Shown: in pieces, positions 1 to 64,000 of the stretch
How positions within the stretch are numbered: the first letter of the stretch is position 1
Layout of the letters: the number at the start of each line of letters is the position of its first letter
Assembly (NCBI RefSeq): GCF_013141915.1
Contig: NZ_SROX01000002.1
Coordinates: forward strand, 558,001 to 622,000
Origin: Cupriavidus necator
GTDB lineage: Bacteria; Pseudomonadota; Gammaproteobacteria; Burkholderiales; Burkholderiaceae
Direction: 5' to 3'
Length of the DNA: 64,000 nt
Translations under genes and position numbers: made by a program
The notes under the pieces: model-generated
The model's input: only the letters and a program-made list of their open reading frames with translations
Database searches by the model: none
Told to the model about the DNA's origin: nothing

Positions 1-183
1 CTGTCAGTTGACATATTGCAAACGTTTTTTGCTCCGACCACCGAAAAGGCGGTCGGAATAGGTCACCAGGAGGGACGTGATGACACACCATCCCTCGAGC
101 GATGTTGCTGTAGATGCTGAATAGCTTTGCGAGCCATGACTGAACGCGCAAAGACCAAAGGACTACGGCCCCTTGCAAGCAAG
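1..183. other. Left edge, no gene recognised
   Basis: No convincing coding frame was found. An imperfect inverted repeat (TCCGACC ... GGTCGGA, about 33-58) could form a hairpin but has no T-run on its downstream side, so it is not called a terminator. Confidence 0.4.
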
Positions 184-750
184 CTATTTGGAGCGAATGC
201 TCTGCCTTTTCCGCCTGCGCCCCACTACGGTCTGCGCCTCGTTAGTCTTCGTGTCGGGGTCGCGAGAAATAGATTCGAATACCGGGGCGCTGGAAGTGGG
301 CGGTTCTCTGTGCAACCTGCGCCGGCTCATGAGCCTTTCTTCTATCGACTTTTGGTCGGGCCTCAGCCGAAGTAGCTGCGCTTCGTGCGCAAGCACCGCA
401 CGCTTAATTGCAGCCCTAGTCGCTTTAGCCGCTTTAGGCACACGGAACAGCACCTTCGCCGAAGTGGCCTTCGAATTGCAAGCTGTGTTGGCAGCGACCA
501 GGGCCGACGCCAGTTCTAGGTTGGACCCTGGCGGTCCCTCTGTCTCCATTACCGAGGAAAGGTGTGGGTATGCGGTGCTCTGGACGCAGTTTGCGGCGGA
601 CCCGAGATAAACCACAACGTGCCGAATGCCAGAATCTTTGAGGCATGACATGAGGCGGGCAACCGACGGCCAATCGGCGTAGGCTACTTCGAGTAATCGA
701 AGTTCTACGCGGCAGCCTTGCGTCACCGCGATGTTGTCATTAGACCACAT
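184..750 (-). CDS. Hypothetical protein, 188 aa
   Basis: Not recognised. The start was placed at the ATG encoding MWSND because AAGGA lies seven bases upstream; the frame is open further upstream, but that part reads like non-coding DNA. The first 60 residues look like a compact alpha/beta fold (CRVELRLLEV, then IRHVVVYLGS). The middle is Ala-rich and helical, and the last 60 residues are strongly basic (many Arg and Lys), which could bind nucleic acid. It is the leftmost gene here and is transcribed towards the left edge, with about 500 bp of apparent non-coding DNA upstream. Coding status rests on length, the ribosome site and residue composition only. Confidence 0.45.
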   Translation of the reverse strand: MWSNDNIAVTQGCRVELRLLEVAYADWPSVARLMSCLKDSGIRHVVVYLGSAANCVQSTAYPHLSSVMETEGPPGSNLELASALVAANTACNSKATSAKVLFRVPKAAKATRAAIKRAVLAHEAQLLRLRPDQKSIEERLMSRRRLHREPPTSSAPVFESISRDPDTKTNEAQTVVGRRRKRQSIRSK

Positions 751-1271
751 TCTGTGTCCTTTTTGCCTGGAGTTAGGCGTGCGAATGCCGCCCTCCCTCC
801 ATTTGGGTTGACAAATTGGGGGCGGACAAAAGACACTTGCGATTCGTGGGTGCGTGTCTTCTGTTCGCACTCTGGGCGGTGTAAAGGGCCCTAATCCTTT
901 GCTCCGCCCGCCCCTTCCTACAGCACATTGCTGTACGGCTGTTCACTGACAAAGTCAGTGAATATCTCTCTTCCTTGTACTCCGGTCTTACCCCTTCATT
1001 GCATCGGCCATGGCACGTGGGTGTCTGGCTTCAATCTGTGTAATACGGCTCTAAACTGTGACGCTTGGAATTTAGGAAGGCGCATCCTCTAAAATTGCGC
1101 TAAAATCTAAATTCCACGTTGTTCGGCTCGTATTTTTTCAAAACGAGCAAAATTCTAGCACGCTCCTTTTCCGCGCCGCAATGGGCATGGGGCTTTGTCG
1201 CGTCCCTACGTTGTGATTCGCACGGATGCTCGCCCACCTCATGCCTCCCAAGCAATTCCCCCCCATCAACC
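751..1271. other. Intergenic, no gene recognised
   Basis: About 520 bp between two leftward genes. All frames are broken or of non-protein-like composition. It presumably holds the promoter of the leftmost gene, but no clear -35/-10 pair was found. Confidence 0.4.
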
Positions 1272-1817
1272 CTAGGCAGTAACTCGGTCTACAGAGACCG
1301 AGCGCTGCAGCGGGCTTCCCACATCGTCGGCCACTAGCAGCGCTATTAACCTGTCGCAGGCCCCGGCGGATGCGAGCCCATACCAGCCATCCACAATGCA
1401 AGATGAATCAGTAAGTGCCGGCGCAATCTGCCTGTAGTCGCAATCCACCAAGACCGGCTGCAGCGGTCGACGACGAATAAGGTCTTCGTCTAGCCAGGAG
1501 CGTCGCGCACCGGTTGGCCTCAGTCTGGCACGAAGGCCTCGAGTACCGCGCCATGTCGCTCCGATGACATGCAACCGTACCTCCTGTGGCAGCATCTCTA
1601 ACACCCTCCGATATCCGAGTGCAGGCACCCACAAGGTGTGCAGCACCACCTGCGTTTGCGGACACGATTCGATGACCTGCTCAAGAATCACGCTGTTCTC
1701 AAAAAAAGCATGACCGCCAGCGTGCAACTGAGGCAAGCGCCGTCCGTTAAATGAAACGAGGTTTGGATGGAGCACGCCGTCGAATGCCAGGTAAAGCGTT
1801 GCTGCTGCAGTCCCCAT
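1272..1817 (-). CDS. HAD-like protein (SAK-type HAD family), nucleophile Asp replaced
   Basis: The 181-residue protein has the shape of the HAD domain found in 'Swiss Army Knife' RNA-repair proteins: an N-terminal hydrophobic strand running into FDGVLHP, a middle segment about a person-sized helix after VVLHTLW, a WLDEDLIRR stretch, and a late strand VLVDCDY. HAD phosphohydrolases use two Asp in a DxD motif, the first being the nucleophile. Here residues 11-13 read A-F-D, so the nucleophile is Ala. Either the enzyme is catalytically dead (a binding or decoy role) or the gene is decaying. It is divergent from the DUF6471 gene across a 218-bp gap. Family assignment is moderately secure; the missing residue is directly visible. 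Confidence 0.6.
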   Translation of the reverse strand: MGTAAATLYLAFDGVLHPNLVSFNGRRLPQLHAGGHAFFENSVILEQVIESCPQTQVVLHTLWVPALGYRRVLEMLPQEVRLHVIGATWRGTRGLRARLRPTGARRSWLDEDLIRRRPLQPVLVDCDYRQIAPALTDSSCIVDGWYGLASAGACDRLIALLVADDVGSPLQRSVSVDRVTA

Positions 1818-2035
1818 AGCTATCCCCAGGGAGCATAGACTCTGGGAACGTGTCCGTTTGGGGCCCTCTACAGTCGACGGACTTGGGTCTAAAATGCCTG
1901 TTCCAGAGACGAATTTTTTGTCGGCTCGAGCCTTCCACGCGCGACCAGGTTTAGCTCCGCCTGTGTAAGGCCACCCGCCAATAGATACTGCCCTGCTGCA
2001 ATGCGGCAGCCAGCTTCTCAGCTAAGGGACTCGCA
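1818..2035. promoter_or_regulatory. Divergent intergenic region
   Basis: 218 bp between the leftward HAD-like gene and the rightward DUF6471 gene, so it should carry both promoters. Near its right end AAGGGA (2024-2029 region) sits six bases before a TTG, and this decides the start of the DUF6471 gene. No confident -35/-10 boxes could be assigned. Confidence 0.4.
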
Positions 2036-2602
2036 TTGGCCCACACCGACACCGCGTGGACACGTTTGGCGGCACGGACTGCGCGCGGGCTTCTTGCGCG
2101 CAAAGGATGCGCATTTCAGGAACTCGCCGCCAGCCTCTCGGCAATGGGCATCTCTGAGTCTTTCAGAGGTGCCGAAAGTAAAGTCCAACGGGGAACATTC
2201 ACCTTTGCATACTTTCTTGCCATTCTTAAGGCTGTGGGCGGGGAGTGCTCTCAACAATGGAAGCACTTCATTGACTCCGAGGATGCATGGGAGGTTGCTG
2301 CGAGCCATGTCATTCTCCATGAAATCAATAGCCAAGGGCTAAACATCCAGGACCTGTCCGGCCATCTCGAACGGTTCGGAATCTCACTGAACCCAGACCG
2401 GCTGGTAACTCAACTTTCCAGCGGCCAGTTTCCGTTCACGCTGCTACTGCAACTCGCGCTCGTTGTTCCCATAGCCGACCTCTCGAGATTTGTAGACCAA
2501 TGCGACATTCTTGAAGCAGCGGGAACTGCTGACACTGGGATTGATGTCGCCGAGCGGGCCCGACGTTCGGGCCATTCAAAGCGAACGCAGCGAATCCCAT
2601 AG
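2036..2602 (+). CDS. Tandem DUF6471-domain protein, 188 aa
   Basis: The protein contains two copies of a DUF6471-like unit. Copy one spans about residues 13-68 (ARGLLARKGCAF ... GTFTFAYFLAILKAVG) and copy two about 85-145 (HEINSQGLNIQDL ... GQFPFTLLLQLALVV). Each copy is a helical, HTH-like module ending in the typical K/Q-x-G-x-F-x-F-x-x-(F/L)-L pattern. The family is widespread, small and functionally uncharacterised; a role in DNA binding is inferred from the HTH-like look only. Translation is predicted to start at TTG, because AAGGGA is correctly spaced from it and no ATG fits. The C-terminal 40 residues are basic and probably disordered. A double copy is unusual, as the domain normally occurs singly. 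Confidence 0.65.
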   Translation: MAHTDTAWTRLAARTARGLLARKGCAFQELAASLSAMGISESFRGAESKVQRGTFTFAYFLAILKAVGGECSQQWKHFIDSEDAWEVAASHVILHEINSQGLNIQDLSGHLERFGISLNPDRLVTQLSSGQFPFTLLLQLALVVPIADLSRFVDQCDILEAAGTADTGIDVAERARRSGHSKRTQRIP

Positions 2603-2722
2603 AGCCTCCAGCGAATCGCTTTTCGTCAGCGCAGGGAAAGATGTCGACGCGGCTTTGGCTGAAAAGCCTGTCAATGTGGTGTCAGCGACCACGAGATGCA
2701 AGGCAAATTTCGTTCTGCTCAT
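2576..2722 (-). CDS. Possible small protein, 48 aa
   Basis: Unrecognised. An ATG preceded by AAGG-rich sequence opens a short frame (MSRTKFALHLVVADTTL...) ending DSLRSL. It is convergent with, and overlaps by about 27 bp, the end of the DUF6471 gene. It could equally be chance coding. The remaining DNA to 2859 shows nothing else. Confidence 0.25.
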   Translation of the reverse strand: MSRTKFALHLVVADTTLTGFSAKAASTSFPALTKSDSLEALWDSLRSL

Positions 2723-2859
2723 CACGCCTTGCCGGTACGTAAAACTACGTACCTTCACTCTACGTCGCACCACCGGAAATGCAAGTGATATTTCATACGG
2801 CAACAGGCGCCAAAGCCTTCCCCTAACCCGACGGGCTCTCTGGCCCGGTGCAGCTTGCC

Positions 2860-3048
2860 TCAAACATTGAGATTTTTCTTACGGCGAAATCTTCGGAGGA
2901 GCGCGTCTGACAACGACAACGCTTCTGGCATCGACTCAAGCTCGACTAGCGAAACGTCGTAGTGGCCCGCCAAGCCGAACCGCCCAGCAGTAATGAGCAC
3001 CACCTTAGTACAACATTGTGCGAGAGCGGCGTCGGGCCTCATCATCAT
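2860..3048 (-). CDS. Small hypothetical protein, possible partner of the antitoxin-like gene
   Basis: A 62-residue frame that begins on the ATGA overlapping the stop codon of the antitoxin-like gene, an arrangement that suggests translational coupling as in toxin-antitoxin operons. The product has a hydrophobic strand (KVVLITAGRFGLAG) and a basic tail (RRFRRKKNL). It does not resemble RelE, ParE, Doc or PIN toxins that I recognise and is shorter than most of them, so it may be a remnant. The call rests on the overlap and the residue composition. Confidence 0.35.
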   Translation of the reverse strand: MMMRPDAALAQCCTKVVLITAGRFGLAGHYDVSLVELESMPEALSLSDALLRRFRRKKNLNV

Positions 3049-3236
3049 TGTTTACGGCAACTCTTGAATTCCTTACGAAATTCTCTTTCCGACAGTACCC
3101 TGCCAGCGAGCGCATCGTCGATACCCGCTCCCGCATCAAACAGCAACGCCAACAGACCAATCTCCGCATCGAGAGCGCAATAATCCCTGGCATCCACGAT
3201 GACGACGTAAGGTGCGCCATTCTTCGTCAAAACAAT
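3045..3236 (-). pseudogene. Phd/YefM-type antitoxin, 5'-truncated or restarted
   Basis: The product reads VLTKNGAPYVVIVDARDY near its start, which is the second half of the Phd/YefM antitoxin fold (usually ITxxGxPxAVLV). It continues with an acidic, Leu-rich toxin-binding-type tail ending FRKEFKSCRKQ. The usual N-terminal 20-25 residues that help form the DNA-binding dimer are absent: the frame runs upstream only to a TAA about 35 bases before. However, a perfect AAGGAGG (3244-3250) sits seven bases before an in-frame ATT and 13 before a TTG, so a shortened protein may still be made. The downstream small gene overlaps its stop. I see a truncated antitoxin; whether it works is unknown. Confidence 0.5.
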
Positions 3237-3243
3237 CTCTGTG

Positions 3244-3250
3244 CCTCCTT
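3244..3250 (-). promoter_or_regulatory. Strong Shine-Dalgarno before antitoxin remnant
   Basis: Perfect AAGGAGG on the minus strand. The codon at ideal spacing is ATT, a very rare start; the nearest normal alternative start (TTG) is 13 bases away. This is the main reason to think that the truncated antitoxin is still translated. Confidence 0.5.
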
Positions 3251-3332
3251 GATGGGTACTAGCCGAGTTCGGTTAATCACAGTACACCCTTTAGCGCAAT
3301 CCATTGGGCTGGCTACGACTTCACCGCGAAGG

Positions 3333-3722
3333 CTACGGATTTCGAGGACTGAGCACAGAGACGACTGAGCGCGCCAGCTCAACTCCGCTCCGCCCGGACG
3401 TACCCTCATGCGAAAGAAACTCAGCAGTGACATCCTCTGTTGTCAGTAGACGTGCATCAAACACCGCGCATCGCGCTATGAAGTGCTCGGCAGCTGCCAG
3501 AGCGCCAGGCTCACCAACCAGCAGATACTTGCACCCATCACCCGTAAGGCCCACGCGGGAACCGAAATCCCACCGAACGATAGGTGGAGTTGCCCAGTAC
3601 TTGCCCGTGCTAGAGAATCTCCCGACAAGATGACGCTCGCCGCGGTAAGTCTCAAGCACGCGCCAATCTTCGACATACGTCTGCTTGACTTGAGCCGAGC
3701 GCAATGCAATGACCCTCGACAT
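3333..3722 (-). CDS. Tandem paralogue family, copy A (129 aa)
   Basis: First of three adjacent related genes of a family I cannot name. Shared features are WRVLETYRGERHLVG near residue 20, a middle strand pair with PPIVRWD, GLTGDGCKYLLVGEPG, and DVTAEFL towards the end. The pattern suggests a small all-beta domain of about 100 residues. The start was placed at an ATG with AGGAG seven bases upstream; the longer frame upstream reads as non-coding. This copy has an extra tail after DVTAEFL (about 25 residues, weakly conserved). All three copies point the same way. No catalytic residue pattern is evident and no function is proposed. Confidence 0.6.
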   Translation of the reverse strand: MSRVIALRSAQVKQTYVEDWRVLETYRGERHLVGRFSSTGKYWATPPIVRWDFGSRVGLTGDGCKYLLVGEPGALAAAEHFIARCAVFDARLLTTEDVTAEFLSHEGTSGRSGVELARSVVSVLSPRNP

Positions 3723-3804
3723 GATGGAGCTCCTGGTTCGCACTCGTTCACGTCCTGCAGCCATGGCTGCAGGAGGAGGACCGCACTGCTGCAATAGTGC
3801 GGCG

Positions 3805-4122
3805 CTATATCTCCAGATACTCGCCTGTAACGTCCTTCGTGCCCATGACCTTGTTATCCCACGTCGCGACCAGCCAGAAGAGCCACCATACCCCTTTCTC
3901 ACGACTTGGAGGGCCGGCTAGGACATAACGAATCCCCTGCGCGGTCACGCCCATTCGCGTATCCCAATTGAAAGAGGTAATAGGAGGGCTAACGCGGTAA
4001 GGACCAGTACGAGTGCATATGCCAACAAAGTGCCTCGACCCGCTGTAAGTCTGCAGCACGCGCCATTCCTTTAGAACTGCGTCGCCAGCCGTATCCTCCG
4101 GCTTCGAAATCCACGCAGGCAT
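3805..4122 (-). CDS. Tandem paralogue family, copy B (105 aa)
   Basis: Middle member of the triplet. It has WRVLQTYSGSRHFVGIC, PPITSFNWD, GVTAQGIRYVLAGPPS, a Trp-rich strand (WWLFWLVATW) and the closing DVTGEYLEI, all collinear with copies A and C. The start chosen is an ATG preceded by AGGAGG five bases away; an upstream in-frame ATG would add 41 residues with no counterpart in the other copies. Its closing strand is shared with copy C (DVSGEYW). The three genes are separated by 82 and 141 bp, enough for separate promoters. Function unknown. Confidence 0.6.
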   Translation of the reverse strand: MPAWISKPEDTAGDAVLKEWRVLQTYSGSRHFVGICTRTGPYRVSPPITSFNWDTRMGVTAQGIRYVLAGPPSREKGVWWLFWLVATWDNKVMGTKDVTGEYLEI

Positions 4123-4263
4123 GTGGGCCTCCTGCAACGACGCCTCGTCCGACTCCCGACCACATCTTGTCGGGAGAAGGCCGATAGCATTCGTTCCTGA
4201 CTTCAGTAACTTCGACAAAGCGTCAAAGGGGAGTGTGGTGCTCAACGTGAAGCGCCGAGGCGC

Positions 4264-4620
4264 TCATCGTCGACGCCGGCGGTGAGTACCAGACGGACCC
4301 TCGTCCGCTTGCACCCAGTACTCGCCGCTGACATCCTTGGTCTCAGTAACGCCATTGCTAGCGGCCCAGAAACTCCACACATGAAGTGCGTCTCCGTCAA
4401 AGCTCGGCTCGCCATACAGAACGTATCGCCGCCCACTCCGAGTGATGCCTGCTCTGGATTTGGCATCGAACGACACGATTGCTGAGCTGACACGACCCGA
4501 CTCGTTTTCTACGCAGTAGCCGACGAAATGGTGTTCACCCAGCTCTGTCTCGTAGACTCTCCAGCGCCGGAGCGTGATGTCGGGCTGCTCGTCGACGGTC
4601 GCGACTGACCAGATTGGCAT
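4264..4620 (-). CDS. Tandem paralogue family, copy C (118 aa)
   Basis: Third and most upstream member: LRRWRVYETELGEHHFVGYC, SAIVSFDAKSRAGITRSG, RYVLYGEPSFDGDALHVWSFW, DVSGEYW, then a basic tail ending RRRRR. AGGGG sits upstream of the ATG. Shared invariant positions across the three are the W-R-V start, H-x-V-G, a G-(L/V/I)-T-x-x-G turn followed by a Y-(V/L)-L-x-G strand, and D-V-(T/S)-x-E at the end. The divergence between copies is large, so the duplication is old or the copies arrived separately. No known family is asserted. Confidence 0.6.
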   Translation of the reverse strand: MPIWSVATVDEQPDITLRRWRVYETELGEHHFVGYCVENESGRVSSAIVSFDAKSRAGITRSGRRYVLYGEPSFDGDALHVWSFWAASNGVTETKDVSGEYWVQADEGPSGTHRRRRR

Positions 4621-5246
4621 GAGTTGCCCCTGCCGCGCGGGGCGGCATTTCGTTCAAGCACTTCGCAACTAACGCTGCTTATCGCTTCAGCAGCTCGTTG
4701 GCTGCAGTGGTCCATTCCCTCGAGCGAAAGCTCAGGAAAATGGATACAGCTGCAGCACGAACATGCGTGCAGGCGCCATCTTGTTATCAACGGTGCGAGC
4801 GACGCATTGGGCTACCGGAACGCTTGGTGCGATAGCGCGTATGCAAACAAGATTCGGAAATTTGTTGCCAGGATGTAGTTCTGCTTGTGGCGGCAACGCT
4901 GAGGCGCCAGCGAGGGCGCGCAACTGGAGTGTAGGCAATTCGGCAGCGGATGCAAGTCTGTAGAAAGAGACGTACCGGGCGGTCCTTACCTAAATGCTAG
5001 CCTTGCTTGCCTTTTCCAACCGCCTCTTTGCGCCGCTACCTTTACCGGGCTCGCCGTACTCACTGCTCCCATCCGTGCCACTTCGAGGGTGTATGACGAC
5101 GAGGCAGCGTTCCGGCGGCACTTGGAGATGGTTCACTTTCTCGCCTTTAATCAGCAAACCGAGCCGTACACCATTTCCAAAGAGGTACGCATCTTTGGTC
5201 GCCTAGGAGCTCCTTGAGGTGAAATGAGCAATGGGCTGCAACCGAT
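4621..5246. other. Intergenic, possible gene relic
   Basis: About 630 bp without a standard gene. On the plus strand one frame stays open from roughly 4,900 to a TGA at 5,215-5,217, and its last part reads protein-like (a GTG at 5,089 would give 42 aa containing HLEMVHFLAFNQQTEPY), but no ribosome site or ATG start supports the whole. It may be the 3' end of a lost gene. Confidence 0.3.
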
Positions 5247-5672
5247 TCAGGAGCTCCCGTTAGCGGCCATATCCCTTCCCCACTGCAGTATCGGCCAGAA
5301 CCTTTGCGGCAAGAGCGCCTGAGCATCTGCGAAAGAAACCCAGCGAAACTCGTGGTGCTCGGGACGGCCAAGCTCGACACTGACTGGAAGACTCACATCA
5401 CCCAGGCTCGACAGCGCAAGATATAGGCGCGCGACCTTTCCCTTTGAGTACGGCTCGGTCTCGCGATAATCCTCGCCCCAAGGCAATTCCAGGTCAGTCA
5501 GCCCCGTTTCCTCTGTGGTCTCACGCAGTGCCGCCTGCAACGGTTCCTCGCCAGGCTCTGGCAGCCCTTTTGGAAAGTCCCAATTGCGGTAAGCGCGCAG
5601 GACCAGACAGCGCCACTCGCCGTCGAATTGCCGCATCACAACCAGACCTGCCGAACGCTTTACTATGGTCAT
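5247..5672 (-). CDS. Nudix hydrolase
   Basis: A 141-residue protein with a full Nudix box at residues 36-58: G-x5-E-x7-R-E-x-x-E-E-x-G-L, with the metal-binding pair in REttEEtG. Nudix enzymes cleave nucleoside diphosphates linked to another moiety. The preceding RNWDFPKG and the following LPWGED ... YSKGKVARLYLA resemble the diadenosine-tetraphosphatase (Ap4A) branch, but the substrate is inferred. The start was placed at an ATG directly before TIVKRSAGLVV; a TTG six codons upstream is also possible and neither has a good ribosome site. It stands alone on the minus strand downstream of a broken HEPN-like gene. Nudix proteins are common on defence islands as accessory nucleotide clean-up enzymes. 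Confidence 0.8.
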   Translation of the reverse strand: MTIVKRSAGLVVMRQFDGEWRCLVLRAYRNWDFPKGLPEPGEEPLQAALRETTEETGLTDLELPWGEDYRETEPYSKGKVARLYLALSSLGDVSLPVSVELGRPEHHEFRWVSFADAQALLPQRFWPILQWGRDMAANGSS

Positions 5673-5729
5673 TTTCCAATAGGTTTGCAACGATGGGCAT
5701 CCGGGGTCCGCTCGGCGAACGGATTTGCC

Positions 5730-6240
5730 TCAGACCCCCGTCAGTCGTCGGCCAGGATAAAGGTGCTCCCCATACTTCGTCACGATGTCCCAGAACTGGC
5801 CCCATAGCTGCTTCGCCTCTTCAACCTGAGCAGCAAACTCGTCTAGGGTCAGCTCAATTGATTTGTCCTCGCGATTTGGCGACATGTCCCCGTCGAGCAG
5901 CACGAAGACAAGCTGCGGTGTTGCGTCGCAGAGCCGGCCAGACTCGGCATGCAGGTGTTTGCCTGGCACGCCGCACAGGCCGTGGGCGTACTCGTTCCGG
6001 AATCCTAGGGCCTTGTGGGCGCGCTCAAACCAGCCGCCCAGTTGCTTTTGCCCCTCATCATGAGCAGCCTACCATGCTGAGGCTACCAACTGCTCCAGGA
6101 CTCTCAGCCGCTCTTCCAGCTTCGGCGTCGCGGCTTTAACAGCGAACGAATCCTTGAGTCGTCTTCGTGCGCCCAATAGCGAAGCTGCAAGCCTACATTG
6201 AAGTCCAGCCTGGGAATGGCATAAAGGAGTCGGCCGAGCA
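5730..6240 (-). pseudogene. Broken paralogue of the HEPN-like gene at 11.3-11.8 kb
   Basis: Read on the minus strand, the region encodes collinear pieces of the same protein as the intact 197-aa gene near 11.5 kb: LLGRLLYAIPRLDFNVGLQL, then KLEERLRVLEQLVASAW, then WFERAHKALGFRNEYAHG, then GKHLHAESGRLCDATPQL and MSPNREDKSIELTLDEF. Three lesions are visible: the first 20 or so residues are missing (the copy begins right after the stop of the neighbouring gene), a frameshift lies near 6,125-6,135, and an in-frame TAG lies at 6,069-6,071. The RN-x3-H motif is still present. The last 79 codons remain open from an internal ATG, so a C-terminal fragment could be made. Confidence 0.75.
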
Positions 6241-6246
6241 ATACTT

Positions 6247-6510
6247 CTAGCCCAAGACCTCAAACTCCCATCCGTGGTAGCTATAGAGGAATTGTCCGCC
6301 ACCGTCTCGGTCGGTCAACTTCGCCCGCACCCGAAATTGAGTACCAGGTGGATAGTCACGCGACAAACGCTTCGAACACTCGACGTGCAATTCAGTAGAG
6401 TATTTTCCGCCCGGTGCTGGGCGTATGTGCACTGGACCATGAAGGCCACTCGTATCAGGGGGGCGGAAGCTCTCGACGATAACATCTTCATATGGATTGT
6501 CCTGCGCCAT
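6247..6510 (-). CDS. Small hypothetical protein, 87 aa
   Basis: Unrecognised. Good support for translation: AGGAG lies five bases before the ATG. The sequence suggests a small beta-rich domain (VHIRPAPGGKY, FRVRAKLTDRDGG, FLYSYHGWEFEVLG). It abuts the 5'-truncated HEPN-like pseudogene, whose lost N-terminal part would have lain where this gene now sits, so its arrival may have caused the truncation. No catalytic pattern is evident. Confidence 0.5.
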   Translation of the reverse strand: MAQDNPYEDVIVESFRPPDTSGLHGPVHIRPAPGGKYSTELHVECSKRLSRDYPPGTQFRVRAKLTDRDGGGQFLYSYHGWEFEVLG

Positions 6511-6844
6511 GTTGCTCCTATCCCTAACTAGTGGATGACGCTGGCCGACGGTGACGGCGAACAGCGTTGGCTCTTGACTTAGGCTCGGCTGCCGATTCCC
6601 ACGATTTCATCGTTGCCAAGCTCGACCAGCATGCCCCTTCAGTGTACTGGATATGCGACATTCCTTTTCGGACTTATAGGCAATGCAATTCAGCCACAGG
6701 AAGGGGGCATCTCTACCAAAAGGCGTCTGCATCAGAGCTCTCGTTCGCCTCATTGCGGTCATTTCTAAGGTCGGGTCTCTCGCAGCCCTAACCCGAGAAA
6801 AGCGGGGTAAAGAGCTCCAATATGCATTTCACTCCCATGCCGGG
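6511..6844. other. Intergenic, no gene recognised
   Basis: About 330 bp between the small hypothetical gene and the end of the short Argonaute gene. Nothing supported was found on either strand; it may include the promoter of the small gene. Confidence 0.4.
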
Positions 6845-8296
6845 TTACATGAAGAGCCGATACGGGTAGGTCTTCCCGGGCAAATCTGGCACGTTGGCAA
6901 TCGTCCGCGCCAGTCGTTGCGAGTACCGGATGCTGACTGGAACCGGGTCGTACAGCGCATCGTTATTCCAATCCATCTTGGTCAGGGCGAGCGCCTCGAG
7001 CGCGACGGTTTCCAGTGGACCTCGTCCGGCGTGCCGTGTCAATTGGAGCGGCCGCGGGATGCTCTTCTTCCCTTGGTAGTAGTCCCCAGTGTTGGACACG
7101 CCTGGAGCATTTCCAGCCGCCCAAAGCAGCGCCGAATTGCCCGAGCGTACGACTACGACTCCTCGTGGTACCGGATAGCCGGATGGTTTGCTCTTGGGAC
7201 CATCCCTCCCAGACTCAATCAACCAGACTCCTCTACAGCTTGCATTTGTGCCGACCTCAATGCAATCGACCTCTGGCACGCCCGCCAACGCGTCAAAGGC
7301 GCCGTCGATTTCGTCCTGCTTAAAGGCAGTGGTCTTATGTATGACCAAGCGCTTTGGTAGCACGCCGCCATTGCGTCCCTGGTAAAGCTCCAGGCTACGT
7401 GCCAGAACCGCACGCATATCATCGCGGCTGAGGAACGGATTCCTTTTTGCCTCCAGCAAATCCGTCACGGGGTCGCGTGCTTCAAATGCGACAAACTGCA
7501 TGCCCCCACCATCCATGTCAAAGACTTGGGAGCAACACGTCACGAAGTGTGCATCACGTTGGTCCCCTCGCAGCGCATATGCGAGGCCAATATATGCCGT
7601 CTCATCCGGCACACTGGTCATACGGGCCAGTTTCCAAGGAATTCCACCTGCCTTCACGTAAAGTGCGATAGACAGGCGCCAAGCTAGTGACGCCTTGTAT
7701 TTGAAAGTGAATGCCCGGTCGTTCAGAACCTGCGTTGGTATGTTGTACTTAGCGCCAAGCGCCTTCAGTACGTCGTGTGCATCGAAATCCTTCGACCTGG
7801 TTGCCGGGCCCCAGTTGTCGGGGAAGTGAACTAGCACCACGTCGAATTCGTTCCGGACTGCATCGAGTCGGCGCAGCGCGTTCTCCATTGCTTCATAGAG
7901 GCGCTCCGACGGTGTGCCTTCGCCGGGCAACTGTCCAAGAGATTCCGGCCATTTTACGTGCGCAGAAGGTGCTGCAGATACAAGCTGAATTCCGAACAGC
8001 TCGTCAAAGCCGGGATACCGAGGCACGTATTCCGAGCGGTCAGACGGCTCTAAGGCTTGGCGGAGCGACGTCATCAACTCGCCGCGCGTCTTGAACGCAC
8101 TCGCCGGCCCGACTGTGGCAATGCGTAATGAGGAGGCGAAGCGACCAAACGACGCCTTCGAAAATGGGCCGTAGCGGACAAGCCCGCGCAATGGATGGAC
8201 ATCTACCTGATTCGTATCCGCCGGGGAGAAAGCGAGCAGTGGCTCCTCCAGTAGAGTGAACGGCGGGAGCTTTGAGAGGGCAGCAACGGACATCAC
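6845..8296 (-). CDS. Short prokaryotic Argonaute (MID-PIWI), SPARSA type
   Basis: 483 residues, the usual size of short pAgos, which have MID and PIWI domains but no PAZ domain. The N-terminal stretch contains HPLRGLVRYGPFS, typical of the start of short pAgos. The C-terminal half has the PIWI-like LVIHKTTAFKQDEIDGAF, then NTGDYYQGKKSIPRPLQL, a helix LETVALEALALTKMDWNN, and an aromatic C-terminus (YPYRLFM). Short pAgos generally lack an active DEDX slicer tetrad and none was identified here. Its ATG overlaps the stop of the SIR2-APAZ gene by four bases, so the two are translationally coupled. In known SPARSA systems the Ago binds guide RNA and target DNA from invaders, activating the SIR2 partner to destroy NAD+. 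Specific guide preferences cannot be read from sequence. Confidence 0.85.
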   Translation of the reverse strand: MMSVAALSKLPPFTLLEEPLLAFSPADTNQVDVHPLRGLVRYGPFSKASFGRFASSLRIATVGPASAFKTRGELMTSLRQALEPSDRSEYVPRYPGFDELFGIQLVSAAPSAHVKWPESLGQLPGEGTPSERLYEAMENALRRLDAVRNEFDVVLVHFPDNWGPATRSKDFDAHDVLKALGAKYNIPTQVLNDRAFTFKYKASLAWRLSIALYVKAGGIPWKLARMTSVPDETAYIGLAYALRGDQRDAHFVTCCSQVFDMDGGGMQFVAFEARDPVTDLLEAKRNPFLSRDDMRAVLARSLELYQGRNGGVLPKRLVIHKTTAFKQDEIDGAFDALAGVPEVDCIEVGTNASCRGVWLIESGRDGPKSKPSGYPVPRGVVVVRSGNSALLWAAGNAPGVSNTGDYYQGKKSIPRPLQLTRHAGRGPLETVALEALALTKMDWNNDALYDPVPVSIRYSQRLARTIANVPDLPGKTYPYRLFM

Positions 8297-10161
8297 TTTG
8301 TCCTTTCGAAGTACACGTGGTGGTGCGACGGTCGACTCCAGCCTGTGACTGGCGACAGGGAGAAGGATGCATCTATGCCTTCGTTCGCGGCGAAACCAAA
8401 GGCCGATACGTGGCCGTTATCCCCACTGGTAAGCAGGGCCGCCCAAGCGTCAACGATTCGCGACCATTGAGGGTTGTATTTTCGAGCCCACCTCTCGCGC
8501 CGCCAATCTCCTGCGGGGTCACCGCCACCTCTTTGCGGCAAGGCCAGCGCATCTCCAGCTGCCGCACCCGATGAGTTCTCCTTTCGGAGCGGAACATCAA
8601 CAAACGTAAAGGGCTCGAAGTTGCACCACCAACGGCCTTCAATGCGCTCCAGCTTGAGGTTGACTCCCTCCTGGTATGGAAACGAGAGATTCTGCACGGT
8701 CCCCGTCAGCGGACTTTCGTAAGCAGCCTTCAAGCGGCTGAGTTCTGCTTCTCGCTTGCGCACCAGCCCTTGTTCTTCGTCCGGCCGCGTCCGCACCACG
8801 ACAAGCCCGTGGCCTGAGCGCTTGAAGCGTGGTGCTAGGGGGCGCCGGCGTGACAACGCCCGTGTCACCGCGTCGTAAATGAGGCCGAGCGCCCAGCTAT
8901 CCTTTTCAGGGTCCAGTTGAACGGTGCCGTCCAGTTTGGGGCCCATGGATTGCAAGGCCCCAATCAACTGGGCGTCGTTTCCAAACACCGCAAGCTGTCG
9001 CCCTTGGCAAGCCACCAAAGCACGGCACCCTTGCTCCTTCAGCAGCGCTCGTACCTCTACCGTCGTGCTTGCCCTAGACAGCTGGATACGTCTCGCAACG
9101 GTTGGCACGCTCTTCACAAGCAACGCGGAATAGCGGAGAACCGGAAATGCTTGCGCATCAACGGTCTGAGGCTTGACGAGTTGCAGGCGCGGCGGCGCCT
9201 TACGCTGCATCACGTGCTCCATCAGCACATCGGGCAAATCGACCTGGGCAATCAGGTCACCCGCCAGCTCATCGAAATTCTTTGACTCTATGATGTAGAC
9301 GTCTACTCCCGCTATGGCCGCGTTCTCCAGTAATTGGTTCGCAGCGGGAAGCAGCTTCGACCTGGACGAACACACCCAGTACAAGCCGCTTGGATACGCA
9401 TGCGGATGCTTCAGCACAGATTCCAGCGCCTCCATTACTGAGGTGTCGCGCCCGCTGTAACCCACTACAACGAGAGCAAACCGTAGACAGGCATCGACAA
9501 GAACCTGACGCATGTTCTCATCTTGGTGTTCAAGCTCACTGCTCGTGTTCTTGATGTTGGTGGACTTGTAGTCACCATGCAGCTTGGCAATCAAAGGCCA
9601 ATCTGACTCGGCAACGCAGCGAGACGCCCGCTCGGCGGAATCAATAGCAGCTAGAGTTGGCAAAGCTCGCTGTTCAGGCGTGAGCAACTGGTCAGTCAAC
9701 GTTACGGCGGTTTCAACTAGCGGGTCGAAATTTGTCGTAAACACGACGTTCAGCTTGCCGCTCGACATCAGGGAAGCCAAGACGCGATGAGCGAAGGAAG
9801 GACTACCGAGGCGAATCGCGTCATCAATGTACTGACGGCGATTTCGCTCGCTGGGATAAACCGCTTCGAATGCTGCCGAATACTCGGTGGGGTCTCCATC
9901 CGGCGGAAGGATGGAGTTCGTTTTGAAGAAATCGTCAATCCGAGCAATCCATAGCGGGTCGGCCGCATCGATTTCCTTCAGGGTGTATCCCACCTCCCTG
10001 CAGAAGATGCGTGTCTTGAAGTCTCGAATCATCGCGTAGCCGGTCGGGATGCCGGAGGCGGCAGATGCGCCAGCACCAAGGAACCACGCAAACAAGTGTG
10101 GGCGGAGCGCAAAAACAGACGCAAATTCTGGCCCCGAAATCACTCGTACTGATGAATCCAT
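8293..10161 (-). CDS. SIR2-APAZ NADase effector of SPARSA
   Basis: 622 residues. The N-terminal SIR2 domain has every expected motif: GAGAS at 29-33, TTNFD at 142-146, KLHGD at 193-197 with the catalytic His, and GYSGRD at 234-239. The Asn and His needed for NAD+ hydrolysis are present. From about residue 320 on is a domain of the size and position of APAZ, which replaces the Argonaute N/PAZ lobe and binds the partner pAgo. It is the first gene of a two-gene leftward operon, overlapping the pAgo gene by four bases. Known relatives act as abortive-infection or plasmid-interference systems. No membrane segment or signal peptide. The intact catalytic residues suggest an active toxin kept off until target recognition. 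Confidence 0.88.
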   Translation of the reverse strand: MDSSVRVISGPEFASVFALRPHLFAWFLGAGASAASGIPTGYAMIRDFKTRIFCREVGYTLKEIDAADPLWIARIDDFFKTNSILPPDGDPTEYSAAFEAVYPSERNRRQYIDDAIRLGSPSFAHRVLASLMSSGKLNVVFTTNFDPLVETAVTLTDQLLTPEQRALPTLAAIDSAERASRCVAESDWPLIAKLHGDYKSTNIKNTSSELEHQDENMRQVLVDACLRFALVVVGYSGRDTSVMEALESVLKHPHAYPSGLYWVCSSRSKLLPAANQLLENAAIAGVDVYIIESKNFDELAGDLIAQVDLPDVLMEHVMQRKAPPRLQLVKPQTVDAQAFPVLRYSALLVKSVPTVARRIQLSRASTTVEVRALLKEQGCRALVACQGRQLAVFGNDAQLIGALQSMGPKLDGTVQLDPEKDSWALGLIYDAVTRALSRRRPLAPRFKRSGHGLVVVRTRPDEEQGLVRKREAELSRLKAAYESPLTGTVQNLSFPYQEGVNLKLERIEGRWWCNFEPFTFVDVPLRKENSSGAAAGDALALPQRGGGDPAGDWRRERWARKYNPQWSRIVDAWAALLTSGDNGHVSAFGFAANEGIDASFSLSPVTGWSRPSHHHVYFERTK

Positions 10162-10490
10162 AAGACTCCGTCAATCGTTTCCCGAATGTGATAAGAAGGT
10201 ATCAGAACCAACCAACGGAGTCATCTATGCAAACTTGATAGATGTCCAATATGGAGCCTCGCACCCCAAGAATGAGGCGGCGAACCTTCAGTGGTTTCCG
10301 GCGTGGCTTGGGTCGGCTCGCGTCGCACCGGAAAAACGCCATAACTCAAACGGGTGAAGGCGGGATTTCCCTTCCCGCTTAGGGCACACGTATGTAAATC
10401 GGGATATAGCCATTAGCCTACAAGTGACCTGGGGCAGTTACTCCACATTGGCATACAATCCAAGCGCACTGCCCGTACGACACAAAAATC
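10162..10490. promoter_or_regulatory. Divergent intergenic region upstream of SPARSA
   Basis: About 330 bp between the leftward SPARSA operon and the rightward DUF4145 gene, so both promoters should lie here. A short inverted repeat (GCGGGA ... TCCCGC, about 10,363-10,378) is present but has no T-run. No confident promoter boxes were assigned. Confidence 0.4.
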
Positions 10491-11222
10491 ATGAGCGACA
10501 CCGCAACAAGGGAGTTCACTGTTCAGCAAAACCAGGGACTGACCCTGCAAGTACTCTGCATCGATTGCAGACGTGAGACTGAGCACAAGGTCGCCGCACC
10601 TTCATTCCGAGAATCAGGTTCTCATGGAGAAGCGTCTTGGAGTGTAGAGTGGCAAGAGAACTATCAAATCTTGCAGTGCGGCGGCTGCAAGGCGGTCACC
10701 TTTCGTCACCACCACTGGTTTTCCGAAGATGCCGACCCGGATGACCTGGGGAATGAAACTCTATACCCGGCGCGAGACGGCAGGCCGGTTCGCCGGTTTG
10801 AGCATGTGCCTACGACGCTCACAAAGCTCTATGCGAAAGTGGTCGCGCGCCTCAACAATGACTCGCACATCCTGTGTGCGGCTGGGTTGCGAGCGCTAGT
10901 GGAAGGCCTGTGCGTGGACCGCGGAGTAAAGGACGGGCTTGTTCCTCAGGCAAATGGCTCGCCGAAGCGGACTGGAAACCTGGAAGGGAAGATTTACGGT
11001 CTGCACGAGCAAGGAGTCGTTACCGCCGACAGCGCCGACTTTCTGCACTCCCATAGGTTTCTCGGGAACGAAGCCGTGCACGAGCTAACCGGAGCGCCAC
11101 AGGAAGAACTGGGACTCGCATTGGACATCGTCGAGCACATGCTGGAACAGGTCTACGAAATTCCTGCGAAGGCGGCCAGCTTGAAACAAGCCAGAGCTAC
11201 TCGCAAGCAGAAGAGTCCGTAA
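10491..11222 (+). CDS. DUF4145 protein with N-terminal zinc-ribbon-like region
   Basis: 243 residues. The N-terminal 75 residues carry CIDC and, about 40 residues on, CGGC, which suggests a zinc ribbon. The C-terminal half has the DUF4145 signature: a helix AGLRALVEGLCVDRG, then GNLEGKIYGLHEQG, then HSHRFLGNEAVHEL and a final helix. DUF4145 belongs to the HEPN superfamily of helical proteins, many of which are RNases or partners of nucleotidyltransferases; here the R...GN...H pattern is intact. The domain recurs in restriction proteins and as small stand-alone defence-associated genes. It converges on the HEPN-like gene 30 bp away. No good ribosome site was found, so the ATG is chosen for length and first-Met position. 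Confidence 0.75.
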   Translation: MSDTATREFTVQQNQGLTLQVLCIDCRRETEHKVAAPSFRESGSHGEASWSVEWQENYQILQCGGCKAVTFRHHHWFSEDADPDDLGNETLYPARDGRPVRRFEHVPTTLTKLYAKVVARLNNDSHILCAAGLRALVEGLCVDRGVKDGLVPQANGSPKRTGNLEGKIYGLHEQGVVTADSADFLHSHRFLGNEAVHELTGAPQEELGLALDIVEHMLEQVYEIPAKAASLKQARATRKQKSP

Positions 11223-11252
11223 TGGAGCCGGGGGCATTTCATCGCCCCCTCT

Positions 11253-11846
11253 CTACATGCTGCCCTTTCCGCCCAATCGTTGCCCGATGTGTAGGTGCGC
11301 GCCATACTTCGTCACCAGATTCTGGTACTGGCTCGATAGCAGTTCGGCCTCTTCGACTTGGGCGGCAAAATCCTCCAACGTCAGGTCGATTGATTTGTCC
11401 TCTCGATTGGGCGACATGTCCCAATCGAGAGGCACAAAAACAAGCAACGGAGTCGCGTCACAGAGTCTTCCGGACTCGGTGTACAGGTGCTTCCCTGGTA
11501 CCCCCCAACGGCCGTGGGAATAGTTATTGCGGAACCCACGTGCTTTGTGCGCGCGCTCGAACCACAGTGCAAACTCTCGCTCCCCGTCAAGGTTCGAACT
11601 CGTCCACGCAGCCCGCATCAAACGCTCCAAGGCTTTCAATCGACCCTTTAGCCTTGCAGTTTGAGGCTCGAGGAGCTCTCGAATCTTCGGGTCTTGCTCG
11701 TGACCGCAGTAGCGCAACTGCAGCCCAATATTGAAGTCCAACCGGGCAATGGCATGGACGAGCCGACCGAGCAATAGATGAAACGCGCTGTCGAAGTCGG
11801 TTTCCGCAATCTGACGCCATGCTTGTACTCGTTTGGGTGAGGCCAT
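11253..11846 (-). CDS. HEPN-like protein with RN-x3-H motif, 197 aa
   Basis: An all-helical protein of unnamed family. Around residue 105 it has FRNNYSHGRWG, matching the RN-x3-H motif that marks catalytic HEPN RNase domains (Arg and His as active site). The N-terminal half is a long helical bundle (LLLGRLVHAIARLDFNIG, ARLKGRLKALERL), and the C-terminal part has MSPNREDKSIDLTLEDF and a helix. A degenerate second copy lies at 5.7-6.2 kb. HEPN RNases serve as toxins in many toxin-antitoxin and abortive systems; no obvious antitoxin or nucleotidyltransferase partner is adjacent unless it is the convergent DUF4145 gene. HEPN assignment is inferred from the motif and helical look. Confidence 0.55.
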   Translation of the reverse strand: MASPKRVQAWRQIAETDFDSAFHLLLGRLVHAIARLDFNIGLQLRYCGHEQDPKIRELLEPQTARLKGRLKALERLMRAAWTSSNLDGEREFALWFERAHKARGFRNNYSHGRWGVPGKHLYTESGRLCDATPLLVFVPLDWDMSPNREDKSIDLTLEDFAAQVEEAELLSSQYQNLVTKYGAHLHIGQRLGGKGSM

Positions 11847-11915
11847 CAGAGTTCTACCTCGAGCCTAACGTGTATGAGGATGCGTTCGACAAGGCGTCAC
11901 AAGCCAATTGACGGC

Positions 11916-12230
11916 TTACTCTTCACCAATCAGGTATCGATTCGGATTCTTCCCGAGCCATGCCGGTGTGCGGCCGCGACCCGACCAAGTCTTGCCGGTC
12001 TTGGGGTCGCGATACTTGGGCGGCAACGGCTGCTTATCAGCTTTCGGCGCACCACTTCCGGCCGGGCGGCCACGGCGACGTTTGCCTTCAATGTCCTCTG
12101 CGGTGAGGCCGAATTCTGCCATCAGGGAGCGGATTTTGTCGATAACGCCTGCGACCTCCGTTGCGCGCGCTTCAGCGAGTTGGGCCTCGATAGCTTCCTT
12201 CTGTGCCATTAATTGCTTGTAAGTAGCCAT
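11916..12230 (-). CDS. H-NS family DNA-binding protein
   Basis: 104 residues, standard H-NS size. The N-terminal half is a helical oligomerisation region (MAQKEAIEAQLAEARATE...). The linker has a GRPAGS AT-hook-like piece, and the C-terminus has YRDPKTGKTWSGRGRTPAWL, the classic H-NS DNA-binding loop, ending NPNRYLIGEE. GGAGGA sits before the ATG. H-NS proteins bind AT-rich, curved, usually horizontally acquired DNA and silence it. Lying inside the island, between the SPARSA/HEPN genes and the large leftward defence run, this copy could silence its own neighbours or replace chromosomal H-NS. No autoregulatory site was identified, but the upstream DNA is AT-rich. Confidence 0.9.
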   Translation of the reverse strand: MATYKQLMAQKEAIEAQLAEARATEVAGVIDKIRSLMAEFGLTAEDIEGKRRRGRPAGSGAPKADKQPLPPKYRDPKTGKTWSGRGRTPAWLGKNPNRYLIGEE

Positions 12231-12499
12231 TTTGTTCCTCCAGTAATTAGTATGGAGGCAATCCTAGATTATTTCTTTTTCTGGCGCCACATGTTTCGCA
12301 CTTCGAAAAATTACGATTACCCATCGCCCCAATCCGCTCGCGAGCCAGACCCGGCAAGAGTGCTGTTCCTCAGCTTACAATATTGCTGTGCAACATGTGA
12401 CTAGCGCCAAGGTGCGCCGGCATGTCCGGCATGGTCACGCGCCTTGTTTGAGACGGACCGGCTGGGATGCAGCCGCCGAAAGATGCAGTGGAGGGCAGA
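12231..12499. promoter_or_regulatory. AT-rich divergent region upstream of hns-like gene
   Basis: The 270 bp between the leftward H-NS-like gene and a rightward hypothetical gene contains clear A/T-rich stretches (for example TTATTTCTTTTTCTGG), the kind of DNA H-NS binds. It should hold both promoters. Autoregulation is an inference. Confidence 0.35.
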
Positions 12500-12871
12500 A
12501 TGACAATAGCTCGAGCGGGCACGAAGGAGGAGGCGTTGCGGCTCCTGGAAACAGCAGGAGTAACAGTAATCGAATTAGATTACGAATCTGGCTGGCAAGA
12601 TGCAATTGAACTCGGTCGTCTTGGCGACAAGCGCGGGATACGCGTCGAGTATCGCGGCCACGAAAACATTGCCGTCAGCTCGCCAGCGGCGTTGGTCGCA
12701 GGCCTAAAGCAGCCGAAGACGACGTTCAGGCAGAGAAATCTTTACTGTCAGTTTGAGCTGAGTGAACTACCAGCAGGCGAACTGGAGCAGTTGGAGGCAA
12801 AGGCATCGAAATTGGGCGACTACATTCTCGCAGGGCACTTGATGCGGGACGTGGATGAGGTGTGGGGGTAG
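12500..12871 (+). CDS. Hypothetical protein, 123 aa
   Basis: Unrecognised. The start is set by GGAGGG just before the ATG of MTIARAG; an upstream ATG in frame would add 11 residues without ribosome support. The product looks like a mixed alpha/beta domain: EEALRLLETAGVTVIELDYESGW, then RIRVEYRGHENIAVSS-type strands, then a helical C-terminus (ELEQLEAKASKLGDYI). It is the only rightward gene between the H-NS-like gene and the leftward defence run, and is followed by about 190 bp with no gene. No function is proposed. Confidence 0.5.
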   Translation: MTIARAGTKEEALRLLETAGVTVIELDYESGWQDAIELGRLGDKRGIRVEYRGHENIAVSSPAALVAGLKQPKTTFRQRNLYCQFELSELPAGELEQLEAKASKLGDYILAGHLMRDVDEVWG

Positions 12872-13060
12872 TAGGCGGCGCTTTTAGCGCTGCCGCATTC
12901 GCATTGAGCTTAAGGGCGGCGCAGACACACGCCCGGGTAGTCGGATTGCTAGTGGGTAAAGTGGTCATGCTTGTGTTGGGTAGCTACCGAGAGATGCCTG
13001 ATTCTGTTGACGCCAGAAACGAAGAGATAGCCCGGTTGTTCATAGGTGGACCTCCTCCCC

Positions 13061-13986
13061 TCACTTGACGTCAGAGTATCCACGTGTAGCCAAGGACCAG
13101 CTGTCAACCTGGGATTTCGTAAGTCGATTTCCCCCGGCTACAGCATTCAGGGTTCCACCCAGCGCCGCCCTTTGCATAGGAACAAGCGACGAATACCAGC
13201 CCCAAAGCCATTCTTGCAGCTTGCTATCAGCGAGAGCATCGTACTCATAGCCATCCGTCTTCGATAGCTCCCCAAGTCGGTGATAGACGGAGTCGAGATT
13301 TGCACGTTGGACCGGCAATGGATTGTGCTTATGCAAGGCTTTCATCCACTTGTTCCGGAGCGATGATTTCCGGAGGGATTTGAGCAGGACATGCTGAAGC
13401 TGGTGGTATTTGTGTCGCGTACTCTTATTTGGAATACGTGTTCGAAGGGGCCGCACCAGCGGCTCGATGTCAGTCGCACTAGGGTGTCGGCCCAAACATC
13501 AGACATAGCAGCCGCATCCATTCTGCGCCACTGAGCCCTTCGCTGTGCGCCGGCAATCGCCAGCGACCGGACGTCCGCGTAGCTCTTGCCTCCCTTCGCT
13601 CTGTTAGCTCGGGTGCACATGACGATGAGATTTCCGTCTGCATACGCGCCGTCATTGTTCACTCTATCCACCGACCAGTCCGTGTCCGTTCTGGTCCCAT
13701 GTGTCAGCACTTCGAGTGTCACAGGGCACGTCGCGTAGTCGATGAGCTCGATGAACTCAGGCGTAATCTCTTTCTGGACAAGTCGCCCGCGCACATACGC
13801 GTTCCTGCGCAACTGGAGCCACTTCGTGTGATACCTGTCCGGCCGAGCGGGATTGGGAAAGTGAGCGCGCCAGCCTTTGTACCCTTCAACTATGTGAAGG
13901 GAGGCATCGATAGGAGGTACTTGGCCATACATCGCCATATCCCACCCAATGCTACGGCCGACGTCCACTGCGTCATACTTCTCCAT
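13061..13986 (-). pseudogene. HNH-like (treble-clef) endonuclease gene with a frameshift
   Basis: The first half encodes CPVTLEVL ... WSVDRVNNDGAY ... GNLIVMCTRANRAKG, which matches the treble-clef HNH-type layout CPxT ... DRxxxxxGY ... GNxxxxxxxxN..K found in many phage and restriction nucleases. Near 13,470-13,476 the frame continues into an implausible tail, while the other frame continues as sensible protein (DIEPLVRPLRTRIP ... DSWSLATRGYSDVK). A single missing base explains both. The start was placed at an internal ATG with GAGGAGG about ten bases upstream; an earlier ATG at 14,082 would add 32 residues. It follows the DUF429 gene and may be the tail of the McrBC-linked operon. A sequencing error or programmed -1 slip would make it functional. 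Confidence 0.6.
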
Positions 13987-14091
13987 CCCTTCTGTGCCTC
14001 CTCGTTCTGAGTTCTCTTCGAGCCTGTCGCTGCTTAACGGCGCATAGATGAGAAACTGAATAGGGCCCACCAGAGAATCCATGGATTACTA

Positions 14092-14829
14092 CTATGTAGC
14101 GGCAGGAACCCGAATGTATCCTCCCGTGGCATCACCGTACGAGTAGGTTTTACCTTCGAGTAGGAATCTTGCCGTCAATGCGCATAGGGCCGCATCAATC
14201 TCGTCGATGGACTTCAGCATTCTGGTGTCAATCCCCATCCGTTCGAGGAGCTGCCTACGCTGAGTGCGCTTTTGCTTCGCGGACGCAACGTCCTTACCCA
14301 GCATGGCGCAAACAATTGCATGTGGAAAGGTCTCGAAGCTAACGCGCCCGCCCGAATAGGCCCTTTCCTTCAGAAGCGGGTAGATTGAGGCGAGTGCCTG
14401 GTACACCCGCTCTCCGCTGAACATCCAGCCGTAGAAATTCTTGGTATTAGAGACAGCGAGCTGCGGTGTGGGGGTTGAGAACGAGCTGATTCTTTCCCGC
14501 GCCAGCTCTCTCTCGGCCTGTCGAGCGCCATCTCCACCCCTCCACTGGCAAGGGGAATCAACGCCGACTGCTATGACGCCATGTTCAGCGCAAACATGAA
14601 CAAAATCCTCCGGCGTCTTGCTATTGATGCTGCTCAAAATCGACGTTCCCTGGAGGACGACCAAGTGGCAGCCTTTCTTGTCACCACCCACATCGATGCC
14701 AGCAACAGCGCTCGTCATTGGCGTTTCAGTCATTGCGAGACGATTCGTAACGAAGCCGACATGCTCCGGAGGAAGATTCGAAGAATGTCCACTCGGAAAA
14801 CTCATGCCTGCAATAAGCGCCGTCGGCAA
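14092..14829 (-). CDS. DUF429 family protein (predicted RNase H-like nuclease)
   Basis: Sequence from about residue 40 reads AVAGIDVGGDKKGCHLVVL, then GVDSPCQW and RQAERELARERI, then FETFPHAI and later IDEIDAALCALTARFLLEG. This is the DUF429 layout: an RNase H-like fold with an N-terminal D and later E and D residues that could bind metal. The family is uncharacterised biochemically. The true start is uncertain: TTG at the extreme 5' end lies three bases after the mcrC stop, whereas ATGs at codons 33 and 38 are closer to the domain. The coordinates give the longest version. Downstream of mcrC on the same strand, it is likely co-transcribed with McrBC. Confidence 0.7.
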   Translation of the reverse strand: MPTALIAGMSFPSGHSSNLPPEHVGFVTNRLAMTETPMTSAVAGIDVGGDKKGCHLVVLQGTSILSSINSKTPEDFVHVCAEHGVIAVGVDSPCQWRGGDGARQAERELARERISSFSTPTPQLAVSNTKNFYGWMFSGERVYQALASIYPLLKERAYSGGRVSFETFPHAIVCAMLGKDVASAKQKRTQRRQLLERMGIDTRMLKSIDEIDAALCALTARFLLEGKTYSYGDATGGYIRVPAAT

Positions 14830-14832
14830 ACC

Positions 14833-16137
14833 TCACGTGCAGAGGTCGCAAGTACATGGTGCCGCCAATGACATTAGCGCCTGCAGCTGCGCCGGAACCG
14901 TACTGAGGTCCTGAAGCGAAATCTCCCCAATGGTCACGCGCGTAGTCTTCCCCTCAAAGACGAATTGCGCACCAACCCCCGGCTGCTTCCCTCCCGAATC
15001 GCTCCACGGGTAAAGCAGCAGTACCGCCTCGCAACCGTAGCGCTCCGAGTAAGCCAACATCTGGTAGAGGTCCGGCTGCGCGACACCCAGCTTTCGTTCC
15101 ACCGCCTGCAAGCGCTTCCATTTGGTATCCACGATGCATCGCGACGCACCGTTAGCCGTCACCACTATGTCCGGGCGGAGCTGAAAGAGGCGGCGATTCC
15201 CCGGCACGTCGCGGACCAGATGGTATTTGGTGTGCTGCAGCAGGACCTCATTCCCTTCGGGTCGTAGTGTGCGCCGCATGACTTTCCCAATATAGCGCTC
15301 GAATACTTCGTTCATGTCGAACAACAGCGCGAAGGAATCCTGCTCGCCCGCATAGAGGTCGGTCGTAGCGCCATTTAGGAAGAGCTTTGCTAACCCGAGG
15401 CAAACGTCGTAGCGCTCACTCATCCGGTCCAGCCTCACCCTGTCGAGCCACGCGCGGCTCGGCTGTACATCAGCCACCGCCTCGAATGCGGGCAGTAGCT
15501 CACGGATAGCTTGTTGCGTGCCATGTGTGCCCGCCACCCGCAGCATGCGCGTGATGGCCGCTCGGAAAAGTTGATTCAACGCATGGTTCTCGTCAAACTC
15601 ATCAAACGCGCAGGCAGTCCGTTCGCGGTGGACGAGATTCCGGCGTAATTGCTCGTCTATCAAGATGCGGCCACGCACAGCCGGCAAATCCTCCTCGGCC
15701 TCTCGATACAGCTTTACCAGACCTCGCCTGATTTGCTCTGCCATGGCGCCGGCAAAGAGGCGAATCAGCAAATCGAGCCAACCACCCGAATGCTCAGCCA
15801 GTGCCGCTTTGTCGGTGTTGGCCCCGTCCAGCTCATACGCGACCAGCAGCATTTTTAGCAGGTTATGACGGACTAAAGGCAAGCTCTCCTTATCTGCCGC
15901 GTCACTCTCGACTTTTGGCAGAAACTCCAACATGCGCGTGGGAAGCTGAATCGCCCCCACGTACTGCCGAGGACGAATCCAGGAGTGGGAGAGGTGCTCG
16001 ATGATGGGGAAATTCAAGCGCTTGCCCAGCTCCTCGAGAATCCGCAGTTCGTTCACCGAGAGGGCGCGCTCGTCAAGGGCTGACAACGTTGGCACCACCC
16101 GGATGCGCTCATACTCCCGAAAGCTGACGACAGTCAT
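14833..16137 (-). CDS. mcrC: McrC-type nuclease subunit
   Basis: 434 residues, typical for McrC. The N-terminal part (SFREYERIRV ... LSHSWIRPRQYVGAI) is the McrB-contacting region. The C-terminal part has RPDIVVTANGASRCIVDTKWKRL, a PD-(D/E)xK nuclease core with D and the DTKWK stretch intact, followed by YQMLAYSERYG. McrC supplies the cleavage activity of McrBC, which cuts modified (for example methylcytosine-containing) DNA with GTP-driven McrB. The ATG overlaps the mcrB stop by four bases, so they are coupled. The presence of both subunits with intact motifs suggests a working type IV restriction system. Confidence 0.9.
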   Translation of the reverse strand: MTVVSFREYERIRVVPTLSALDERALSVNELRILEELGKRLNFPIIEHLSHSWIRPRQYVGAIQLPTRMLEFLPKVESDAADKESLPLVRHNLLKMLLVAYELDGANTDKAALAEHSGGWLDLLIRLFAGAMAEQIRRGLVKLYREAEEDLPAVRGRILIDEQLRRNLVHRERTACAFDEFDENHALNQLFRAAITRMLRVAGTHGTQQAIRELLPAFEAVADVQPSRAWLDRVRLDRMSERYDVCLGLAKLFLNGATTDLYAGEQDSFALLFDMNEVFERYIGKVMRRTLRPEGNEVLLQHTKYHLVRDVPGNRRLFQLRPDIVVTANGASRCIVDTKWKRLQAVERKLGVAQPDLYQMLAYSERYGCEAVLLLYPWSDSGGKQPGVGAQFVFEGKTTRVTIGEISLQDLSTVPAQLQALMSLAAPCTCDLCT

Positions 16138-18587
16138 TCGTAGATGGCCTTGACCATGTCCACAGTCAGTTTCGGAGCAATGCAGTAGGAAGCACGCGCA
16201 TCTGCTATCTCCAACTCGTCGTCAAACAACTGCGCGTCGACGTCCGCCTGACAGACGATGTGCTTTTTGGCCTCTTTCTTTGGTCCATCCTTGAATACCA
16301 GGCGAATCTTTGACCAATCATCGAAAAAATACTCCTGCAGCAGCGGGATGACTTTGAACCGCAGCCGGTCGTCTAGGTCCCGGAAAGATTTGATGCCAGT
16401 GAAATACGCGTGCCCGATGGTATGGTCTCGGTCAAATAGGTAGGCAATGCGCTGGTTGAGCTTTCGCATCAGCGCCTTCAAATCCACGCCATCGACGAAA
16501 TCTGTGTTCAGCGCGCTCTCGTCAGGCATCAGTTCCTCAAAGTGGAACCGTCTGCGCAGAGCGGTATCCAGTAGGGCAATGGAGCGGTCGGCGGTGTTCA
16601 TCGTGCCCACGATGAACAAGTTCGGGGGCAGCCCGAATGGTGCCTCCTCAGGCGTGTACGGCAAGCGCACAGTCAGTTCGTTGGCTTGGCCCAATCGCTT
16701 GTCGTCTTCGATTAAGGTAATCAGCTCGCCAAAAACCTTAGCAATATTGCCACGATTGATTTCATCGATAACCAAGACGTAATGCTTGAGCTCAGTGGGC
16801 GCGGCGGGAACCAGAGCCCCAAGCTTGGCATCAGCCGCCTCCAAGAGCTTCAATATCGCCCAGAAGGTGGAACGGTTGTAGAGGCTGCCCAAATCTGCAG
16901 GTCTCTTGACAAGAGCTCGCCGCGCCCACAGCTTCTTGAGCTGGAATTTCGGGGCGTTATATATCGTGGGGTATCCTGGGAGCAGCGCCGTCAAGTTCTG
17001 TTCCGTTGCGCCAACGCGGACCTCGGCAGGGTAGCCCTTGTAAAGTTTGGCTTCGACGAAGCCCTTCTCGGACTCCTCAATGTCGTCCACCACTTTTGCA
17101 AAGGCGCGCTCAAAACGCTCATCCTCGAGCACATCGTTGCCTTGCGGGTGCAAGGACGCGCGCCAGTTGTCTTCCGCCGCGCGTGCAATTCGCTTGAGTA
17201 CGCCAGGCTCCACTGAGTAATGTACCTGTCCGTCACTCGTGGCGTCCGGTCGGATTCCCTCGACGAAATCCTGATAGGCATAAGACGGATGAAAGGTTAC
17301 GAACTCAATCTGGCCGGCCTCCCGGTACCGGTCGAACTGCGCCTTGGCCTGTGGATAGGCTTCCGGCGCAAGAAGAGACGTCACACTGGCCCCGTCGATA
17401 ATGGCAACGGCTTCCGCCACGGACCGGTAGGTTTTTCCTGTCCCTGGTGGCCCGAACAGGATGCGATTGAGAGGCCCGCCACCAGCCTGCGGCCTCGGGG
17501 CCGGTATTGCGGCCTGCTCGGCAGACGGCTGGACCGGCTCCAAGTCCATGACGTCCTCCAATCCAATACCGAAATAGGGCTTCAGTAGGGTTGTCTCAAA
17601 TTCCGGCAGGTCCTCATCTGGTACCCTTTTGAACGTGGAAACTCCTCGAGGAGTCCACGATTTTGCATTGACTTGGTATGGCGCGGAGGTAATCGACGGC
17701 TTCAACAACTCATAACGACGCTGAATCCAACCCTCACCCCGCTCGGCATCCTCCACTTCTCCGCTCAAGCGACCAAGAAGCTGCACGGCGTTGCCATGGC
17801 ATAAGTAAAACAAGGTACCGACAGGCGCCTCTTGAAAGTTCTTGCCTTGCCCTTTCCCAGTATCACGGTGCATGACTGCCAACCGTGACCGCATCAATTT
17901 CTCAAGGTCATCGAGAGAAAATTCTCGCCTTCCATGGGACAACTTCCAGATAGCGATAGCCTTTGCCTTCCACTCAGACCATATGCGCGCGCTGAACCCG
18001 AGAAGTTCTTCATCCGGTGCGCGCTTCTGGACCGTGGCTCGCTGCAATTCCGCCATGCTGCACTTCTTGTTAGATTCGCCTAGAAACGTCTGTAGCGGCG
18101 CTTTCTTAAAAATATTGACAATGCATGGCCGGCTCGGGTCCTGATAGTGAAACGCAATCTTCCATTTCACCACTTGGCCAAGGTCGGCCGCCTCGATGGC
18201 TTGCAAATCCCCTTGAGCGGCAGCCTCGGCAACCGTGGCAATAATTTCACGAACCTTTTGGAACGCCACTTCCGCCGTCGCCCCATATTTTGAATACCAG
18301 GCATAGTCGTCGGAATACGACGCACCGCCACCCTCTGGCTTGTCCGTCTTATCCTTCCGCGAAAAGATACCAAACTTGAAGGCGGAGCCACCCCAGATGC
18401 TGCCCATCTCCGCCAATCGTATCTCGAGCCAGTTCGTGAAAGAGTCGGGATTGCCCGCTTGGGTATATTCGTGCAGCGCCATGGAGCGCAACTTCTGTAG
18501 CGGCCACTTGCTTAAGAACTGCTCCCAAAGCTGGTTTTGTGCCTGCCATTGACCGTCCAGCGTGTCGCTCGTGTTCTTGGTATCCAC
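16134..18587 (-). CDS. mcrB: McrB-type AAA+ GTPase subunit
   Basis: 817 residues. The N-terminal 350 residues hold the target-recognition region, unlike the short DNA-flipping domain of E. coli McrB, so specificity cannot be guessed. The motor has GPPGTGKT around residue 380, LVIDEINRGNIAKVFGELITLIE as Walker B, and the McrB hallmark MNTADRS near residue 660 followed by DTALRRRFHFEEL. GTG is the start codon (MDTKNTSD), with AGGTCAG upstream. The relatives bind modified DNA and translocate with McrC. It is followed immediately by mcrC, and about 130 bp downstream of an HTH/coiled-coil gene on the same strand. Confidence 0.92.
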   Translation of the reverse strand: MDTKNTSDTLDGQWQAQNQLWEQFLSKWPLQKLRSMALHEYTQAGNPDSFTNWLEIRLAEMGSIWGGSAFKFGIFSRKDKTDKPEGGGASYSDDYAWYSKYGATAEVAFQKVREIIATVAEAAAQGDLQAIEAADLGQVVKWKIAFHYQDPSRPCIVNIFKKAPLQTFLGESNKKCSMAELQRATVQKRAPDEELLGFSARIWSEWKAKAIAIWKLSHGRREFSLDDLEKLMRSRLAVMHRDTGKGQGKNFQEAPVGTLFYLCHGNAVQLLGRLSGEVEDAERGEGWIQRRYELLKPSITSAPYQVNAKSWTPRGVSTFKRVPDEDLPEFETTLLKPYFGIGLEDVMDLEPVQPSAEQAAIPAPRPQAGGGPLNRILFGPPGTGKTYRSVAEAVAIIDGASVTSLLAPEAYPQAKAQFDRYREAGQIEFVTFHPSYAYQDFVEGIRPDATSDGQVHYSVEPGVLKRIARAAEDNWRASLHPQGNDVLEDERFERAFAKVVDDIEESEKGFVEAKLYKGYPAEVRVGATEQNLTALLPGYPTIYNAPKFQLKKLWARRALVKRPADLGSLYNRSTFWAILKLLEAADAKLGALVPAAPTELKHYVLVIDEINRGNIAKVFGELITLIEDDKRLGQANELTVRLPYTPEEAPFGLPPNLFIVGTMNTADRSIALLDTALRRRFHFEELMPDESALNTDFVDGVDLKALMRKLNQRIAYLFDRDHTIGHAYFTGIKSFRDLDDRLRFKVIPLLQEYFFDDWSKIRLVFKDGPKKEAKKHIVCQADVDAQLFDDELEIADARASYCIAPKLTVDMVKAIYE

Positions 18588-18720
18588 CTGACCTACCTCG
18601 TTGTCTCAGATTGTTCAGTCCTGCGCATGGTGGAACTGTATCGCATAGCCGGGTGTCGTAGCCCGCCGAATTTCGCGAGTTTCGAGAACCTAGTATGAAC
18701 GTGTAGGGCAACCACGGTCG

Positions 18721-20034
18721 CTAACGCTCCTCCGGTGCCTTCCATGAGCGAAAACGCTCCAGTGCGTCGACGCTGCCAACGAGCTCTCGAGCGCGCCTTA
18801 GTCGCTCATGCATTTCAATCCTCGCTTCTCCACTCAAGTCTCGCAGTCTCTGCTCGGCGTCAAGGAAGAACTCTGCCAATCGCCGCGACTGGGCCCAGCC
18901 ATCAATGATTTGAAGGAGCTCCTCTGTACTGTCCTTAAGCGCCTTCGCCGCTCGCTTTTCCGCCTCCTCTCTGCGCCATTGCTGCTGTTGGGCTTCCCAG
19001 CGCTGACGTTCAAGCTCAGCCTGGCGCTCGCCCTCAGCAGCTAACCTAGCGACCTCGGAAGCCGACTGCCGCAGTTCCTTCACAATGACTGGAATGAGAC
19101 CTGTAATATCCCGGGCCGGCGTTTCTCGCCATTGCTTACTCCACTCAGCGCGCCAGTATGGAGAATACGCCTGCAAGCAAAAGCGGCCGCTTGGCAAATC
19201 TTGTTTGCTGGTCCATCCATGGTCGGACACGTAGCGCCCTCGCTTCGGAGGTACGTGCTCGCTGAGCCGCACGTATTCACCGTTGACATACCTCACCTCA
19301 ACCTCTTCGGACATCTCAATAATCGTGAGCCCGATGGCCACTGTACCAATGTAGACAACCGTGCAGCGTCCCGGTGCCCATCGGTCACGGTAACTATGGT
19401 CCTTCCGAGGAACTTCACGTTCATCGAAATCTCTTCGCGAGAGATGTTCTCCATGGGGCGCGATGACAACACGGTAGCCGTCATCTTCCAAGGCAAGAAA
19501 CAGTTCGTTTGCAAACGAAAGAGCCTTACGAAGGCCGGTCTTGGTGGCAACTATGTCAACAAGCAATTTCTTTCGTGGCTTGAGGTATCCCACGCCGTAA
19601 CCAGCACGGCCTTCTTCGAAAATCGTCTCGGCCCCGACTATGAGGGCATGCTCGGTGTTAGTCCGCTTGAGGCGCGTGGCCCGCCTATGAGGCTTATCAG
19701 AAGGCGGCTTCGGGACGGGGAGTTTCGTTTCCCACTGAGCGTCACCGCGAGCCCACACAAGTTCGTCCCCTGGTCGGGCATCGGGCAGGTTCGGCTTTGG
19801 CGATTCCTTTCCAACGGCCAACTTCGCCCAATATCCGCGCGCTGGACGCGGCACATTGAGTAATGTGCATACTCTGGCCAGATAGCTGGACGAGACTCCG
19901 AAACGAGCTGCCACTTTCAGCATCGATTCAGCCCAGACCAGTTCATAGAGCGATTCGCGACTGACTACGCCGGAAGAGGCCTCGATAGGCTTACCCTGCG
20001 ACCTCGTGCCATCTGGGGTATCGTTTTCGTACAT
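18721..20034 (-). CDS. HTH and coiled-coil protein of unknown function, 437 aa
   Basis: Not a named family to my knowledge, but a protein type I associate with accessory islands. Near residues 25-65 is a helix-turn-helix-like unit (SRESLYELVWAESMLKVAARFGVSSSYLARVC) followed by PRPARGYWAKLAVGK. The middle is mixed alpha/beta, and residues about 330-400 form a long charged coiled coil (ERQAELERQRWEAQQQQWRR). The last 35 residues are helical. It lies between qatD and mcrB, both on the same strand, so it could be an accessory or regulator of either. The HTH look suggests sensing or DNA recognition. Function is unknown. Confidence 0.5.
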   Translation of the reverse strand: MYENDTPDGTRSQGKPIEASSGVVSRESLYELVWAESMLKVAARFGVSSSYLARVCTLLNVPRPARGYWAKLAVGKESPKPNLPDARPGDELVWARGDAQWETKLPVPKPPSDKPHRRATRLKRTNTEHALIVGAETIFEEGRAGYGVGYLKPRKKLLVDIVATKTGLRKALSFANELFLALEDDGYRVVIAPHGEHLSRRDFDEREVPRKDHSYRDRWAPGRCTVVYIGTVAIGLTIIEMSEEVEVRYVNGEYVRLSEHVPPKRGRYVSDHGWTSKQDLPSGRFCLQAYSPYWRAEWSKQWRETPARDITGLIPVIVKELRQSASEVARLAAEGERQAELERQRWEAQQQQWRREEAEKRAAKALKDSTEELLQIIDGWAQSRRLAEFFLDAEQRLRDLSGEARIEMHERLRRARELVGSVDALERFRSWKAPEER

Positions 20035-20104
20035 ACGTGAAATCTGTACCTAGCGTCCGACGAGAGTGGCTGGGCAGGCAAACTTGAAAATATTCGGTAG
20101 TTAC

Positions 20105-20836
20105 CTAACGAATCTGTCTAAGCAAGCGGGCAAGGTTCGAAGCTAGCTTGGCATTTACGACATCTGTTGGCTCGCGCCAAACATGGGTCAGGACAGGGAC
20201 GATGTCCTCGGCTTGCCAGGGCATCAAAGGGGCTTTATTAACCGTTGCGAAAGGACCGTCAGTCTCAGGTAGCACCCTCTCAGCTGGCATCTTACTCAGC
20301 AATTCCCGACCTTTTGCGCCGGAAAGCATAGCTGGCCCGACACTGAACCAGCATCCCAGTTCTATGGCGCGCTGCAGTTCCCTACTGGTACCTGAAAACC
20401 AGTGAAGGATTGGCTTTCCAACTGAAGGATGCCTTTCCAGCACATTCAGCACTTCCGTCGCCGCACCTCGAGAGTGCAAGCTAATTATGCGACCACCTTG
20501 GCGTTCACACTCGGCAATGACGGCCTCTAAGATTTCATGCTGAAGAGGTAGCGACGAACGAAATCTCGGCGAGCCGTCTAGCCCTACCTCGCCGATAAAT
20601 GGTGCTTGTGCCACACTTGACAGCAACAAGTCGCGCTCATTCGCCTTGCGCTCCGCGATTTCCGGATGCAGCCCCAACGCTACCTTGACGTTCTCATGGC
20701 CTGCGAAGACGCGTGAAGTTGCAACCCAAGCGCGCGGACTTGTCGTTACGACAAGGGTGAACTGATTACGCTTGGCTACTTCAGGCAGTAACTTCAACGC
20801 GTCCGGGTAGAGGTCAAGGTGACAATGCAAGTCCAT
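20105..20836 (-). CDS. qatD: QatD, TatD-like metal-dependent nuclease
   Basis: 243 residues with the TatD/PHP-like metallohydrolase motifs: HCHLD at residues 4-8, GEVGLDG, LHSRGA, HWFSG and ETDGP. TatD enzymes are metal-dependent DNases or hydrolases. Here the gene overlaps the stop codon of qatC by one base (TAATG type) and is the last of a four-gene leftward operon. The operon matches the Qat defence system, in which QatD is required for protection. All metal ligands seem present. A housekeeping TatD is unlikely because the gene is fused into this operon order. Confidence 0.88.
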   Translation of the reverse strand: MDLHCHLDLYPDALKLLPEVAKRNQFTLVVTTSPRAWVATSRVFAGHENVKVALGLHPEIAERKANERDLLLSSVAQAPFIGEVGLDGSPRFRSSLPLQHEILEAVIAECERQGGRIISLHSRGAATEVLNVLERHPSVGKPILHWFSGTSRELQRAIELGCWFSVGPAMLSGAKGRELLSKMPAERVLPETDGPFATVNKAPLMPWQAEDIVPVLTHVWREPTDVVNAKLASNLARLLRQIR

Positions 20837-22113
20837 TAAACGACCCCATGGTGTTGCAACAAGACGCCAAGTTCTTCGATACCACGCTGCACGACCCCTT
20901 CATATAGCGGCCGGGTCCCGTTATCCGCAAAGCTCAACGCGCCACCGAAAAGACGATTAACCCCTATAGCGTTAGCTCGAAGGAATGCGACAGCAGCAGC
21001 TCCAATATCGTTAGCCCCAGTTCTGCGGCCTGTTGTTCCGAGATTGTCGAAACGGTAAGCAGGAGTGGAATCCGCGAATCCTGCGCGAATGAACGAACCC
21101 CTTCGAACCATGCAAGGCACACACCTTCCACAGTGCATATAGTTGTAGTATCCGTAGCGTCCGCAGCTGGTGGAATCTCCCACCAGTGACTGAAGCAAAG
21201 CCTGGTCTGCGCAATTTTCCAACAACTCCCCTTTTGTGGAGAAACTGTATGGCGTCACAAGCTGCGCAGGGATTCCCACGGCATCCCAGACGGCTTGAAG
21301 GCGCGCCAGCAGCACCGGATGAGTTGTCTTCGTACTGAAGCTACCGAAACGTCCCGGCGTAAGGGGAACATTAAGACTGATGAACCCATTTTCCGGGACG
21401 AAGACTTCGATGCGGCCACTCCCTGGCAAAGGAACAACACTGCTCGCAAGCGCCGCAAAAGCAAAAAATACAATGGAGCGGCCGCGCGTGGAACGCTCCG
21501 AAGCATGAGTCAACCGAATGCGGTGATTCCACTGGAAGTGGCGGTCCGCTGCATTCAGCTCTCGCGCAAATCTCAGCTGCTTGTCGGCATCCCCCTTCGC
21601 AATCTGCGACACAAAAACTGGCCGACGGCCAGCCGCTGAAAGGTCGATTGCCCCGACGAGGCTGTCTACCCCACCTGACAAGAGGGACACGCAATCCGTA
21701 TCTAATGTCACTGGTGCCGTTGATTGCGGGGGTGCTTCCCCGCCGGGCAGCAGATTTAGCGTCCAAAAATCGCCAGTCAGAAAACGTAGCATTTCCTGGA
21801 GCTGCGCTTGTTGGGCAGTCCAAGGTGCGGGGTCATGCAGGTAGACATCCAACTCAATGACTCGCGTCCAGCCGTCGGCACTCCCTGCTCTTACACAAGT
21901 CAAGTCAGCAGCCGCAACCGCTAGTGCCAGAGATACGAAGTCCCACACTTGGACCGAAGGATTCAACCCGAGACGCGAAAGGTCATTCTTCCAGCCGGGC
22001 GCAATCGTGCCTACATCCCCACGGCCGGGGTTCGAATACAGAGAAAAATAATCACCGCCACCAGGAATGGCGTTAGGCAGAAGGTGTGCCGGGGAGCAAA
22101 CAACATGAGTCAT
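20836..22113 (-). CDS. qatC: QatC, QueC-like synthase
   Basis: 425 residues. SGGVDS at 146-151 is the PP-loop (pyrophosphatase) motif shared with 7-cyano-7-deazaguanine synthase QueC. The stretch YNYMHCGRCVPCMVRRG around residue 320-340 carries the Cys cluster that binds zinc in QueC. QueC normally makes preQ0 for queuosine. In the Qat defence system the QueC-like protein is thought to attach a deazapurine-like adduct to a protein (by similarity with other QueC-like defence proteins), but this is not provable here. A 145-residue N-terminal extension is present. The ATG overlaps the qatB stop by four bases. Confidence 0.88.
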   Translation of the reverse strand: MTHVVCSPAHLLPNAIPGGGDYFSLYSNPGRGDVGTIAPGWKNDLSRLGLNPSVQVWDFVSLALAVAAADLTCVRAGSADGWTRVIELDVYLHDPAPWTAQQAQLQEMLRFLTGDFWTLNLLPGGEAPPQSTAPVTLDTDCVSLLSGGVDSLVGAIDLSAAGRRPVFVSQIAKGDADKQLRFARELNAADRHFQWNHRIRLTHASERSTRGRSIVFFAFAALASSVVPLPGSGRIEVFVPENGFISLNVPLTPGRFGSFSTKTTHPVLLARLQAVWDAVGIPAQLVTPYSFSTKGELLENCADQALLQSLVGDSTSCGRYGYYNYMHCGRCVPCMVRRGSFIRAGFADSTPAYRFDNLGTTGRRTGANDIGAAAVAFLRANAIGVNRLFGGALSFADNGTRPLYEGVVQRGIEELGVLLQHHGVV

Positions 22114-22988
22114 AGAGTTCCCTCATATACGGCGAAAGTGCTCTGCACCGCTTGCTGCATCGTAGATTCAAGCTGCCTCGGCGAGGGATTTTGATTTCCC
22201 TGCCGTATCGTCCGCATCTGCGCGGAAATTTCAGCCTTGAGATAGTCGCGCATTTCATTCATTCGCGCGACGACCTCACGAGGATTCAATTTGGAACTTT
22301 CAAAAATCTGGCCGATGTCCAGTTGCAGCCGGTTGCAGGCCTCCTGGGCCAAAAAGAGTTCAACCAACGACCAGATGTCGCCGTCGCTCATGTTGAGCAA
22401 ATCGACGGTCGGCTGGTTCTCCATCAGCTCAGCCATGGCCTGGGCCATAGAGTCCTTGCAAGACTCTTCCTCCAGGCTCCCACCGCTCGTCGTGAGCTGC
22501 CCGATGACTTCATCGATAACATCTTGAACAGACGGATTTCCGGCAACCAGCGAGCTAACCCACTGACTCACGCGCGCATCAGTTCCATCACGGGCAGCTT
22601 GCAACAACGACACGAGACCAGCAGCAGACCGAGCAGACGTTCGCATTCGTGCGGCAGCTTTGCTTGCCCCGCCCATGCCAGTCCGAGAGTAGTGACCGAT
22701 TGCACGGCGGAGAGAGTCGCTGCTCCCCGTTCTCGCAAAGGCTCCTAGTTCTCTACGCGCCCCTGCAAACCTGCGGGCAGGTGCGACACCATCAGCGGGA
22801 ACTGGACCCGCCTGGTCGTTATTGTTTCCCTCATCCGTGTCATTCCCCGTATCTGCACCGTCACCGCCATTACCATCAGCGGCCTGACCGTCTCCACCAG
22901 TAGCAACCTCGCCCCCAAGCTGGTCGAGCCACGGGGGGTCAAAGGGAACTCCTGCACCGGGACCCGAGCTAGATGTTGAGGTACCCAT
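22110..22988 (-). CDS. qatB: QatB, Qat accessory protein
   Basis: 292 residues. The N-terminal third is low-complexity and rich in Gly, Asp, Asn and Ala (GAGVPFDPPWLDQLGG, then GDGADTGNDTDEGNN), presumably disordered; the rest is helical (ARRELGAFARTGSSDSLRRA ..., ESTMQQAVQSTFAVY). This combination, between a KAP ATPase and a QueC-like protein, is characteristic of QatB. It is known to be required for Qat defence, with no established enzymatic role. It begins one base after the qatA stop and overlaps qatC, so the three are tightly coupled. Confidence 0.85.
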   Translation of the reverse strand: MGTSTSSSGPGAGVPFDPPWLDQLGGEVATGGDGQAADGNGGDGADTGNDTDEGNNNDQAGPVPADGVAPARRFAGARRELGAFARTGSSDSLRRAIGHYSRTGMGGASKAAARMRTSARSAAGLVSLLQAARDGTDARVSQWVSSLVAGNPSVQDVIDEVIGQLTTSGGSLEEESCKDSMAQAMAELMENQPTVDLLNMSDGDIWSLVELFLAQEACNRLQLDIGQIFESSKLNPREVVARMNEMRDYLKAEISAQMRTIRQGNQNPSPRQLESTMQQAVQSTFAVYEGTL

Positions 22989-24854
22989 TTATTGTTTTCC
23001 CTGGAATGCCTTCAAAGCATTTCTCACTTGTTGTGGCGAATTGGAATCCAAGGCCCAGGCAACGAGCAGTTCCTTGGCCCAAGCTTCGTCCCGGATGTTG
23101 GGAAGCAACGCAGCAGGGCGCTGAGCAGCAGGAATCTCATGTAGCAGCCCGACGAAGAGCGAACCAAGCTGCGGGAATGCCCGGGTCACATGCAAGCACC
23201 TATTCAGTGAAGTCATACCCCACTGTTCGGAACGGGCACGTCGCATTAGCCGCGTAAGGACGCGCTCAGCCTCAGTTTCACCCAGGGCTTGCAACTGCTT
23301 CACCAGCAGGTCGAGGATAGTTTTCGCTTCAAATACTGCATCGAGCAATGCTCGCCCTTCTGGCGAGAGCTCATCAAACGCCGCTATCGAGATACCTCGG
23401 TCCTTGCTCAAATACAAGAGAGGTCTCAGGTCAACGCCCGCCAGCGGGGGTGACAACTTCAACCAACCGCCAATGAATTTGACATCCCAACTAGGGTCCG
23501 GAACCTTGTAGGTCTCGCCCTTCGCGACCGCGTCTTCGATGTCAGCGAAGAATTGCGGTTTTCCGTCTTCGCTCTCGCCAACGGTCTTGACAAGGAATTC
23601 AAATGCCGCTGGTGAAACACACCGCTCGAACAACTGGAGCTTGACCAATTCTTCAAAGCCAACGGACATTCCCTGGGCCTTAGCGATAGTCTCGCGAATC
23701 ATGAGATTGTTCATGAACCGCTTGATAAGCCTAGGGTTACCCGCGATATGGTCTGCAGTCGTCAGCAGGGGCGCAAGCTGGTCAGCCAAGTCGATTCTCT
23801 GCGTGAATCCGTTTGCCTGGCCGAAAGCTTCCGCGAGAGTCTTCCGGGTCAACGCGCCTGCCCAAGATTTTTTGACTGCATCCAAAATTTTCGCCTGTGC
23901 CTCTTTGCGAACCTCGGGTGCAAGCTCCCCTCTACGCTCTGCCAAGTCCGCAAACAGCAAGACCAAGTATGCCTTGACTTCCGTAATACCAAGTCGTGGC
24001 ACGCGCAACGGAACCTGAATCAGCTTATCAAAATAGCTAGTTACCAGGTCGTCGTTAAGGTTCGCACCCTTGAAGTGAGCTTGAACTGCACCGCGTATCA
24101 TCTGTTCATCTGCGGCAATGACGAATGCAGTCCTAGGCATGAACAGCAGGAGACGCATTGCCTCCAAGGTCGAAATAGCCGTGTCGGGCAAGCAACGGTC
24201 AAGGTCATCCACGAAGACCACCAAGGTAACGTCCAAACCTTCCAAGATTTCGTGAAAGGCGTTTCGCAAGCCGGCAATCTCCTTCGGCATGGACGCGGCT
24301 TCCTTGTCCTTCAGTAAATCCTTCAGTTCAGGCTGAAGCTCATTGTAGGCCTCCTTAACCTTGGCCAGGTCTTCTGCGCTCGGCATTCCCTCCGCTTTGA
24401 ATAGGCCGCCCACAGCCCCAACAACAGCCCCAACAGGACCGGCGATAGCCCCACCAACTACAACGCCCTGAGCGACGGGAGCAAGAAGTTTAGCCGCTCG
24501 GAGCCACTTTACACGTTTGGCGAAATCCAGTGCCTTTTCGAGAAAATTCTTTCTGGCCTCCGCCTCTTTGACGAGCTTGTCAGATACTGATTGCAGCAGC
24601 GCCATCCGTGCGTCATCGAATCCTTGATACAGCCAGGCATTGAAATCCAGGAAAACGTACTTTTTATCAGCCCCGTCTCCCTTCTTTAGGGCGTTCGCAA
24701 CCATCTTTACCAAGGAGGACTTCCCAACGCCCCAGCTGCCAGATATGCCAATGGAAAGCGGCTGGCCCGCAGAGTCTCGGATAAGTTGGGCGGCCGTATC
24801 TGCAACGACCGAAAAGTTAAGAAGGTCGGTTGAGGTCTCGACGTCATGCCACAT
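22989..24854 (-). CDS. qatA: QatA, KAP-family P-loop ATPase
   Basis: 621 residues. GSWGVGKSS at 39-47 is the Walker A motif and LVVFVDDLDR at 211-220 the Walker B, in the arrangement of KAP NTPases. As in KAP proteins, a hydrophobic Gly/Ala segment (about 123-152: LLAPVAQGVVVGGAIAG...) is inserted between them and may anchor the protein to the membrane. The later part is helical (LIKRFMNNLMIRETIAKAQG). It is the first gene of the qatA-B-C-D operon, transcribed leftward. KAP ATPases are likely sensors or switches. Promoter not identified; the gap upstream to the small hypothetical gene is 71 bp. Confidence 0.88.
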   Translation of the reverse strand: MWHDVETSTDLLNFSVVADTAAQLIRDSAGQPLSIGISGSWGVGKSSLVKMVANALKKGDGADKKYVFLDFNAWLYQGFDDARMALLQSVSDKLVKEAEARKNFLEKALDFAKRVKWLRAAKLLAPVAQGVVVGGAIAGPVGAVVGAVGGLFKAEGMPSAEDLAKVKEAYNELQPELKDLLKDKEAASMPKEIAGLRNAFHEILEGLDVTLVVFVDDLDRCLPDTAISTLEAMRLLLFMPRTAFVIAADEQMIRGAVQAHFKGANLNDDLVTSYFDKLIQVPLRVPRLGITEVKAYLVLLFADLAERRGELAPEVRKEAQAKILDAVKKSWAGALTRKTLAEAFGQANGFTQRIDLADQLAPLLTTADHIAGNPRLIKRFMNNLMIRETIAKAQGMSVGFEELVKLQLFERCVSPAAFEFLVKTVGESEDGKPQFFADIEDAVAKGETYKVPDPSWDVKFIGGWLKLSPPLAGVDLRPLLYLSKDRGISIAAFDELSPEGRALLDAVFEAKTILDLLVKQLQALGETEAERVLTRLMRRARSEQWGMTSLNRCLHVTRAFPQLGSLFVGLLHEIPAAQRPAALLPNIRDEAWAKELLVAWALDSNSPQQVRNALKAFQGKQ

Positions 24855-24925
24855 GCTGGGTCCTCTTTACGCTCTGCGTGGTTGGTTTTGCTGTTTCGCA
24901 AACGCCTGGTAACCCGACGCACCGG

Positions 24926-25261
24926 TCATCCGCGTGCCGTAGGTACTGCCGTGTTTGCGCTTCGACAACATGGGTCACTTCCGCCGATTTCTTCGCCGCG
25001 AAACCACACCTCTTTGAGTTTTTGCTGAGCCTCGCGCTCTGGCGCATCGGGAACAAGGTGCCCCTTGACGAAGTCGCCTACCAGCTGTCGCATTGTCTTC
25101 TTGTTGATGGTAGCCTCTCGTTCCTCTCGGCGCGCCTGCAGTTCACTGGCATAACCGTCGATTGCCGCCTCGGTCAAAATGAATTTCAGCAATCTCTCCT
25201 TCTGCTGAAAGAGAAGCAGATTGCGTCCAATCTTCTGCAGCACCTCTTCTTTGGACACCAT
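24926..25261 (-). CDS. Conserved-looking hypothetical protein, 111 aa
   Basis: Placed between druE and qatA on the same strand. The N-terminal 75 residues are a neat helical unit (SKEEVLQKIGRNLLLFQQKERLLKFIL ... TINKKTMRQLVGDFVKG), of a type I believe recurs in bacteria without a named family; the rest is less ordered. It begins with ATG after a short gap. It could be an accessory of either system or an independent gene. No toxin or nuclease motif was seen. Confidence 0.45.
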   Translation of the reverse strand: MVSKEEVLQKIGRNLLLFQQKERLLKFILTEAAIDGYASELQARREEREATINKKTMRQLVGDFVKGHLVPDAPEREAQQKLKEVWFRGEEIGGSDPCCRSANTAVPTARG

Positions 25262-25352
25262 GTGTGCCGCGCCAGTGGGGGCGAGTTGAGGCCGTCACAC
25301 TGGAGTCCACCACCCTCAAGAGAGGCCGGTACTGCCTGCGCCATGACCGAGC

Positions 25353-28300
25353 TCACGCTATTCGAAGATAGAAGACTCGGGTCTGAACCCGTTCATTGAG
25401 GAGGTAGTCGATACCACCGGTCAGGAAATATCGGTGGGCTTCCTCACAACCATCTTCCGCCACCGTCACGATATCAACCTCCCGGTCGTGAAACGACTTG
25501 CTGCTCCGCTTAAGTGGGATGACTTCTACATCTCGTTTTTCGAACCCCATCGCGCTAACAAAGTCATCGACGCGACGTTCAACATCTAGGTAAAACTCGA
25601 CATATCCGTCGCGCTCTTTTGTCTCTCGGCAACGAATATTTAAATACTCGATAGAAGCCGCCACTGACCTGACGTATTTCAGAAACTCCTCAAGCCGACC
25701 GACATTCGCTGGCGCTGCACAATAGGGGTCTCTGATTTCGAGGCGCTTGACATAGGCGCCTTTCAGCGGGGCAAAGATATCGCTCAGCTTCCTGGGCTCC
25801 CCCTCGTGCAGTTCCCACATCCCCATCCGCTCGCCTTCCCGGAGAGCTTCTACTCCGTAGGGGACTGCCATCTCCGCAAGCTCAGCGAGCTCTTCCCGAA
25901 CCTGCTCATCCACAGTCCCGATATCTGCCGGTCCGGCAATCATCCGACCCAGCAACGACTGTGCTGCGTAATACTGACGCACAATGGGCGCATTGATTCC
26001 CGTTCCGGCGAATACTCTCGGCAAATTCTGCCAGTTCGAGTTCTCATTCTCCGGAAGGGCAAATAAGCGCAAGCGTCCTTCAAAGACGTAAGGCTGCAGC
26101 CGTCTGTAAGCGGTCAGAGGCACTTGTGCGCGAGGTTTCTCATCCAGCTTATTCACAAGATAGACACTCACAGTCTTACCACTCTGGAGCCACTTTAGGA
26201 GCTGGCTCATCGATTCCTCATCGACGTCACTAACATCAACAAGGCTCCGAACTACGAAGCTAATCTCGCTGTAGTTAGCAAGTCGGTCTGCGAGGCCAGC
26301 CACACTCGGAGAAGCCCACCGAATGTAGTTGCCAGGCCCATCGATGCCTTTGCTGGGGTCCACCAGACCATCCAGCCAAGACAGGGCCGCTTTGCGCTCA
26401 AAACTATCCCAGTAACGTTGGTTTGCGTAGTCGCAAAGGCAGACTCGACAGCCCGATTCACACCCGTCGGGGCAATCAAGACTCTTGCGTGCAGCATCTA
26501 TCAAGGCGGCAAACGAGTACCCGGGCTCGCCAATGCGCGCGCAATAGCCCGCTCCGCCAGGAACCCCGTCATACAAGACAACTTCCAGTGCACCGCCACG
26601 CGCACCCGAGAGCCTGTATATCGCCCGAACTTCGCCAGGATGTAATGAAAGTAGACGAGTTGCGGCCAGCCTAAGTGCCTCAGAGACGGTCCTAGCAATT
26701 CGTTCATGAAAACGACGCGGGGGCAGGTCTGACGACTCCGGGTCGGGCAACGTCTGCACGAACCTCAGAATGCGGACATCGGTGTGGAATTGGTGGACGA
26801 AATCCAGTCCAATTTGTGAGGCAACGTCGTTCTTGCAAATCAAGCCCGTCTGCGGGTCCTTGTGGACAAGTTTCGTCTTATTAGCCCTACCCGCGCCTCT
26901 GTTCTTCGATGCCGTAGCGCCCTTCGCTTGGGGACCAACTGGCTCGCAATAGTTACACACGTAGCAACGCCGATAACCCTCACCATATGCACCACGATTG
27001 GCGATGAAGAGTGCTCCTGTCAGCGCACCATCACCCCTGGCTTTCGCTGACAGGAATGCCGAGCTTAGAAACGGTAGCCCCGTGTCATTGAAAACATCGT
27101 CGCGCGGTGCGGCAATCAGTTTTGCTTCGTCGGCGGCCTTAACCCGTCGTCTGCTTGTGCCCGGGTCTCTCCCCCTGCGTTCGGCAAAACTTGTGACGAA
27201 ACCGTGGGGCTCAACGAACTTGCGTTTGCGACGACCCTCTGTAGAGCCGCAATTGCCGCAGGCGGGAGGAACATCCTCCATGAAGTCGCCTATATCGACG
27301 TGGAAGCACTCGGGACATGCTACATACCACCGCTCTGGCATGAATGCTTTCGGATAATGCGCGAGACCTGCGCTCTCCCAGATACGCCCGTTGGCCACCA
27401 CCTCCGCTCCAGGCGCGTACTCGCTGATGCCGAGCGACGCGTCTCTCGATAGAACGACTTCTGACTTGCTGCCATAGTAGGTACTCGTCGCTTCTGTAAG
27501 TACCTCCAAATTCAATGAATGGACCGGGAAGCTATATGTAGGAATCAAACCACGTCGGGAGAGCTGGTCAACCAAAAACTGTCCCATGAAGTCTTCGCGC
27601 ATCCCCTGCCAATAGCTAGCCTTTCTGTAATCGTTCGCTTGGGCGGCCTCGGCAATTCGCTCCGAGTATTTTCCGAATCGCTCGCACACCTCTTCAGCAA
27701 ACTCACGAACGGCAGCAAGGAAGAGTTCGCGGAGATACGCGCCGCGTGCACCAATCGCGTTGAGCTCGCTCGGAAGCTTTCTCTGCAGTCCCTCAGCTTC
27801 ATCAATCGCCACGCGGCCCTCAGCCGACTCCAGCCATTGCATGAGGCTGTCAGTGAATGCGCGCAGGTCGTCTCGCGCGAATCTCTCTCCAAAGAAGTCC
27901 TTCAGCGAAGGAGCGTTGATATCACCATCTACAATCCTTTTTCGGAGAAAATGCGACAGCAACACCGAAAACTGATGTCTTGTAAACAGCTCCTGGTTGT
28001 CGAGATGGATGAATGGCGTACCCGGGCTCGACGCGAGATAGAAGGGGAAATCCCTCACGACCATTTGGTCGAAATTTGTGTTTCTTGCAACGGTAACGCA
28101 GAATGGAGCAGCTTGGGCACGTCGACCCGCGCGCCCGGTGCGCTGCTGGTAATTTGCAATCCCTGGAGGCACGTTCAAATTGACAACGGCTTCGAGGTCG
28201 CCAAGGTCCACCCCCATTTCCATGGTTGTTGTACAGCAAAGCAGATTGATTTTCCGCTCTGCAAAGTCCCGCTCAATAGATTCACGTAGCTCTGTCGATA

Positions 28301-31274
28301 GAGACGCGGTGTGCTCCCGGGCCCTGACCGTCGAATGATTTGCTTCGTCATATGAGGCAAGATAGTGGTTGCGCCTGCGCAGCTCAGCACGCTCATCGGC
28401 ATTCAACTCCTCGACTTCACCACGACAATTGAACGCTGTGCACTTATGCGCGATGACGTTCTGTTGCATCAAGCCGCAGCTCTTGCAGACATAGAGTGGC
28501 ACCGCCTCCCCATTGCCGAACCGAATCAGGTCACCGTTAAGGGCGAATCCCGGCACGTGGGGTTCGAGCAGAGCTATGGGAGGCATCCTCAAAACCTCCC
28601 AAAACTGGCGAAGAAACGCAGTAGCCTCCTCGCGTTGCATGCCCAATTGCTCTACCAGGTACCAGCTCCGTCGGTTATGGCGGGCCTTCGCAGGAATCCA
28701 CTTGTACCTGACCCTATCATCACCACCCTCCACGTCAAAGGACCGAGGTCCGCTGTAGACACCCCAGACAGATTCGTCCGTGAGTGCGACTTTGTAGAAT
28801 CGCGATAGTGCCCTCTCGCGTCGAATGTTCTCGAGAAGGAGGTGAGTGAGGGCAATGATGTCTGCCTCGTTGGCTGGAAGTGAACTTGGCCAGAAGGCCT
28901 TTACCTTTTGGAAGAGAAGACGTAGCCTTGCCTCATCGTACGTGACCCGCACGACACCAAGCGCTTCAACCGAATTACGCCGACCGCCTGGCGTACACAT
29001 TTCGCGACCGATAGCTGCGAGGAGCAGCGCCACCATATCCTGATGGTCGTGACAGATTTCGCCGTTAGCATCTAGCAACACTGCTTGCTGTCCGTCCTGC
29101 TGCCAATGCTGATACACCTGCTCAGCAAGTTGCGACCCCGTGAGTGCTGTGCTTCGCTCTCTCAGCACATTTCGGATAGCGCTACGCAGCGCGAGGTCGG
29201 CAGCTGTCCGCTCAAAATAGGGGGCGAAGAATGCAGCGTCCTGACGGTTGTCCGAGAATGTGAGCAAGTTTCGCCCGCCGGCGGGTCGCGGATTGTAGTG
29301 GTCAATTGGAACCGAAGGCAGCGACTCAAGAACACGCTGGGCAACGACGCTACCTAGTGCCTCATTCCCGGGATGCATGCGGGTAACAACCTCTGCATCA
29401 GTCCCTGCTGCACTGCCCCCGCACGCAGGGCACTTGAGCACATACCACGCCCGCTCCTCTTCGTCACGCTCCGTCTGAATCGCGTATATAGGAATAGCGT
29501 TCGCAGTAGCGCCAATCTGGCCTGTCACTACGTCCAGATGGTACTTCTGGTATTCCTTCGACGGGCCAGCTTCGACCTCATCGTCCTCATCCTCCACATA
29601 GCCAACCGGATTTCCGAGCCAGAACACACGGCGCTCGGCTCGCCCTTCACGGTCCCCCGGCTGATGATTGTGGAGGCTCCCGCCTTGTTCGAACCCTTCG
29701 AAAAATGGTTGACCGCACTTTCGGCAAGTCAGCAATGGAAAGTATTGCCCCTCCTCTGTACGGTGGTGTCGTGCAGCCCGCAAATTTGTCCATCCTTCAG
29801 CACTATCGGATGGCAATACAGCGAGTCCTTCAATACTATTCACAGCGATATGGTAGCGCCCGGGAAGCAATGGAAAACCATCATTGCTCGCTCGTGCCAG
29901 CATGCCGAGCCGAATGACAGCGCTAAGCGCACGGTATTTGTCCTCGTCCGCCGCGCTCTCTAACGGCGCTTCGAAGACAAGAGCTGCCAAGTCCCGGAAT
30001 GCGCGTACCCCCCCACTGTCGAGATGTTGCGCGACGCGCCGGACTTCCTGATTCTGGGAAAAGCGCTCCTCAAGAAAGGTGAGAACTGGCTTGTCGGACT
30101 CGCATTGCAACTCATCCCGCTGCAGTCCACAGTCCTGCGATAGTAAGTTCCATGTGTCCGCTGTTCTGGCTTCTTCATCAAGGCTTACAAGTCCCTCGAG
30201 TACCGCCCCCACCTTCGCCCACTCGGCAATGGACAGCGAGAACTCGTCCTGGGCAGTTTTCTGCAGTCTGTCGTGAACGATGCGCTTACCTCGCACGACC
30301 TCATGAACCTCCTCGCCAAACAGAGTGCTGGCGAACGACTTAAGCCCTTCATCGACCCCGTCGCCATCGGCCAAACTGGCGCTGGTGCCAAAAACTTGCA
30401 CTGGCTTGTCGATTCCAAGGCGGTTTTTAAGCTTGCGGAGCAAGAATGCGACCTCCGTCGCCTGCGCACCATGATAGGTGTGAATTTCATCCAACACGAT
30501 GAATTGCAGCGCATTCGCTGTGAATAGGCGTTCATTACGCGGTAGCAGAAGCAAGTGCTCTAACATCGCATAGTTGGTAATCAGCACCTTAGGCGGGTCC
30601 GCCAGCATTTCCTCCCGAGTTAGCTTCCAATTAGTAGGGACTCTTTCCGGATAGCCCAACTCTTTCATCAGCTTCGTGTTGCTCAGCAGCCGCGCTTCTT
30701 CTTCTTCGCGCTTCACCTTGGCCTTCACCTGACCGGTATACCGTCCAAAAGTGATGCCGTGCGGCTTGAGGTATCGAGCAAACAGCGGAGCAATACGGTA
30801 GTACAACTGGTCATTAGCCAGCGCGTTCATCGGATAAACCAAAAGGGCCCTCACGCCGGGCTTCTCTGGTTCTGGGTCCGACAGAAGTTGGTTGGCGATA
30901 GGGTACAGGAACGTTTCTGTCTTACCACTACCGGTTCCTGTAGCAACAAGAAGGCTCTTACCCTCTCTGCTTGCAAGCTCCAATGCACGCTGCTGGTGTC
31001 GGTGCAGCTTGCGGCCGGCTGTTGGGATATTGCCCATGGCATCATGGACAAATCCGCCATTCCTTCCCAGCAACGTCTCAAGAGATTCCCCCTTCTCGAA
31101 ATCCGGCAAGGCCTCAACGTAGGGACCTTCGACCAACCTTTGTTCGCTTAGGATTTCCCGGAACTTTTCAGCAAGCAACGGGTGGCGCCGCCCAATCGGC
31201 AACGTCGTTGCAATATAGCGGCCCAGTACGTCGGACAAGTCGTCGACGAGAGCAATCGGATTTGCGTCTTTCAT
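25353..31274 (-). CDS. druE: DruE, giant helicase with DUF1998 (Druantia)
   Basis: 1,973 residues. ATGTGSGKT at 111-119 (Walker A), DEIH at 262-265 (motif II), FGTSASL (motif III) and, in the second RecA lobe, MEMGVDLGDLEAVVNLNVPPG and QRTGRAGRR (motif VI) define a superfamily 2 helicase. A Cys-rich segment (CRKCGQPFFEG) and a CPEC ... CGNC pair suggest zinc sites. DUF1998 follows (VLYDGVPGGAGYCARI ... DCPDGCESGCRVCLCDY). The last 250 residues contain SFHDREVDIV, reminiscent of a phospholipase D-like HDR site, assigned tentatively. In Druantia, DruE is the hallmark motor. The ATG overlaps druH by four bases. Both preserve all motor motifs, so activity is likely. Confidence 0.85.
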   Translation of the reverse strand: MKDANPIALVDDLSDVLGRYIATTLPIGRRHPLLAEKFREILSEQRLVEGPYVEALPDFEKGESLETLLGRNGGFVHDAMGNIPTAGRKLHRHQQRALELASREGKSLLVATGTGSGKTETFLYPIANQLLSDPEPEKPGVRALLVYPMNALANDQLYYRIAPLFARYLKPHGITFGRYTGQVKAKVKREEEEARLLSNTKLMKELGYPERVPTNWKLTREEMLADPPKVLITNYAMLEHLLLLPRNERLFTANALQFIVLDEIHTYHGAQATEVAFLLRKLKNRLGIDKPVQVFGTSASLADGDGVDEGLKSFASTLFGEEVHEVVRGKRIVHDRLQKTAQDEFSLSIAEWAKVGAVLEGLVSLDEEARTADTWNLLSQDCGLQRDELQCESDKPVLTFLEERFSQNQEVRRVAQHLDSGGVRAFRDLAALVFEAPLESAADEDKYRALSAVIRLGMLARASNDGFPLLPGRYHIAVNSIEGLAVLPSDSAEGWTNLRAARHHRTEEGQYFPLLTCRKCGQPFFEGFEQGGSLHNHQPGDREGRAERRVFWLGNPVGYVEDEDDEVEAGPSKEYQKYHLDVVTGQIGATANAIPIYAIQTERDEEERAWYVLKCPACGGSAAGTDAEVVTRMHPGNEALGSVVAQRVLESLPSVPIDHYNPRPAGGRNLLTFSDNRQDAAFFAPYFERTAADLALRSAIRNVLRERSTALTGSQLAEQVYQHWQQDGQQAVLLDANGEICHDHQDMVALLLAAIGREMCTPGGRRNSVEALGVVRVTYDEARLRLLFQKVKAFWPSSLPANEADIIALTHLLLENIRRERALSRFYKVALTDESVWGVYSGPRSFDVEGGDDRVRYKWIPAKARHNRRSWYLVEQLGMQREEATAFLRQFWEVLRMPPIALLEPHVPGFALNGDLIRFGNGEAVPLYVCKSCGLMQQNVIAHKCTAFNCRGEVEELNADERAELRRRNHYLASYDEANHSTVRAREHTASLSTELRESIERDFAERKINLLCCTTTMEMGVDLGDLEAVVNLNVPPGIANYQQRTGRAGRRAQAAPFCVTVARNTNFDQMVVRDFPFYLASSPGTPFIHLDNQELFTRHQFSVLLSHFLRKRIVDGDINAPSLKDFFGERFARDDLRAFTDSLMQWLESAEGRVAIDEAEGLQRKLPSELNAIGARGAYLRELFLAAVREFAEEVCERFGKYSERIAEAAQANDYRKASYWQGMREDFMGQFLVDQLSRRGLIPTYSFPVHSLNLEVLTEATSTYYGSKSEVVLSRDASLGISEYAPGAEVVANGRIWESAGLAHYPKAFMPERWYVACPECFHVDIGDFMEDVPPACGNCGSTEGRRKRKFVEPHGFVTSFAERRGRDPGTSRRRVKAADEAKLIAAPRDDVFNDTGLPFLSSAFLSAKARGDGALTGALFIANRGAYGEGYRRCYVCNYCEPVGPQAKGATASKNRGAGRANKTKLVHKDPQTGLICKNDVASQIGLDFVHQFHTDVRILRFVQTLPDPESSDLPPRRFHERIARTVSEALRLAATRLLSLHPGEVRAIYRLSGARGGALEVVLYDGVPGGAGYCARIGEPGYSFAALIDAARKSLDCPDGCESGCRVCLCDYANQRYWDSFERKAALSWLDGLVDPSKGIDGPGNYIRWASPSVAGLADRLANYSEISFVVRSLVDVSDVDEESMSQLLKWLQSGKTVSVYLVNKLDEKPRAQVPLTAYRRLQPYVFEGRLRLFALPENENSNWQNLPRVFAGTGINAPIVRQYYAAQSLLGRMIAGPADIGTVDEQVREELAELAEMAVPYGVEALREGERMGMWELHEGEPRKLSDIFAPLKGAYVKRLEIRDPYCAAPANVGRLEEFLKYVRSVAASIEYLNIRCRETKERDGYVEFYLDVERRVDDFVSAMGFEKRDVEVIPLKRSSKSFHDREVDIVTVAEDGCEEAHRYFLTGGIDYLLNERVQTRVFYLRIA

Positions 31275-34200
31275 TTTTGGATGTTCTCAGCCTTCTGGAC
31301 CAGTTCCCAAAGAAGGAGGTAGTAGGCAAATACAGCCTCACCAATCTGGAGGAGGTATGTGAGGCTAGGTTCCACAGGAATGCCAGCGCTCCCGAGTACC
31401 TCCATGAATGTGGCCAACCCCCTATCCGAGCGCGCCTCTAGGCGACAATGGAATGCCAATAGGGAAAGCAGATGCGTGATTTGCTCTAGGTTGTCGCTCC
31501 TCTGTGCGACCTCCTCCGGAATGCCATCAACAACCTCCGTCGGCCATGGCGCAACGACGGGCGAGCTACCGGCCAAGCATTTGTGGGAGTTCTGTGGAAA
31601 CGCCGGGAACTTCTGCTTCACGAAACGGCACAGCCCCATCGCCTGCCCCCTCCGGATTTCATTTCCAGCCAGACTGTTCTCATACGCCAATTCGAGCGCT
31701 CGCGTTGCGAATCGAATATGAACCGGCCCAAGCCAGTCTCCATTCAGCGGACGGAAGCTGGCATCCTCTAGCTTGAATGAGTCTTCAATCCCGCCCCCCA
31801 TCTGCCTCATGGCTTCCATGTATGAAGCCAGCTTAAAGCCTCGCGGAGCGCCCCCTCTCTGCATTTCGGATAGGTTGGAAAAGGCGGATGCCGCCGCCAC
31901 ATGAATCAAGTCCGGAAAGACTCCAGGGTACTGAGCCTTCAAATCTGAGATTGCACGCAGTGCCTCAGCGACTCGGTGTGCGCGCTTATTGACTCGGCTG
32001 TAGGCAACAGCCGGTAAGGTGAACATCTCAGGCATGATTGCGCCGGCAGTCTGCTGAAGCAGCCAGCTGGAATTCGCACCTTCGGGAGGGCGCATGCAGG
32101 CGACGTCCACAAGTGTCGTCACTGCTTCAACCGTGCGTCCCTTCCAGCGAGATAGCAGGGCTCTCCATATCCCGGCAATCCATTGGAGGGATTCCCAGCA
32201 CTCCCGCATATAGCAGGTCGACATAGCGTCCTGCACGCGACACAGGACAGCAAGAGACTCTATATCCGTTAGCCCTGATAGGCAGGCGAGAAGCTCATCG
32301 CTTCGAATTGGCCGCCCCTGGTCGTCGCAGATAAACCCAGCCGCAAAGACATCTTGCCGCTGGTTCTCCAATTGCCCCCACATTCCGCCAACTTTGGCGT
32401 CGAATCCAAATATCCAAGCACCAGAGGGCCACTGCTCCAGGTCAAAATACACCGAGACCGTATACCCACCGCTCTTCGCCGGCAAACTTGTTAAGCGAGA
32501 CCGTCCGAATCGATGCCCCGTCCAAACGCCAGTGTTCGCCTCCAGGGTCAGTTCGACGTCCTGACCGGAAATGACATCTCTCGCCCGTATAGCTACAGCC
32601 TGCGCCTCTTCGGACATCGAGAACTCAACTAGGTACTGCCCCTCCACTATCCTTGCCGCCATTCGCGTAACGAACTGTGGCTGCACTAGTCTCAGCAGTT
32701 CGACGTCGAGTCCCGTCCGGTCGCTCTTGAATCGAAGAGAACTAGCCTGCGGGGTAAGGCGACTGGCAAGAAGTGACGCCGGCAAGCGCTTCGAAGGATG
32801 CTTCGCGAAATCAACATGAATCGCCCAGTCACCCACCGACAAGAGCCCCGATTCACTGGAACTCACGAGGATGTGCTTACTCGAAATAGCTGAAACGGAC
32901 TCCACTTCACCAATTGTCCGCATCTGCCGACTAACGCTGCCCGATTCCTGTGTGCTTTCAACCTCGATGAAGATTCCTGGTACGTTCCACGAGAGAACCT
33001 GATATCGCCGCTCGTCAAGCTGGAACACCAGGCGTAATGCCCTTGAGATAGCGTCCCGTGGCTTCAGGACATTGCCATCAATGCGAATGTTCTCATTGAG
33101 CGCCGATTGGAGATTTCGCGGCAGCTGGTCGCACTTGAACTGCATATTGGGCGTAATCTCGGAGAGACCCCACCAGTAGTTCACGGAACTTCTTACCAGT
33201 GTACGATTTTCCCCTGCGCGCGACACCTCAGCGAGGAGACGCACAAAGCCCGGAGCGCACCTATGCTGCTCTAGTGCTTCGGCAACGGCAATAGTTGCTC
33301 TTGATGACGCGTCCACCGAAAAAGGTATCCGCAGCTGCTCGCTGCTACCGGATGCCGACAATGTCAGGACGTAGCCCCCTGCAGCAACGCTAGACCATTC
33401 ACTTGGAAACTCCACATCAAATTCAAGCTGGCCGAAATGGACCTCTATGCCCTCATTAGTGGCCTTGCTAACTCCAGACCATTGTGAGTAGGGCTGTCTG
33501 GCCCCTTGAATAGTCAATGTGGCTGGGCCGTGTCGGAGCGTTGATGTACTACCGGGGTGAACGGAAATGCGGAAGGCGCACACGTAGGGGTCATCCCACA
33601 GTTCCTCCGCTTCGATTCCGGTCGGCTCGAAACGGCTGAGGCAGGTGTAAGAGCCAGGCGGGACGACAATGGGATTAGTATCGTTCGCCTGTAGCTGGCC
33701 AGAGCACTTGAAGCGACCTGTATCCGTAAAAAGAAGTATCCGATTTGTTTTGTCATCCTCCCACAGCTGATACCGGTACGATTGCGTACCGGCCCGCTCC
33801 TGGATGACAACCTTATGCGTGAGAGGTTTGTTGAAAGGGACGAAGGTATCCTCGATACCGGAGTGGTGAAGCACGGCCTCCCCATCAATCCAAAACTCGA
33901 ATTCACGTAGGTCCCCACCAGGGACGAAAATGCCCGCAGTTTCTTCGTTCAGGCTGATGTATGGAAGCGATGCACGTCGAAAGGCGCCCCGATTTCCCTG
34001 CATATCGAATGCCCGCGCCATGGCTCTTTCGACAGGATTACTCGGGTCATCGCTGGATATGCCCCCATGCCTCGCGCTAACACGCAAAAACGCCTGTGTG
34101 TAATATCCCTTCGCATCAAGTGATACAGCCTTCTTGGCTGTCATGCTGAACGGTGGATTCAGGCGGTCCTCTAACGCGCGCTGCCAACTCACGACTGCCT

Positions 34201-34705
34201 CCGGGTCATCTCCGTCGGGTAAGCCGAGCCTTCTAGCGAAGGTGAGCATTCTCTCCGCCAAGTCATCTGCATACGCGAGGGGCACGCCTGCTTGGCGGAG
34301 ATACTCGTTGGCCATGAAGTGTGGCCCTGAAACTATTGGCGACGGTTCAAATCCGAGCTCGATGATTGACCGCCTGAATGCCCGCCAAAGGACATCGCGC
34401 TGCCCCTGCGAAAGAGGCGAGTCCGTTCCGATGGCTCGCTGTATATGGGAATACAGCTCGAAATGCCCAGCCTGCCCCATCCCTTCCATGATGCAAGCGG
34501 TCAGGTGTACAGAGAAAAGCGCAGGATACCGCCGGAGGTACCCCGCGTACATTTCCGCTCCGGGACTAGCGAGGGTCAAGAGCTCGATGCTCACAGTGGT
34601 GGAGGGCCGAAGCGATTCCTTCATAAGGCCCAAAAACGGCACGTCGCTCGACTTAATCGTTGCCCGGAGACTCTCTTCTGCGTCTACTATATGTTGCAAC
34701 TTCAC
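31271..34705 (-). CDS. druH: DruH, Druantia type III large partner
   Basis: 1,144 residues, no known enzymatic domain. It directly precedes druE on the same strand with a four-base overlap; a two-gene druH-druE pair is the definition of Druantia type III. The N-terminal 200 residues are helical, the middle is beta-rich with repeated strand segments (GRFKCSGQLQAND, PGSYTCLSRFEPTG), and the C-terminal 300 residues are helical again (ALLSRWKGRTVEAVTTL). The size and position match DruH; assignment rests mainly on context. The mechanism of Druantia III is not established. Confidence 0.75.
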   Translation of the reverse strand: MKLQHIVDAEESLRATIKSSDVPFLGLMKESLRPSTTVSIELLTLASPGAEMYAGYLRRYPALFSVHLTACIMEGMGQAGHFELYSHIQRAIGTDSPLSQGQRDVLWRAFRRSIIELGFEPSPIVSGPHFMANEYLRQAGVPLAYADDLAERMLTFARRLGLPDGDDPEAVVSWQRALEDRLNPPFSMTAKKAVSLDAKGYYTQAFLRVSARHGGISSDDPSNPVERAMARAFDMQGNRGAFRRASLPYISLNEETAGIFVPGGDLREFEFWIDGEAVLHHSGIEDTFVPFNKPLTHKVVIQERAGTQSYRYQLWEDDKTNRILLFTDTGRFKCSGQLQANDTNPIVVPPGSYTCLSRFEPTGIEAEELWDDPYVCAFRISVHPGSTSTLRHGPATLTIQGARQPYSQWSGVSKATNEGIEVHFGQLEFDVEFPSEWSSVAAGGYVLTLSASGSSEQLRIPFSVDASSRATIAVAEALEQHRCAPGFVRLLAEVSRAGENRTLVRSSVNYWWGLSEITPNMQFKCDQLPRNLQSALNENIRIDGNVLKPRDAISRALRLVFQLDERRYQVLSWNVPGIFIEVESTQESGSVSRQMRTIGEVESVSAISSKHILVSSSESGLLSVGDWAIHVDFAKHPSKRLPASLLASRLTPQASSLRFKSDRTGLDVELLRLVQPQFVTRMAARIVEGQYLVEFSMSEEAQAVAIRARDVISGQDVELTLEANTGVWTGHRFGRSRLTSLPAKSGGYTVSVYFDLEQWPSGAWIFGFDAKVGGMWGQLENQRQDVFAAGFICDDQGRPIRSDELLACLSGLTDIESLAVLCRVQDAMSTCYMRECWESLQWIAGIWRALLSRWKGRTVEAVTTLVDVACMRPPEGANSSWLLQQTAGAIMPEMFTLPAVAYSRVNKRAHRVAEALRAISDLKAQYPGVFPDLIHVAAASAFSNLSEMQRGGAPRGFKLASYMEAMRQMGGGIEDSFKLEDASFRPLNGDWLGPVHIRFATRALELAYENSLAGNEIRRGQAMGLCRFVKQKFPAFPQNSHKCLAGSSPVVAPWPTEVVDGIPEEVAQRSDNLEQITHLLSLLAFHCRLEARSDRGLATFMEVLGSAGIPVEPSLTYLLQIGEAVFAYYLLLWELVQKAENIQK

Positions 34706-34841
34706 GGACCCCTCGCTTTCTTATTTTTCGCCCTACGCCTCGGCTCCGCCGAGACTTATGCCACAGTCCAGCTTAGCCAAGTTAGCGTGAAAGAATCGCT
34801 AGCACACAGTTACATCAACTCCCGCACAGTTCTTTCCCGAG

Positions 34842-37800
34842 CTATCCCCAAGCTTCGCCCAGCGCCTCAGCCTGCCGCAGCACCAGTTCCACAGCTCCAT
34901 CCTGCTGGTCAGGTGGGTACTTGTATTTCCGTAAGATGCGCTTGACCATCAGCCGCAACTTGGCCCTAACGCTCTCTCGTGCGGACCAGTCCACGGTGAT
35001 GTTCTGTCGCAGGTTTTCGGTCAGCTCATGCGCAATCTTCTTCAGCGTCTCGTCAGTCAGTTCTCGAACAGCAGATTCGTTGTTCGCCAAGGCGTCATAG
35101 AAGCGCACCTCATCCTCGGTCAGCCCGAGCTCTTCGCCCCGGCTGGCGGCGGCGTGGAACTTCTTGGCCATGTCGATGAGCTCTTCAATGACTTGGGCGG
35201 TCTCAATCGCTCGGTTCTGATAGCGCTTCACCACGTTTGAGAGCATCTCGGAGAACTTCTTCTCCTGAACCACGTTGCCTGCAAAGCGGCTCTTGATTTC
35301 GCCCTCCAGCAGCCGCTCCAGCAATTCCACTGCCAGGTTGCGTTCCGGCAGGTTTCGAACTTCCGCGAGGAAGGCATCATCCAGGATGCCGATATTAGGC
35401 TTGTCGAGGCCGACCGCCTCGAAGACGTCTATCACTTCTTCTGAGACGACGGCCGAACCGATGATTTGCCGGATGGCCAGTTCGCGCTCCTCATCGGTAC
35501 GCTTCTTCTCGCTGAGCTCCCGTTTGGTCAGGATGACTTTAACGGCCTGCATAAACGCCACTTCCTCCCGGACGGCCTTAGCCTCGTCCAGGGTACAGCA
35601 GAGGGTGAAAGCCTTACTCATGGCAAGCGCCGTGTCGGCAAAGCGCTTTTTGCCGTCTTCCAGGCCCAGCACGTGGTTCGCGGCCCCCGCCAGGCGCTTG
35701 TGACCCGCCGTCAGAAAATCGCTGTAGTCATAGCCATGGAGCATGCCGCACAGGATGTCCATCTTCTCCTCGAGAATGGCATAAGCCTCTGCGGCATCGA
35801 CGGTGGGCCGGCCGCGCCCGTGGCTGGCCGTGTATTCCTTTAGCGCGCTCTTGAGCTCATTGGCGATGCCAATGTAGTCAACCACTAGGCCGCCTTGCTT
35901 GTCCTTGAAGACACGATTGACGCGCGCAATGGCCTGCATCAGGTTGTGGCCCTTCATGGGCTTGTCCACGTACACGGTATGGACACAAGGGGCATCAAAA
36001 CCCGTCAACCACATATCCCGCACGATGACGATGCGCAATGGGTCGGCCGGGTCTTTGAAGCGCTTCTCCAGTCGTTTCTTGACCTGACCGCTGTATATAT
36101 GGGGCCGTAGCAACGCCTTGTCGCTTGCCGAACCCGTCATCACGATTTTGATGGCCCCCTTCTCCGGGTCGGGGTCATGCCAGTCGGGGCGGAGCTGAAT
36201 GATTTCGTTGTAGAGGTGAACGCAAATCTCGCGACTCATGGCGACCACCATGGCCTTGCCGCTCTGAGCCTTGTTGCGCTCCTCAAAGTGAGCCACGAGG
36301 TCTGCGGCTACGGCCGCCACGCGAGGTTCCGCGCCTACGACCTTTTCGAGCGCTGCCCAGCGGCTCTTCAGCTTCGCTTGCTGGCTCTCCTCCTCGTCCT
36401 CAGCCAGTTCGTCCACTTCCGCGTCTATCTGGGGCAGTTCCTCAGCTTTGAGCGATAGCTTGGCGAGGCGGGACTCGAAGTAGATGGCCACTGTGGCGCC
36501 ATCTTCCTTGGCCTGCTGCATGTCGTAGACGTGGATGTAGTCGCCGAACACGGCGCGTGTATCGCGGTCCTCGCTGGATACCGGGGTGCCGGTAAAGGCG
36601 ACGAACGTAGCGTTGGGCAGCGCATCCCGTAGATGCTGAGCATAGCCGACCTGATACTTCTCCTGGCCGGGCTTGCCCTTCAGCTGGGCCTCAAAGCCAT
36701 ACTGGGTGCGGTGGGCTTCGTCGGCTATGACCACGATATTGTGCCGGTCCGACAGCATGGGGAAGACATCTTCGTCTTCCCCCGGCATGAACTTCTGGAT
36801 AGTCGCGAAGACAATTCCGCCGGAAGGCCGGTTGGCCAGCTTCGCCCGCAAGTCCTGGCGCGTTTCGACCTGCACCGGCTGCTCACGCAACAAATCCTGC
36901 GCCAGGGAGAACACGCCGAAGAGTTGCCCATCCAGGTCATTGCGGTCTGTGATGACAACAATGGTCGGGTTCTCCGTTGCCGCTTCCTGCATCACTCGAG
37001 CGGCGAAGCACGTCATGGTGATGCTCTTGCCGCTCCCCTGCGTGTGCCAGACCACACCGCCTTTGTGACTGCCACCGGGCCGGCAGGCCGACACTACTTG
37101 CTGAATGGCGGCACGAACGGCGTGGAACTGGTGATAGCCGGCGATTTTCTTGACAAGCGTGCCATCGTCCTCGAACAGCACGAAGAAGCGCAGGTAGTCA
37201 AGCAGGTAGGCTGGCGCCAGCACTCCACGGACGAGCGTTTCCAACTCATTGAACTGGCCGAGCGGGTCTAGGGTAGCGCCATCGATGGTGCGCCACTGCA
37301 TGTAGCGCTCGGCATTGGCCGAGAGCGAGCCCATGCGTGCTTGCGAGCCGTCACTGATGACCAGGATTTCGTTGTACTGGAAGACGTCGGGAATCTGGTC
37401 CTTGTAGGTCTGAATCTGGTCGTAGGCCTTCCATATATCGGCGTTCTCGTCGGCGGGGTTCTTCAACTCCAGCAGTACCAACGGCAGGCCGTTGACGAAC
37501 ATAATGATGTCAGGCCGCCGGGTGTGATGCGGACCTTTGATGGAAAACTGATTGACGGCGAGCCATTCGTTGGTCGCCGAATTGGCCCAATCGATGAGGC
37601 GAACGAAATCGCCTCGCGTTTCGCCGCCCTTCTGGTATTCGACCGGCACCCCCCCCACCAGCATTTGATGGAAGCGTCGGTTTGCAGAAAGCTGAACGGG
37701 GATGCCCAGGTCTTGAATCTGGCGCACAGCGTCTTCGCGGGCAGCCAGCGGGATGCTTGGGTTCAAGCGTGCAATGGCACAGCGTAGACGTTCAACCAAC

Positions 37801-37928
37801 AGGATTTGGCGGTAGTCGGCGCGCTCGGCGTTCGCTCCATCGCGAGCGATGTCCGGGCCGAAAATCGTGTCATAGCCGACTTCGGAGAGCCAGCCGAGCG
37901 CTTCCTTTTCCAGTTGGTCTTCTGTCAT
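34842..37928 (-). CDS. hsdR: HsdR, type I restriction endonuclease/translocase subunit
   Basis: 1,028 residues, normal length. The N-terminal nuclease has [22 protein letters not shown], the PD-(D/E)xK core with E and K intact. The motor has GSGKSITM near residue 297 and [11 protein letters not shown] near 402 (DEAH), FTGTPV, and a second RecA lobe with [19 protein letters not shown]. The C-terminal helical part binds the methylase core. HsdR cuts DNA after ATP-driven translocation if the HsdS target is unmethylated. It is the last gene of an hsdM-hsdS-hsdR operon, seven bases after hsdS. Confidence 0.93.
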
Positions 37929-37935
37929 GGTGTCT

Positions 37936-39300
37936 TCAGGCTGCGAGGGCTTCTGCTTCTGCCTCAGGGAGACGGAGTTGACCGGATATTAGTCGGGGAA
38001 GAAGGGTATTTCGAATAGCTACCAAGGATGAGACTTGCGTCTGGTTTTCAAAGGCCTTCTCATAAATTGGGCCGGCAATCTCACTGAAAAGACTAATGAC
38101 AGTCTCATCGGGTCGAACAACACGCAGTCGCTTCATATCAGCAACAGTTACATGCCCCAATCCTGTAGTCTGTTTGTTGCGAGCGAGCTCAGCAAACTTC
38201 GGCCGTAAGTACCTGAGCGTTTGGAGGACAAATGACCGCTCTATTGCGCGATGCGGGACCACGCGGAAGATATGCTGATTCAACCATGCTTCGCTGTGAT
38301 GCCAAACGAACGTGTCAATGGACGTATCGGGATTACCAGACCACGAAAATAGAATATCTCCTAGTCGAATGCGATATTTTTCCGACATCTCCACATCAGA
38401 GTACGCCGTCTGGGATGTAACGCCGGCTTTCAATTCGGCAATCTTAATTATTGGTAATCCACGACGTTCAGCGTTGGGGTCAAAAGCCTTGTATGCAGCA
38501 CCATTGATATAACTCGCCAATTCATACACCGGGCATGGCCTCCACCCCTTCGGCACCAGCCCCAACTCCGATTCCTCAAACGCATCTGGAAACAGCGCAG
38601 CGATGGCTTCGTCCATGCCCTCCGGGACCCGACCACTCTGTTTGGCGCGGACGGGGTCGAAGTCGATGAACCAGGATTTGAACAGCGCTTGGGCGATGGC
38701 TTCCAGCGTGGTGCTGTTTTCACGCAGAAGGGAGATTCGCTCGTCGAGAGCGTCAAGAATCCCCGCCATCCGCTCTTGCTCGGCAAGGGGGGGAAGGGGA
38801 ACGACGAACGACTCTATATGGCCTTTAGTGATAGCCCTTCGCGACCCTCCGGCATTAAATCCCTCAATATAAGCCTTGATTAAAGGATGAGTGAGGTAGC
38901 TTAGCACGTAGCCTGGATTTGCCTGCGTTTTGTCCAGACGAATTATAGATACATGTTGGTTTACACATGCAGGCAAGACAGACTCGGGAACCAGACATGC
39001 GCGCCCAAAGGTAGCCCCGTCACCGGTGATGTTCAGCAACAAGTCATCCTTTTTTAGCATCGCATTTCGCAACCCAGCAGCCTGTTCGTCGGAAATGAAA
39101 GCCAAACCGTCGTTAGAGAACGCCCGGTCGAACACGTTCTGGCTACGGACCAATGCATAATTGGTGCGCTTCTCTTGATACGCGGCCTGGCCCCCGGTCG
39201 GTGTTGCGCCCGAGCCAATCTTTGTCGATATGTCTTTCAAGCGAACGAGCCGCCATGAGCTCGGACAGTCGATTGGGGAAACCAAAAACTCAGAACTCAT
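37936..39300 (-). CDS. hsdS: HsdS, type I specificity subunit
   Basis: 454 residues. Two target-recognition domains are present: one from the N-terminus ([24 protein letters not shown] ... [17 protein letters not shown]) and one starting with [16 protein letters not shown]. Each is followed by a conserved long helix ([23 protein letters not shown] and the C-terminal [21 protein letters not shown]), which sets the spacing between the two half-sites. The recognition sequence cannot be read from the protein. The start overlaps the hsdM stop by 11 bases. Confidence 0.92.
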
Positions 39301-40849
39301 ATCCTAGCGCCCCAATTTTCTGCCGAATCAACTGGTCCAGCTCTGCACCCTTCGCCATCTGCTCGCCCAGCTTCTCTGTGAGCTTCTGCATCTTCTCGGC
39401 AAAAGCCTCATCATCGTTCTCAACCTCCTCGGCACCAACATAGCGCCCCGGGGTGAGCACATGGCCGTGCTCCGCAATCTCCGCCAACTTCACGCTGCGG
39501 CAGTAGCCGGGAACGTCTTCATATTTGCCGACGCCTTCGCCAGCCTCATCCCGCCACGCAGCGACGGTATTGGCAATCCTTTCGATGGTTTCGTCGACCA
39601 ATTCCGCCTGGACTCGGCTAATCATGGCCCCAAGCTTCCGCGCGTCGATGAACAGCACTTCACCCTTTCGGGTGATTTTCTGCTTGGTTAGGAACCACAG
39701 GCAGGCAGGAATCTGGGTGTTGAAGAAAAGCTGCCCAGGCAGAGCCACCATGACTTCAACCACATCGGCGTCCACCATCGCCCGACGAATGTCGCCTTCA
39801 CTGTTCTGGCTCGAGCTCATGGAACCGTTGGCCAGGACGATGCCGGCTCGGCCGTTTGGCTTCAGGTGATACAGCATGTGCTGCAGCCACGCATAGTTGG
39901 CATTGCCCTGCGGCGGCGTGCCATAGACCCAGCGGGGGTCGCCCTCCAGGCTGCCGTGCCACCAGTCGCTGACGTTGAAAGGTGGGTTGGCCAAGATGAA
40001 GTCGGCGCGCAGGTCTGGGTGCTGGTTGCGGACAAAGGTGTCAGCAGGTTCCCGCCCCAAGTTGTAGTCGATGCCCCGGATGGCCAGGTTCATGGCCGCC
40101 AGGCGCCAAGTGGTGGGATTGGACTCCTGTCCGTAGATGGACACGTCGCCTAGCTTGCCGCCGTGGGCTTCAATGAATCTTTCCGACTGGACGAACATGC
40201 CCCCGGAACCGCAGCACGGGTCATAGACCTTGCCATGATGGGGCGCGAGGATTGCCACCAGCGTTTTGACGATGGAAGCTGGGGTGTAGAACTGCCCGCC
40301 CTTCTTCCCTTCGGCACTGGCGAACTGGCCAAGGAAGTATTCGTAGACTTGGCCCAGGACATCGCGAGCCTGGCTGGCGTCTTCGCCAAAGCCAATGGTG
40401 GAAATCAGGTCGACCAGTTCCCCCAGCTTCCCATCCGGCAAGTGCGCCCGTGCATAGCGCTTGTCCAGGATGCCCTTGAGCTTGGGGTTCTCCCCCTCGA
40501 TATCGGCGAGTGCCTCATCGATGCGTTTGCCAATGTCCGTCTGCTTGGCCGAGCTGCGGAGGTTCTCCCAGCGAGCCGTCTCGGGCACCCAGAAAACATT
40601 GACTTCCTTGTAGTAGTCCCGGTCTTCCAGCTCTTCCGCGAGCATCTTGTCGTCGCACTCGTGCAGGAAGTACTCGTCGCTTTCATCGCCGAAGCGGCGG
40701 GTCAGCTCGGCCCTCCGGGCGGCAAACGTGTCAGAAATGTACTTGAGGAAGATGAGACCAAGGACGAGATGCTTGTATTCGGCAGCATCGATATTGGCCC
40801 GCAGCTTGTCAGCCGCAGCCCAGAGTGTTTTTTTGATGTCGTCGAGCAT
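39290..40849 (-). CDS. hsdM: HsdM, type I DNA methyltransferase subunit
   Basis: 519 residues. FYTPASIVKTLVAIL and DPCCGSGGMFV form the SAM-binding motif I, and ANPPFN near residue 290 is the N6-adenine catalytic motif. The N-terminal domain (LWAAADKLRANIDAAEYKHLVLGLIFLKYI) is the typical HsdM_N. It methylates adenine in the HsdS target to protect host DNA. Starts the hsdMSR operon. About 230 bp separates it from the DUF2971 gene upstream, on the same strand; the promoter probably lies there. Confidence 0.93.
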   Translation of the reverse strand: MLDDIKKTLWAAADKLRANIDAAEYKHLVLGLIFLKYISDTFAARRAELTRRFGDESDEYFLHECDDKMLAEELEDRDYYKEVNVFWVPETARWENLRSSAKQTDIGKRIDEALADIEGENPKLKGILDKRYARAHLPDGKLGELVDLISTIGFGEDASQARDVLGQVYEYFLGQFASAEGKKGGQFYTPASIVKTLVAILAPHHGKVYDPCCGSGGMFVQSERFIEAHGGKLGDVSIYGQESNPTTWRLAAMNLAIRGIDYNLGREPADTFVRNQHPDLRADFILANPPFNVSDWWHGSLEGDPRWVYGTPPQGNANYAWLQHMLYHLKPNGRAGIVLANGSMSSSQNSEGDIRRAMVDADVVEVMVALPGQLFFNTQIPACLWFLTKQKITRKGEVLFIDARKLGAMISRVQAELVDETIERIANTVAAWRDEAGEGVGKYEDVPGYCRSVKLAEIAEHGHVLTPGRYVGAEEVENDDEAFAEKMQKLTEKLGEQMAKGAELDQLIRQKIGALGYEF

Positions 40850-41083
40850 TGAGGCGCTTCGGGGGTGTTTTAAGCGGAAGCACCATTATGAGGCCAGCCC
40901 CCCCTTCGGCACCACCACACTCCCGTCTGGCGACGCAAAATATTGACGTTCAGTCGGGCATCGACAACAGGGAACGCCAACGTACCCGTCCGTTGGTCGT
41001 GACTTCCGTGCCGGTCTGCGCCGCCCCCAATGGCTGGGAAAAGCAATCATGGAAGCTGTAAGGCCGGCTGTAACGCCCTACCT

Positions 41084-42082
41084 CTAGAAGCGAATGGGGA
41101 TGCTCGAGCAGGTAACGTCAATGACATAGCCTTTACTTTTCAGGAACGCTTTGAGCTTAGTTTCGCGCTCATCCTGAGTGGGTCCGGGTCCGACGATAAT
41201 GCGTCGAATCGGCAAGCGGGGGGCACGTCCGACGTCAAGTCCCTCGAAGAGACGGATATGGGGCACAGACTGGCCGCCGCGCATAAAAGAGTGGCGAGGA
41301 CGTTCGACGAGCTTGCTACCATCAATTTCATGCAGTCGACGTGCACGCTCTCCATTTAGCGTAGCGACAAGGCGGACCTCTCTCTCTTCGGCAAAAGCCC
41401 AATGCTTGTAATGAATGCAGCAGTTCAAAAATGGTTCGAGCACTGGCTCGATAGCCTCAGGCGAACTCCCCCTTTTGAACCATACGCTAAGAGCGTTTCG
41501 CAGAGAGGGGAGGGAATCCAGGCGGCGCTCCATGACCTCCGCCGAGTCAGACGAATAGCTGACGTCGCCGCAACTCAGACGGCATGGCCACACCGAATGT
41601 TCCTGCTCCATGAGCCTTTCGAGTTCGGCGGTATCGAACACTAGTGAGTAGCCCCCGTTACCTCCATAGTATCGCCATTGGCTCAATAATCCATGATTGC
41701 GAGCTTCTGAGTAGTCCCCATTTGGGGTACAAAAGGAGGTTATATAAAACTCAAACAGATTCTCAACTGGGTCACTTTTGTGAAGCGTGTCATGCATCAT
41801 GTCGGCCAAACCCATGCTTTGCTCACGACAAACCGCCTCGACACCACCATTCTCGACTAACCAGCTCTTGGCCTCGGAGTTTGTTGACGCTACCTCGTTT
41901 GCGCGCTCAATGAGTAGAGGTCTTATGATTCCGGCGAGAGCGTGACGAAACTGCAAGAGCTCACTTTCGTCATTAACATGCTTCCAGTGGGTCGCCCACA
42001 GACACTGCGACTCAAGGATTCCGAACAGACCGGACACGCTGGTGTAATGGAACAACTCTGGATACGCCTCTGATATGAGCAT
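41084..42082 (-). CDS. DUF2971 family protein
   Basis: 332 residues. The hallmark is at the start: LFHYTSVSGLFGILESQCLWATHWKHVNDESEL, the Y-T/H-Y-T...W.T...ND layout of DUF2971. The core continues with SLVFDTAELERL and EEREVRLVATL and ends with an alpha/beta strand (RRIIVGPGPTQDERE). The family is uncharacterised; I think of it as distantly related to ADP-ribosyltransferase-like folds, but this is not shown. AGAGG precedes the chosen ATG (MLISEAY); an upstream start would add 17 residues without support. It is transcribed leftward, 186 bp after the SIR2 gene, so the two may form a pair. Confidence 0.75.
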   Translation of the reverse strand: MLISEAYPELFHYTSVSGLFGILESQCLWATHWKHVNDESELLQFRHALAGIIRPLLIERANEVASTNSEAKSWLVENGGVEAVCREQSMGLADMMHDTLHKSDPVENLFEFYITSFCTPNGDYSEARNHGLLSQWRYYGGNGGYSLVFDTAELERLMEQEHSVWPCRLSCGDVSYSSDSAEVMERRLDSLPSLRNALSVWFKRGSSPEAIEPVLEPFLNCCIHYKHWAFAEEREVRLVATLNGERARRLHEIDGSKLVERPRHSFMRGGQSVPHIRLFEGLDVGRAPRLPIRRIIVGPGPTQDERETKLKAFLKSKGYVIDVTCSSIPIRF

Positions 42083-42268
42083 TTCGACCTCTAATAACTT
42101 CAGGTACCTTGTTGTTGCGGCAAATGACACCACGTGTCGCGCTCATCGCGAAGAAGGAAGCAGCTAGGACAACAGCCGTTGAGGACATCGCTAGCCGTCA
42201 CCTGAGCGTATTGGTAGGGAGAATCCGCGAACCGTCGATGGACCAAGCATCAACTGGCTCCGACTGCA

Positions 42269-43831
42269 CTATCGCCAACCATAAACTGCCCTGTCATACA
42301 AGCAGGCAAGCTTCCGGAACGCTGTTGAATACGGCGAGGTCGGCAAGCGGTCAATATGGGCTCTCAAGAATTCGAGAATCGCAGGGTAATCAGCCTCCTC
42401 CCAGTCGGCGAAAGGAAGGTACTGGGCCACAATTTCTGGCGTATACCGCTCCAACATCTGCCGGACTGTCAAGCCCTTGTAATTTCGCATGTAGCCTTTT
42501 GCGAGGCTTTTAACGCGAAAATCCGCCGGCTGCAAACCAAGGTATTTCTCGACGTCATACCCAACTCTGGCACATGCCTCTTGGCTGTCAATTCCAGCAG
42601 TCCTCAGTAGATGGAAAACCGGCAAATATTTCAGCCCCTTGGACAATTCTGGCAATGTTTCCGCCAAAATTCTCCCCGGCTCATAAATTTTCTTGTCACG
42701 AAGAAGCTCCTCATAGATGCTGACAGCAGTAATTGCCCGATACCCATAATCTGCAAGTCGGCGTTCCTCTTCCTGGGCTCGTTCCTTTGCCACACCTACC
42801 CCAACCACAAATTCTATGTCGCCTTTGGCCTCCACCTCATCGATGTCAACAACACAAAGCTTCGCCTCAGGCTCTCCACCCTTCACCAGTTCGTATAGCT
42901 GCTCCTTGCAGTATCTGAGCACGCGAGCGGGAATCTTTCTTCGCTTGGTTTCCAAGGCATTGTAGATTTGACTAAAGTCGTTTGTTCTTAATAATGTAAT
43001 TGGGACATTGGTTTTTTCGAGCGCAAAAACTGTGTTGGATATTGAGGCAGCCTCACCTTCCTTAAGGCGCTCAACAAAGATGAGGTTGTTATTTAATTGC
43101 TCCAACCTCTCCTTTCCAATACAGGCGCAAATGGCGCGCAACATACTGACGATGTTTTGGTCGGAGAGGGAGTACCCCATAAAAATGACAGGGTGCTCGA
43201 CAAAGATTGTTATTAATTTTGCGGCAAGGTAGGCGTTGCGCTCAGCAAAGCTGTCGTAGTCAGCCTCGGTCAAAATTAGGCTTCGAGGTGTATTCACGCA
43301 ACCGTGAATCTTGTATATTTCACCAATTGATTGGGGATTCGAGAACAACAACTCCTCCTGACCTACGTAGACTTTGTAGTCTGGGAATAATTCCTGAAGG
43401 AATGTATCCCAATTTGTGGTTATAATTCCATCCACATTAAGGCGACCAAGTGCAGCCAGCTCTTCGGAATATGGGTGCTGCGCAACACCATCGAGCTTAA
43501 CACCCTTAATATAGTTGGAAATCTCCAACCGCAAGGCAGCAGTAAGGTCAGTAATCTTTTTGCTGTGTTTCTTCCTGCTTTCCTCAAATACTTCACTTTT
43601 CCACCACACCTCATGAAAATCGGACGCCATTAGCGTGGCGACGCGGGGCAGATTACCGTTGGCTGTAGAAAGATAGTATTCGTAGGGCTTGATATGGCTA
43701 CAGAAGCGCTCGAGAAGAGCCGCCCAACTTTCCAGGCCAAGGTATCGTCTTGAAAGGCCGGACCCCGCAAAGAGAAAAGGGCCTGCTGGATGAGCTTCGA
43801 GAAGCTTGGTGAGCTGCTCTAGAATTGACAT
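42269..43831 (-). CDS. Stand-alone SIR2-domain protein, 520 aa
   Basis: Residues 1-290 hold an intact SIR2 fold: GSGLS at 23-27, TTNWD at 138-142, KIHG at 174-177 with catalytic His, and MGYSLSDQNI at 218-227. The remaining 230 residues are a mixed alpha/beta then helical domain (ELSKGLKYLPVFHLL, FADWEEADYPAILEFLRAHID), not an APAZ or SLOG domain that I recognise. Many SIR2 proteins on islands are NADase effectors of abortive systems; sensors usually are their C-terminal half. The DNA is strikingly poorer in G+C than its neighbours, suggesting an independent origin. It is the first gene of the island when entering from glmS. Which trigger it uses is unknown. Confidence 0.8.
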   Translation of the reverse strand: MSILEQLTKLLEAHPAGPFLFAGSGLSRRYLGLESWAALLERFCSHIKPYEYYLSTANGNLPRVATLMASDFHEVWWKSEVFEESRKKHSKKITDLTAALRLEISNYIKGVKLDGVAQHPYSEELAALGRLNVDGIITTNWDTFLQELFPDYKVYVGQEELLFSNPQSIGEIYKIHGCVNTPRSLILTEADYDSFAERNAYLAAKLITIFVEHPVIFMGYSLSDQNIVSMLRAICACIGKERLEQLNNNLIFVERLKEGEAASISNTVFALEKTNVPITLLRTNDFSQIYNALETKRRKIPARVLRYCKEQLYELVKGGEPEAKLCVVDIDEVEAKGDIEFVVGVGVAKERAQEEERRLADYGYRAITAVSIYEELLRDKKIYEPGRILAETLPELSKGLKYLPVFHLLRTAGIDSQEACARVGYDVEKYLGLQPADFRVKSLAKGYMRNYKGLTVRQMLERYTPEIVAQYLPFADWEEADYPAILEFLRAHIDRLPTSPYSTAFRKLACLYDRAVYGWR

Positions 43832-44056
43832 GTATTTTTATGGCACGCCGAATTAATGACAAGCTACTATGGGGCGACGTTAGTTAGAAGTCAATTATGT
43901 TGACGCGCCGTAGGCCAGCCTGCCATCTTCTTCTCGCCTCACATAAGGGCATATGGCTGGCGGTCAGAGGCGTGCATATAGGAGGCAAGGCTAGCTCAGG
44001 CACCGCAACGACTGACGCACGACTGAAGACGATGGTTGGCCCATCTTTTCGACGCA
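43832..44056. other. Intergenic, no gene recognised
   Basis: 225 bp between the SIR2 gene and the short HTH-like frame. No supported coding sequence. It probably holds the promoter of the SIR2 gene, but no convincing boxes were found. Confidence 0.35.
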
Positions 44057-44278
44057 CTACGCTCGCTTTGTCACTGCAGGACATCTGCCCGTCGCCATCG
44101 CAAGGGGAAAGTTGGCCCCAAATAGGCCCTTGGTGGCAAGGCCCAGGGGGACAAGCCGGGCGCGGCGGAGGATAGTCGCGGGGGTGACGCCTAGCAGAAA
44201 GGCTAGGTCGTGGGCGTCGAGATATTCGGGCAGTGCGACCGGGTGACTGCCCGTGGTGGAGCTGGAGAATGTTTGCAT
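44057..44278 (-). CDS. Small HTH-like protein, 73 aa (uncertain)
   Basis: From an ATG within a perfect inverted repeat, the frame reads ... LPEYLDAHDLAFLLGVTPATILRRAR ..., which resembles the single helix-turn-helix of MerR/excisionase-type DNA-binding proteins. The rest is Ala/Leu-rich without pattern, and the C-terminal part may be non-coding, so the gene may be decayed. It sits 280 bp from the transposon-like end. A controller of the SIR2 gene or an Xis-like protein is possible but unsupported. Confidence 0.3.
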   Translation of the reverse strand: MQTFSSSTTGSHPVALPEYLDAHDLAFLLGVTPATILRRARLVPLGLATKGLFGANFPLAMATGRCPAVTKRA

Positions 44279-44283
44279 TCTCC
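44264..44283. repeat. Perfect inverted repeat over a start codon
   Basis: GGAGAATG-TTTG-CATTCTCC, eight-base arms with a four-base spacer. It covers the ATG (minus strand) of the small HTH-like frame and could be an operator or a hairpin that sequesters its start. TATAC lies just outside on the upstream side. Confidence 0.4.
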
Positions 44284-44555
44284 GTATAGCAACGCGCGCC
44301 GCCTCTCCCGGGCACCTGGGCAGGCGTTTAAATCTCGGTCCTATCCTGTTACTGGTGGATGCGAACGGCTCTGCCCCCAGGTGAGGAGAACTCGGGAAGG
44401 CAGCGCTGATGCTCCGCCCCCCCCAACAGCGGCTCGACTTCATCGCGTGACCTAGGCGGTGTGGGAAGGGAAGCGGGTGTGCGAGAAACTCTGCGCCAAT
44501 TTCGGGTCTCATTTCCAAGCCGACATCCGAAGGGCTGCAAATTTGAGGGAGTTGC

Positions 44556-44571
44556 AATAGTTCCGGATACA
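44556..44571 (+). repeat. TnsB-site-like motif, inverted copy
   Basis: AATAGTTCCGGATACA, the same motif as the two sites nearer glmS but in the opposite direction. In an ordinary Tn7 end all sites point the same way, so this copy may mark a second, facing end or a rearrangement. Confidence 0.45.
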
Positions 44572-44582
44572 CGGCTCCGGGC

Positions 44583-44607
44583 CTAGCCTAGCGAGGGGCT
44601 AGGCTAG
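44583..44607. repeat. Hairpin between transposon-site motifs
   Basis: CTAGCCTAGC-GAGGG-GCTAGGCTAG, a perfect ten-base stem with a five-base loop. No T-run follows on either strand. It could be a weak terminator for glmS or structural part of the element end. Confidence 0.4.
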
Positions 44608-44609
44608 CT

Positions 44610-44626
44610 TGTATCCGAAACTATTT
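44610..44626 (-). repeat. TnsB-site-like motif, internal copy
   Basis: On the minus strand AAATAGTTTCGGATACA, one mismatch in its core from the terminal copy and 24 bp inward of it, in the same direction. Helically phased spacing fits protein-bound repeats at a Tn7-like end. Confidence 0.5.
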
Positions 44627-44633
44627 GTATCTC

Positions 44634-44660
44634 TGTATCCGGAACTAATTGTCCTTCACA
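44634..44660 (-). repeat. Putative Tn7-like terminus
   Basis: Read towards the island, the sequence starts TGTGAAGGACAATTAGTTCC and continues GGATACA. The outer TGT and internal AGTTCCGGATACA motif fit a Tn7-like terminal repeat with a TnsB site. It begins 25 bp past the glmS stop. Confidence 0.55.
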
Positions 44661-44685
44661 CAGCGCCAGCTCTCGATTCGGCGCC
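44661..44685. other. attTn7-equivalent spacer downstream of glmS
   Basis: Exactly 25 bp separate the glmS stop from the putative transposon terminus, the known Tn7 insertion distance. A five-base target duplication would have one copy here (GCGCTG region, minus strand) and its partner at the far end of the element, outside the window. Confidence 0.55.
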
Positions 44686-46524
44686 TTACTCCACCGTCAC
44701 CGACTTCGCCAGGTTGCGCGGCTTGTCCACGTCGGTCCCGCGCGCGCAGGCCGTGTGGTATGCCAGCAGCTGCAGCGGCACCACGTGCAGGATCGGCGAG
44801 AGGTCGCCGTAGTGCTCGGGCATGCGGATCACCTGGATGCCATCGGACGACTGGATCTGCGTATCGCTGTCGGCAAACACGTACAGGCGGCCGCCGCGGG
44901 CGCGCACTTCCTGGATGTTGGACTTGAGCTTCTCCAGCAGCGCGTCGTTGGGCGCGACGGTAACCACCGGCATGGCTTCGGTGACCAGCGCCAGCGGGCC
45001 GTGCTTGAGCTCGCCGGCCGGATAGGCCTCGGCGTGGATATACGAGATTTCCTTGAGCTTGAGCGCACCCTCCAGCGCGATCGGGTAGTGCAGGCCGCGG
45101 CCAAGGAACAGCGCGTTCTCGCGGCGGGCGAAGTCCTCGGACCAGGCGATGATCTGCGGCTCCAGCGCCAGTACGCCGTGCAGCGCGGCGGGCAGGTGGC
45201 GCAGGTTGGTCAGGGCCTTGGCCTCGGCCTCTTCGGTCAGCAGGCCGCGGGTCTTGGCCAGCGACAGCGTCAGCATGTACAGCGCCGCCAGCTGCGTGGT
45301 GAACGCCTTGGTAGACGCCACCCCGATCTCGGTGCCGGCGCGCGTGAGGAAGCGCAGTTCGGTCTCGCGCACCATGGCGCTGGTGGCGACGTTGCACACC
45401 GCCAGCGTATGGACATGGCCGAGCGCGCGCGCGTGGCGCAGCGCGGCCATGGTATCGGCGGTTTCGCCCGATTGCGAGATCACCACCACCAGCGCGCGCG
45501 GATTGGGCACGGTGTCGCGATAGCGGTATTCGCTGGCGACCTCGACCTGGGTCGGGATCTTCGCGATGCTTTCTAGCCAGTACTTGGCGGTGCAGCCGGA
45601 ATAGTAGCTGGTGCCGCACGCCAGGATCAGCACGCTGTCGATGCCGGCGAAGACCTCGGCGGCGTTGGCGCCGAACAGGTCCGGCGACAGGCCTTCGACG
45701 CCCTCGAGCGTGTCGCCCAGCGCGCGCGGCTGCTCGAAGATTTCCTTCTGCATGAAATGGCGGTACGGGCCCAAGTCGACCGATGCGGCATGGGCTTCGA
45801 CCAGGCGCGCTTCCCGCTCGACCGGGTGGTCGTCGGCGTCATGGATGGTCACGCCGTCCAGCGTGATCTCGACCACATCGCCCTCTTCCAGGTAGATGAT
45901 GCGGTTGGCGGTGCCGGCCACGGCCAGCGCGTCGGACGCCAGGAAGGACTCGTTCTCGCCCAGCGCCACCACCAGCGGCGAGCCCGCACGCGCGCCGACC
46001 ACGCAGCCCGGCTGGTCTTTGGCGAACACGGCGATGGCATAGGCGCCGTGCAGGCGCTTGGTGACGGCACGCACCGAGGCGAACAGGTCGCCGCGGGTAG
46101 CGCTGCTGGGATAGCTGTAGGCCTGGTGGATCAGGTGGGCGACCACCTCGGTATCGGTCTGGGACTCGAAGCCGTAGCCGACCGCACGCAGCTCTTCGCG
46201 CAGCGGCTCGTAGTTCTCGATGATGCCGTTGTGCACCAGCGCGATGGTCTCGCCCGACAGGTGCGGGTGGGCGTTGACGGTATCGGGCTTGCCATGCGTG
46301 GCCCAGCGCGTATGCGCCACGCCGGTAAAGCCGGAGAGGCCGGACGCCTGCGTCTGCGCGTCCAGGTCGGCGACGCGCGACACGGTGCGTGCGCGCTCGA
46401 CCGCATCGTCGCGCACGACGGCAACGCCGCACGAGTCATAGCCGCGATACTCGAGGCGGCGCAGCCCTTCGATCAGGACCGGAACGATATTGCGCGTGGA
46501 AACCGCGCCGACGATGCCACACAT
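44686..46524 (-). CDS. glmS: GlmS, glucosamine-6-phosphate synthase
   Basis: 612 residues. The start at MCGIVGAV exposes the catalytic Cys2 after Met removal. The N-terminal glutaminase ([18 protein letters not shown]) is followed by two SIS domains ([28 protein letters not shown] region) and the usual C-terminus [13 protein letters not shown]. It converts fructose-6-phosphate and glutamine to glucosamine-6-phosphate for peptidoglycan and lipopolysaccharide. It lies just downstream of glmU on the same strand, with which it provides the first and last steps. The conserved C-terminal codons form the recognition site for TnsD-type proteins and are intact here, consistent with the insertion beyond them. 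Confidence 0.97.
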
Positions 46525-46624
46525 GCTGAACCCCCGTTTTGCTGGCGCCTGCCCGCAGGCCACTGGCGCCGGTATGAATCCTGTGGCGCCACCCTGCGCG
46601 GGCGGCGCTTGAGCTTACTGCTGC

Positions 46625-47989
46625 TTACTGCTTCGGCTGCTTGACCGGACGCTGCCAGGCGTCGATGGTCAGCTGCTTGGCCCGCGACAGCGTCAGCTTG
46701 TCGGCCGGGGCCTCCTTGGTGAGCGTGGTGCCGGCGCCCAGCGTGGCGCCGCGGCGCACCGTCACCGGCGCCACCAGCTGCGTGTCGGAGCCGATGAAGA
46801 CATCGTCCTCGATCACGGTGCGGTGCTTGTTAACCCCGTCATAGTTGCAGGTGATGGTACCCGCGCCAATATTGACGCGCGACCCCACCGTGGCGTCGCC
46901 CACATAAGCCAGGTGGTTGGCCTTGCTGTGTGCCGCCACCTGTGCATTCTTCACCTCGACAAAGTTGCCGATATGCACGTCCTCGCCCAGTTCGGTGCCG
47001 GGGCGCAGCCGCGCGTACGGCCCGATGCGGCCCGCTGGCCCGATGCTGGCCTCGTCGATATGGCAGAACGGATGCACCTGCGCGCCGGCGCCGACGGTGC
47101 TGTTGCGGATCACGCAATGCGCGCCGATGCGCACGCCGTCTTCCAGGTGCACGCGGCCCTCGAACACGCAGCCGACGTCGATGGTGACATCACGCCCGCA
47201 GGTCAGCTGGCCGCGCACGTCGATGCGGGCCGGGTCCAGCAGCGTCACGCCGGCTTCGAGCAGGCGCCGGGCCTGGTTGCCCTGGTGGATGCGCTCGACC
47301 TCGGCCAGCTGCAGCTTGCTGTTGACGCCCAGCGTCTCCCAGACCGCCGCCGGCTGGGCCGAGACGGTTTCGACGCCATCCGCGACGGCGCGCTCGACGG
47401 TATCGGTCAGGTAGTACTCGCCCTGGGCGTTGTCGTTGCGCAGCGTCGACAGCCACTTGCGCAGGTGGCCGGTCGGGCACACGATAATGCCGGTATTGAT
47501 CTCGCGGATGGCTTGCTCGGCTTCCGTTGCGTCTTTCTGCTCGATGATGCGGACGATGCTGCCCGCCGCGTCGCGCACGATGCGTCCATAACCGGCGGGA
47601 TCGGGCATTTCAACGGTGAGTACGCCAAGGCGCTGCGCGCCGGCCTCGGTCACCAGTGCCTGCAGCGTCGCAGCGCTGGTGAGCGGAACGTCACCGTAGA
47701 GAACCAACGTGGGGTGGTTGTCGTCCAACAAGGGAAGTGCCTGCATCACCGCATGGCCCGTGCCCAGTTGCTGGGCCTGCTCGGCGAAGGCGACATCGTC
47801 AGCGGCAACCGCCTCGCGCACGCGTTCGGCCCCATGGCCGACCACGACCACCAGCCGGGCCGGCGACAGCGCACGAGCCGTATCCAGGACATGCGCGAGC
47901 ATGGGCCGCCCGGCTACCGGGTGCAGCACCTTGGGCAAATCGGAATACATCCGCTTGCCCATGCCCGCGGCGAGAATGACGATATTCAC
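46625..47989 (-). CDS. glmU: GlmU, N-acetylglucosamine-1-P uridyltransferase / acetyltransferase
   Basis: 454 residues. The start is GTG ([14 protein letters not shown]) with AGGGGT six bases upstream; the frame remains open upstream but that part reads as non-coding. N-terminal: nucleotide motif [21 protein letters not shown]-terminal: left-handed beta-helix with hexapeptide repeats ([37 protein letters not shown]). It makes UDP-GlcNAc from glucosamine-1-P. The short gap to glmS (100 bp) suggests one transcription unit. Confidence 0.97.
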
Positions 47990-48198
47990 AAGGAGACCCC
48001 TAAGTGAGTGTGTCCGAAAATATTCTGGAAAGCGCCGGCCGGGTGTTCGGGCCGGTGTTTGGCAAACTGCGCTGCCGGCGCTGGCGGAAGCTGGCCGCCA
48101 GGCCTGCGCGTCTTCCCGCAAACCCTTGCCAGGACTTGGCTGGCGGGCATCGGGTCAGCTCGCGGGGCAGCCCGGTTTCAAGGCGCGCCGATTTTAAC

Positions 48199-49134
48199 AT
48201 GGCGCTTTCTGCGCAACGGACCGCGGTTTCGGAATTTCACAATTGCTGGACCCGGCGCATTTTGGTGATTCTGGGCGCGGCGGCCTTGTGCGCCTGCAGC
48301 GCAATGAAACTGGGGTACCAGCAGGGCGACCGGCTGGCGTACTGGTGGATCGACAATTATGTCGACGTCACTTCGGCCCAGGAACCCCTCACGCGCGAGG
48401 CCATCGCGCGCTTCTTCGCCTGGCATCGCAAGGCACAGCTGCCGGAAATCGCCAGCCTGCTGCAGCAAGCCAAGGCGGACGTGCGCCAGCCCGTCAGTGC
48501 GGCGCGCGTCGAGCACTTCCAGGACGCGTCGCAGGAACTGGCGCGCCGCTCGTTCGAGCAGGCCATGCCCGACATGGCGGACTTGCTGCTGACGCTAACA
48601 CCCGACCAGATCGCGCGCATGGAAAAGAAATTTGCCGACGGCAACGCCAAGTACCGCAAGAAATTCCTCAATGCGGACCCGGCCGAGCGCGAGGAAGCAC
48701 GCTTCGACAAGGTGATGGAGTACGCCCGGTTGGTCTACGGCGGCTTCTCCGCCGAGCAGGAAAAGGCGATCCGCGCCAAGGTGGGGCCGGTGGTGGAGAA
48801 CGCCGAGGCGCGCTATGCCGAGCGTGTGGCGCGGCAGCAGGAATGGCTCAAGATGGTGCGCTACGTGCAGGCCACGCAGCCGCCCAAGACACAGGTGATC
48901 GACTTGCTGCGCCGCTTCCGCGAGTACTGGCAGAACCCGCCGGCGCGGCTCGCCGCCAGCCACCAGGCGAACGACAACGCCGGCATCGCGCTGACGGTGG
49001 CGATTGCCAACATGACCACGCCGCAACAGAAGGCGCACGCGCAGGAGCGCTTCCAGAAATGGATCGACGACACCCATGCATTGATGCGCGAAAAGGCGAA
49101 TCCGCCGGTGCAGTCGGCGGCGGCGGCAAACTAG
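48199..49134 (+). CDS. DUF6279 lipoprotein
   Basis: 311 residues. The start was placed at MALSAQ since the upstream in-frame part overlaps the glmU promoter region. A signal peptide follows (RRILVILGAAALCAC), with a lipobox L-C-A-C whose last Cys would be lipidated. The mature protein is all-helical with an aromatic N-terminal patch (LGYQQGDRLAYWWIDNYVD), characteristic of DUF6279. It is probably an outer-membrane or periplasmic lipoprotein of unknown function. It converges with ttcA and shares a terminator with it. Confidence 0.85.
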   Translation: MALSAQRTAVSEFHNCWTRRILVILGAAALCACSAMKLGYQQGDRLAYWWIDNYVDVTSAQEPLTREAIARFFAWHRKAQLPEIASLLQQAKADVRQPVSAARVEHFQDASQELARRSFEQAMPDMADLLLTLTPDQIARMEKKFADGNAKYRKKFLNADPAEREEARFDKVMEYARLVYGGFSAEQEKAIRAKVGPVVENAEARYAERVARQQEWLKMVRYVQATQPPKTQVIDLLRRFREYWQNPPARLAASHQANDNAGIALTVAIANMTTPQQKAHAQERFQKWIDDTHALMREKANPPVQSAAAAN

Positions 49135-49153
49135 GCGGGTGGAATGCCGCCGG

Positions 49154-49190
49154 ATGGCGCGCCGCTCCCGCAGCGGGAGCGGCGCGCCAT
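49154..49190. terminator. Strong bidirectional hairpin terminator
   Basis: A perfect inverted repeat of 18-base arms (ATGGCGCGCCGCTCCCGC and its complement) with effectively a three-base loop, between the convergent lipoprotein and ttcA genes. GC-rich stem without T-run, as is common in high-GC genomes. Confidence 0.75.
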
Positions 49191-49219
49191 CGCCGGCAAG
49201 CTTGCGCTGTCGGGGAGTC

Positions 49220-50143
49220 TTACTGAGTGCCGGCCTGCTCCGCGGGCGCGCGCTCGAAGCGCACGAACTCCATGCGGTTTTCTTCCGTGCTGCCGGCAAA
49301 CGTGAGCGGCTGCTGCTGGAAGGTGGTCTCGCCGAACAGTGAGGCCTCGTCCACCTTGGCCAGGCCGGTCGCCAGCCCGGTGAACGGGAACAGGTCGGTA
49401 TCCGCCAGGTGCGACGGCACCACGTTGCGCAGCGCCGAGAAGATATTGTCGATGCGGCCCGGGTTCTGGCGCTCCCACTCCTGCAGCATCTCGCTGACCT
49501 TCTTGCGCTGCAGGTTCTCCTGCGAGCCGCACAGGTTGCACGGGATAATCGGGAACTCCATCGCGCGCGCGTAGGACGCAATGTCCTTCTCGGAGCAGTA
49601 CGCCAGCGGGCGGATCACGATATGCGCGCCATCGTCGGTAGCCAGCTTGGGCGGCATCGCCTTCATCTTGCCGCCGAAGAACATGTTCAGGAAGAAGGTG
49701 TTGACGATGTCGTCGCGATGGTGGCCCAGCGCAATCTTGTTGGCGCCCAGCTCCTTGGCGGTGCGGTAGATCACGCCGCGGCGCAGGCGCGAGCACAGCG
49801 AGCAGGTGGTCTTGCCCTCGGGCACCTTCTCCTTGACGATCGAGTACGTGTCCGCCTCGACGATCACATGCTCGACCCCAACCGACTTCAAGTACTGCGG
49901 CAGGATGTGTTCCGGGAAGCCTGGCTGCTTCTGGTCCAGGTTCATCGCGATCAGCTTGAACTTGATCGGCGCGCGCTTCTGCAGCGCCATCAGCACCGAC
50001 AGCATGGTGTACGAGTCCTTGCCGCCACTCATGCAGACCAGCACGGTGTCGCCGTCCTCGATCATGCCGAAGTCGCCGATGGCCTTGCCGGTTTGCGATT
50101 GCAGCCTCGTCTCGAGGCGATAAAAGTTGTTCGAGTGGCTCAT
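49220..50143 (-). CDS. ttcA: TtcA, tRNA 2-thiocytidine synthetase
   Basis: 307 residues. SGGKDS at 39-44 is the PP-loop ATPase motif; CSLC (C114, C117) and CNLC (C202, C205) are the Cys pairs that bind the iron-sulfur cluster. TtcA thiolates C32 of several tRNAs. The start at MSHSNNF has AGGA seven bases upstream. It ends at a shared hairpin terminator and lies downstream of folB, on the same strand. Confidence 0.95.
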
Positions 50144-50252
50144 GGAGCATCCTGTTGCGTGGCGCCCGCCGGATGGAATGGCCGGCGCGGCGCGAAGGGG
50201 CAACATTCTACTTTAGGCGCCCGCTAGCTGCAGCGCACGCCCGCAGGACCGC

Positions 50253-50654
50253 TCAGGCCTGCTTGATATGGAACACCTCGACCCCGACCGAATCGCAATC
50301 CGGGTACACGTCGGGTTTCTCGGTCGACACGCGCACCGCGCGCACCTTGGGATGCTTCAGCATGGCGCGGGCCACGTCGTCGCACAGCGTTTCCTGCAGG
50401 TGCACGTGACCCTGCGCCATGCGCGCGGCCACGGTGTTGCGCATGAAGTCATAGTCGACCACTTCGTCGAGCTTGTCAGCCTGCGGCGTGCATTCCTCCA
50501 GCGGTACGAACAGGTCGATATTGATCAGCACGCGCTGCTCGCCCTTCTTTTCGAATTCGTGCACGCCGATATTGATCTGCACTTCATAGTTACGCAGGAA
50601 CATGCGTCGGCAGTCTTGCAGGCTGGGGTGGGAAAGGGCGGCGAGCATGGTCAT
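50253..50654 (-). CDS. folB: FolB, dihydroneopterin aldolase
   Basis: 133 residues, with RNYEVQINIGVHEFEKKGEQRV and VVDYDFMRNTV, the FolB signature; the catalytic residues (the E in GVHEFE and K near the end in VRVSTEKPDVY) are present. It converts dihydroneopterin to 6-hydroxymethyl-dihydropterin in folate synthesis. Two in-frame ATGs two codons apart are possible starts; the outer was chosen. It is followed by ttcA and preceded by an SDR reductase of pteridine type. Confidence 0.9.
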   Translation of the reverse strand: MTMLAALSHPSLQDCRRMFLRNYEVQINIGVHEFEKKGEQRVLINIDLFVPLEECTPQADKLDEVVDYDFMRNTVAARMAQGHVHLQETLCDDVARAMLKHPKVRAVRVSTEKPDVYPDCDSVGVEVFHIKQA

Positions 50655-50740
50655 GGGCGGCTGCGGAGAGAAAAAGGAAAGCCGCGCCCGGCGGGCGCGG
50701 CACATCAGATGACTACGGTATTCGGTGGCTGGCTTCCAGC

Positions 50741-51580
50741 TTACTCGGTCAGGAACATCACGTCGCGCGCCAGCGGCATCAGGTGCTGGCCGCCATCGAC
50801 ATACAGCGTGGTGCCGGTCACGGCGCGCGCCTGCGCCAGGTAGGCTACCGCCTGGGCGATGTCCTCGGGCGTGGAAGACTGGCCCAGCGGCGTCACGCGG
50901 TGCGCGCGGCGGAAACTCTGCTCCGACTGCTCGCCCGACACCAGCGTGATGCCGGGGGCCACGCCCACCACGCGCAGGCGCGGCGCCAGCGCCTGCGCCA
51001 GCTGCACCGTGGCGGTCTGCAGCGCGGCCTTGGACAGTGTGTAAGAGAGGAAGTCCGGGTTCAGGTTGTCCAGCTTCTGGTCAAGCAGGTTAATCACCAC
51101 GCCGCGCGGCTCGGCGGCCTTGTTCGCGCCCTCCGGTGCCGCGGCAGCGGCCAGCGCCTTGTGCAGTTCGCGCGCCAGCAGCAGCGGCGCGGCCACGTTG
51201 GTGCGCATATGCGTATCCAGCGACGCATACGAGAAGCTGGTCGCCACGTCGTACTGGAACAGCGAGGCATTGTTGACCAGGCAGGTGGGCACGCCCAGCG
51301 CGGCGCTGCAGTCGGCCACCAGTCGGCTGGTGGCGGCCTCGTCGGCCAGGTCGGCGCGCAGCACCGCGGCGCGGCGGCCCAGCGCGCGAATCTGCGTGGC
51401 CAGGGCTTCGGCCTCGTCGACCGAGCGATGGCAGTGCACCGCCACGTCCCAGCCTTGCGCCGCGAGTTCCAGCGCGATGGCACGGCCCAGGCGGCGCGCG
51501 CCACCGGTCACGAGCGCCACGCCGCGGGCCACGGCAGGCTGGGGACCGGTCTCGCCGGCGGGAATCTTGGATGCGGGCAT
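50741..51580 (-). CDS. SDR oxidoreductase, FolM/pteridine-reductase-like
   Basis: 279 residues with the SDR layout: TGGARRLG at 25-32 (the R of TGxxxRxG is typical of pteridine reductases), a VNNASLF motif, and YTLSK as the catalytic Y-x-x-x-K. The C-terminus DVMFLTE is typical of the FolM side of the family. Sitting directly upstream of folB, it probably reduces dihydromonapterin or a dihydropterin. The start lies only 15 bp from that of the divergent methyltransferase gene, so their promoters must overlap coding sequence. Confidence 0.8.
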   Translation of the reverse strand: MPASKIPAGETGPQPAVARGVALVTGGARRLGRAIALELAAQGWDVAVHCHRSVDEAEALATQIRALGRRAAVLRADLADEAATSRLVADCSAALGVPTCLVNNASLFQYDVATSFSYASLDTHMRTNVAAPLLLARELHKALAAAAAPEGANKAAEPRGVVINLLDQKLDNLNPDFLSYTLSKAALQTATVQLAQALAPRLRVVGVAPGITLVSGEQSEQSFRRAHRVTPLGQSSTPEDIAQAVAYLAQARAVTGTTLYVDGGQHLMPLARDVMFLTE

Positions 51581-51595
51581 TGCTACAATCGCAGG

Positions 51596-52792
51596 ATGCA
51601 GAAAGCCGCTAGTTTACCCCTTCCCCCCGCCGACGCGCAGGCCGCTTCCGATACTCTTGCGGCCCGTATTGGCGAATCGATCGATGCGGCCGGTGGCTGG
51701 ATCGGCTTTGACCGCTATATGGCGCTGGCGCTGTACGCGCCCGGCCTGGGCTATTACAGCGGCGGCTCGGCCAAGTTCGGGCGCGATGCCCGCGACGGCA
51801 GCGACTTCATCACCGCCCCGGAACTGAGCCCCTTCTTCGCCCGCACGCTGGCGCGCCAGTTCGCGCCGCTGCTGGCGCAGGGGTTGCCGCGCCTGCTTGA
51901 ATTCGGCGCCGGCACCGGCCGGCTGGCGGCGGATCTGCTGCTCGGGCTCGAACAGGAAGGCCAGTTGCCCGACACCTACGCCATCGTCGAACTGTCGGGC
52001 GAACTGCGCGCGCGCCAGCAGGACACGCTGGCCCGGCGCGCGCCACACCTGGTGGAGCGCGTCACCTGGCTCGATACGCTGCCCGCCGCCTTCGAAGGCG
52101 TGATTGTCGGCAACGAAGTGCTCGATGCAATGCCGGTGCAGCTGTATGCGCGCAATGGCGGCAACTGGCACGAACGCGGCGTGGCGCGCGCGGGCGTGCA
52201 GGATGGCGGCGCGCCCGCGTTCCGCTTCGAAGACCGCCCGCTCGCCGCTACCGACGTGCCCGAAGCCTTGCGCGCCATTCCGGGCGACCACGACCTGGTC
52301 ACCGAGACCCATGCCGAGGCCGAGGGCTTTACGCGCGCGGTCGGCGCCATGCTGGCGCGCGGCGCGGCCTTCTTCATCGACTATGGCTTCCCCGGCGCCG
52401 AGTATTACCATCCGCAGCGCGCCGGCGGCACGCTGATGTGCCACTACCGCCATCATGCGCACCCGGACCCGTTCCTGCATCCCGGCCTGCAGGACATCAC
52501 CGCGCACGTCAACTTCAGCGGCATCGCGCACGCCGCCGCCGAGACCGGACTGACCGTGGCGGGCTTTGCCTCGCAGGCGCGCTTCCTGATGAATGCCGGC
52601 ATCACCGACCTGCTGATGGCGCTGGACCCGTCCGACGCGCGCGCGTTCCTGCCGCAGGCCAATGCGGTACAGAAGCTGCTGTCCGAAGCCGAAATGGGTG
52701 AACTGTTCAAGGTGATCGCGCTCACGCGCGGGCTGGACGACAGCGAACCGTTGGCCGGCTTTGCCCGCGGCGACCGCTGCCACGCGCTGTAG
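51596..52792 (+). CDS. MidA-type SAM-dependent methyltransferase (NDUFAF7-like)
   Basis: 398 residues with LLEFGAGTGRL at 100-110 (SAM motif I), GNEVLDAMPV and the C-terminal layout of PF02636 (MidA). In eukaryotes the homologue NDUFAF7 methylates an Arg of complex I; in bacteria the target is unclear. A TACAAT sits seven bases before the ATG, so the message may be leaderless. The last codon is followed eight bases later by the DUF2905 gene. Confidence 0.87.
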   Translation: MQKAASLPLPPADAQAASDTLAARIGESIDAAGGWIGFDRYMALALYAPGLGYYSGGSAKFGRDARDGSDFITAPELSPFFARTLARQFAPLLAQGLPRLLEFGAGTGRLAADLLLGLEQEGQLPDTYAIVELSGELRARQQDTLARRAPHLVERVTWLDTLPAAFEGVIVGNEVLDAMPVQLYARNGGNWHERGVARAGVQDGGAPAFRFEDRPLAATDVPEALRAIPGDHDLVTETHAEAEGFTRAVGAMLARGAAFFIDYGFPGAEYYHPQRAGGTLMCHYRHHAHPDPFLHPGLQDITAHVNFSGIAHAAAETGLTVAGFASQARFLMNAGITDLLMALDPSDARAFLPQANAVQKLLSEAEMGELFKVIALTRGLDDSEPLAGFARGDRCHAL

Positions 52793-52799
52793 GCCGGCC

Positions 52800-52994
52800 A
52801 TGCTGCGCTGGACCTTGACCATCTTCTTCAGCGTGATCGTGCTGTCCGCGGCGTTGCCATGGCTGCAGAAGATCGGGCTGGGACGGCTGCCGGGCGACGT
52901 GCGTTTCCGTCTGTTCGGGCGCGAATTTGTGCTGCCGTTTGCCTCGACGATCCTTCTGTCGATGGTGGCACTGGTGATCGGCAAGCTGCTTTAG
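52800..52994 (+). CDS. DUF2905 family membrane protein
   Basis: 64 residues, two predicted membrane segments (TLTIFFSVIVLSAALPW and FASTILLSMVALVIGKLL) around a loop with LGRLPGDVRFRLFGREF. This is the standard DUF2905 pattern. Function unknown. It follows the methyltransferase after eight bases, on the same strand, probably co-transcribed. Confidence 0.85.
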   Translation: MLRWTLTIFFSVIVLSAALPWLQKIGLGRLPGDVRFRLFGREFVLPFASTILLSMVALVIGKLL

Positions 52995-53171
52995 GCGCGC
53001 GCCACCGGGGGCCGCCCCTGATCAAGGCAGCCAGTTTCACCACCGTCGCGTGACACGGCCCCGTTTCAACGTAAGGAAAACCCGATATCCATCATGGCGT
53101 GATCGATTCGTTTCATACCGCCCTTTCCCTTTCAAAAATGAGTCCTAATCTTGAAAGAGTCAGGAGGTGAT

Positions 53172-54461
53172 ATGAAAACCGCATCCGCCCACAGCTTTCT
53201 GACCGGTGTCCAGTCCGGGCCTTCCACCGGCATGCGCCATGCCACCCTCTGTGCCCTGGCTGGCCTTGGCTTGGCCCTGTCGCTCCCCGGAGCAGCCAAG
53301 GCGCAGGGCGACACCATCGTCCTCGGCGCCGCGGTCTCGCTGACCGGCAAGTACTCCACCAATGGCAAGAACACGCAGGACGGCTACAACCTTGCCGTGA
53401 ACCGCATCAACGAGATGGGCGGCGTCAAGGTCGGAGGGAAGGCCTATCAGCTGAAGATCCTTTTCTACGACGACGAATCCACCTCGGCGCGCGGTGCGCA
53501 GCTGGCAGAGCGGCTGATCAGCCAGGACGGCGTCAAGTTCGTGCTGGGCCCCTACAGCTCGGGGCTCACCAAGGCGATGGCCCCGGTCACGGAGAAGTAC
53601 CGGATCCCGATGGTCGAGGGCAACGGCGCAGACCGCAACCTGTTCACGCAGGGCTACCGCTACATGTTCGCGGTGCTCAATACCTCTGACTACTATCTGC
53701 GCGCCGCCATCAACCTTGCCGCGGAGCAAGCGCAGCAGGCCGGCAAGTCACCGAAGACCCTGAAGGTGGCGATCGCCATCGAGAACGACAACTTCTCGCA
53801 GGACGTGCGCGACGGCGTGGCCGAGGACGCGAAACGCCTGGGCATGCAGGTGGTGATCGACGACAAGCTGCCGCCAGAGCTCAACGACATGTCGGTCACG
53901 CTGGCCAAGGTGAAGGCGCTCAAGCCCGACATCCTGGTGGTGTCCGGCCACGAGAAAGGCGCGGCGCTCGCGGTGCGCCAGGTGGCGGAGATGCGCATCG
54001 ACGTGCCGATGCTGGCGCTGACGCACTGCGACTCCGCGCAGATCATCGAGAAGTTCGGCAAGAGCGCGGAATTCGCCGTGTGCGGCTCGCAATGGGACCG
54101 CACGCTGAGCTACAAGGACCGCTGGTTCGGCACGGCCGACCAGTACGCGCAGCGCTTCGAGAAAGCGTTCCGCTATGACCCGCCCTACCAGGCGGCCGAA
54201 TCGAGCGCCGCGGTGCTGGCCTTCGCCGACGCCTTCGAGCGCGCCGGCTCGCTCGATACGGAAAAGGTCCGCCAGGCGCTTGCCGCCACCGACCTGATGA
54301 CGTTCTACGGCCCGCTCAAGTTCGACCAGAGCGGCAAGAACACTGCCAAGTCGATGGTGCTGTACCAGGTGCAGGACGGCAAGTTCAAGGTGGTGGCGCC
54401 GGGCAAGTGGGCATCGTCCAAGGTCATCTATCCGGCCCCCGCCTGGACCCAGCGCAAATAG
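53172..54461 (+). CDS. Branched-chain-type ABC transporter substrate-binding protein
   Basis: 429 residues. AGGAGG sits just before the chosen ATG. A long signal peptide precedes the likely cleavage site AKA-QG at residue 44. The mature part is a Leu/Ile/Val-binding-type Venus flytrap (GAAVSLTGKYSTNGKNTQDGYNLAVNRIN; YDDESTSARGAQLAERLI; GPYSSGLTKAMAPV). First gene of a five-gene transporter operon. Substrate could be amino acids or amides; the sequence does not tell. Confidence 0.88.
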   Translation: MKTASAHSFLTGVQSGPSTGMRHATLCALAGLGLALSLPGAAKAQGDTIVLGAAVSLTGKYSTNGKNTQDGYNLAVNRINEMGGVKVGGKAYQLKILFYDDESTSARGAQLAERLISQDGVKFVLGPYSSGLTKAMAPVTEKYRIPMVEGNGADRNLFTQGYRYMFAVLNTSDYYLRAAINLAAEQAQQAGKSPKTLKVAIAIENDNFSQDVRDGVAEDAKRLGMQVVIDDKLPPELNDMSVTLAKVKALKPDILVVSGHEKGAALAVRQVAEMRIDVPMLALTHCDSAQIIEKFGKSAEFAVCGSQWDRTLSYKDRWFGTADQYAQRFEKAFRYDPPYQAAESSAAVLAFADAFERAGSLDTEKVRQALAATDLMTFYGPLKFDQSGKNTAKSMVLYQVQDGKFKVVAPGKWASSKVIYPAPAWTQRK

Positions 54462-54485
54462 GGGCCGCGGCGCGGCCCGAAGCCC

Positions 54486-55382
54486 ATGACCGATCTCGCG
54501 GTGCTCGTCCAGAGTCCCGGGCTGAACCTGCAGCTCGTGATGGATGGCCTGCTGGCCGGCGCGATCTTCGCGCTGGCCGCCTATGGCATGGCGCTGGTCT
54601 GGGGCGTGATGAACCTGATCAACGTGGCTCAGGGCGAACTGGTGATGCTGGGCGGCTATATCGTGATCTGGCTGGTCGAAAAGGGCATGCCACCGCTGCT
54701 GGCGGTGCCGGTGGCCGCGGCGGCGATGTACTGGGTGGGCTGGGGACTCTATCGCATCGTCATCTTCCGGCTGGTCGAGCGCGATCTCTTTGTCTCGGTG
54801 CTGGCCACCTTCGGCCTGAGCATCGTGCTGCAGCAATTCGCCAACCTGGCATTCGGCGCCAATGTGCGCACACTCGATGCCGGGCTCGGCAGCCTGTTCC
54901 TGCCGGGCGGACTGGTGGTGCCGAAGATCAAGCTGCTGGCGTTCGTCGCAGCCCTGGCGCTGGGAGCCGGCCTGATGCTGTTCCTCAGGCATACCCGCCG
55001 CGGCCAGGCGATCCGGGCGACCGCCCAGAACGCGCGCGCCGCGCGCGTACTCGGGGTGGACGCCGATCGCATCTACGCCGCCACCTTCGCCCTCAATGCC
55101 GCCATCTGCGGCGCGGCTGGCGCCCTGGTGGCCATGACCTGGATCATCCACCCCTACCTGGGCCTCCCCTATACCGTGCGCGCCTTCATGATCGTGGTGG
55201 TGGCCGGGCTGGGCAGCATGCTGCCGGTGCTTGGCGCCGGGGCCGGGCTGGGCGTGGCCGAGAACTACGCCGGCTTCCTGCTCGGCACCGAATACCAGAC
55301 CGCCTTCCTCTACGCCCTGCTGGTGGCGATCCTGGTGAGCCGCAACCTGATGCTGCGCCGGCGGCGAGGCTATCTGCGATGA
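54486..55382 (+). CDS. livH: LivH-type permease
   Basis: 298 residues, about eight hydrophobic segments. GLLAGAIFALAAYGMALVWG, NLINVAQGELVMLGGY and GVDADRIYAATF are the LivH signature. Forms the inner-membrane channel with LivM. Starts 24 bp after the binding-protein gene and ends overlapping livM by four bases. Confidence 0.9.
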   Translation: MTDLAVLVQSPGLNLQLVMDGLLAGAIFALAAYGMALVWGVMNLINVAQGELVMLGGYIVIWLVEKGMPPLLAVPVAAAAMYWVGWGLYRIVIFRLVERDLFVSVLATFGLSIVLQQFANLAFGANVRTLDAGLGSLFLPGGLVVPKIKLLAFVAALALGAGLMLFLRHTRRGQAIRATAQNARAARVLGVDADRIYAATFALNAAICGAAGALVAMTWIIHPYLGLPYTVRAFMIVVVAGLGSMLPVLGAGAGLGVAENYAGFLLGTEYQTAFLYALLVAILVSRNLMLRRRRGYLR

Positions 55383-56401
55383 AGCCGCACGTGCGCGGCG
55401 CGCGCCGGCCCGAAGCGGAGGTCCCGGCCACGGCGGCCACCCCGGCGCTGTGGCTGGCGCTGCTTGCGGGCTGCCTGGTCGCGCTGGCAGCGCCGTGGCT
55501 GTTCACCGGCATCACCACGCAGCTGACCTTCCTCTGGCTGATGGTGCTGTTCGCGCTGACCTGGGATGTGATGGGCGGGCAGATGGGCTACAACTCCTTC
55601 GGCAATATCGTTTTCTTCGGCGTGGGCGCCTATGTCTGCGCGGTGGCGCAGCGCGACTTCGGGCTCGGTTATTTCGCCGGCCTCGCGGTGGGCACCGGCC
55701 TGGCGGCGCTGGCGGCGGTGGCAGCCGCGCTGGCGCTGGGGCCGGCCATGCTGGGCCTGCGCGGCCACTACTTCGCCATCGGCACGCTGGGCCTGGGCAT
55801 CGCCTGCGCCGATGCCGCCGCCGGCTGGGATTTCATCGGCGCGGGATCGGGCATGACGCTGCCACTGTTCCCGGGTGCCGCCGGCAGCCGCGAGCCGTTC
55901 TTCTACTACGCGATGCTGGTGCTGGCGGTGGCGACACTGCTGACGCTGCGCTGGCTCTATGCGCGCCCGTTCGGCCTCGCGCTCAATGCCATTCGCGACG
56001 ACGAGGACAAGGCCCAGGCGCTCGGCCTGCACACCACGCGCTACAAGATCGCGGCCTGGTGCCTGTGCGCCGTCTTCCTGGGCATGGCGGGCGCACTGAC
56101 GGGCAACCTGGTGGGCTTCATCGATCCGCGCGAGCTGGCCTTTGCCAGTGCCAGCTTCGGCGTGTGGATGGTGGTGATGGCCATCCTGGGCGGCAAGGGC
56201 ACGCTGTGGGGGCCGGTGCTCGGCGCCGCGCTGTTCCACCTCACCCAGGAGTTGTTCTGGACCTACCTATTGAACTGGCAGCGCGTTGCGCTGGGCGTCC
56301 TGATCGTGCTGATCGTGGTGCTGTTCCCGACCGGCATCATGGGCTGGCTGCACGAGTTCAGGGCGCACCGCCGGCGCTTGGGCGGGAGCGGCGCGCCATG
56401 A
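55379..56401 (+). CDS. livM: LivM-type permease
   Basis: 340 residues with about eight to ten membrane segments. NSFGNIVFFGVGAYVCA, LRGHYFAIGTLGLGIA and AIRDDEDKAQALG are LivM hallmarks. Overlaps livH by four bases (ATGA) and livG by four, indicating tight coupling. Confidence 0.9.
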   Translation: MKPHVRGARRPEAEVPATAATPALWLALLAGCLVALAAPWLFTGITTQLTFLWLMVLFALTWDVMGGQMGYNSFGNIVFFGVGAYVCAVAQRDFGLGYFAGLAVGTGLAALAAVAAALALGPAMLGLRGHYFAIGTLGLGIACADAAAGWDFIGAGSGMTLPLFPGAAGSREPFFYYAMLVLAVATLLTLRWLYARPFGLALNAIRDDEDKAQALGLHTTRYKIAAWCLCAVFLGMAGALTGNLVGFIDPRELAFASASFGVWMVVMAILGGKGTLWGPVLGAALFHLTQELFWTYLLNWQRVALGVLIVLIVVLFPTGIMGWLHEFRAHRRRLGGSGAP

Positions 56402-57144
56402 CCGACCTGCTTGCGGTGCGCGGCGTGACCAAGCGCTTTGGCGGGGTCGTCGCCAACCATGAGGTTTCCCTGCAGGTGCCGCGCGGCAGCATCGTGGGAC
56501 TGATCGGGCCAAACGGTTCGGGCAAGACAACCCTGTTCAATGCCATCGTCGGCTACCACCCCATCGACGGCGGCTCGATCTGCTTCGACGGGCACGAGAT
56601 CTCGCGCCTGCGCGTTGCCGAAATCGCGCGCCTGGGCCTCGTGCGCACATTCCAGCAGACCCGGGTGTTCGGCAAGATGAGCTGCCTGCAGAACCTGCTG
56701 GTCAGCGTGCCGCACAGCCACGAAGGACTCGCCGCGATGTGCACGCGGCAGCCGCCGGCGGTGGCGCAACGGGCCTGGCAGATCCTGCGCATGGCGGGCT
56801 TGCAGGACCACGCGGAACAGCGCGGCGCGGACCTGTCGTTCGGGCAGCAGAAGTTGCTGGAGATCTGCATGGCCCTGATGAACGAGCCCAGGCTGCTGCT
56901 GCTCGATGAGCCGACCGCCGGCGTGAACCCGGTGATGATCGACAGCCTGATCGCGCTGCTCACGGACATCAACGCGCGGCTCGGCATCACGCTGCTGGTG
57001 ATCGAACACAATATGCGGGTCATCATGCAGCTGGCCGGCCAGATCTTCTGCCTGGCGCATGGCGAGGTGCTGGCGCAGGGACCGCCGGCGCAGATCACGG
57101 CCAACCGCGCCGTGATCGAGGCCTACCTGGGAGGACAGCCATGA
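56398..57144 (+). CDS. livG: LivG-type ABC ATPase
   Basis: 248 residues. GPNGSGKTT at 37-45 (Walker A), LSFGQQKLLEI (signature, LSxGQ), LLLLDEPTAGVNP (Walker B) and IEHNM (H-loop). Powers the transporter with LivF. Confidence 0.92.
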   Translation: MTDLLAVRGVTKRFGGVVANHEVSLQVPRGSIVGLIGPNGSGKTTLFNAIVGYHPIDGGSICFDGHEISRLRVAEIARLGLVRTFQQTRVFGKMSCLQNLLVSVPHSHEGLAAMCTRQPPAVAQRAWQILRMAGLQDHAEQRGADLSFGQQKLLEICMALMNEPRLLLLDEPTAGVNPVMIDSLIALLTDINARLGITLLVIEHNMRVIMQLAGQIFCLAHGEVLAQGPPAQITANRAVIEAYLGGQP

Positions 57145-57983
57145 CCGCCACGCGCAGCGCGCACACGGCGGCACATTGGGGCGCCAGCGCGCCGGCCGCC
57201 ACGCTCGCCGCCGCCCTCTCGCGCCCCCGGCCCGGCGTCGCGCAACTGGAGCAACTGGCCGGCGGCACGCCGATGGTCGCCATGGACAACGTGGTCGCCG
57301 GCTATGGCGGCATGGAGATCCTGCACGGCTTCAGCCTGCGCGTGGCGCGCGGCGGCTCGCTGTGCCTGATCGGCCCGAATGGCGCGGGCAAGTCGACGGT
57401 GCTGCGCGCCATCTACGGGCTGGCCCGGGTCATGTCGGGGACCATCGCCGTGGCAGGCGCGCAGGTGGTTCACCTGCACGCCGAGCAGAAGCTGCGGCAG
57501 GCAGGCGTGGCCTATGTGCTGCAGGAGAGTTCGATCTTCCCCGACATGACGGTCGAGGAAAACCTGCTGATGGGCGGCTACCTGATGCCGCACCCACGGG
57601 ACGCGGCCGCGGCTGCCGAGCGCATCTTCCGGCAGCATGGTGTGCTGGCGCAACGGCGCGGCCAGCGCGCCAGCGTGCTCTCGGGCGGGGAGCGCCGGCT
57701 GCTGGAAATCTTGCGCGCGCTGATGATGGATCCGGCCGTGCTGCTGGTGGACGAGCCCTCGATCGGGCTGGAGCCTCGCTATATCGACCTGGTGTTTGAA
57801 CTCCTTGGCCAGCTGCAGCACGAGGCGGGCAAGACCATCATCCTGGTCGAGCAGAACGCCCGCAAAGGACTGGCATTCGCCGACCTCGGCTATGTCCTGG
57901 TGGCCGGGCAGCTGGCCATGGCCGGAACCGGTGGCGAACTGAGCGCGGATCCGGAGGTCGGGCGGCTGTTTCTCGGCGCATGA
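57141..57983 (+). CDS. livF: LivF-type ABC ATPase
   Basis: 280 residues. GPNGAGKST near residue 80, LSGGERRLLEI, LLVDEPSIGLEP and VEQN. About 45 N-terminal residues before MVAMDNVVAGYGG are an extra Ala-rich stretch that LivF proteins usually lack; the true start may be that inner Met, though the four-base overlap with livG favours the outer one. Operon end; cca converges 79 bp away. Confidence 0.9.
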   Translation: MTATRSAHTAAHWGASAPAATLAAALSRPRPGVAQLEQLAGGTPMVAMDNVVAGYGGMEILHGFSLRVARGGSLCLIGPNGAGKSTVLRAIYGLARVMSGTIAVAGAQVVHLHAEQKLRQAGVAYVLQESSIFPDMTVEENLLMGGYLMPHPRDAAAAAERIFRQHGVLAQRRGQRASVLSGGERRLLEILRALMMDPAVLLVDEPSIGLEPRYIDLVFELLGQLQHEAGKTIILVEQNARKGLAFADLGYVLVAGQLAMAGTGGELSADPEVGRLFLGA

Positions 57984-58062
57984 CGGCGCATGACGCTGCA
58001 TTATGCAGGTCTGCCAACGCCGATCCTCTACAGCGACCCGGCGGTGGCGCGAGGCATCCTGC

Positions 58063-59298
58063 CTAGCTGCCGAGCCGCTGCGCCACCGCGGCCACGCGCG
58101 CCGCATGAATGCGGTCGCGGATCTGGCTGACATCGTCGCCACAGGCGTGCGCGATGGCGCCGGCATCGACAGCCGCCGCGGCGTCCAGCGCCGCCAGCAG
58201 GCGCGCCGCCTGCGGATACGCACTCGCTTCAAAGCCCTTGCGCCCGCGCTTGTCGGCTTCACACGCCTGCAGTGCCTGGGCGAAGCGCCCGGGCTTGCGC
58301 AGCGCATCGCAACGCTCCAGCAGCCGCATCACGGCGGCCGCGCCGAACTCCAGCGAGCGGTGGATATTGCCGTGCTCGCGCGCCACCACCACCGCCAGGT
58401 CGCGGCAATCGTTGGGCACGCGCAGCCGCGCGCAGACGGCTTCCAGCAGCCTGACGCTGCGCATCTCGTGGCCGATATGGCGCGGCAGCACGTCTTCGGG
58501 CGTGGTGCCCTTGCCCAGGTCATGCACCAGCGCGGCAAAGCGCACCGGCAGCGGCGCACCCAGCGCCGCGGCACAGTCGATCACCATCATCACGTGCACG
58601 CCGGTATCGACCTCGGGGTGGAAGTCGGCGCGCTGCGGCACGCCCCACAACCGCTCCAGCTCGGGCAGCAGCCGCGCCAGCGCGCCGCACTCGCGCAGCA
58701 CCTCGAACATGCGCGACGGCCGGGCCTCCATCAGCCCGCGCGCCAGCTCCTGCCACACGCGCTCGGGCACCAGCGCGTCGACCTCGCCGGCGGCGACCAT
58801 CTCGCGCATCAGGCGCAGGGTCTCGGCGGCGACGTTGAAGTCATGGAAGCGCGCGGCAAAGCGCGCCAGCCGCAGGATGCGCACCGGGTCTTCGGCAAAG
58901 GCGTCGGAGACATGGCGGAACAGGCGCGCGGCCAGGTCGCGCTGGCCGCCGTGCGGATCGATCACCGGGCCGGTCAGGTTGCCGTCGGCATCGACCGCGC
59001 GCGCCATGGCGTTGATGGTCAGGTCGCGCCGGACCAGGTCGTCTTCCAGCGTGACATCGGGCTCGCAGTAGAAGGCAAAGCCCTTGTAGCCCATCGCGGT
59101 CTTGCGCTCGGTGCGCGCCAGCGCGTACTCCTCCTGCGTGCGCGGATGCAGGAATACCGGGAAATCCTTGCCCACCGGGCGATAGCCGGCGGCTTCCATC
59201 TCGGCCGGGGTCGCGCCAACGACCACGTAGTCGCGGTCCTGGCTGGGCTTGCCCAGCAGTTCGTCGCGGATTGCGCCGCCCACGGCATACACCTGCAT
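58063..59298 (-). CDS. cca: Multifunctional CCA tRNA nucleotidyltransferase
   Basis: 411 residues. GGAIRDELLG and DRDYVVVG (Asp21, Asp23) form the polymerase-beta-type active site. RRDLTINAMA, DPVRILRLARFAARF and the HD motif in ALVHDLGKG follow; the HD domain marks the multifunctional (phosphohydrolase) form of proteobacteria. It adds or repairs the 3' CCA of tRNAs. Convergent with the liv operon. Confidence 0.95.
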   Translation of the reverse strand: MQVYAVGGAIRDELLGKPSQDRDYVVVGATPAEMEAAGYRPVGKDFPVFLHPRTQEEYALARTERKTAMGYKGFAFYCEPDVTLEDDLVRRDLTINAMARAVDADGNLTGPVIDPHGGQRDLAARLFRHVSDAFAEDPVRILRLARFAARFHDFNVAAETLRLMREMVAAGEVDALVPERVWQELARGLMEARPSRMFEVLRECGALARLLPELERLWGVPQRADFHPEVDTGVHVMMVIDCAAALGAPLPVRFAALVHDLGKGTTPEDVLPRHIGHEMRSVRLLEAVCARLRVPNDCRDLAVVVAREHGNIHRSLEFGAAAVMRLLERCDALRKPGRFAQALQACEADKRGRKGFEASAYPQAARLLAALDAAAAVDAGAIAHACGDDVSQIRDRIHAARVAAVAQRLGS

Positions 59299-59353
59299 CG
59301 TTATGGCCTTTCATGCGCCGGCACGGGGCAGTCGCCCGGTGCCGGCGCGATTG

Positions 59354-60052
59354 CTAGTGGTTGACGATGATCGCATCGGCGCGGTCCGGGGCCACGCGGT
59401 ACGGCTCGTCGTCGGCCAGGAAGTCGCGTTCCTCGCGCGCGCCGGCAATCCATTGCTGCATCGCCGGCAGCCCCAGCATGAAATCGGCATAGGCCTTGGC
59501 GTCTGCGGTCTCGTCCGGCAGGTGGATGCCGTATGTGGCGAAGCGGCTCACCACCGGCGCGTAGAACGCGTCGGCGACGGTGAACGTGCCGAACAGGAAC
59601 GGCCCGCGCGCGCCGTGCTGCTTGCGCAGCCCGTCCCAGATCGCGGCGATCCGCTCCACCTCGCGCTGCACCGCCACGTTCCAGCCGCGCCCGGGCAGCA
59701 CCGCGGTCACGTTCATCGGCAGCTGGTTGCGCACGTTGCCGAAGCCGGAGTGCATCTCGGCGCAGACCGCGCGCGCCACCGCGCGCTCGGCCGGGTCGGT
59801 GGGCCACAGCTGCTGCTCGGGGAAGCGCTCGGCCACGTATTCGGAGATCGCCAGCGAATCCCACACGGTGACGTCGCCGTCGACCAGCACCGGCACCTTG
59901 CCCGCGGGCGAGTAGCGGGCAATCTCGGCGGCGAAGCTGCCGGTGAACAGGCGCACCTGCACTTCCTCGAAATCAATGCCGGCCTGGCGCAGCAGCAGCC
60001 AGGGGCGCAGCGACCAGGAGGAATAGTTCTTATTGCCGATGACGAGCTTCAT
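59354..60052 (-). CDS. Glutathione S-transferase family protein
   Basis: 232 residues. The N-terminal thioredoxin fold has KLVIGNKNYSSWSLRPWLLL with SSWS as the usual GSH-contact region and KVPVLVDGD with the cis-Pro; the C-terminal domain is helical. AAGGA lies before the ATG. Substrate unknown. It lies upstream of cca, 56 bp apart, on the same strand. Confidence 0.88.
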   Translation of the reverse strand: MKLVIGNKNYSSWSLRPWLLLRQAGIDFEEVQVRLFTGSFAAEIARYSPAGKVPVLVDGDVTVWDSLAISEYVAERFPEQQLWPTDPAERAVARAVCAEMHSGFGNVRNQLPMNVTAVLPGRGWNVAVQREVERIAAIWDGLRKQHGARGPFLFGTFTVADAFYAPVVSRFATYGIHLPDETADAKAYADFMLGLPAMQQWIAGAREERDFLADDEPYRVAPDRADAIIVNH

Positions 60053-60250
60053 CGTGGGGTCCTTGGGGGAGGAAACGGAAGGGAGAGGCGGCACGGTCGC
60101 GGGGCGCGACCCATGCGCTGGGCCCGCGGGACGGCGTGGCCGGCGCGCGCCCGACCTGTCATTTTGCCAGCGCGGCAGCCCACGTCAAAGTGAATTGCGC
60201 TCGCAACCGATATGAAATCCGGTCACATAGCCCGCGCCGTTGACTGCGTC

Positions 60251-61273
60251 TCAGCGGTGCACGCTGGCGCGCATGTGGGTCAGCGCGGCATCGCGGTTGC
60301 GCCCGGACAGCGCGTCGGTCATGACCGACTCCAGGTGCACGGGCTGCAGGTTCAGTTCGGGCGCCATCGGGCGCTCCAGCACATTGTCGAGCTGCATCGA
60401 ATCGAGGTTGTCGCGCGACAGCAGCGGTTGGCCCGGCATATGCTCCATGACCGCGGCCTGCACCCGCGCCAGCGCATCGGGCAGCGCGATCACCGGGCGC
60501 GGATGGCCCGAGGCGCGCCCGGCAAAGCGCACCAGCTCTTCCAGCGTATAGACCTGCGGCCCGCCGAGCTCATAACCGTGGCCGATGGTGGCCGGATTCA
60601 CCATGGCGTTCAGGTAGGCCTGCACCACGTCCTGCACGAACACCGGCTGGAAGCGGGCATGCGCGCACGCCAGCGGCACCACCGGCGCCAGCTGCTGCAT
60701 GTGGGCAAACAGGTTCAGGAAATGGTCGTCGGGGCCGAACACCACCGAGGGCCGGAAGATGGTCCAGTCGAGCCCGCTGGCGCGCACGATACGCTCGCCG
60801 TCGCCCTTGCTGCGCAGGTACATCGACGGTCCGTTGCTGTCGGCGCCGAGCGCGCTCATATGCAACAGCCGGCGTACCCCCGTGGACAGGCATGACGCCA
60901 CAATCTGCCGCACCAGTTCCACATGCGCGCTGGCAAAGGCCTCGCCGTAGGGCTCGCCGCGCTCGCCATGCAGCACGCCCACCAGGTTGACGACGATGCC
61001 GTCCACGCCAAGCGAGCCGATCGCGTCGTCCAGCGCGGCATTGTCGGCCAGGCCCAGCTCCACCACCTCGACGCGCGGCAGTAACAGCAGGTGCTGCGCA
61101 TGCTCGACATTGCGGCTGCCGACCACGATGCGATCGGGTGCAATCGGGGAATCTGGGTTGGCGCCGGGCTCCAGCGGCGCGCCGGAGGCCGAGGCGGCGC
61201 CGGCCAGGCGCGAGACGAGATGGCTGCCGATGAAGCCGGCGCCACCAATGACGAGGACGTTGCTGGTCTGCAT
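60251..61273 (-). CDS. NAD-dependent epimerase-like, NDUFA9-like (atypical SDR)
   Basis: 340 residues, dinucleotide fold IGGAGFIGSHL near the N-terminus and VFVQDVV late, with the layout of complex I subunit NDUFA9-like bacterial proteins, which have lost the standard Y-x-x-x-K site. YLRSKGDGERIVRASGLDWTIFRPSVVFGPDD is the family core. Probably binds NADP(H); a role in quinone biosynthesis or envelope is possible. It follows the lytic transglycosylase gene on the same strand. Confidence 0.8.
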   Translation of the reverse strand: MQTSNVLVIGGAGFIGSHLVSRLAGAASASGAPLEPGANPDSPIAPDRIVVGSRNVEHAQHLLLLPRVEVVELGLADNAALDDAIGSLGVDGIVVNLVGVLHGERGEPYGEAFASAHVELVRQIVASCLSTGVRRLLHMSALGADSNGPSMYLRSKGDGERIVRASGLDWTIFRPSVVFGPDDHFLNLFAHMQQLAPVVPLACAHARFQPVFVQDVVQAYLNAMVNPATIGHGYELGGPQVYTLEELVRFAGRASGHPRPVIALPDALARVQAAVMEHMPGQPLLSRDNLDSMQLDNVLERPMAPELNLQPVHLESVMTDALSGRNRDAALTHMRASVHR

Positions 61274-61367
61274 GATGCCTCCGTGCCGGGAAAATCTGCC
61301 CGCCGGGCGATGCCGGCAGGCCCGTCTTGCCCGCCCTGACGGGGTCAAAGGGCGGAAAGAGACGACT

Positions 61368-63320
61368 TCAGGGCAGGCTGGTGGTAGTCACCGCCGACGG
61401 CGTGACCGTGCCCAGGCGCGACTTCAGCGACTGCGGCCGGCCACTCATCAATGCAGCATAGTACGTAGCGTTGGAAAGCACATTCTTCACATAGCCGCGC
61501 GTTTCACTGAACGGAATGGTCTCTGCAAAGATCGCGCCTTCCACCGGCCGCGCCAGCGTGCTGCGCCAGGCCTTGGGCCGGCCCGGGCCGGCGTTGTACG
61601 CGGCCGAGGCCAGCGTCCAGGAGCTGTCCAGGTCGGTCAGCACCATGTTCAGGTAGTTGGTGCCGAGCTGGATGTTGACGGTGGGATCGGCCATCATCGA
61701 CGGCGAAAAGTCGCTCATGCCGATCTTGCGCGCCACGTACCTGGCCGTGGCCGGCATCACCTGCATCAGCCCATGGGCCCCGGCCGACGAGCGCGCATTC
61801 ATGATGAAGCGCGACTCCTGGCGGATCAGGCCGTACACCCATGACATGTCCAGGCCGACCTCGTCGGTGGCGCGCTGCATGATGTCGCGGTACGGCATCA
61901 GGAAGCGCAGCGTGAAGTCATGCTCGTTGCGGGTGCGGTCGGCGGAGTTGACGGTGCGGTCCAGCAACTCGAGGCGGCGCGCATATTCGGCCGCGGCCAG
62001 CAGCTCGCGGTCGCTCATGTTGCGCAGCTCCCAGTTCCACTCGCGGTTGCCCTCGAAGCGCAGGTTCATGGCGTAGAACTTCTGCGCGCGCTGAAAACCG
62101 GGGCGCGCGCGCATCGCCATGGCCTCGGCATCGCTGACGGTGGTGCGCGCCGGCAGCGTGATGCGGTTGCCCAGCTCCTCGCTGGCCAGCTGGCCGTAGA
62201 AATTGAACTGGCCGGCAATCTGCTGGAAGTTCTGCTGGGCCTCGGTGTCGCGGCCGTCGGCCTTGAGCGCGCGGCCATACCAGTAGATCCACGCCGGGTC
62301 CTTGGCGCGCAGTTCCGGGCGCATCAGCTCGACCGCCTGGCGCACCTGCTTCCAGTCGCCCTGGCGCAGCGCGGCGCGCACGCGCCATTCCTGCGTGTCG
62401 TCGGACAGCCACTGGTTGCCGCCCAGGTCCATCTGGCGGCGGTAGTAGCCGGCCGCCTCGGGCAACAGCTTCTTGGCCGCGAACTGGCCAATCACGCCCC
62501 AGGCCGCGCCCTGCTCGTCGCGCGACAGCGCGCCCTGGGCAGTGGCCAGATACGCCGCCGCCTGCGACGGGTCGGCGCGCGCCATCTTGACGATGGTCGC
62601 CAGGGTATCGCCGTCCACGCGCGCGTCGGGTAGCAGCGCGGCGATCTTGCCGGCCAGCGTGAGGTAGTTCTGCTCCAGCGCCAGGCGCGCCTGGAAGGCC
62701 ACGTCGCTGCGCTGGATCTGCTGGCTCTGCGCCAGGTAGCCGATCAGGTCGACACAGCCCTCGCCGTAGTACCTGGGATCGCTCAGCACGTTGCGCGCAT
62801 CGGCGGCCACGTTCTGGCCCTTGAGCGCGCGCGACAGCAGCGCATAGCACTCGACCTGGGTATCGTCCTTGAGCGCGAACTGCGGATACTCGACGTCGAA
62901 ATTGGCCCAGTCGCGCTTCTTGCCCAGCACCAGCAGCCAGTCATTGCGCATGCGGTCGGCGATCGCGTCGCCCTTGTAGCGCTGCAGGAATACGCGTACC
63001 TGGTCGTCCGGCGCATCGATGCGGGCCAGGCCGCTGGCGTCGAACAGCTGCGGCTTGATGCGGAAGTACTCGACATAGGACGGCACCGGGTAATCCACCA
63101 GCGTGGCCGAGATCGCGTAGGCGCGTTCGACGTCGTTCTTGCGCGCGGCTTCGCGCAGCGCGGTGAAGGCCTCGTCGGGATCGCTGGGGATCACCGTCGA
63201 CGGCGCGCGCGACACTGCCTGCGGGCGCTTCTGTGCGTGGACCGGCGTGACAAGCAATGCACATGCAAGGGCGATCCAGGCGGCCCGCCCTGCACGCTGC
63301 AGATATACTCCCTTCAGCAT
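61368..63320 (-). CDS. Soluble lytic transglycosylase (Slt family)
   Basis: 650 residues. A signal peptide cleaves near VHA-Q (residue 29). Residues about 40-480 form the alpha-superhelical U/L domains and the catalytic SLT domain follows from about 490: LIRQESRF (Glu acid near 500), GAHGLMQVMPATA, QLGTNYL and AYNAGPGR. It cleaves peptidoglycan between MurNAc and GlcNAc with anhydro product formation in the periplasm. Divergent from the folate cyclo-ligase gene. Confidence 0.93.
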   Translation of the reverse strand: MLKGVYLQRAGRAAWIALACALLVTPVHAQKRPQAVSRAPSTVIPSDPDEAFTALREAARKNDVERAYAISATLVDYPVPSYVEYFRIKPQLFDASGLARIDAPDDQVRVFLQRYKGDAIADRMRNDWLLVLGKKRDWANFDVEYPQFALKDDTQVECYALLSRALKGQNVAADARNVLSDPRYYGEGCVDLIGYLAQSQQIQRSDVAFQARLALEQNYLTLAGKIAALLPDARVDGDTLATIVKMARADPSQAAAYLATAQGALSRDEQGAAWGVIGQFAAKKLLPEAAGYYRRQMDLGGNQWLSDDTQEWRVRAALRQGDWKQVRQAVELMRPELRAKDPAWIYWYGRALKADGRDTEAQQNFQQIAGQFNFYGQLASEELGNRITLPARTTVSDAEAMAMRARPGFQRAQKFYAMNLRFEGNREWNWELRNMSDRELLAAAEYARRLELLDRTVNSADRTRNEHDFTLRFLMPYRDIMQRATDEVGLDMSWVYGLIRQESRFIMNARSSAGAHGLMQVMPATARYVARKIGMSDFSPSMMADPTVNIQLGTNYLNMVLTDLDSSWTLASAAYNAGPGRPKAWRSTLARPVEGAIFAETIPFSETRGYVKNVLSNATYYAALMSGRPQSLKSRLGTVTPSAVTTTSLP

Positions 63321-63425
63321 TCTTCTTCCTTGTCGATGACGGCGGCGCCCGGCGCCTGCACCAGTGTGCCAAAAGCCGCGGCTTCGCCGTCCGTGTTGGT
63401 TCGGACGAGGGCATTATCCCACGCC

Positions 63426-64000
63426 ATGTCTGCCACTCCTGCCACGACTGCACCCACCCCCGGCGCCGGCGACCGCCGCGCGCTACGCGCGCAACTGCTG
63501 GCGCAGCGGGCCGCCCTGCCGGCCCGCGCCGACACCGACGCGCGCATCGCGGCCGCGCTGTCCGAACTGCTGGCGGGCCTGGCCGTGCGCTGCCTGGGCT
63601 TCTACTGGCCGATCCAGCAGGAGTTCGACGCGCGCGCCGCGGTGGCGCAGTGGCTGGCCGACGTACCCGGCCGCCATGCGGCGCTGCCCTCGGTCAGCCG
63701 CCCCGGTGCGCCGCTGGACTTTCACCTGTGGACGCCGGATACGCCCATGGCCACCGGCCACTATGGCATCCCGGTGCCGGACGGCACCGAGGCCGCCATG
63801 CCCGATGCGCTGCTTATTCCCTGTGTCGGTTTCAGCCCGGACAAGTTCCGCCTGGGCTATGGCGGCGGCTTCTACGACCGCACGCTGGCGGCCATGGCGC
63901 CGCGGCCGGTGGCAATCGGCATCGGCCACGACGCTTGCCGTATCGCGCTGCAGGCGCAGCCGCACGACATCGCCATGGACTGGATCGTGACAGAGTCAGG
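63426..64000 (+). CDS. 5-formyltetrahydrofolate cyclo-ligase (partial, runs off right edge)
   Basis: 191 codons before the window ends; the frame is open to the edge. N-terminal RRALRAQLLAQRAALP, FYWPIQQEF, then PDALLIPCVGFSPDKF and YGGGFYDRTL, the ATP- and folate-binding signature of the family. The usual length is about 190-200 residues, so very little is missing. It recycles 5-formyl-THF to methenyl-THF. About 105 bp upstream separates it from the divergent transglycosylase gene. Confidence 0.92.
   Translation, partial: MSATPATTAPTPGAGDRRALRAQLLAQRAALPARADTDARIAAALSELLAGLAVRCLGFYWPIQQEFDARAAVAQWLADVPGRHAALPSVSRPGAPLDFHLWTPDTPMATGHYGIPVPDGTEAAMPDALLIPCVGFSPDKFRLGYGGGFYDRTLAAMAPRPVAIGIGHDACRIALQAQPHDIAMDWIVTES

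Follow-up and report, generated by a model that had tools for sequence, protein, structure and literature searches.

A 52.5-kb Tn7-like transposon inserted beside glmS in Cupriavidus necator carries a defence block and encodes a TnsC homologue without Walker motifs

Introduction

What has brought a block of defence genes to the place immediately past glmS in Cupriavidus necator? We address this question for a window of 64,000 nucleotides, this term designating the whole stretch of DNA analysed (G000:C22:558001-622000, as placed by a DNA search of the organism's own genome). Tn7 of Escherichia coli inserts about 25 bp beyond glmS with its right end facing this gene. Its genes are arranged in the order A-B-C-D-E, its target duplication comprises 5 bp and the TnsB sites of an end all have one orientation. 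A first-pass annotation of the window had noticed a Tn7-like end exactly 25 bp past glmS, at the attTn7 position, had taken the motifs present there for TnsB-type sites and had offered this end as the physical explanation of the whole defence block. That defence genes occur on Tn7-like elements is already known (PMC8649781).

Results

The motifs past glmS form the right end of a complete Tn7-like element

The stop codon of glmS, which is encoded on the minus strand, occupies positions 44686-44688 and the terminal base of the element is 44660, so that exactly 25 bp (44661-44685) separate the element from the stop, just as claimed at first reading. Read away from glmS, the sequence 25 bases beyond the stop is TGTGAAGGACAATTAGTTCCGGATACA. 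With at most one mismatch, the motif AGTTCCGGATACA is present in three copies in the 64-kb window, all of them at this end (Table 1), compared to a chance expectation of 0.04 copies on average; three copies were reached in 0 of 100 shuffles. The starts assigned to the first two motifs in the first-pass annotation (44634 and 44610) are correct, while that of the third one (44556) is a few bases off, the 16-bp inverted site corresponding to 44555-44570.

A DNA search of the own genome revealed a similar motif at C22:550277, upon which the sequence neighbouring the window on its left was examined. The partner end that had been proposed to lie in this direction is indeed present at C22:550115. It starts with TGTGAGCAACAAATAG, in register with the right terminus TGTGAAGGACAATTAG, and contains TGTGAGCAACAAATAGAACCGGATAC as well as two further sites. 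Both ends begin with 5'-TGT and harbour repeated candidate transposase sites, recognised as such by sequence, with the same site sequence at the two ends; the reading of the motifs as TnsB-type sites holds. The Tn7-like element extends over C22:550115-602660 (52,546 bp), its left end and tns genes being situated immediately to the left of the window. Both ends are abutted exactly by CAGC, a direct repeat of 4 bp. Between C22:520001 and C22:622000, matches to the motif at no fewer than 13 of 18 bases are confined to the two ends, plus a weaker site at window position 265. GC content in sliding windows amounts to 49-60% inside the element versus 61-72% outside.

Evidence for the insertion is provided by related genomes. 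Sixty genomes of the genus, among them the own one, were sampled from a larger group and all proved to contain glmS; the glmS-locus DNA of 29 relatives was examined for empty sites. Five uninterrupted same-genus loci (L013, L015, L016, L017 and L020) have a TetR-type gene directly after glmS, and the TGT motif is absent from that place in every one of them. Since the same TetR-type gene flanks the left end of the G000 element, the island is an insertion at this position. With a partner end, five tns genes beside it and empty sites in relatives, the assignment to attTn7 is borne out: the three motifs constitute the right end of a complete and seemingly intact Tn7-like transposon, and the defence block is its cargo, which supplies the physical explanation that had been offered for it. 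Neither of the two findings named in the first-pass annotation as speaking against its reading, a TGT motif in relatives without the island or the lack of a second end and of tns genes, was made.

Table 1. Coordinates of the element, its right end and its cargo within the window.
Feature	Position	Strand	Remarks
Part of the element inside the window	1..44660		remaining 7,886 bp leftward: tnsC, tnsD, tniQ, tnsA, tnsB and left end
Short Argonaute (prokaryotic) and SIR2-domain partner	6845..10161	-	Pfam/PADLOC
McrBC-like restriction pair (AAA_5 and McrBC)	14833..18587	-	Pfam/PADLOC
QatA, QatB, QatC, QatD	20105..24854	-	Pfam/PADLOC
Druantia DruE-like helicase	25353..31274	-	Pfam/PADLOC
Type I restriction-modification (M, S, R subunits)	34842..40849	-	Pfam/PADLOC
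SIR2-domain defence candidate	42269..43831	-	PADLOC PDC-S25
Right (glmS-proximal) end of the Tn7-like element	44555..44660	-	terminus 5'-TGTGAAGGACAATTAG, reading inward
Candidate TnsB site, inverted third (16 bp)	44555..44570	+	inward positions 91-106
AGTTCCGGATACA copy, inverted	44559..44571	+	
Perfect inverted repeat CTAGCCTAGC / GCTAGGCTAG	44583..44607		between second and inverted site; read from sequence
AGTTCCGGATACA copy, second	44610..44622	-	1 mismatch
Candidate TnsB site, second	44611..44626	-	inward positions 35-50
AGTTCCGGATACA copy, outermost	44634..44646	-	
Candidate TnsB site, outer	44635..44650	-	inward positions 11-26
Target duplication CAGC (4 bp), right copy	44661..44664		left copy outside the window at C22:550111-550114
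Spacer between element and glmS stop (25 bp)	44661..44685		includes the duplication
glmS, target gene	44686..46563	-	SIS and GATase domains

Two further properties of the cargo deserve mention. An ORF of 1144 aa (31271-34705), which adjoins the DruE-like gene, produced no Pfam or PADLOC match, and a PADLOC scan of 18 cargo ORFs gave a single Cas match, namely a weak one of the DruE-like ORF to Cas3 helicase. At 3333-4620, three adjacent small minus-strand ORFs, apparently tandem paralogues, have the stretch WRVLETYRGERHLVG and variants thereof in common.

The tns operon represents a divergent branch

Five minus-strand ORFs adjoin the left end. In the order of transcription these are P0005 (432 aa, TnsC), P0004 (490 aa, Pfam TnsD), P0003 (533 aa, Pfam TniQ), P0002 (262 aa, TnsA) and P0001 (786 aa, TnsB), the stop of the latter being located 358 bp from the left terminus. 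While TniQ (E 3e-6) and TnsD (E 8e-10) matched Pfam above the curated cut-off, single-sequence searches with P0001, P0002 and P0005 gave no Pfam or NCBIfam match at E 0.01 and, at E values up to 10, only a weak TnsA match (0.14). Family profiles of the same proteins recognised their Tn7 counterparts with E values of 7e-15 (TnsC), 1.5e-12 (TnsB) and 2e-10 (TnsA). Correspondingly, phmmer of the PDB with TnsB alone yielded nothing useful although the family profile did match Tn7 TnsB, and a scan of genome contigs with the single TnsB sequence found no relative whereas an alignment query found five. Hence, by broad criteria, the element is Tn7-like in that a TnsB-type DDE transposase adjoins other core proteins, accompanied by a TniQ/TnsD selector and a TnsC homologue. 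Invariant residues in the alignments are E66, D113 and K134 of TnsA and D361, D363, D449 and E485 of TnsB. Their spacing, together with what is known of Tn7, leads us to take them as the catalytic ones.

The Pfam seeds used by Benler 2021 and Faure 2023 were PF08721/PF08722 for TnsA, PF00665 for TnsB as well as PF11426 and PF05621 for TnsC, with PF13401 also included in Faure (PMC8649781, PMC10293859); Benler 2021 used CAST alignments as well (PMC8649781). In the branch described here, none of seven TnsB and none of eight TnsC proteins matches any Pfam model at 0.01, so that defence islands carried in this way have likely been undercounted; PF08722 is matched by five of eight TnsA proteins. 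We found no published description of this branch, members of which may be included in the supplementary lists of Benler and Faure.

A family-wide search with P0001 gave matches at 1e-10 in 24 of 299 genomes, own included. When TnsC was searched for at 1e-20, two genomes matched among 399 of the order and two among 398 of the phylum, in both cases the own one plus a member of the same family; at 1e-12, matches were found in 22 of 398 genomes of the family. Gene-by-gene inspection of 16 loci, this element included, revealed the order tnsC-tnsD-tniQ-tnsA-tnsB to be complete in 13; the Parab locus gave no tniQ match and that of G245 is cut by a contig end. The element belongs to a divergent Burkholderiaceae branch characterised by this order. 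In a further locus (L133, G341:C37:20219-28193) two TnsC-like genes are present (C-D-C-A-B), the second of which replaces tniQ, and no TniQ match was obtained. The own genome contains, from G000:C43:300215 onward (L073), a second, distant Tn7-like operon of the same gene order whose TnsB is 28% identical and whose TnsC contains GIGKGAF; no other end of it could be detected on the stretch examined.

Among the five tns-bearing insertions at glmS, TnsD is 463-540 aa long, as judged by ORF length or, in G328 and G352, by match length. Shorter proteins of 292, 350 and 293 aa are encoded by G069, G161 and Parab, respectively, none of which is at glmS in the stretches examined. As a sole predictor of glmS targeting, TnsD length had to be rejected because G156 possesses a TnsD of 540 aa yet lies 58 kb away from glmS, so that the association has exceptions.

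TnsC lacks both Walker motifs

The search for TnsC ORFs covered 32 loci (26 profile-match loci, five found by alignment and a Paraburkholderia plasmid locus). All but L119 gave a TnsC row, and removal of two duplicates from these 31 left 29 for comparison. As judged by pattern, both Walker motifs are present in seven, Walker B alone in two and neither in 20, among which L111 and L123 retain GIGKGA but lack the subsequent S or T. Fifteen rows around the G000 TnsC, all without either motif, constitute one clade (SH-aLRT 99) in a quick, midpoint-rooted tree. The P-loop region reads APARTGRGR in this TnsC versus GCSGSGKTT in Tn7. An AlphaFold2 model built from an alignment of five sequences for the TnsC of a relative (L096) rather than for that of G000 reached a pLDDT of 68.1 and a pTM of 0.72, and in a Foldseek search with this model Tn7 TnsC chains occupied ranks 1-21 (best E 6e-13).

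ATP binding and hydrolysis by TnsC are commonly regarded, as is described in part in PMC11406308, as the switch which couples target choice to Tn7 transposition. According to the same source, a Walker B mutation renders Tn7 hyperactive, and V-K CASTs have been reported to include natural TnsC proteins devoid of canonical Walker A and/or B motifs (PMC11406308). In view of this precedent, we do not claim the loss of the motifs as such to be new. As both ATPase motifs are lost, the TnsC-like protein is probably a scaffold and not an ATP-driven switch, and TnsC of this branch would work without ATP.

The absence of Walker A and Walker B would also suit a decaying or repurposed paralogue whose task is performed by a canonical TnsC encoded elsewhere in the genome, an arrangement to which the separate location of tns genes in the Cupriavidus metallidurans element (PMC3384475) might lend some plausibility. 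Yet all 16 loci inspected, including the one truncated by a contig end, have tnsC as the first tns gene, and 25 of the 26 listed TnsC profile matches have no internal stop. Its pN/pS of 0.22 (G194 versus G352) and 0.27 (L097 versus L098) falls within the range of the other tns genes (0.17-0.36), which shows tnsC to be under purifying selection between these two pairs of relatives. Since, moreover, the loss of the motifs spans the entire supported clade of 15 rows, we regard a dispensable paralogue as unlikely and the TnsC-like protein as probably a working component of the element.

Flanking repeats are mostly 4 bp long

A de novo inverted-repeat scan for ends proved to be weak, as in a control it ranked the true pair of G000 only seventh, though that of G161 first. 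It missed G352, which was found via its glmS site; the pair of G018, the fourth row of the scan, was selected by eye before its site layout and 5-bp repeat were found; and the ends of G156 were paired by sequence alone, without a flanking repeat. No pair that convinced was obtained for Parab, G341, L097, L098 or the own C43 copy, and L099 showed only one end. These six were left out of the end counts, as was G245, which runs into the end of its contig.

Ten elements could be delimited, nine of which bear tns genes, the tenth being that of G029 (15.8 kb, without match to these tns genes). A 4-bp repeat flanks six of them (G000 CAGC, G161 TCCG, G194 GGTG, G242 ATTG, G328 TATG, G352 GGAT) and a 5-bp repeat three (G069 GCCGC, G018 CCATG, G029 GTGCT), while G156 shows none. 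The result is mixed, 4 bp being the common but not the sole repeat length. The five-base duplication foreseen in the first-pass annotation is absent from the G000 element, the 5-bp flanks of which read GCAGC and CAGCG. In a single element a four-base match could be due to chance (about 1 in 256, calculated by hand). G194 and G242 could be accounted for by a 5-bp duplication if one end were displaced by a single base; since this fails for G000, G161 and G328 it was rejected as a common rule.

If the two ends originated from different insertions, the element would be a mosaic of nested Tn7-like elements the outer ends of which survived by chance, a reading favoured by the lack of a 5-bp duplication at its flanks. 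Relatives do offer tandem or nested ends: G156 has further tnsB- and tnsC-like genes near its element, and in G242 a same-family right-end sequence occurs for a second time, in the same orientation, some 4 kb beyond the left end (C3:325394, L090), a tandem insertion perhaps reflecting weak target immunity. Against such a mosaic stand the 4-bp repeat, which abuts both ends exactly and recurs as a pattern in five other complete elements, the site sequence common to the two ends and the confinement of the motif, within C22:520001-622000, to these ends and the weaker site at 265. We therefore consider a mosaic to be quite improbable and treat the element as one insertion.

An inverted site is fixed in the right end

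Both ends were placed for the nine tns-bearing elements, for eight in one test and for G352 separately, the test being constructed such that the outermost site starts at position 11. All nine have, at inward positions 88-92 of one end, an inverted copy of their own site (at least 12 of 16 bases). The other end contains a third direct site at 153-169 in eight, whereas none was detected in G194. Weak matches were observed as well, namely an inverted site at 88 (12/16) in the other end of G242 and a direct site at 156 (11/16) in the inverted-site end of G352. In the inverted-site end a second direct site was detected at 33-36 in six of the nine. Background matches inside eight of the elements, at a threshold of 11, number 0.05-0.22 per 260 bp. 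The site sequences vary among the elements (..GGATAC, ..GTTAC, ..CTTAA, ..GCCAA) while their positions stay constant. In all five tns-bearing glmS insertions (G000, G194, G242, G328, G352) the inverted-site end faces glmS, and these insertions start 24-25 bp beyond the stop in the same orientation. For comparison, the right end of Tn7 has four overlapping TnsB sites and its left end three spaced ones (PMC13370975).

A layout test which uses no motif was applied to 30 regions downstream of glmS within the genus (G000 and 29 relatives), 14 of which have no TG at 22-28 bp and were left unscored. G000 came first (28), followed by G029 (23) and G030 (22), with G002 (18) at the 95% level; of 280 random background places 99% scored 20 or less and the highest 22, though up to seven start positions per region compared to one for the background somewhat favour hits. 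Further attTn7 ends with an inverted site thus exist in G029, G030 and, more weakly, G002.

That the third, inverted motif represents a facing end, be it of a remnant or of a second element, as the first-pass annotation had considered and as its orientation relative to the two outer sites and its identity with the outermost copy at 13 of 13 bases might invite one to think, is highly improbable, because it recurs at 88-92 in all nine tns-bearing elements despite their differing site sequences and again at these further attTn7 ends. The inverted site is a positionally conserved part of the right end in this family.

The G029 element (L155, G029:C1:465692-481482) is situated at attTn7, 26 bp beyond the stop, and shows the same right-end layout. 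Flanked by its 5-bp repeat, it carries transporter-like and other cargo and is possibly a non-autonomous passenger. The right-end-like sequences with an inverted third site just past glmS in G030 (L159) and G002 (L163), for which no match to these tns genes was found within 80 kb and 13 kb, respectively, are solo ends or remnants.

The weaker site inside the G000 element (265-282, plus strand) matches the TnsB-type site at 14 of 16 bases and lies about 300 bp upstream of tnsC, where it could possibly serve as an operator. In seven other elements a site at that place is weak (11/16) in two and absent from five, so an autoregulatory operator is not claimed.

Discussion

The element resembles Tn7 in its location some 25 bp from glmS, to which the right end is proximal, its TGT ends, several candidate TnsB sites per end and homologues of TnsA, TnsB, TnsC and TnsD. 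Unlike Tn7, it has the gene order C-D-Q-A-B at the far end, two TniQ-type proteins, a TnsC without Walker A and B, a 4-bp CAGC repeat and an inverted site at inward position 91 of the right end. Cupriavidus metallidurans is a betaproteobacterium and probably belongs to the same family. The Tn7-like island of its strain CH34 (TnsABCD1D2) likewise has two tnsD-type genes (PMC3384475). To the extent that the published description allows a comparison, it differs in lying off attTn7 and in consisting of TnsABC plus D1 and D2 (PMC3384475). BGImetal islands of Burkholderia are Tn7-like cargo islands in a related genus too; as described, they were found with Pfam seeds and are arranged tnsA-tnsB-tnsC-tniQ (PMC10702557). 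With type V-K CASTs the element has in common a TnsC without canonical Walker motifs (PMC11406308), but its TnsC is closest to that of Tn7, its TnsA contains the catalytic residues and it is located at glmS. The kind of element is known; what is new is the branch, its chief interest being the TnsC without ATPase motifs and the fixed inverted site of the right end.

Very probably, the locus is best explained by a complete, seemingly intact 52.5-kb Tn7-like transposon which was inserted at attTn7 and would be moved by TnsABCD/TniQ in the following way. The long TnsD (P0004) would read the 3' end of glmS, and its TniQ part would recruit the TnsC-like protein, which probably acts as a scaffold and would in turn bring in the transposase. 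TnsB, a DDE-type enzyme, would bind to the sites, which are arranged asymmetrically between the two ends, and join the 3' CA ends to the target. TnsA would cut the other strands, so that the whole defence block would move by cut-and-paste, possibly to this day. The right end, with two direct sites and an inverted one about 90 bp in, probably helps to set which end faces glmS.

Whether this holds for a whole Tn7-type branch with Pfam-invisible TnsB and TnsC, in which a pseudo-ATPase scaffold, a fixed inverted site, mostly 4-bp staggers and glmS homing go together, appears to us evenly balanced. A glmS-homing family with catalytic TnsA and TnsB residues and a Walker-less TnsC raises the question of whether ATP is needed for targeting. 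Finally, as the ends retain their layout despite changes in site sequence, this layout provides a motif-free signature for finding such elements, which has pointed to two further attTn7 ends in the genus, those of G029 and G030.
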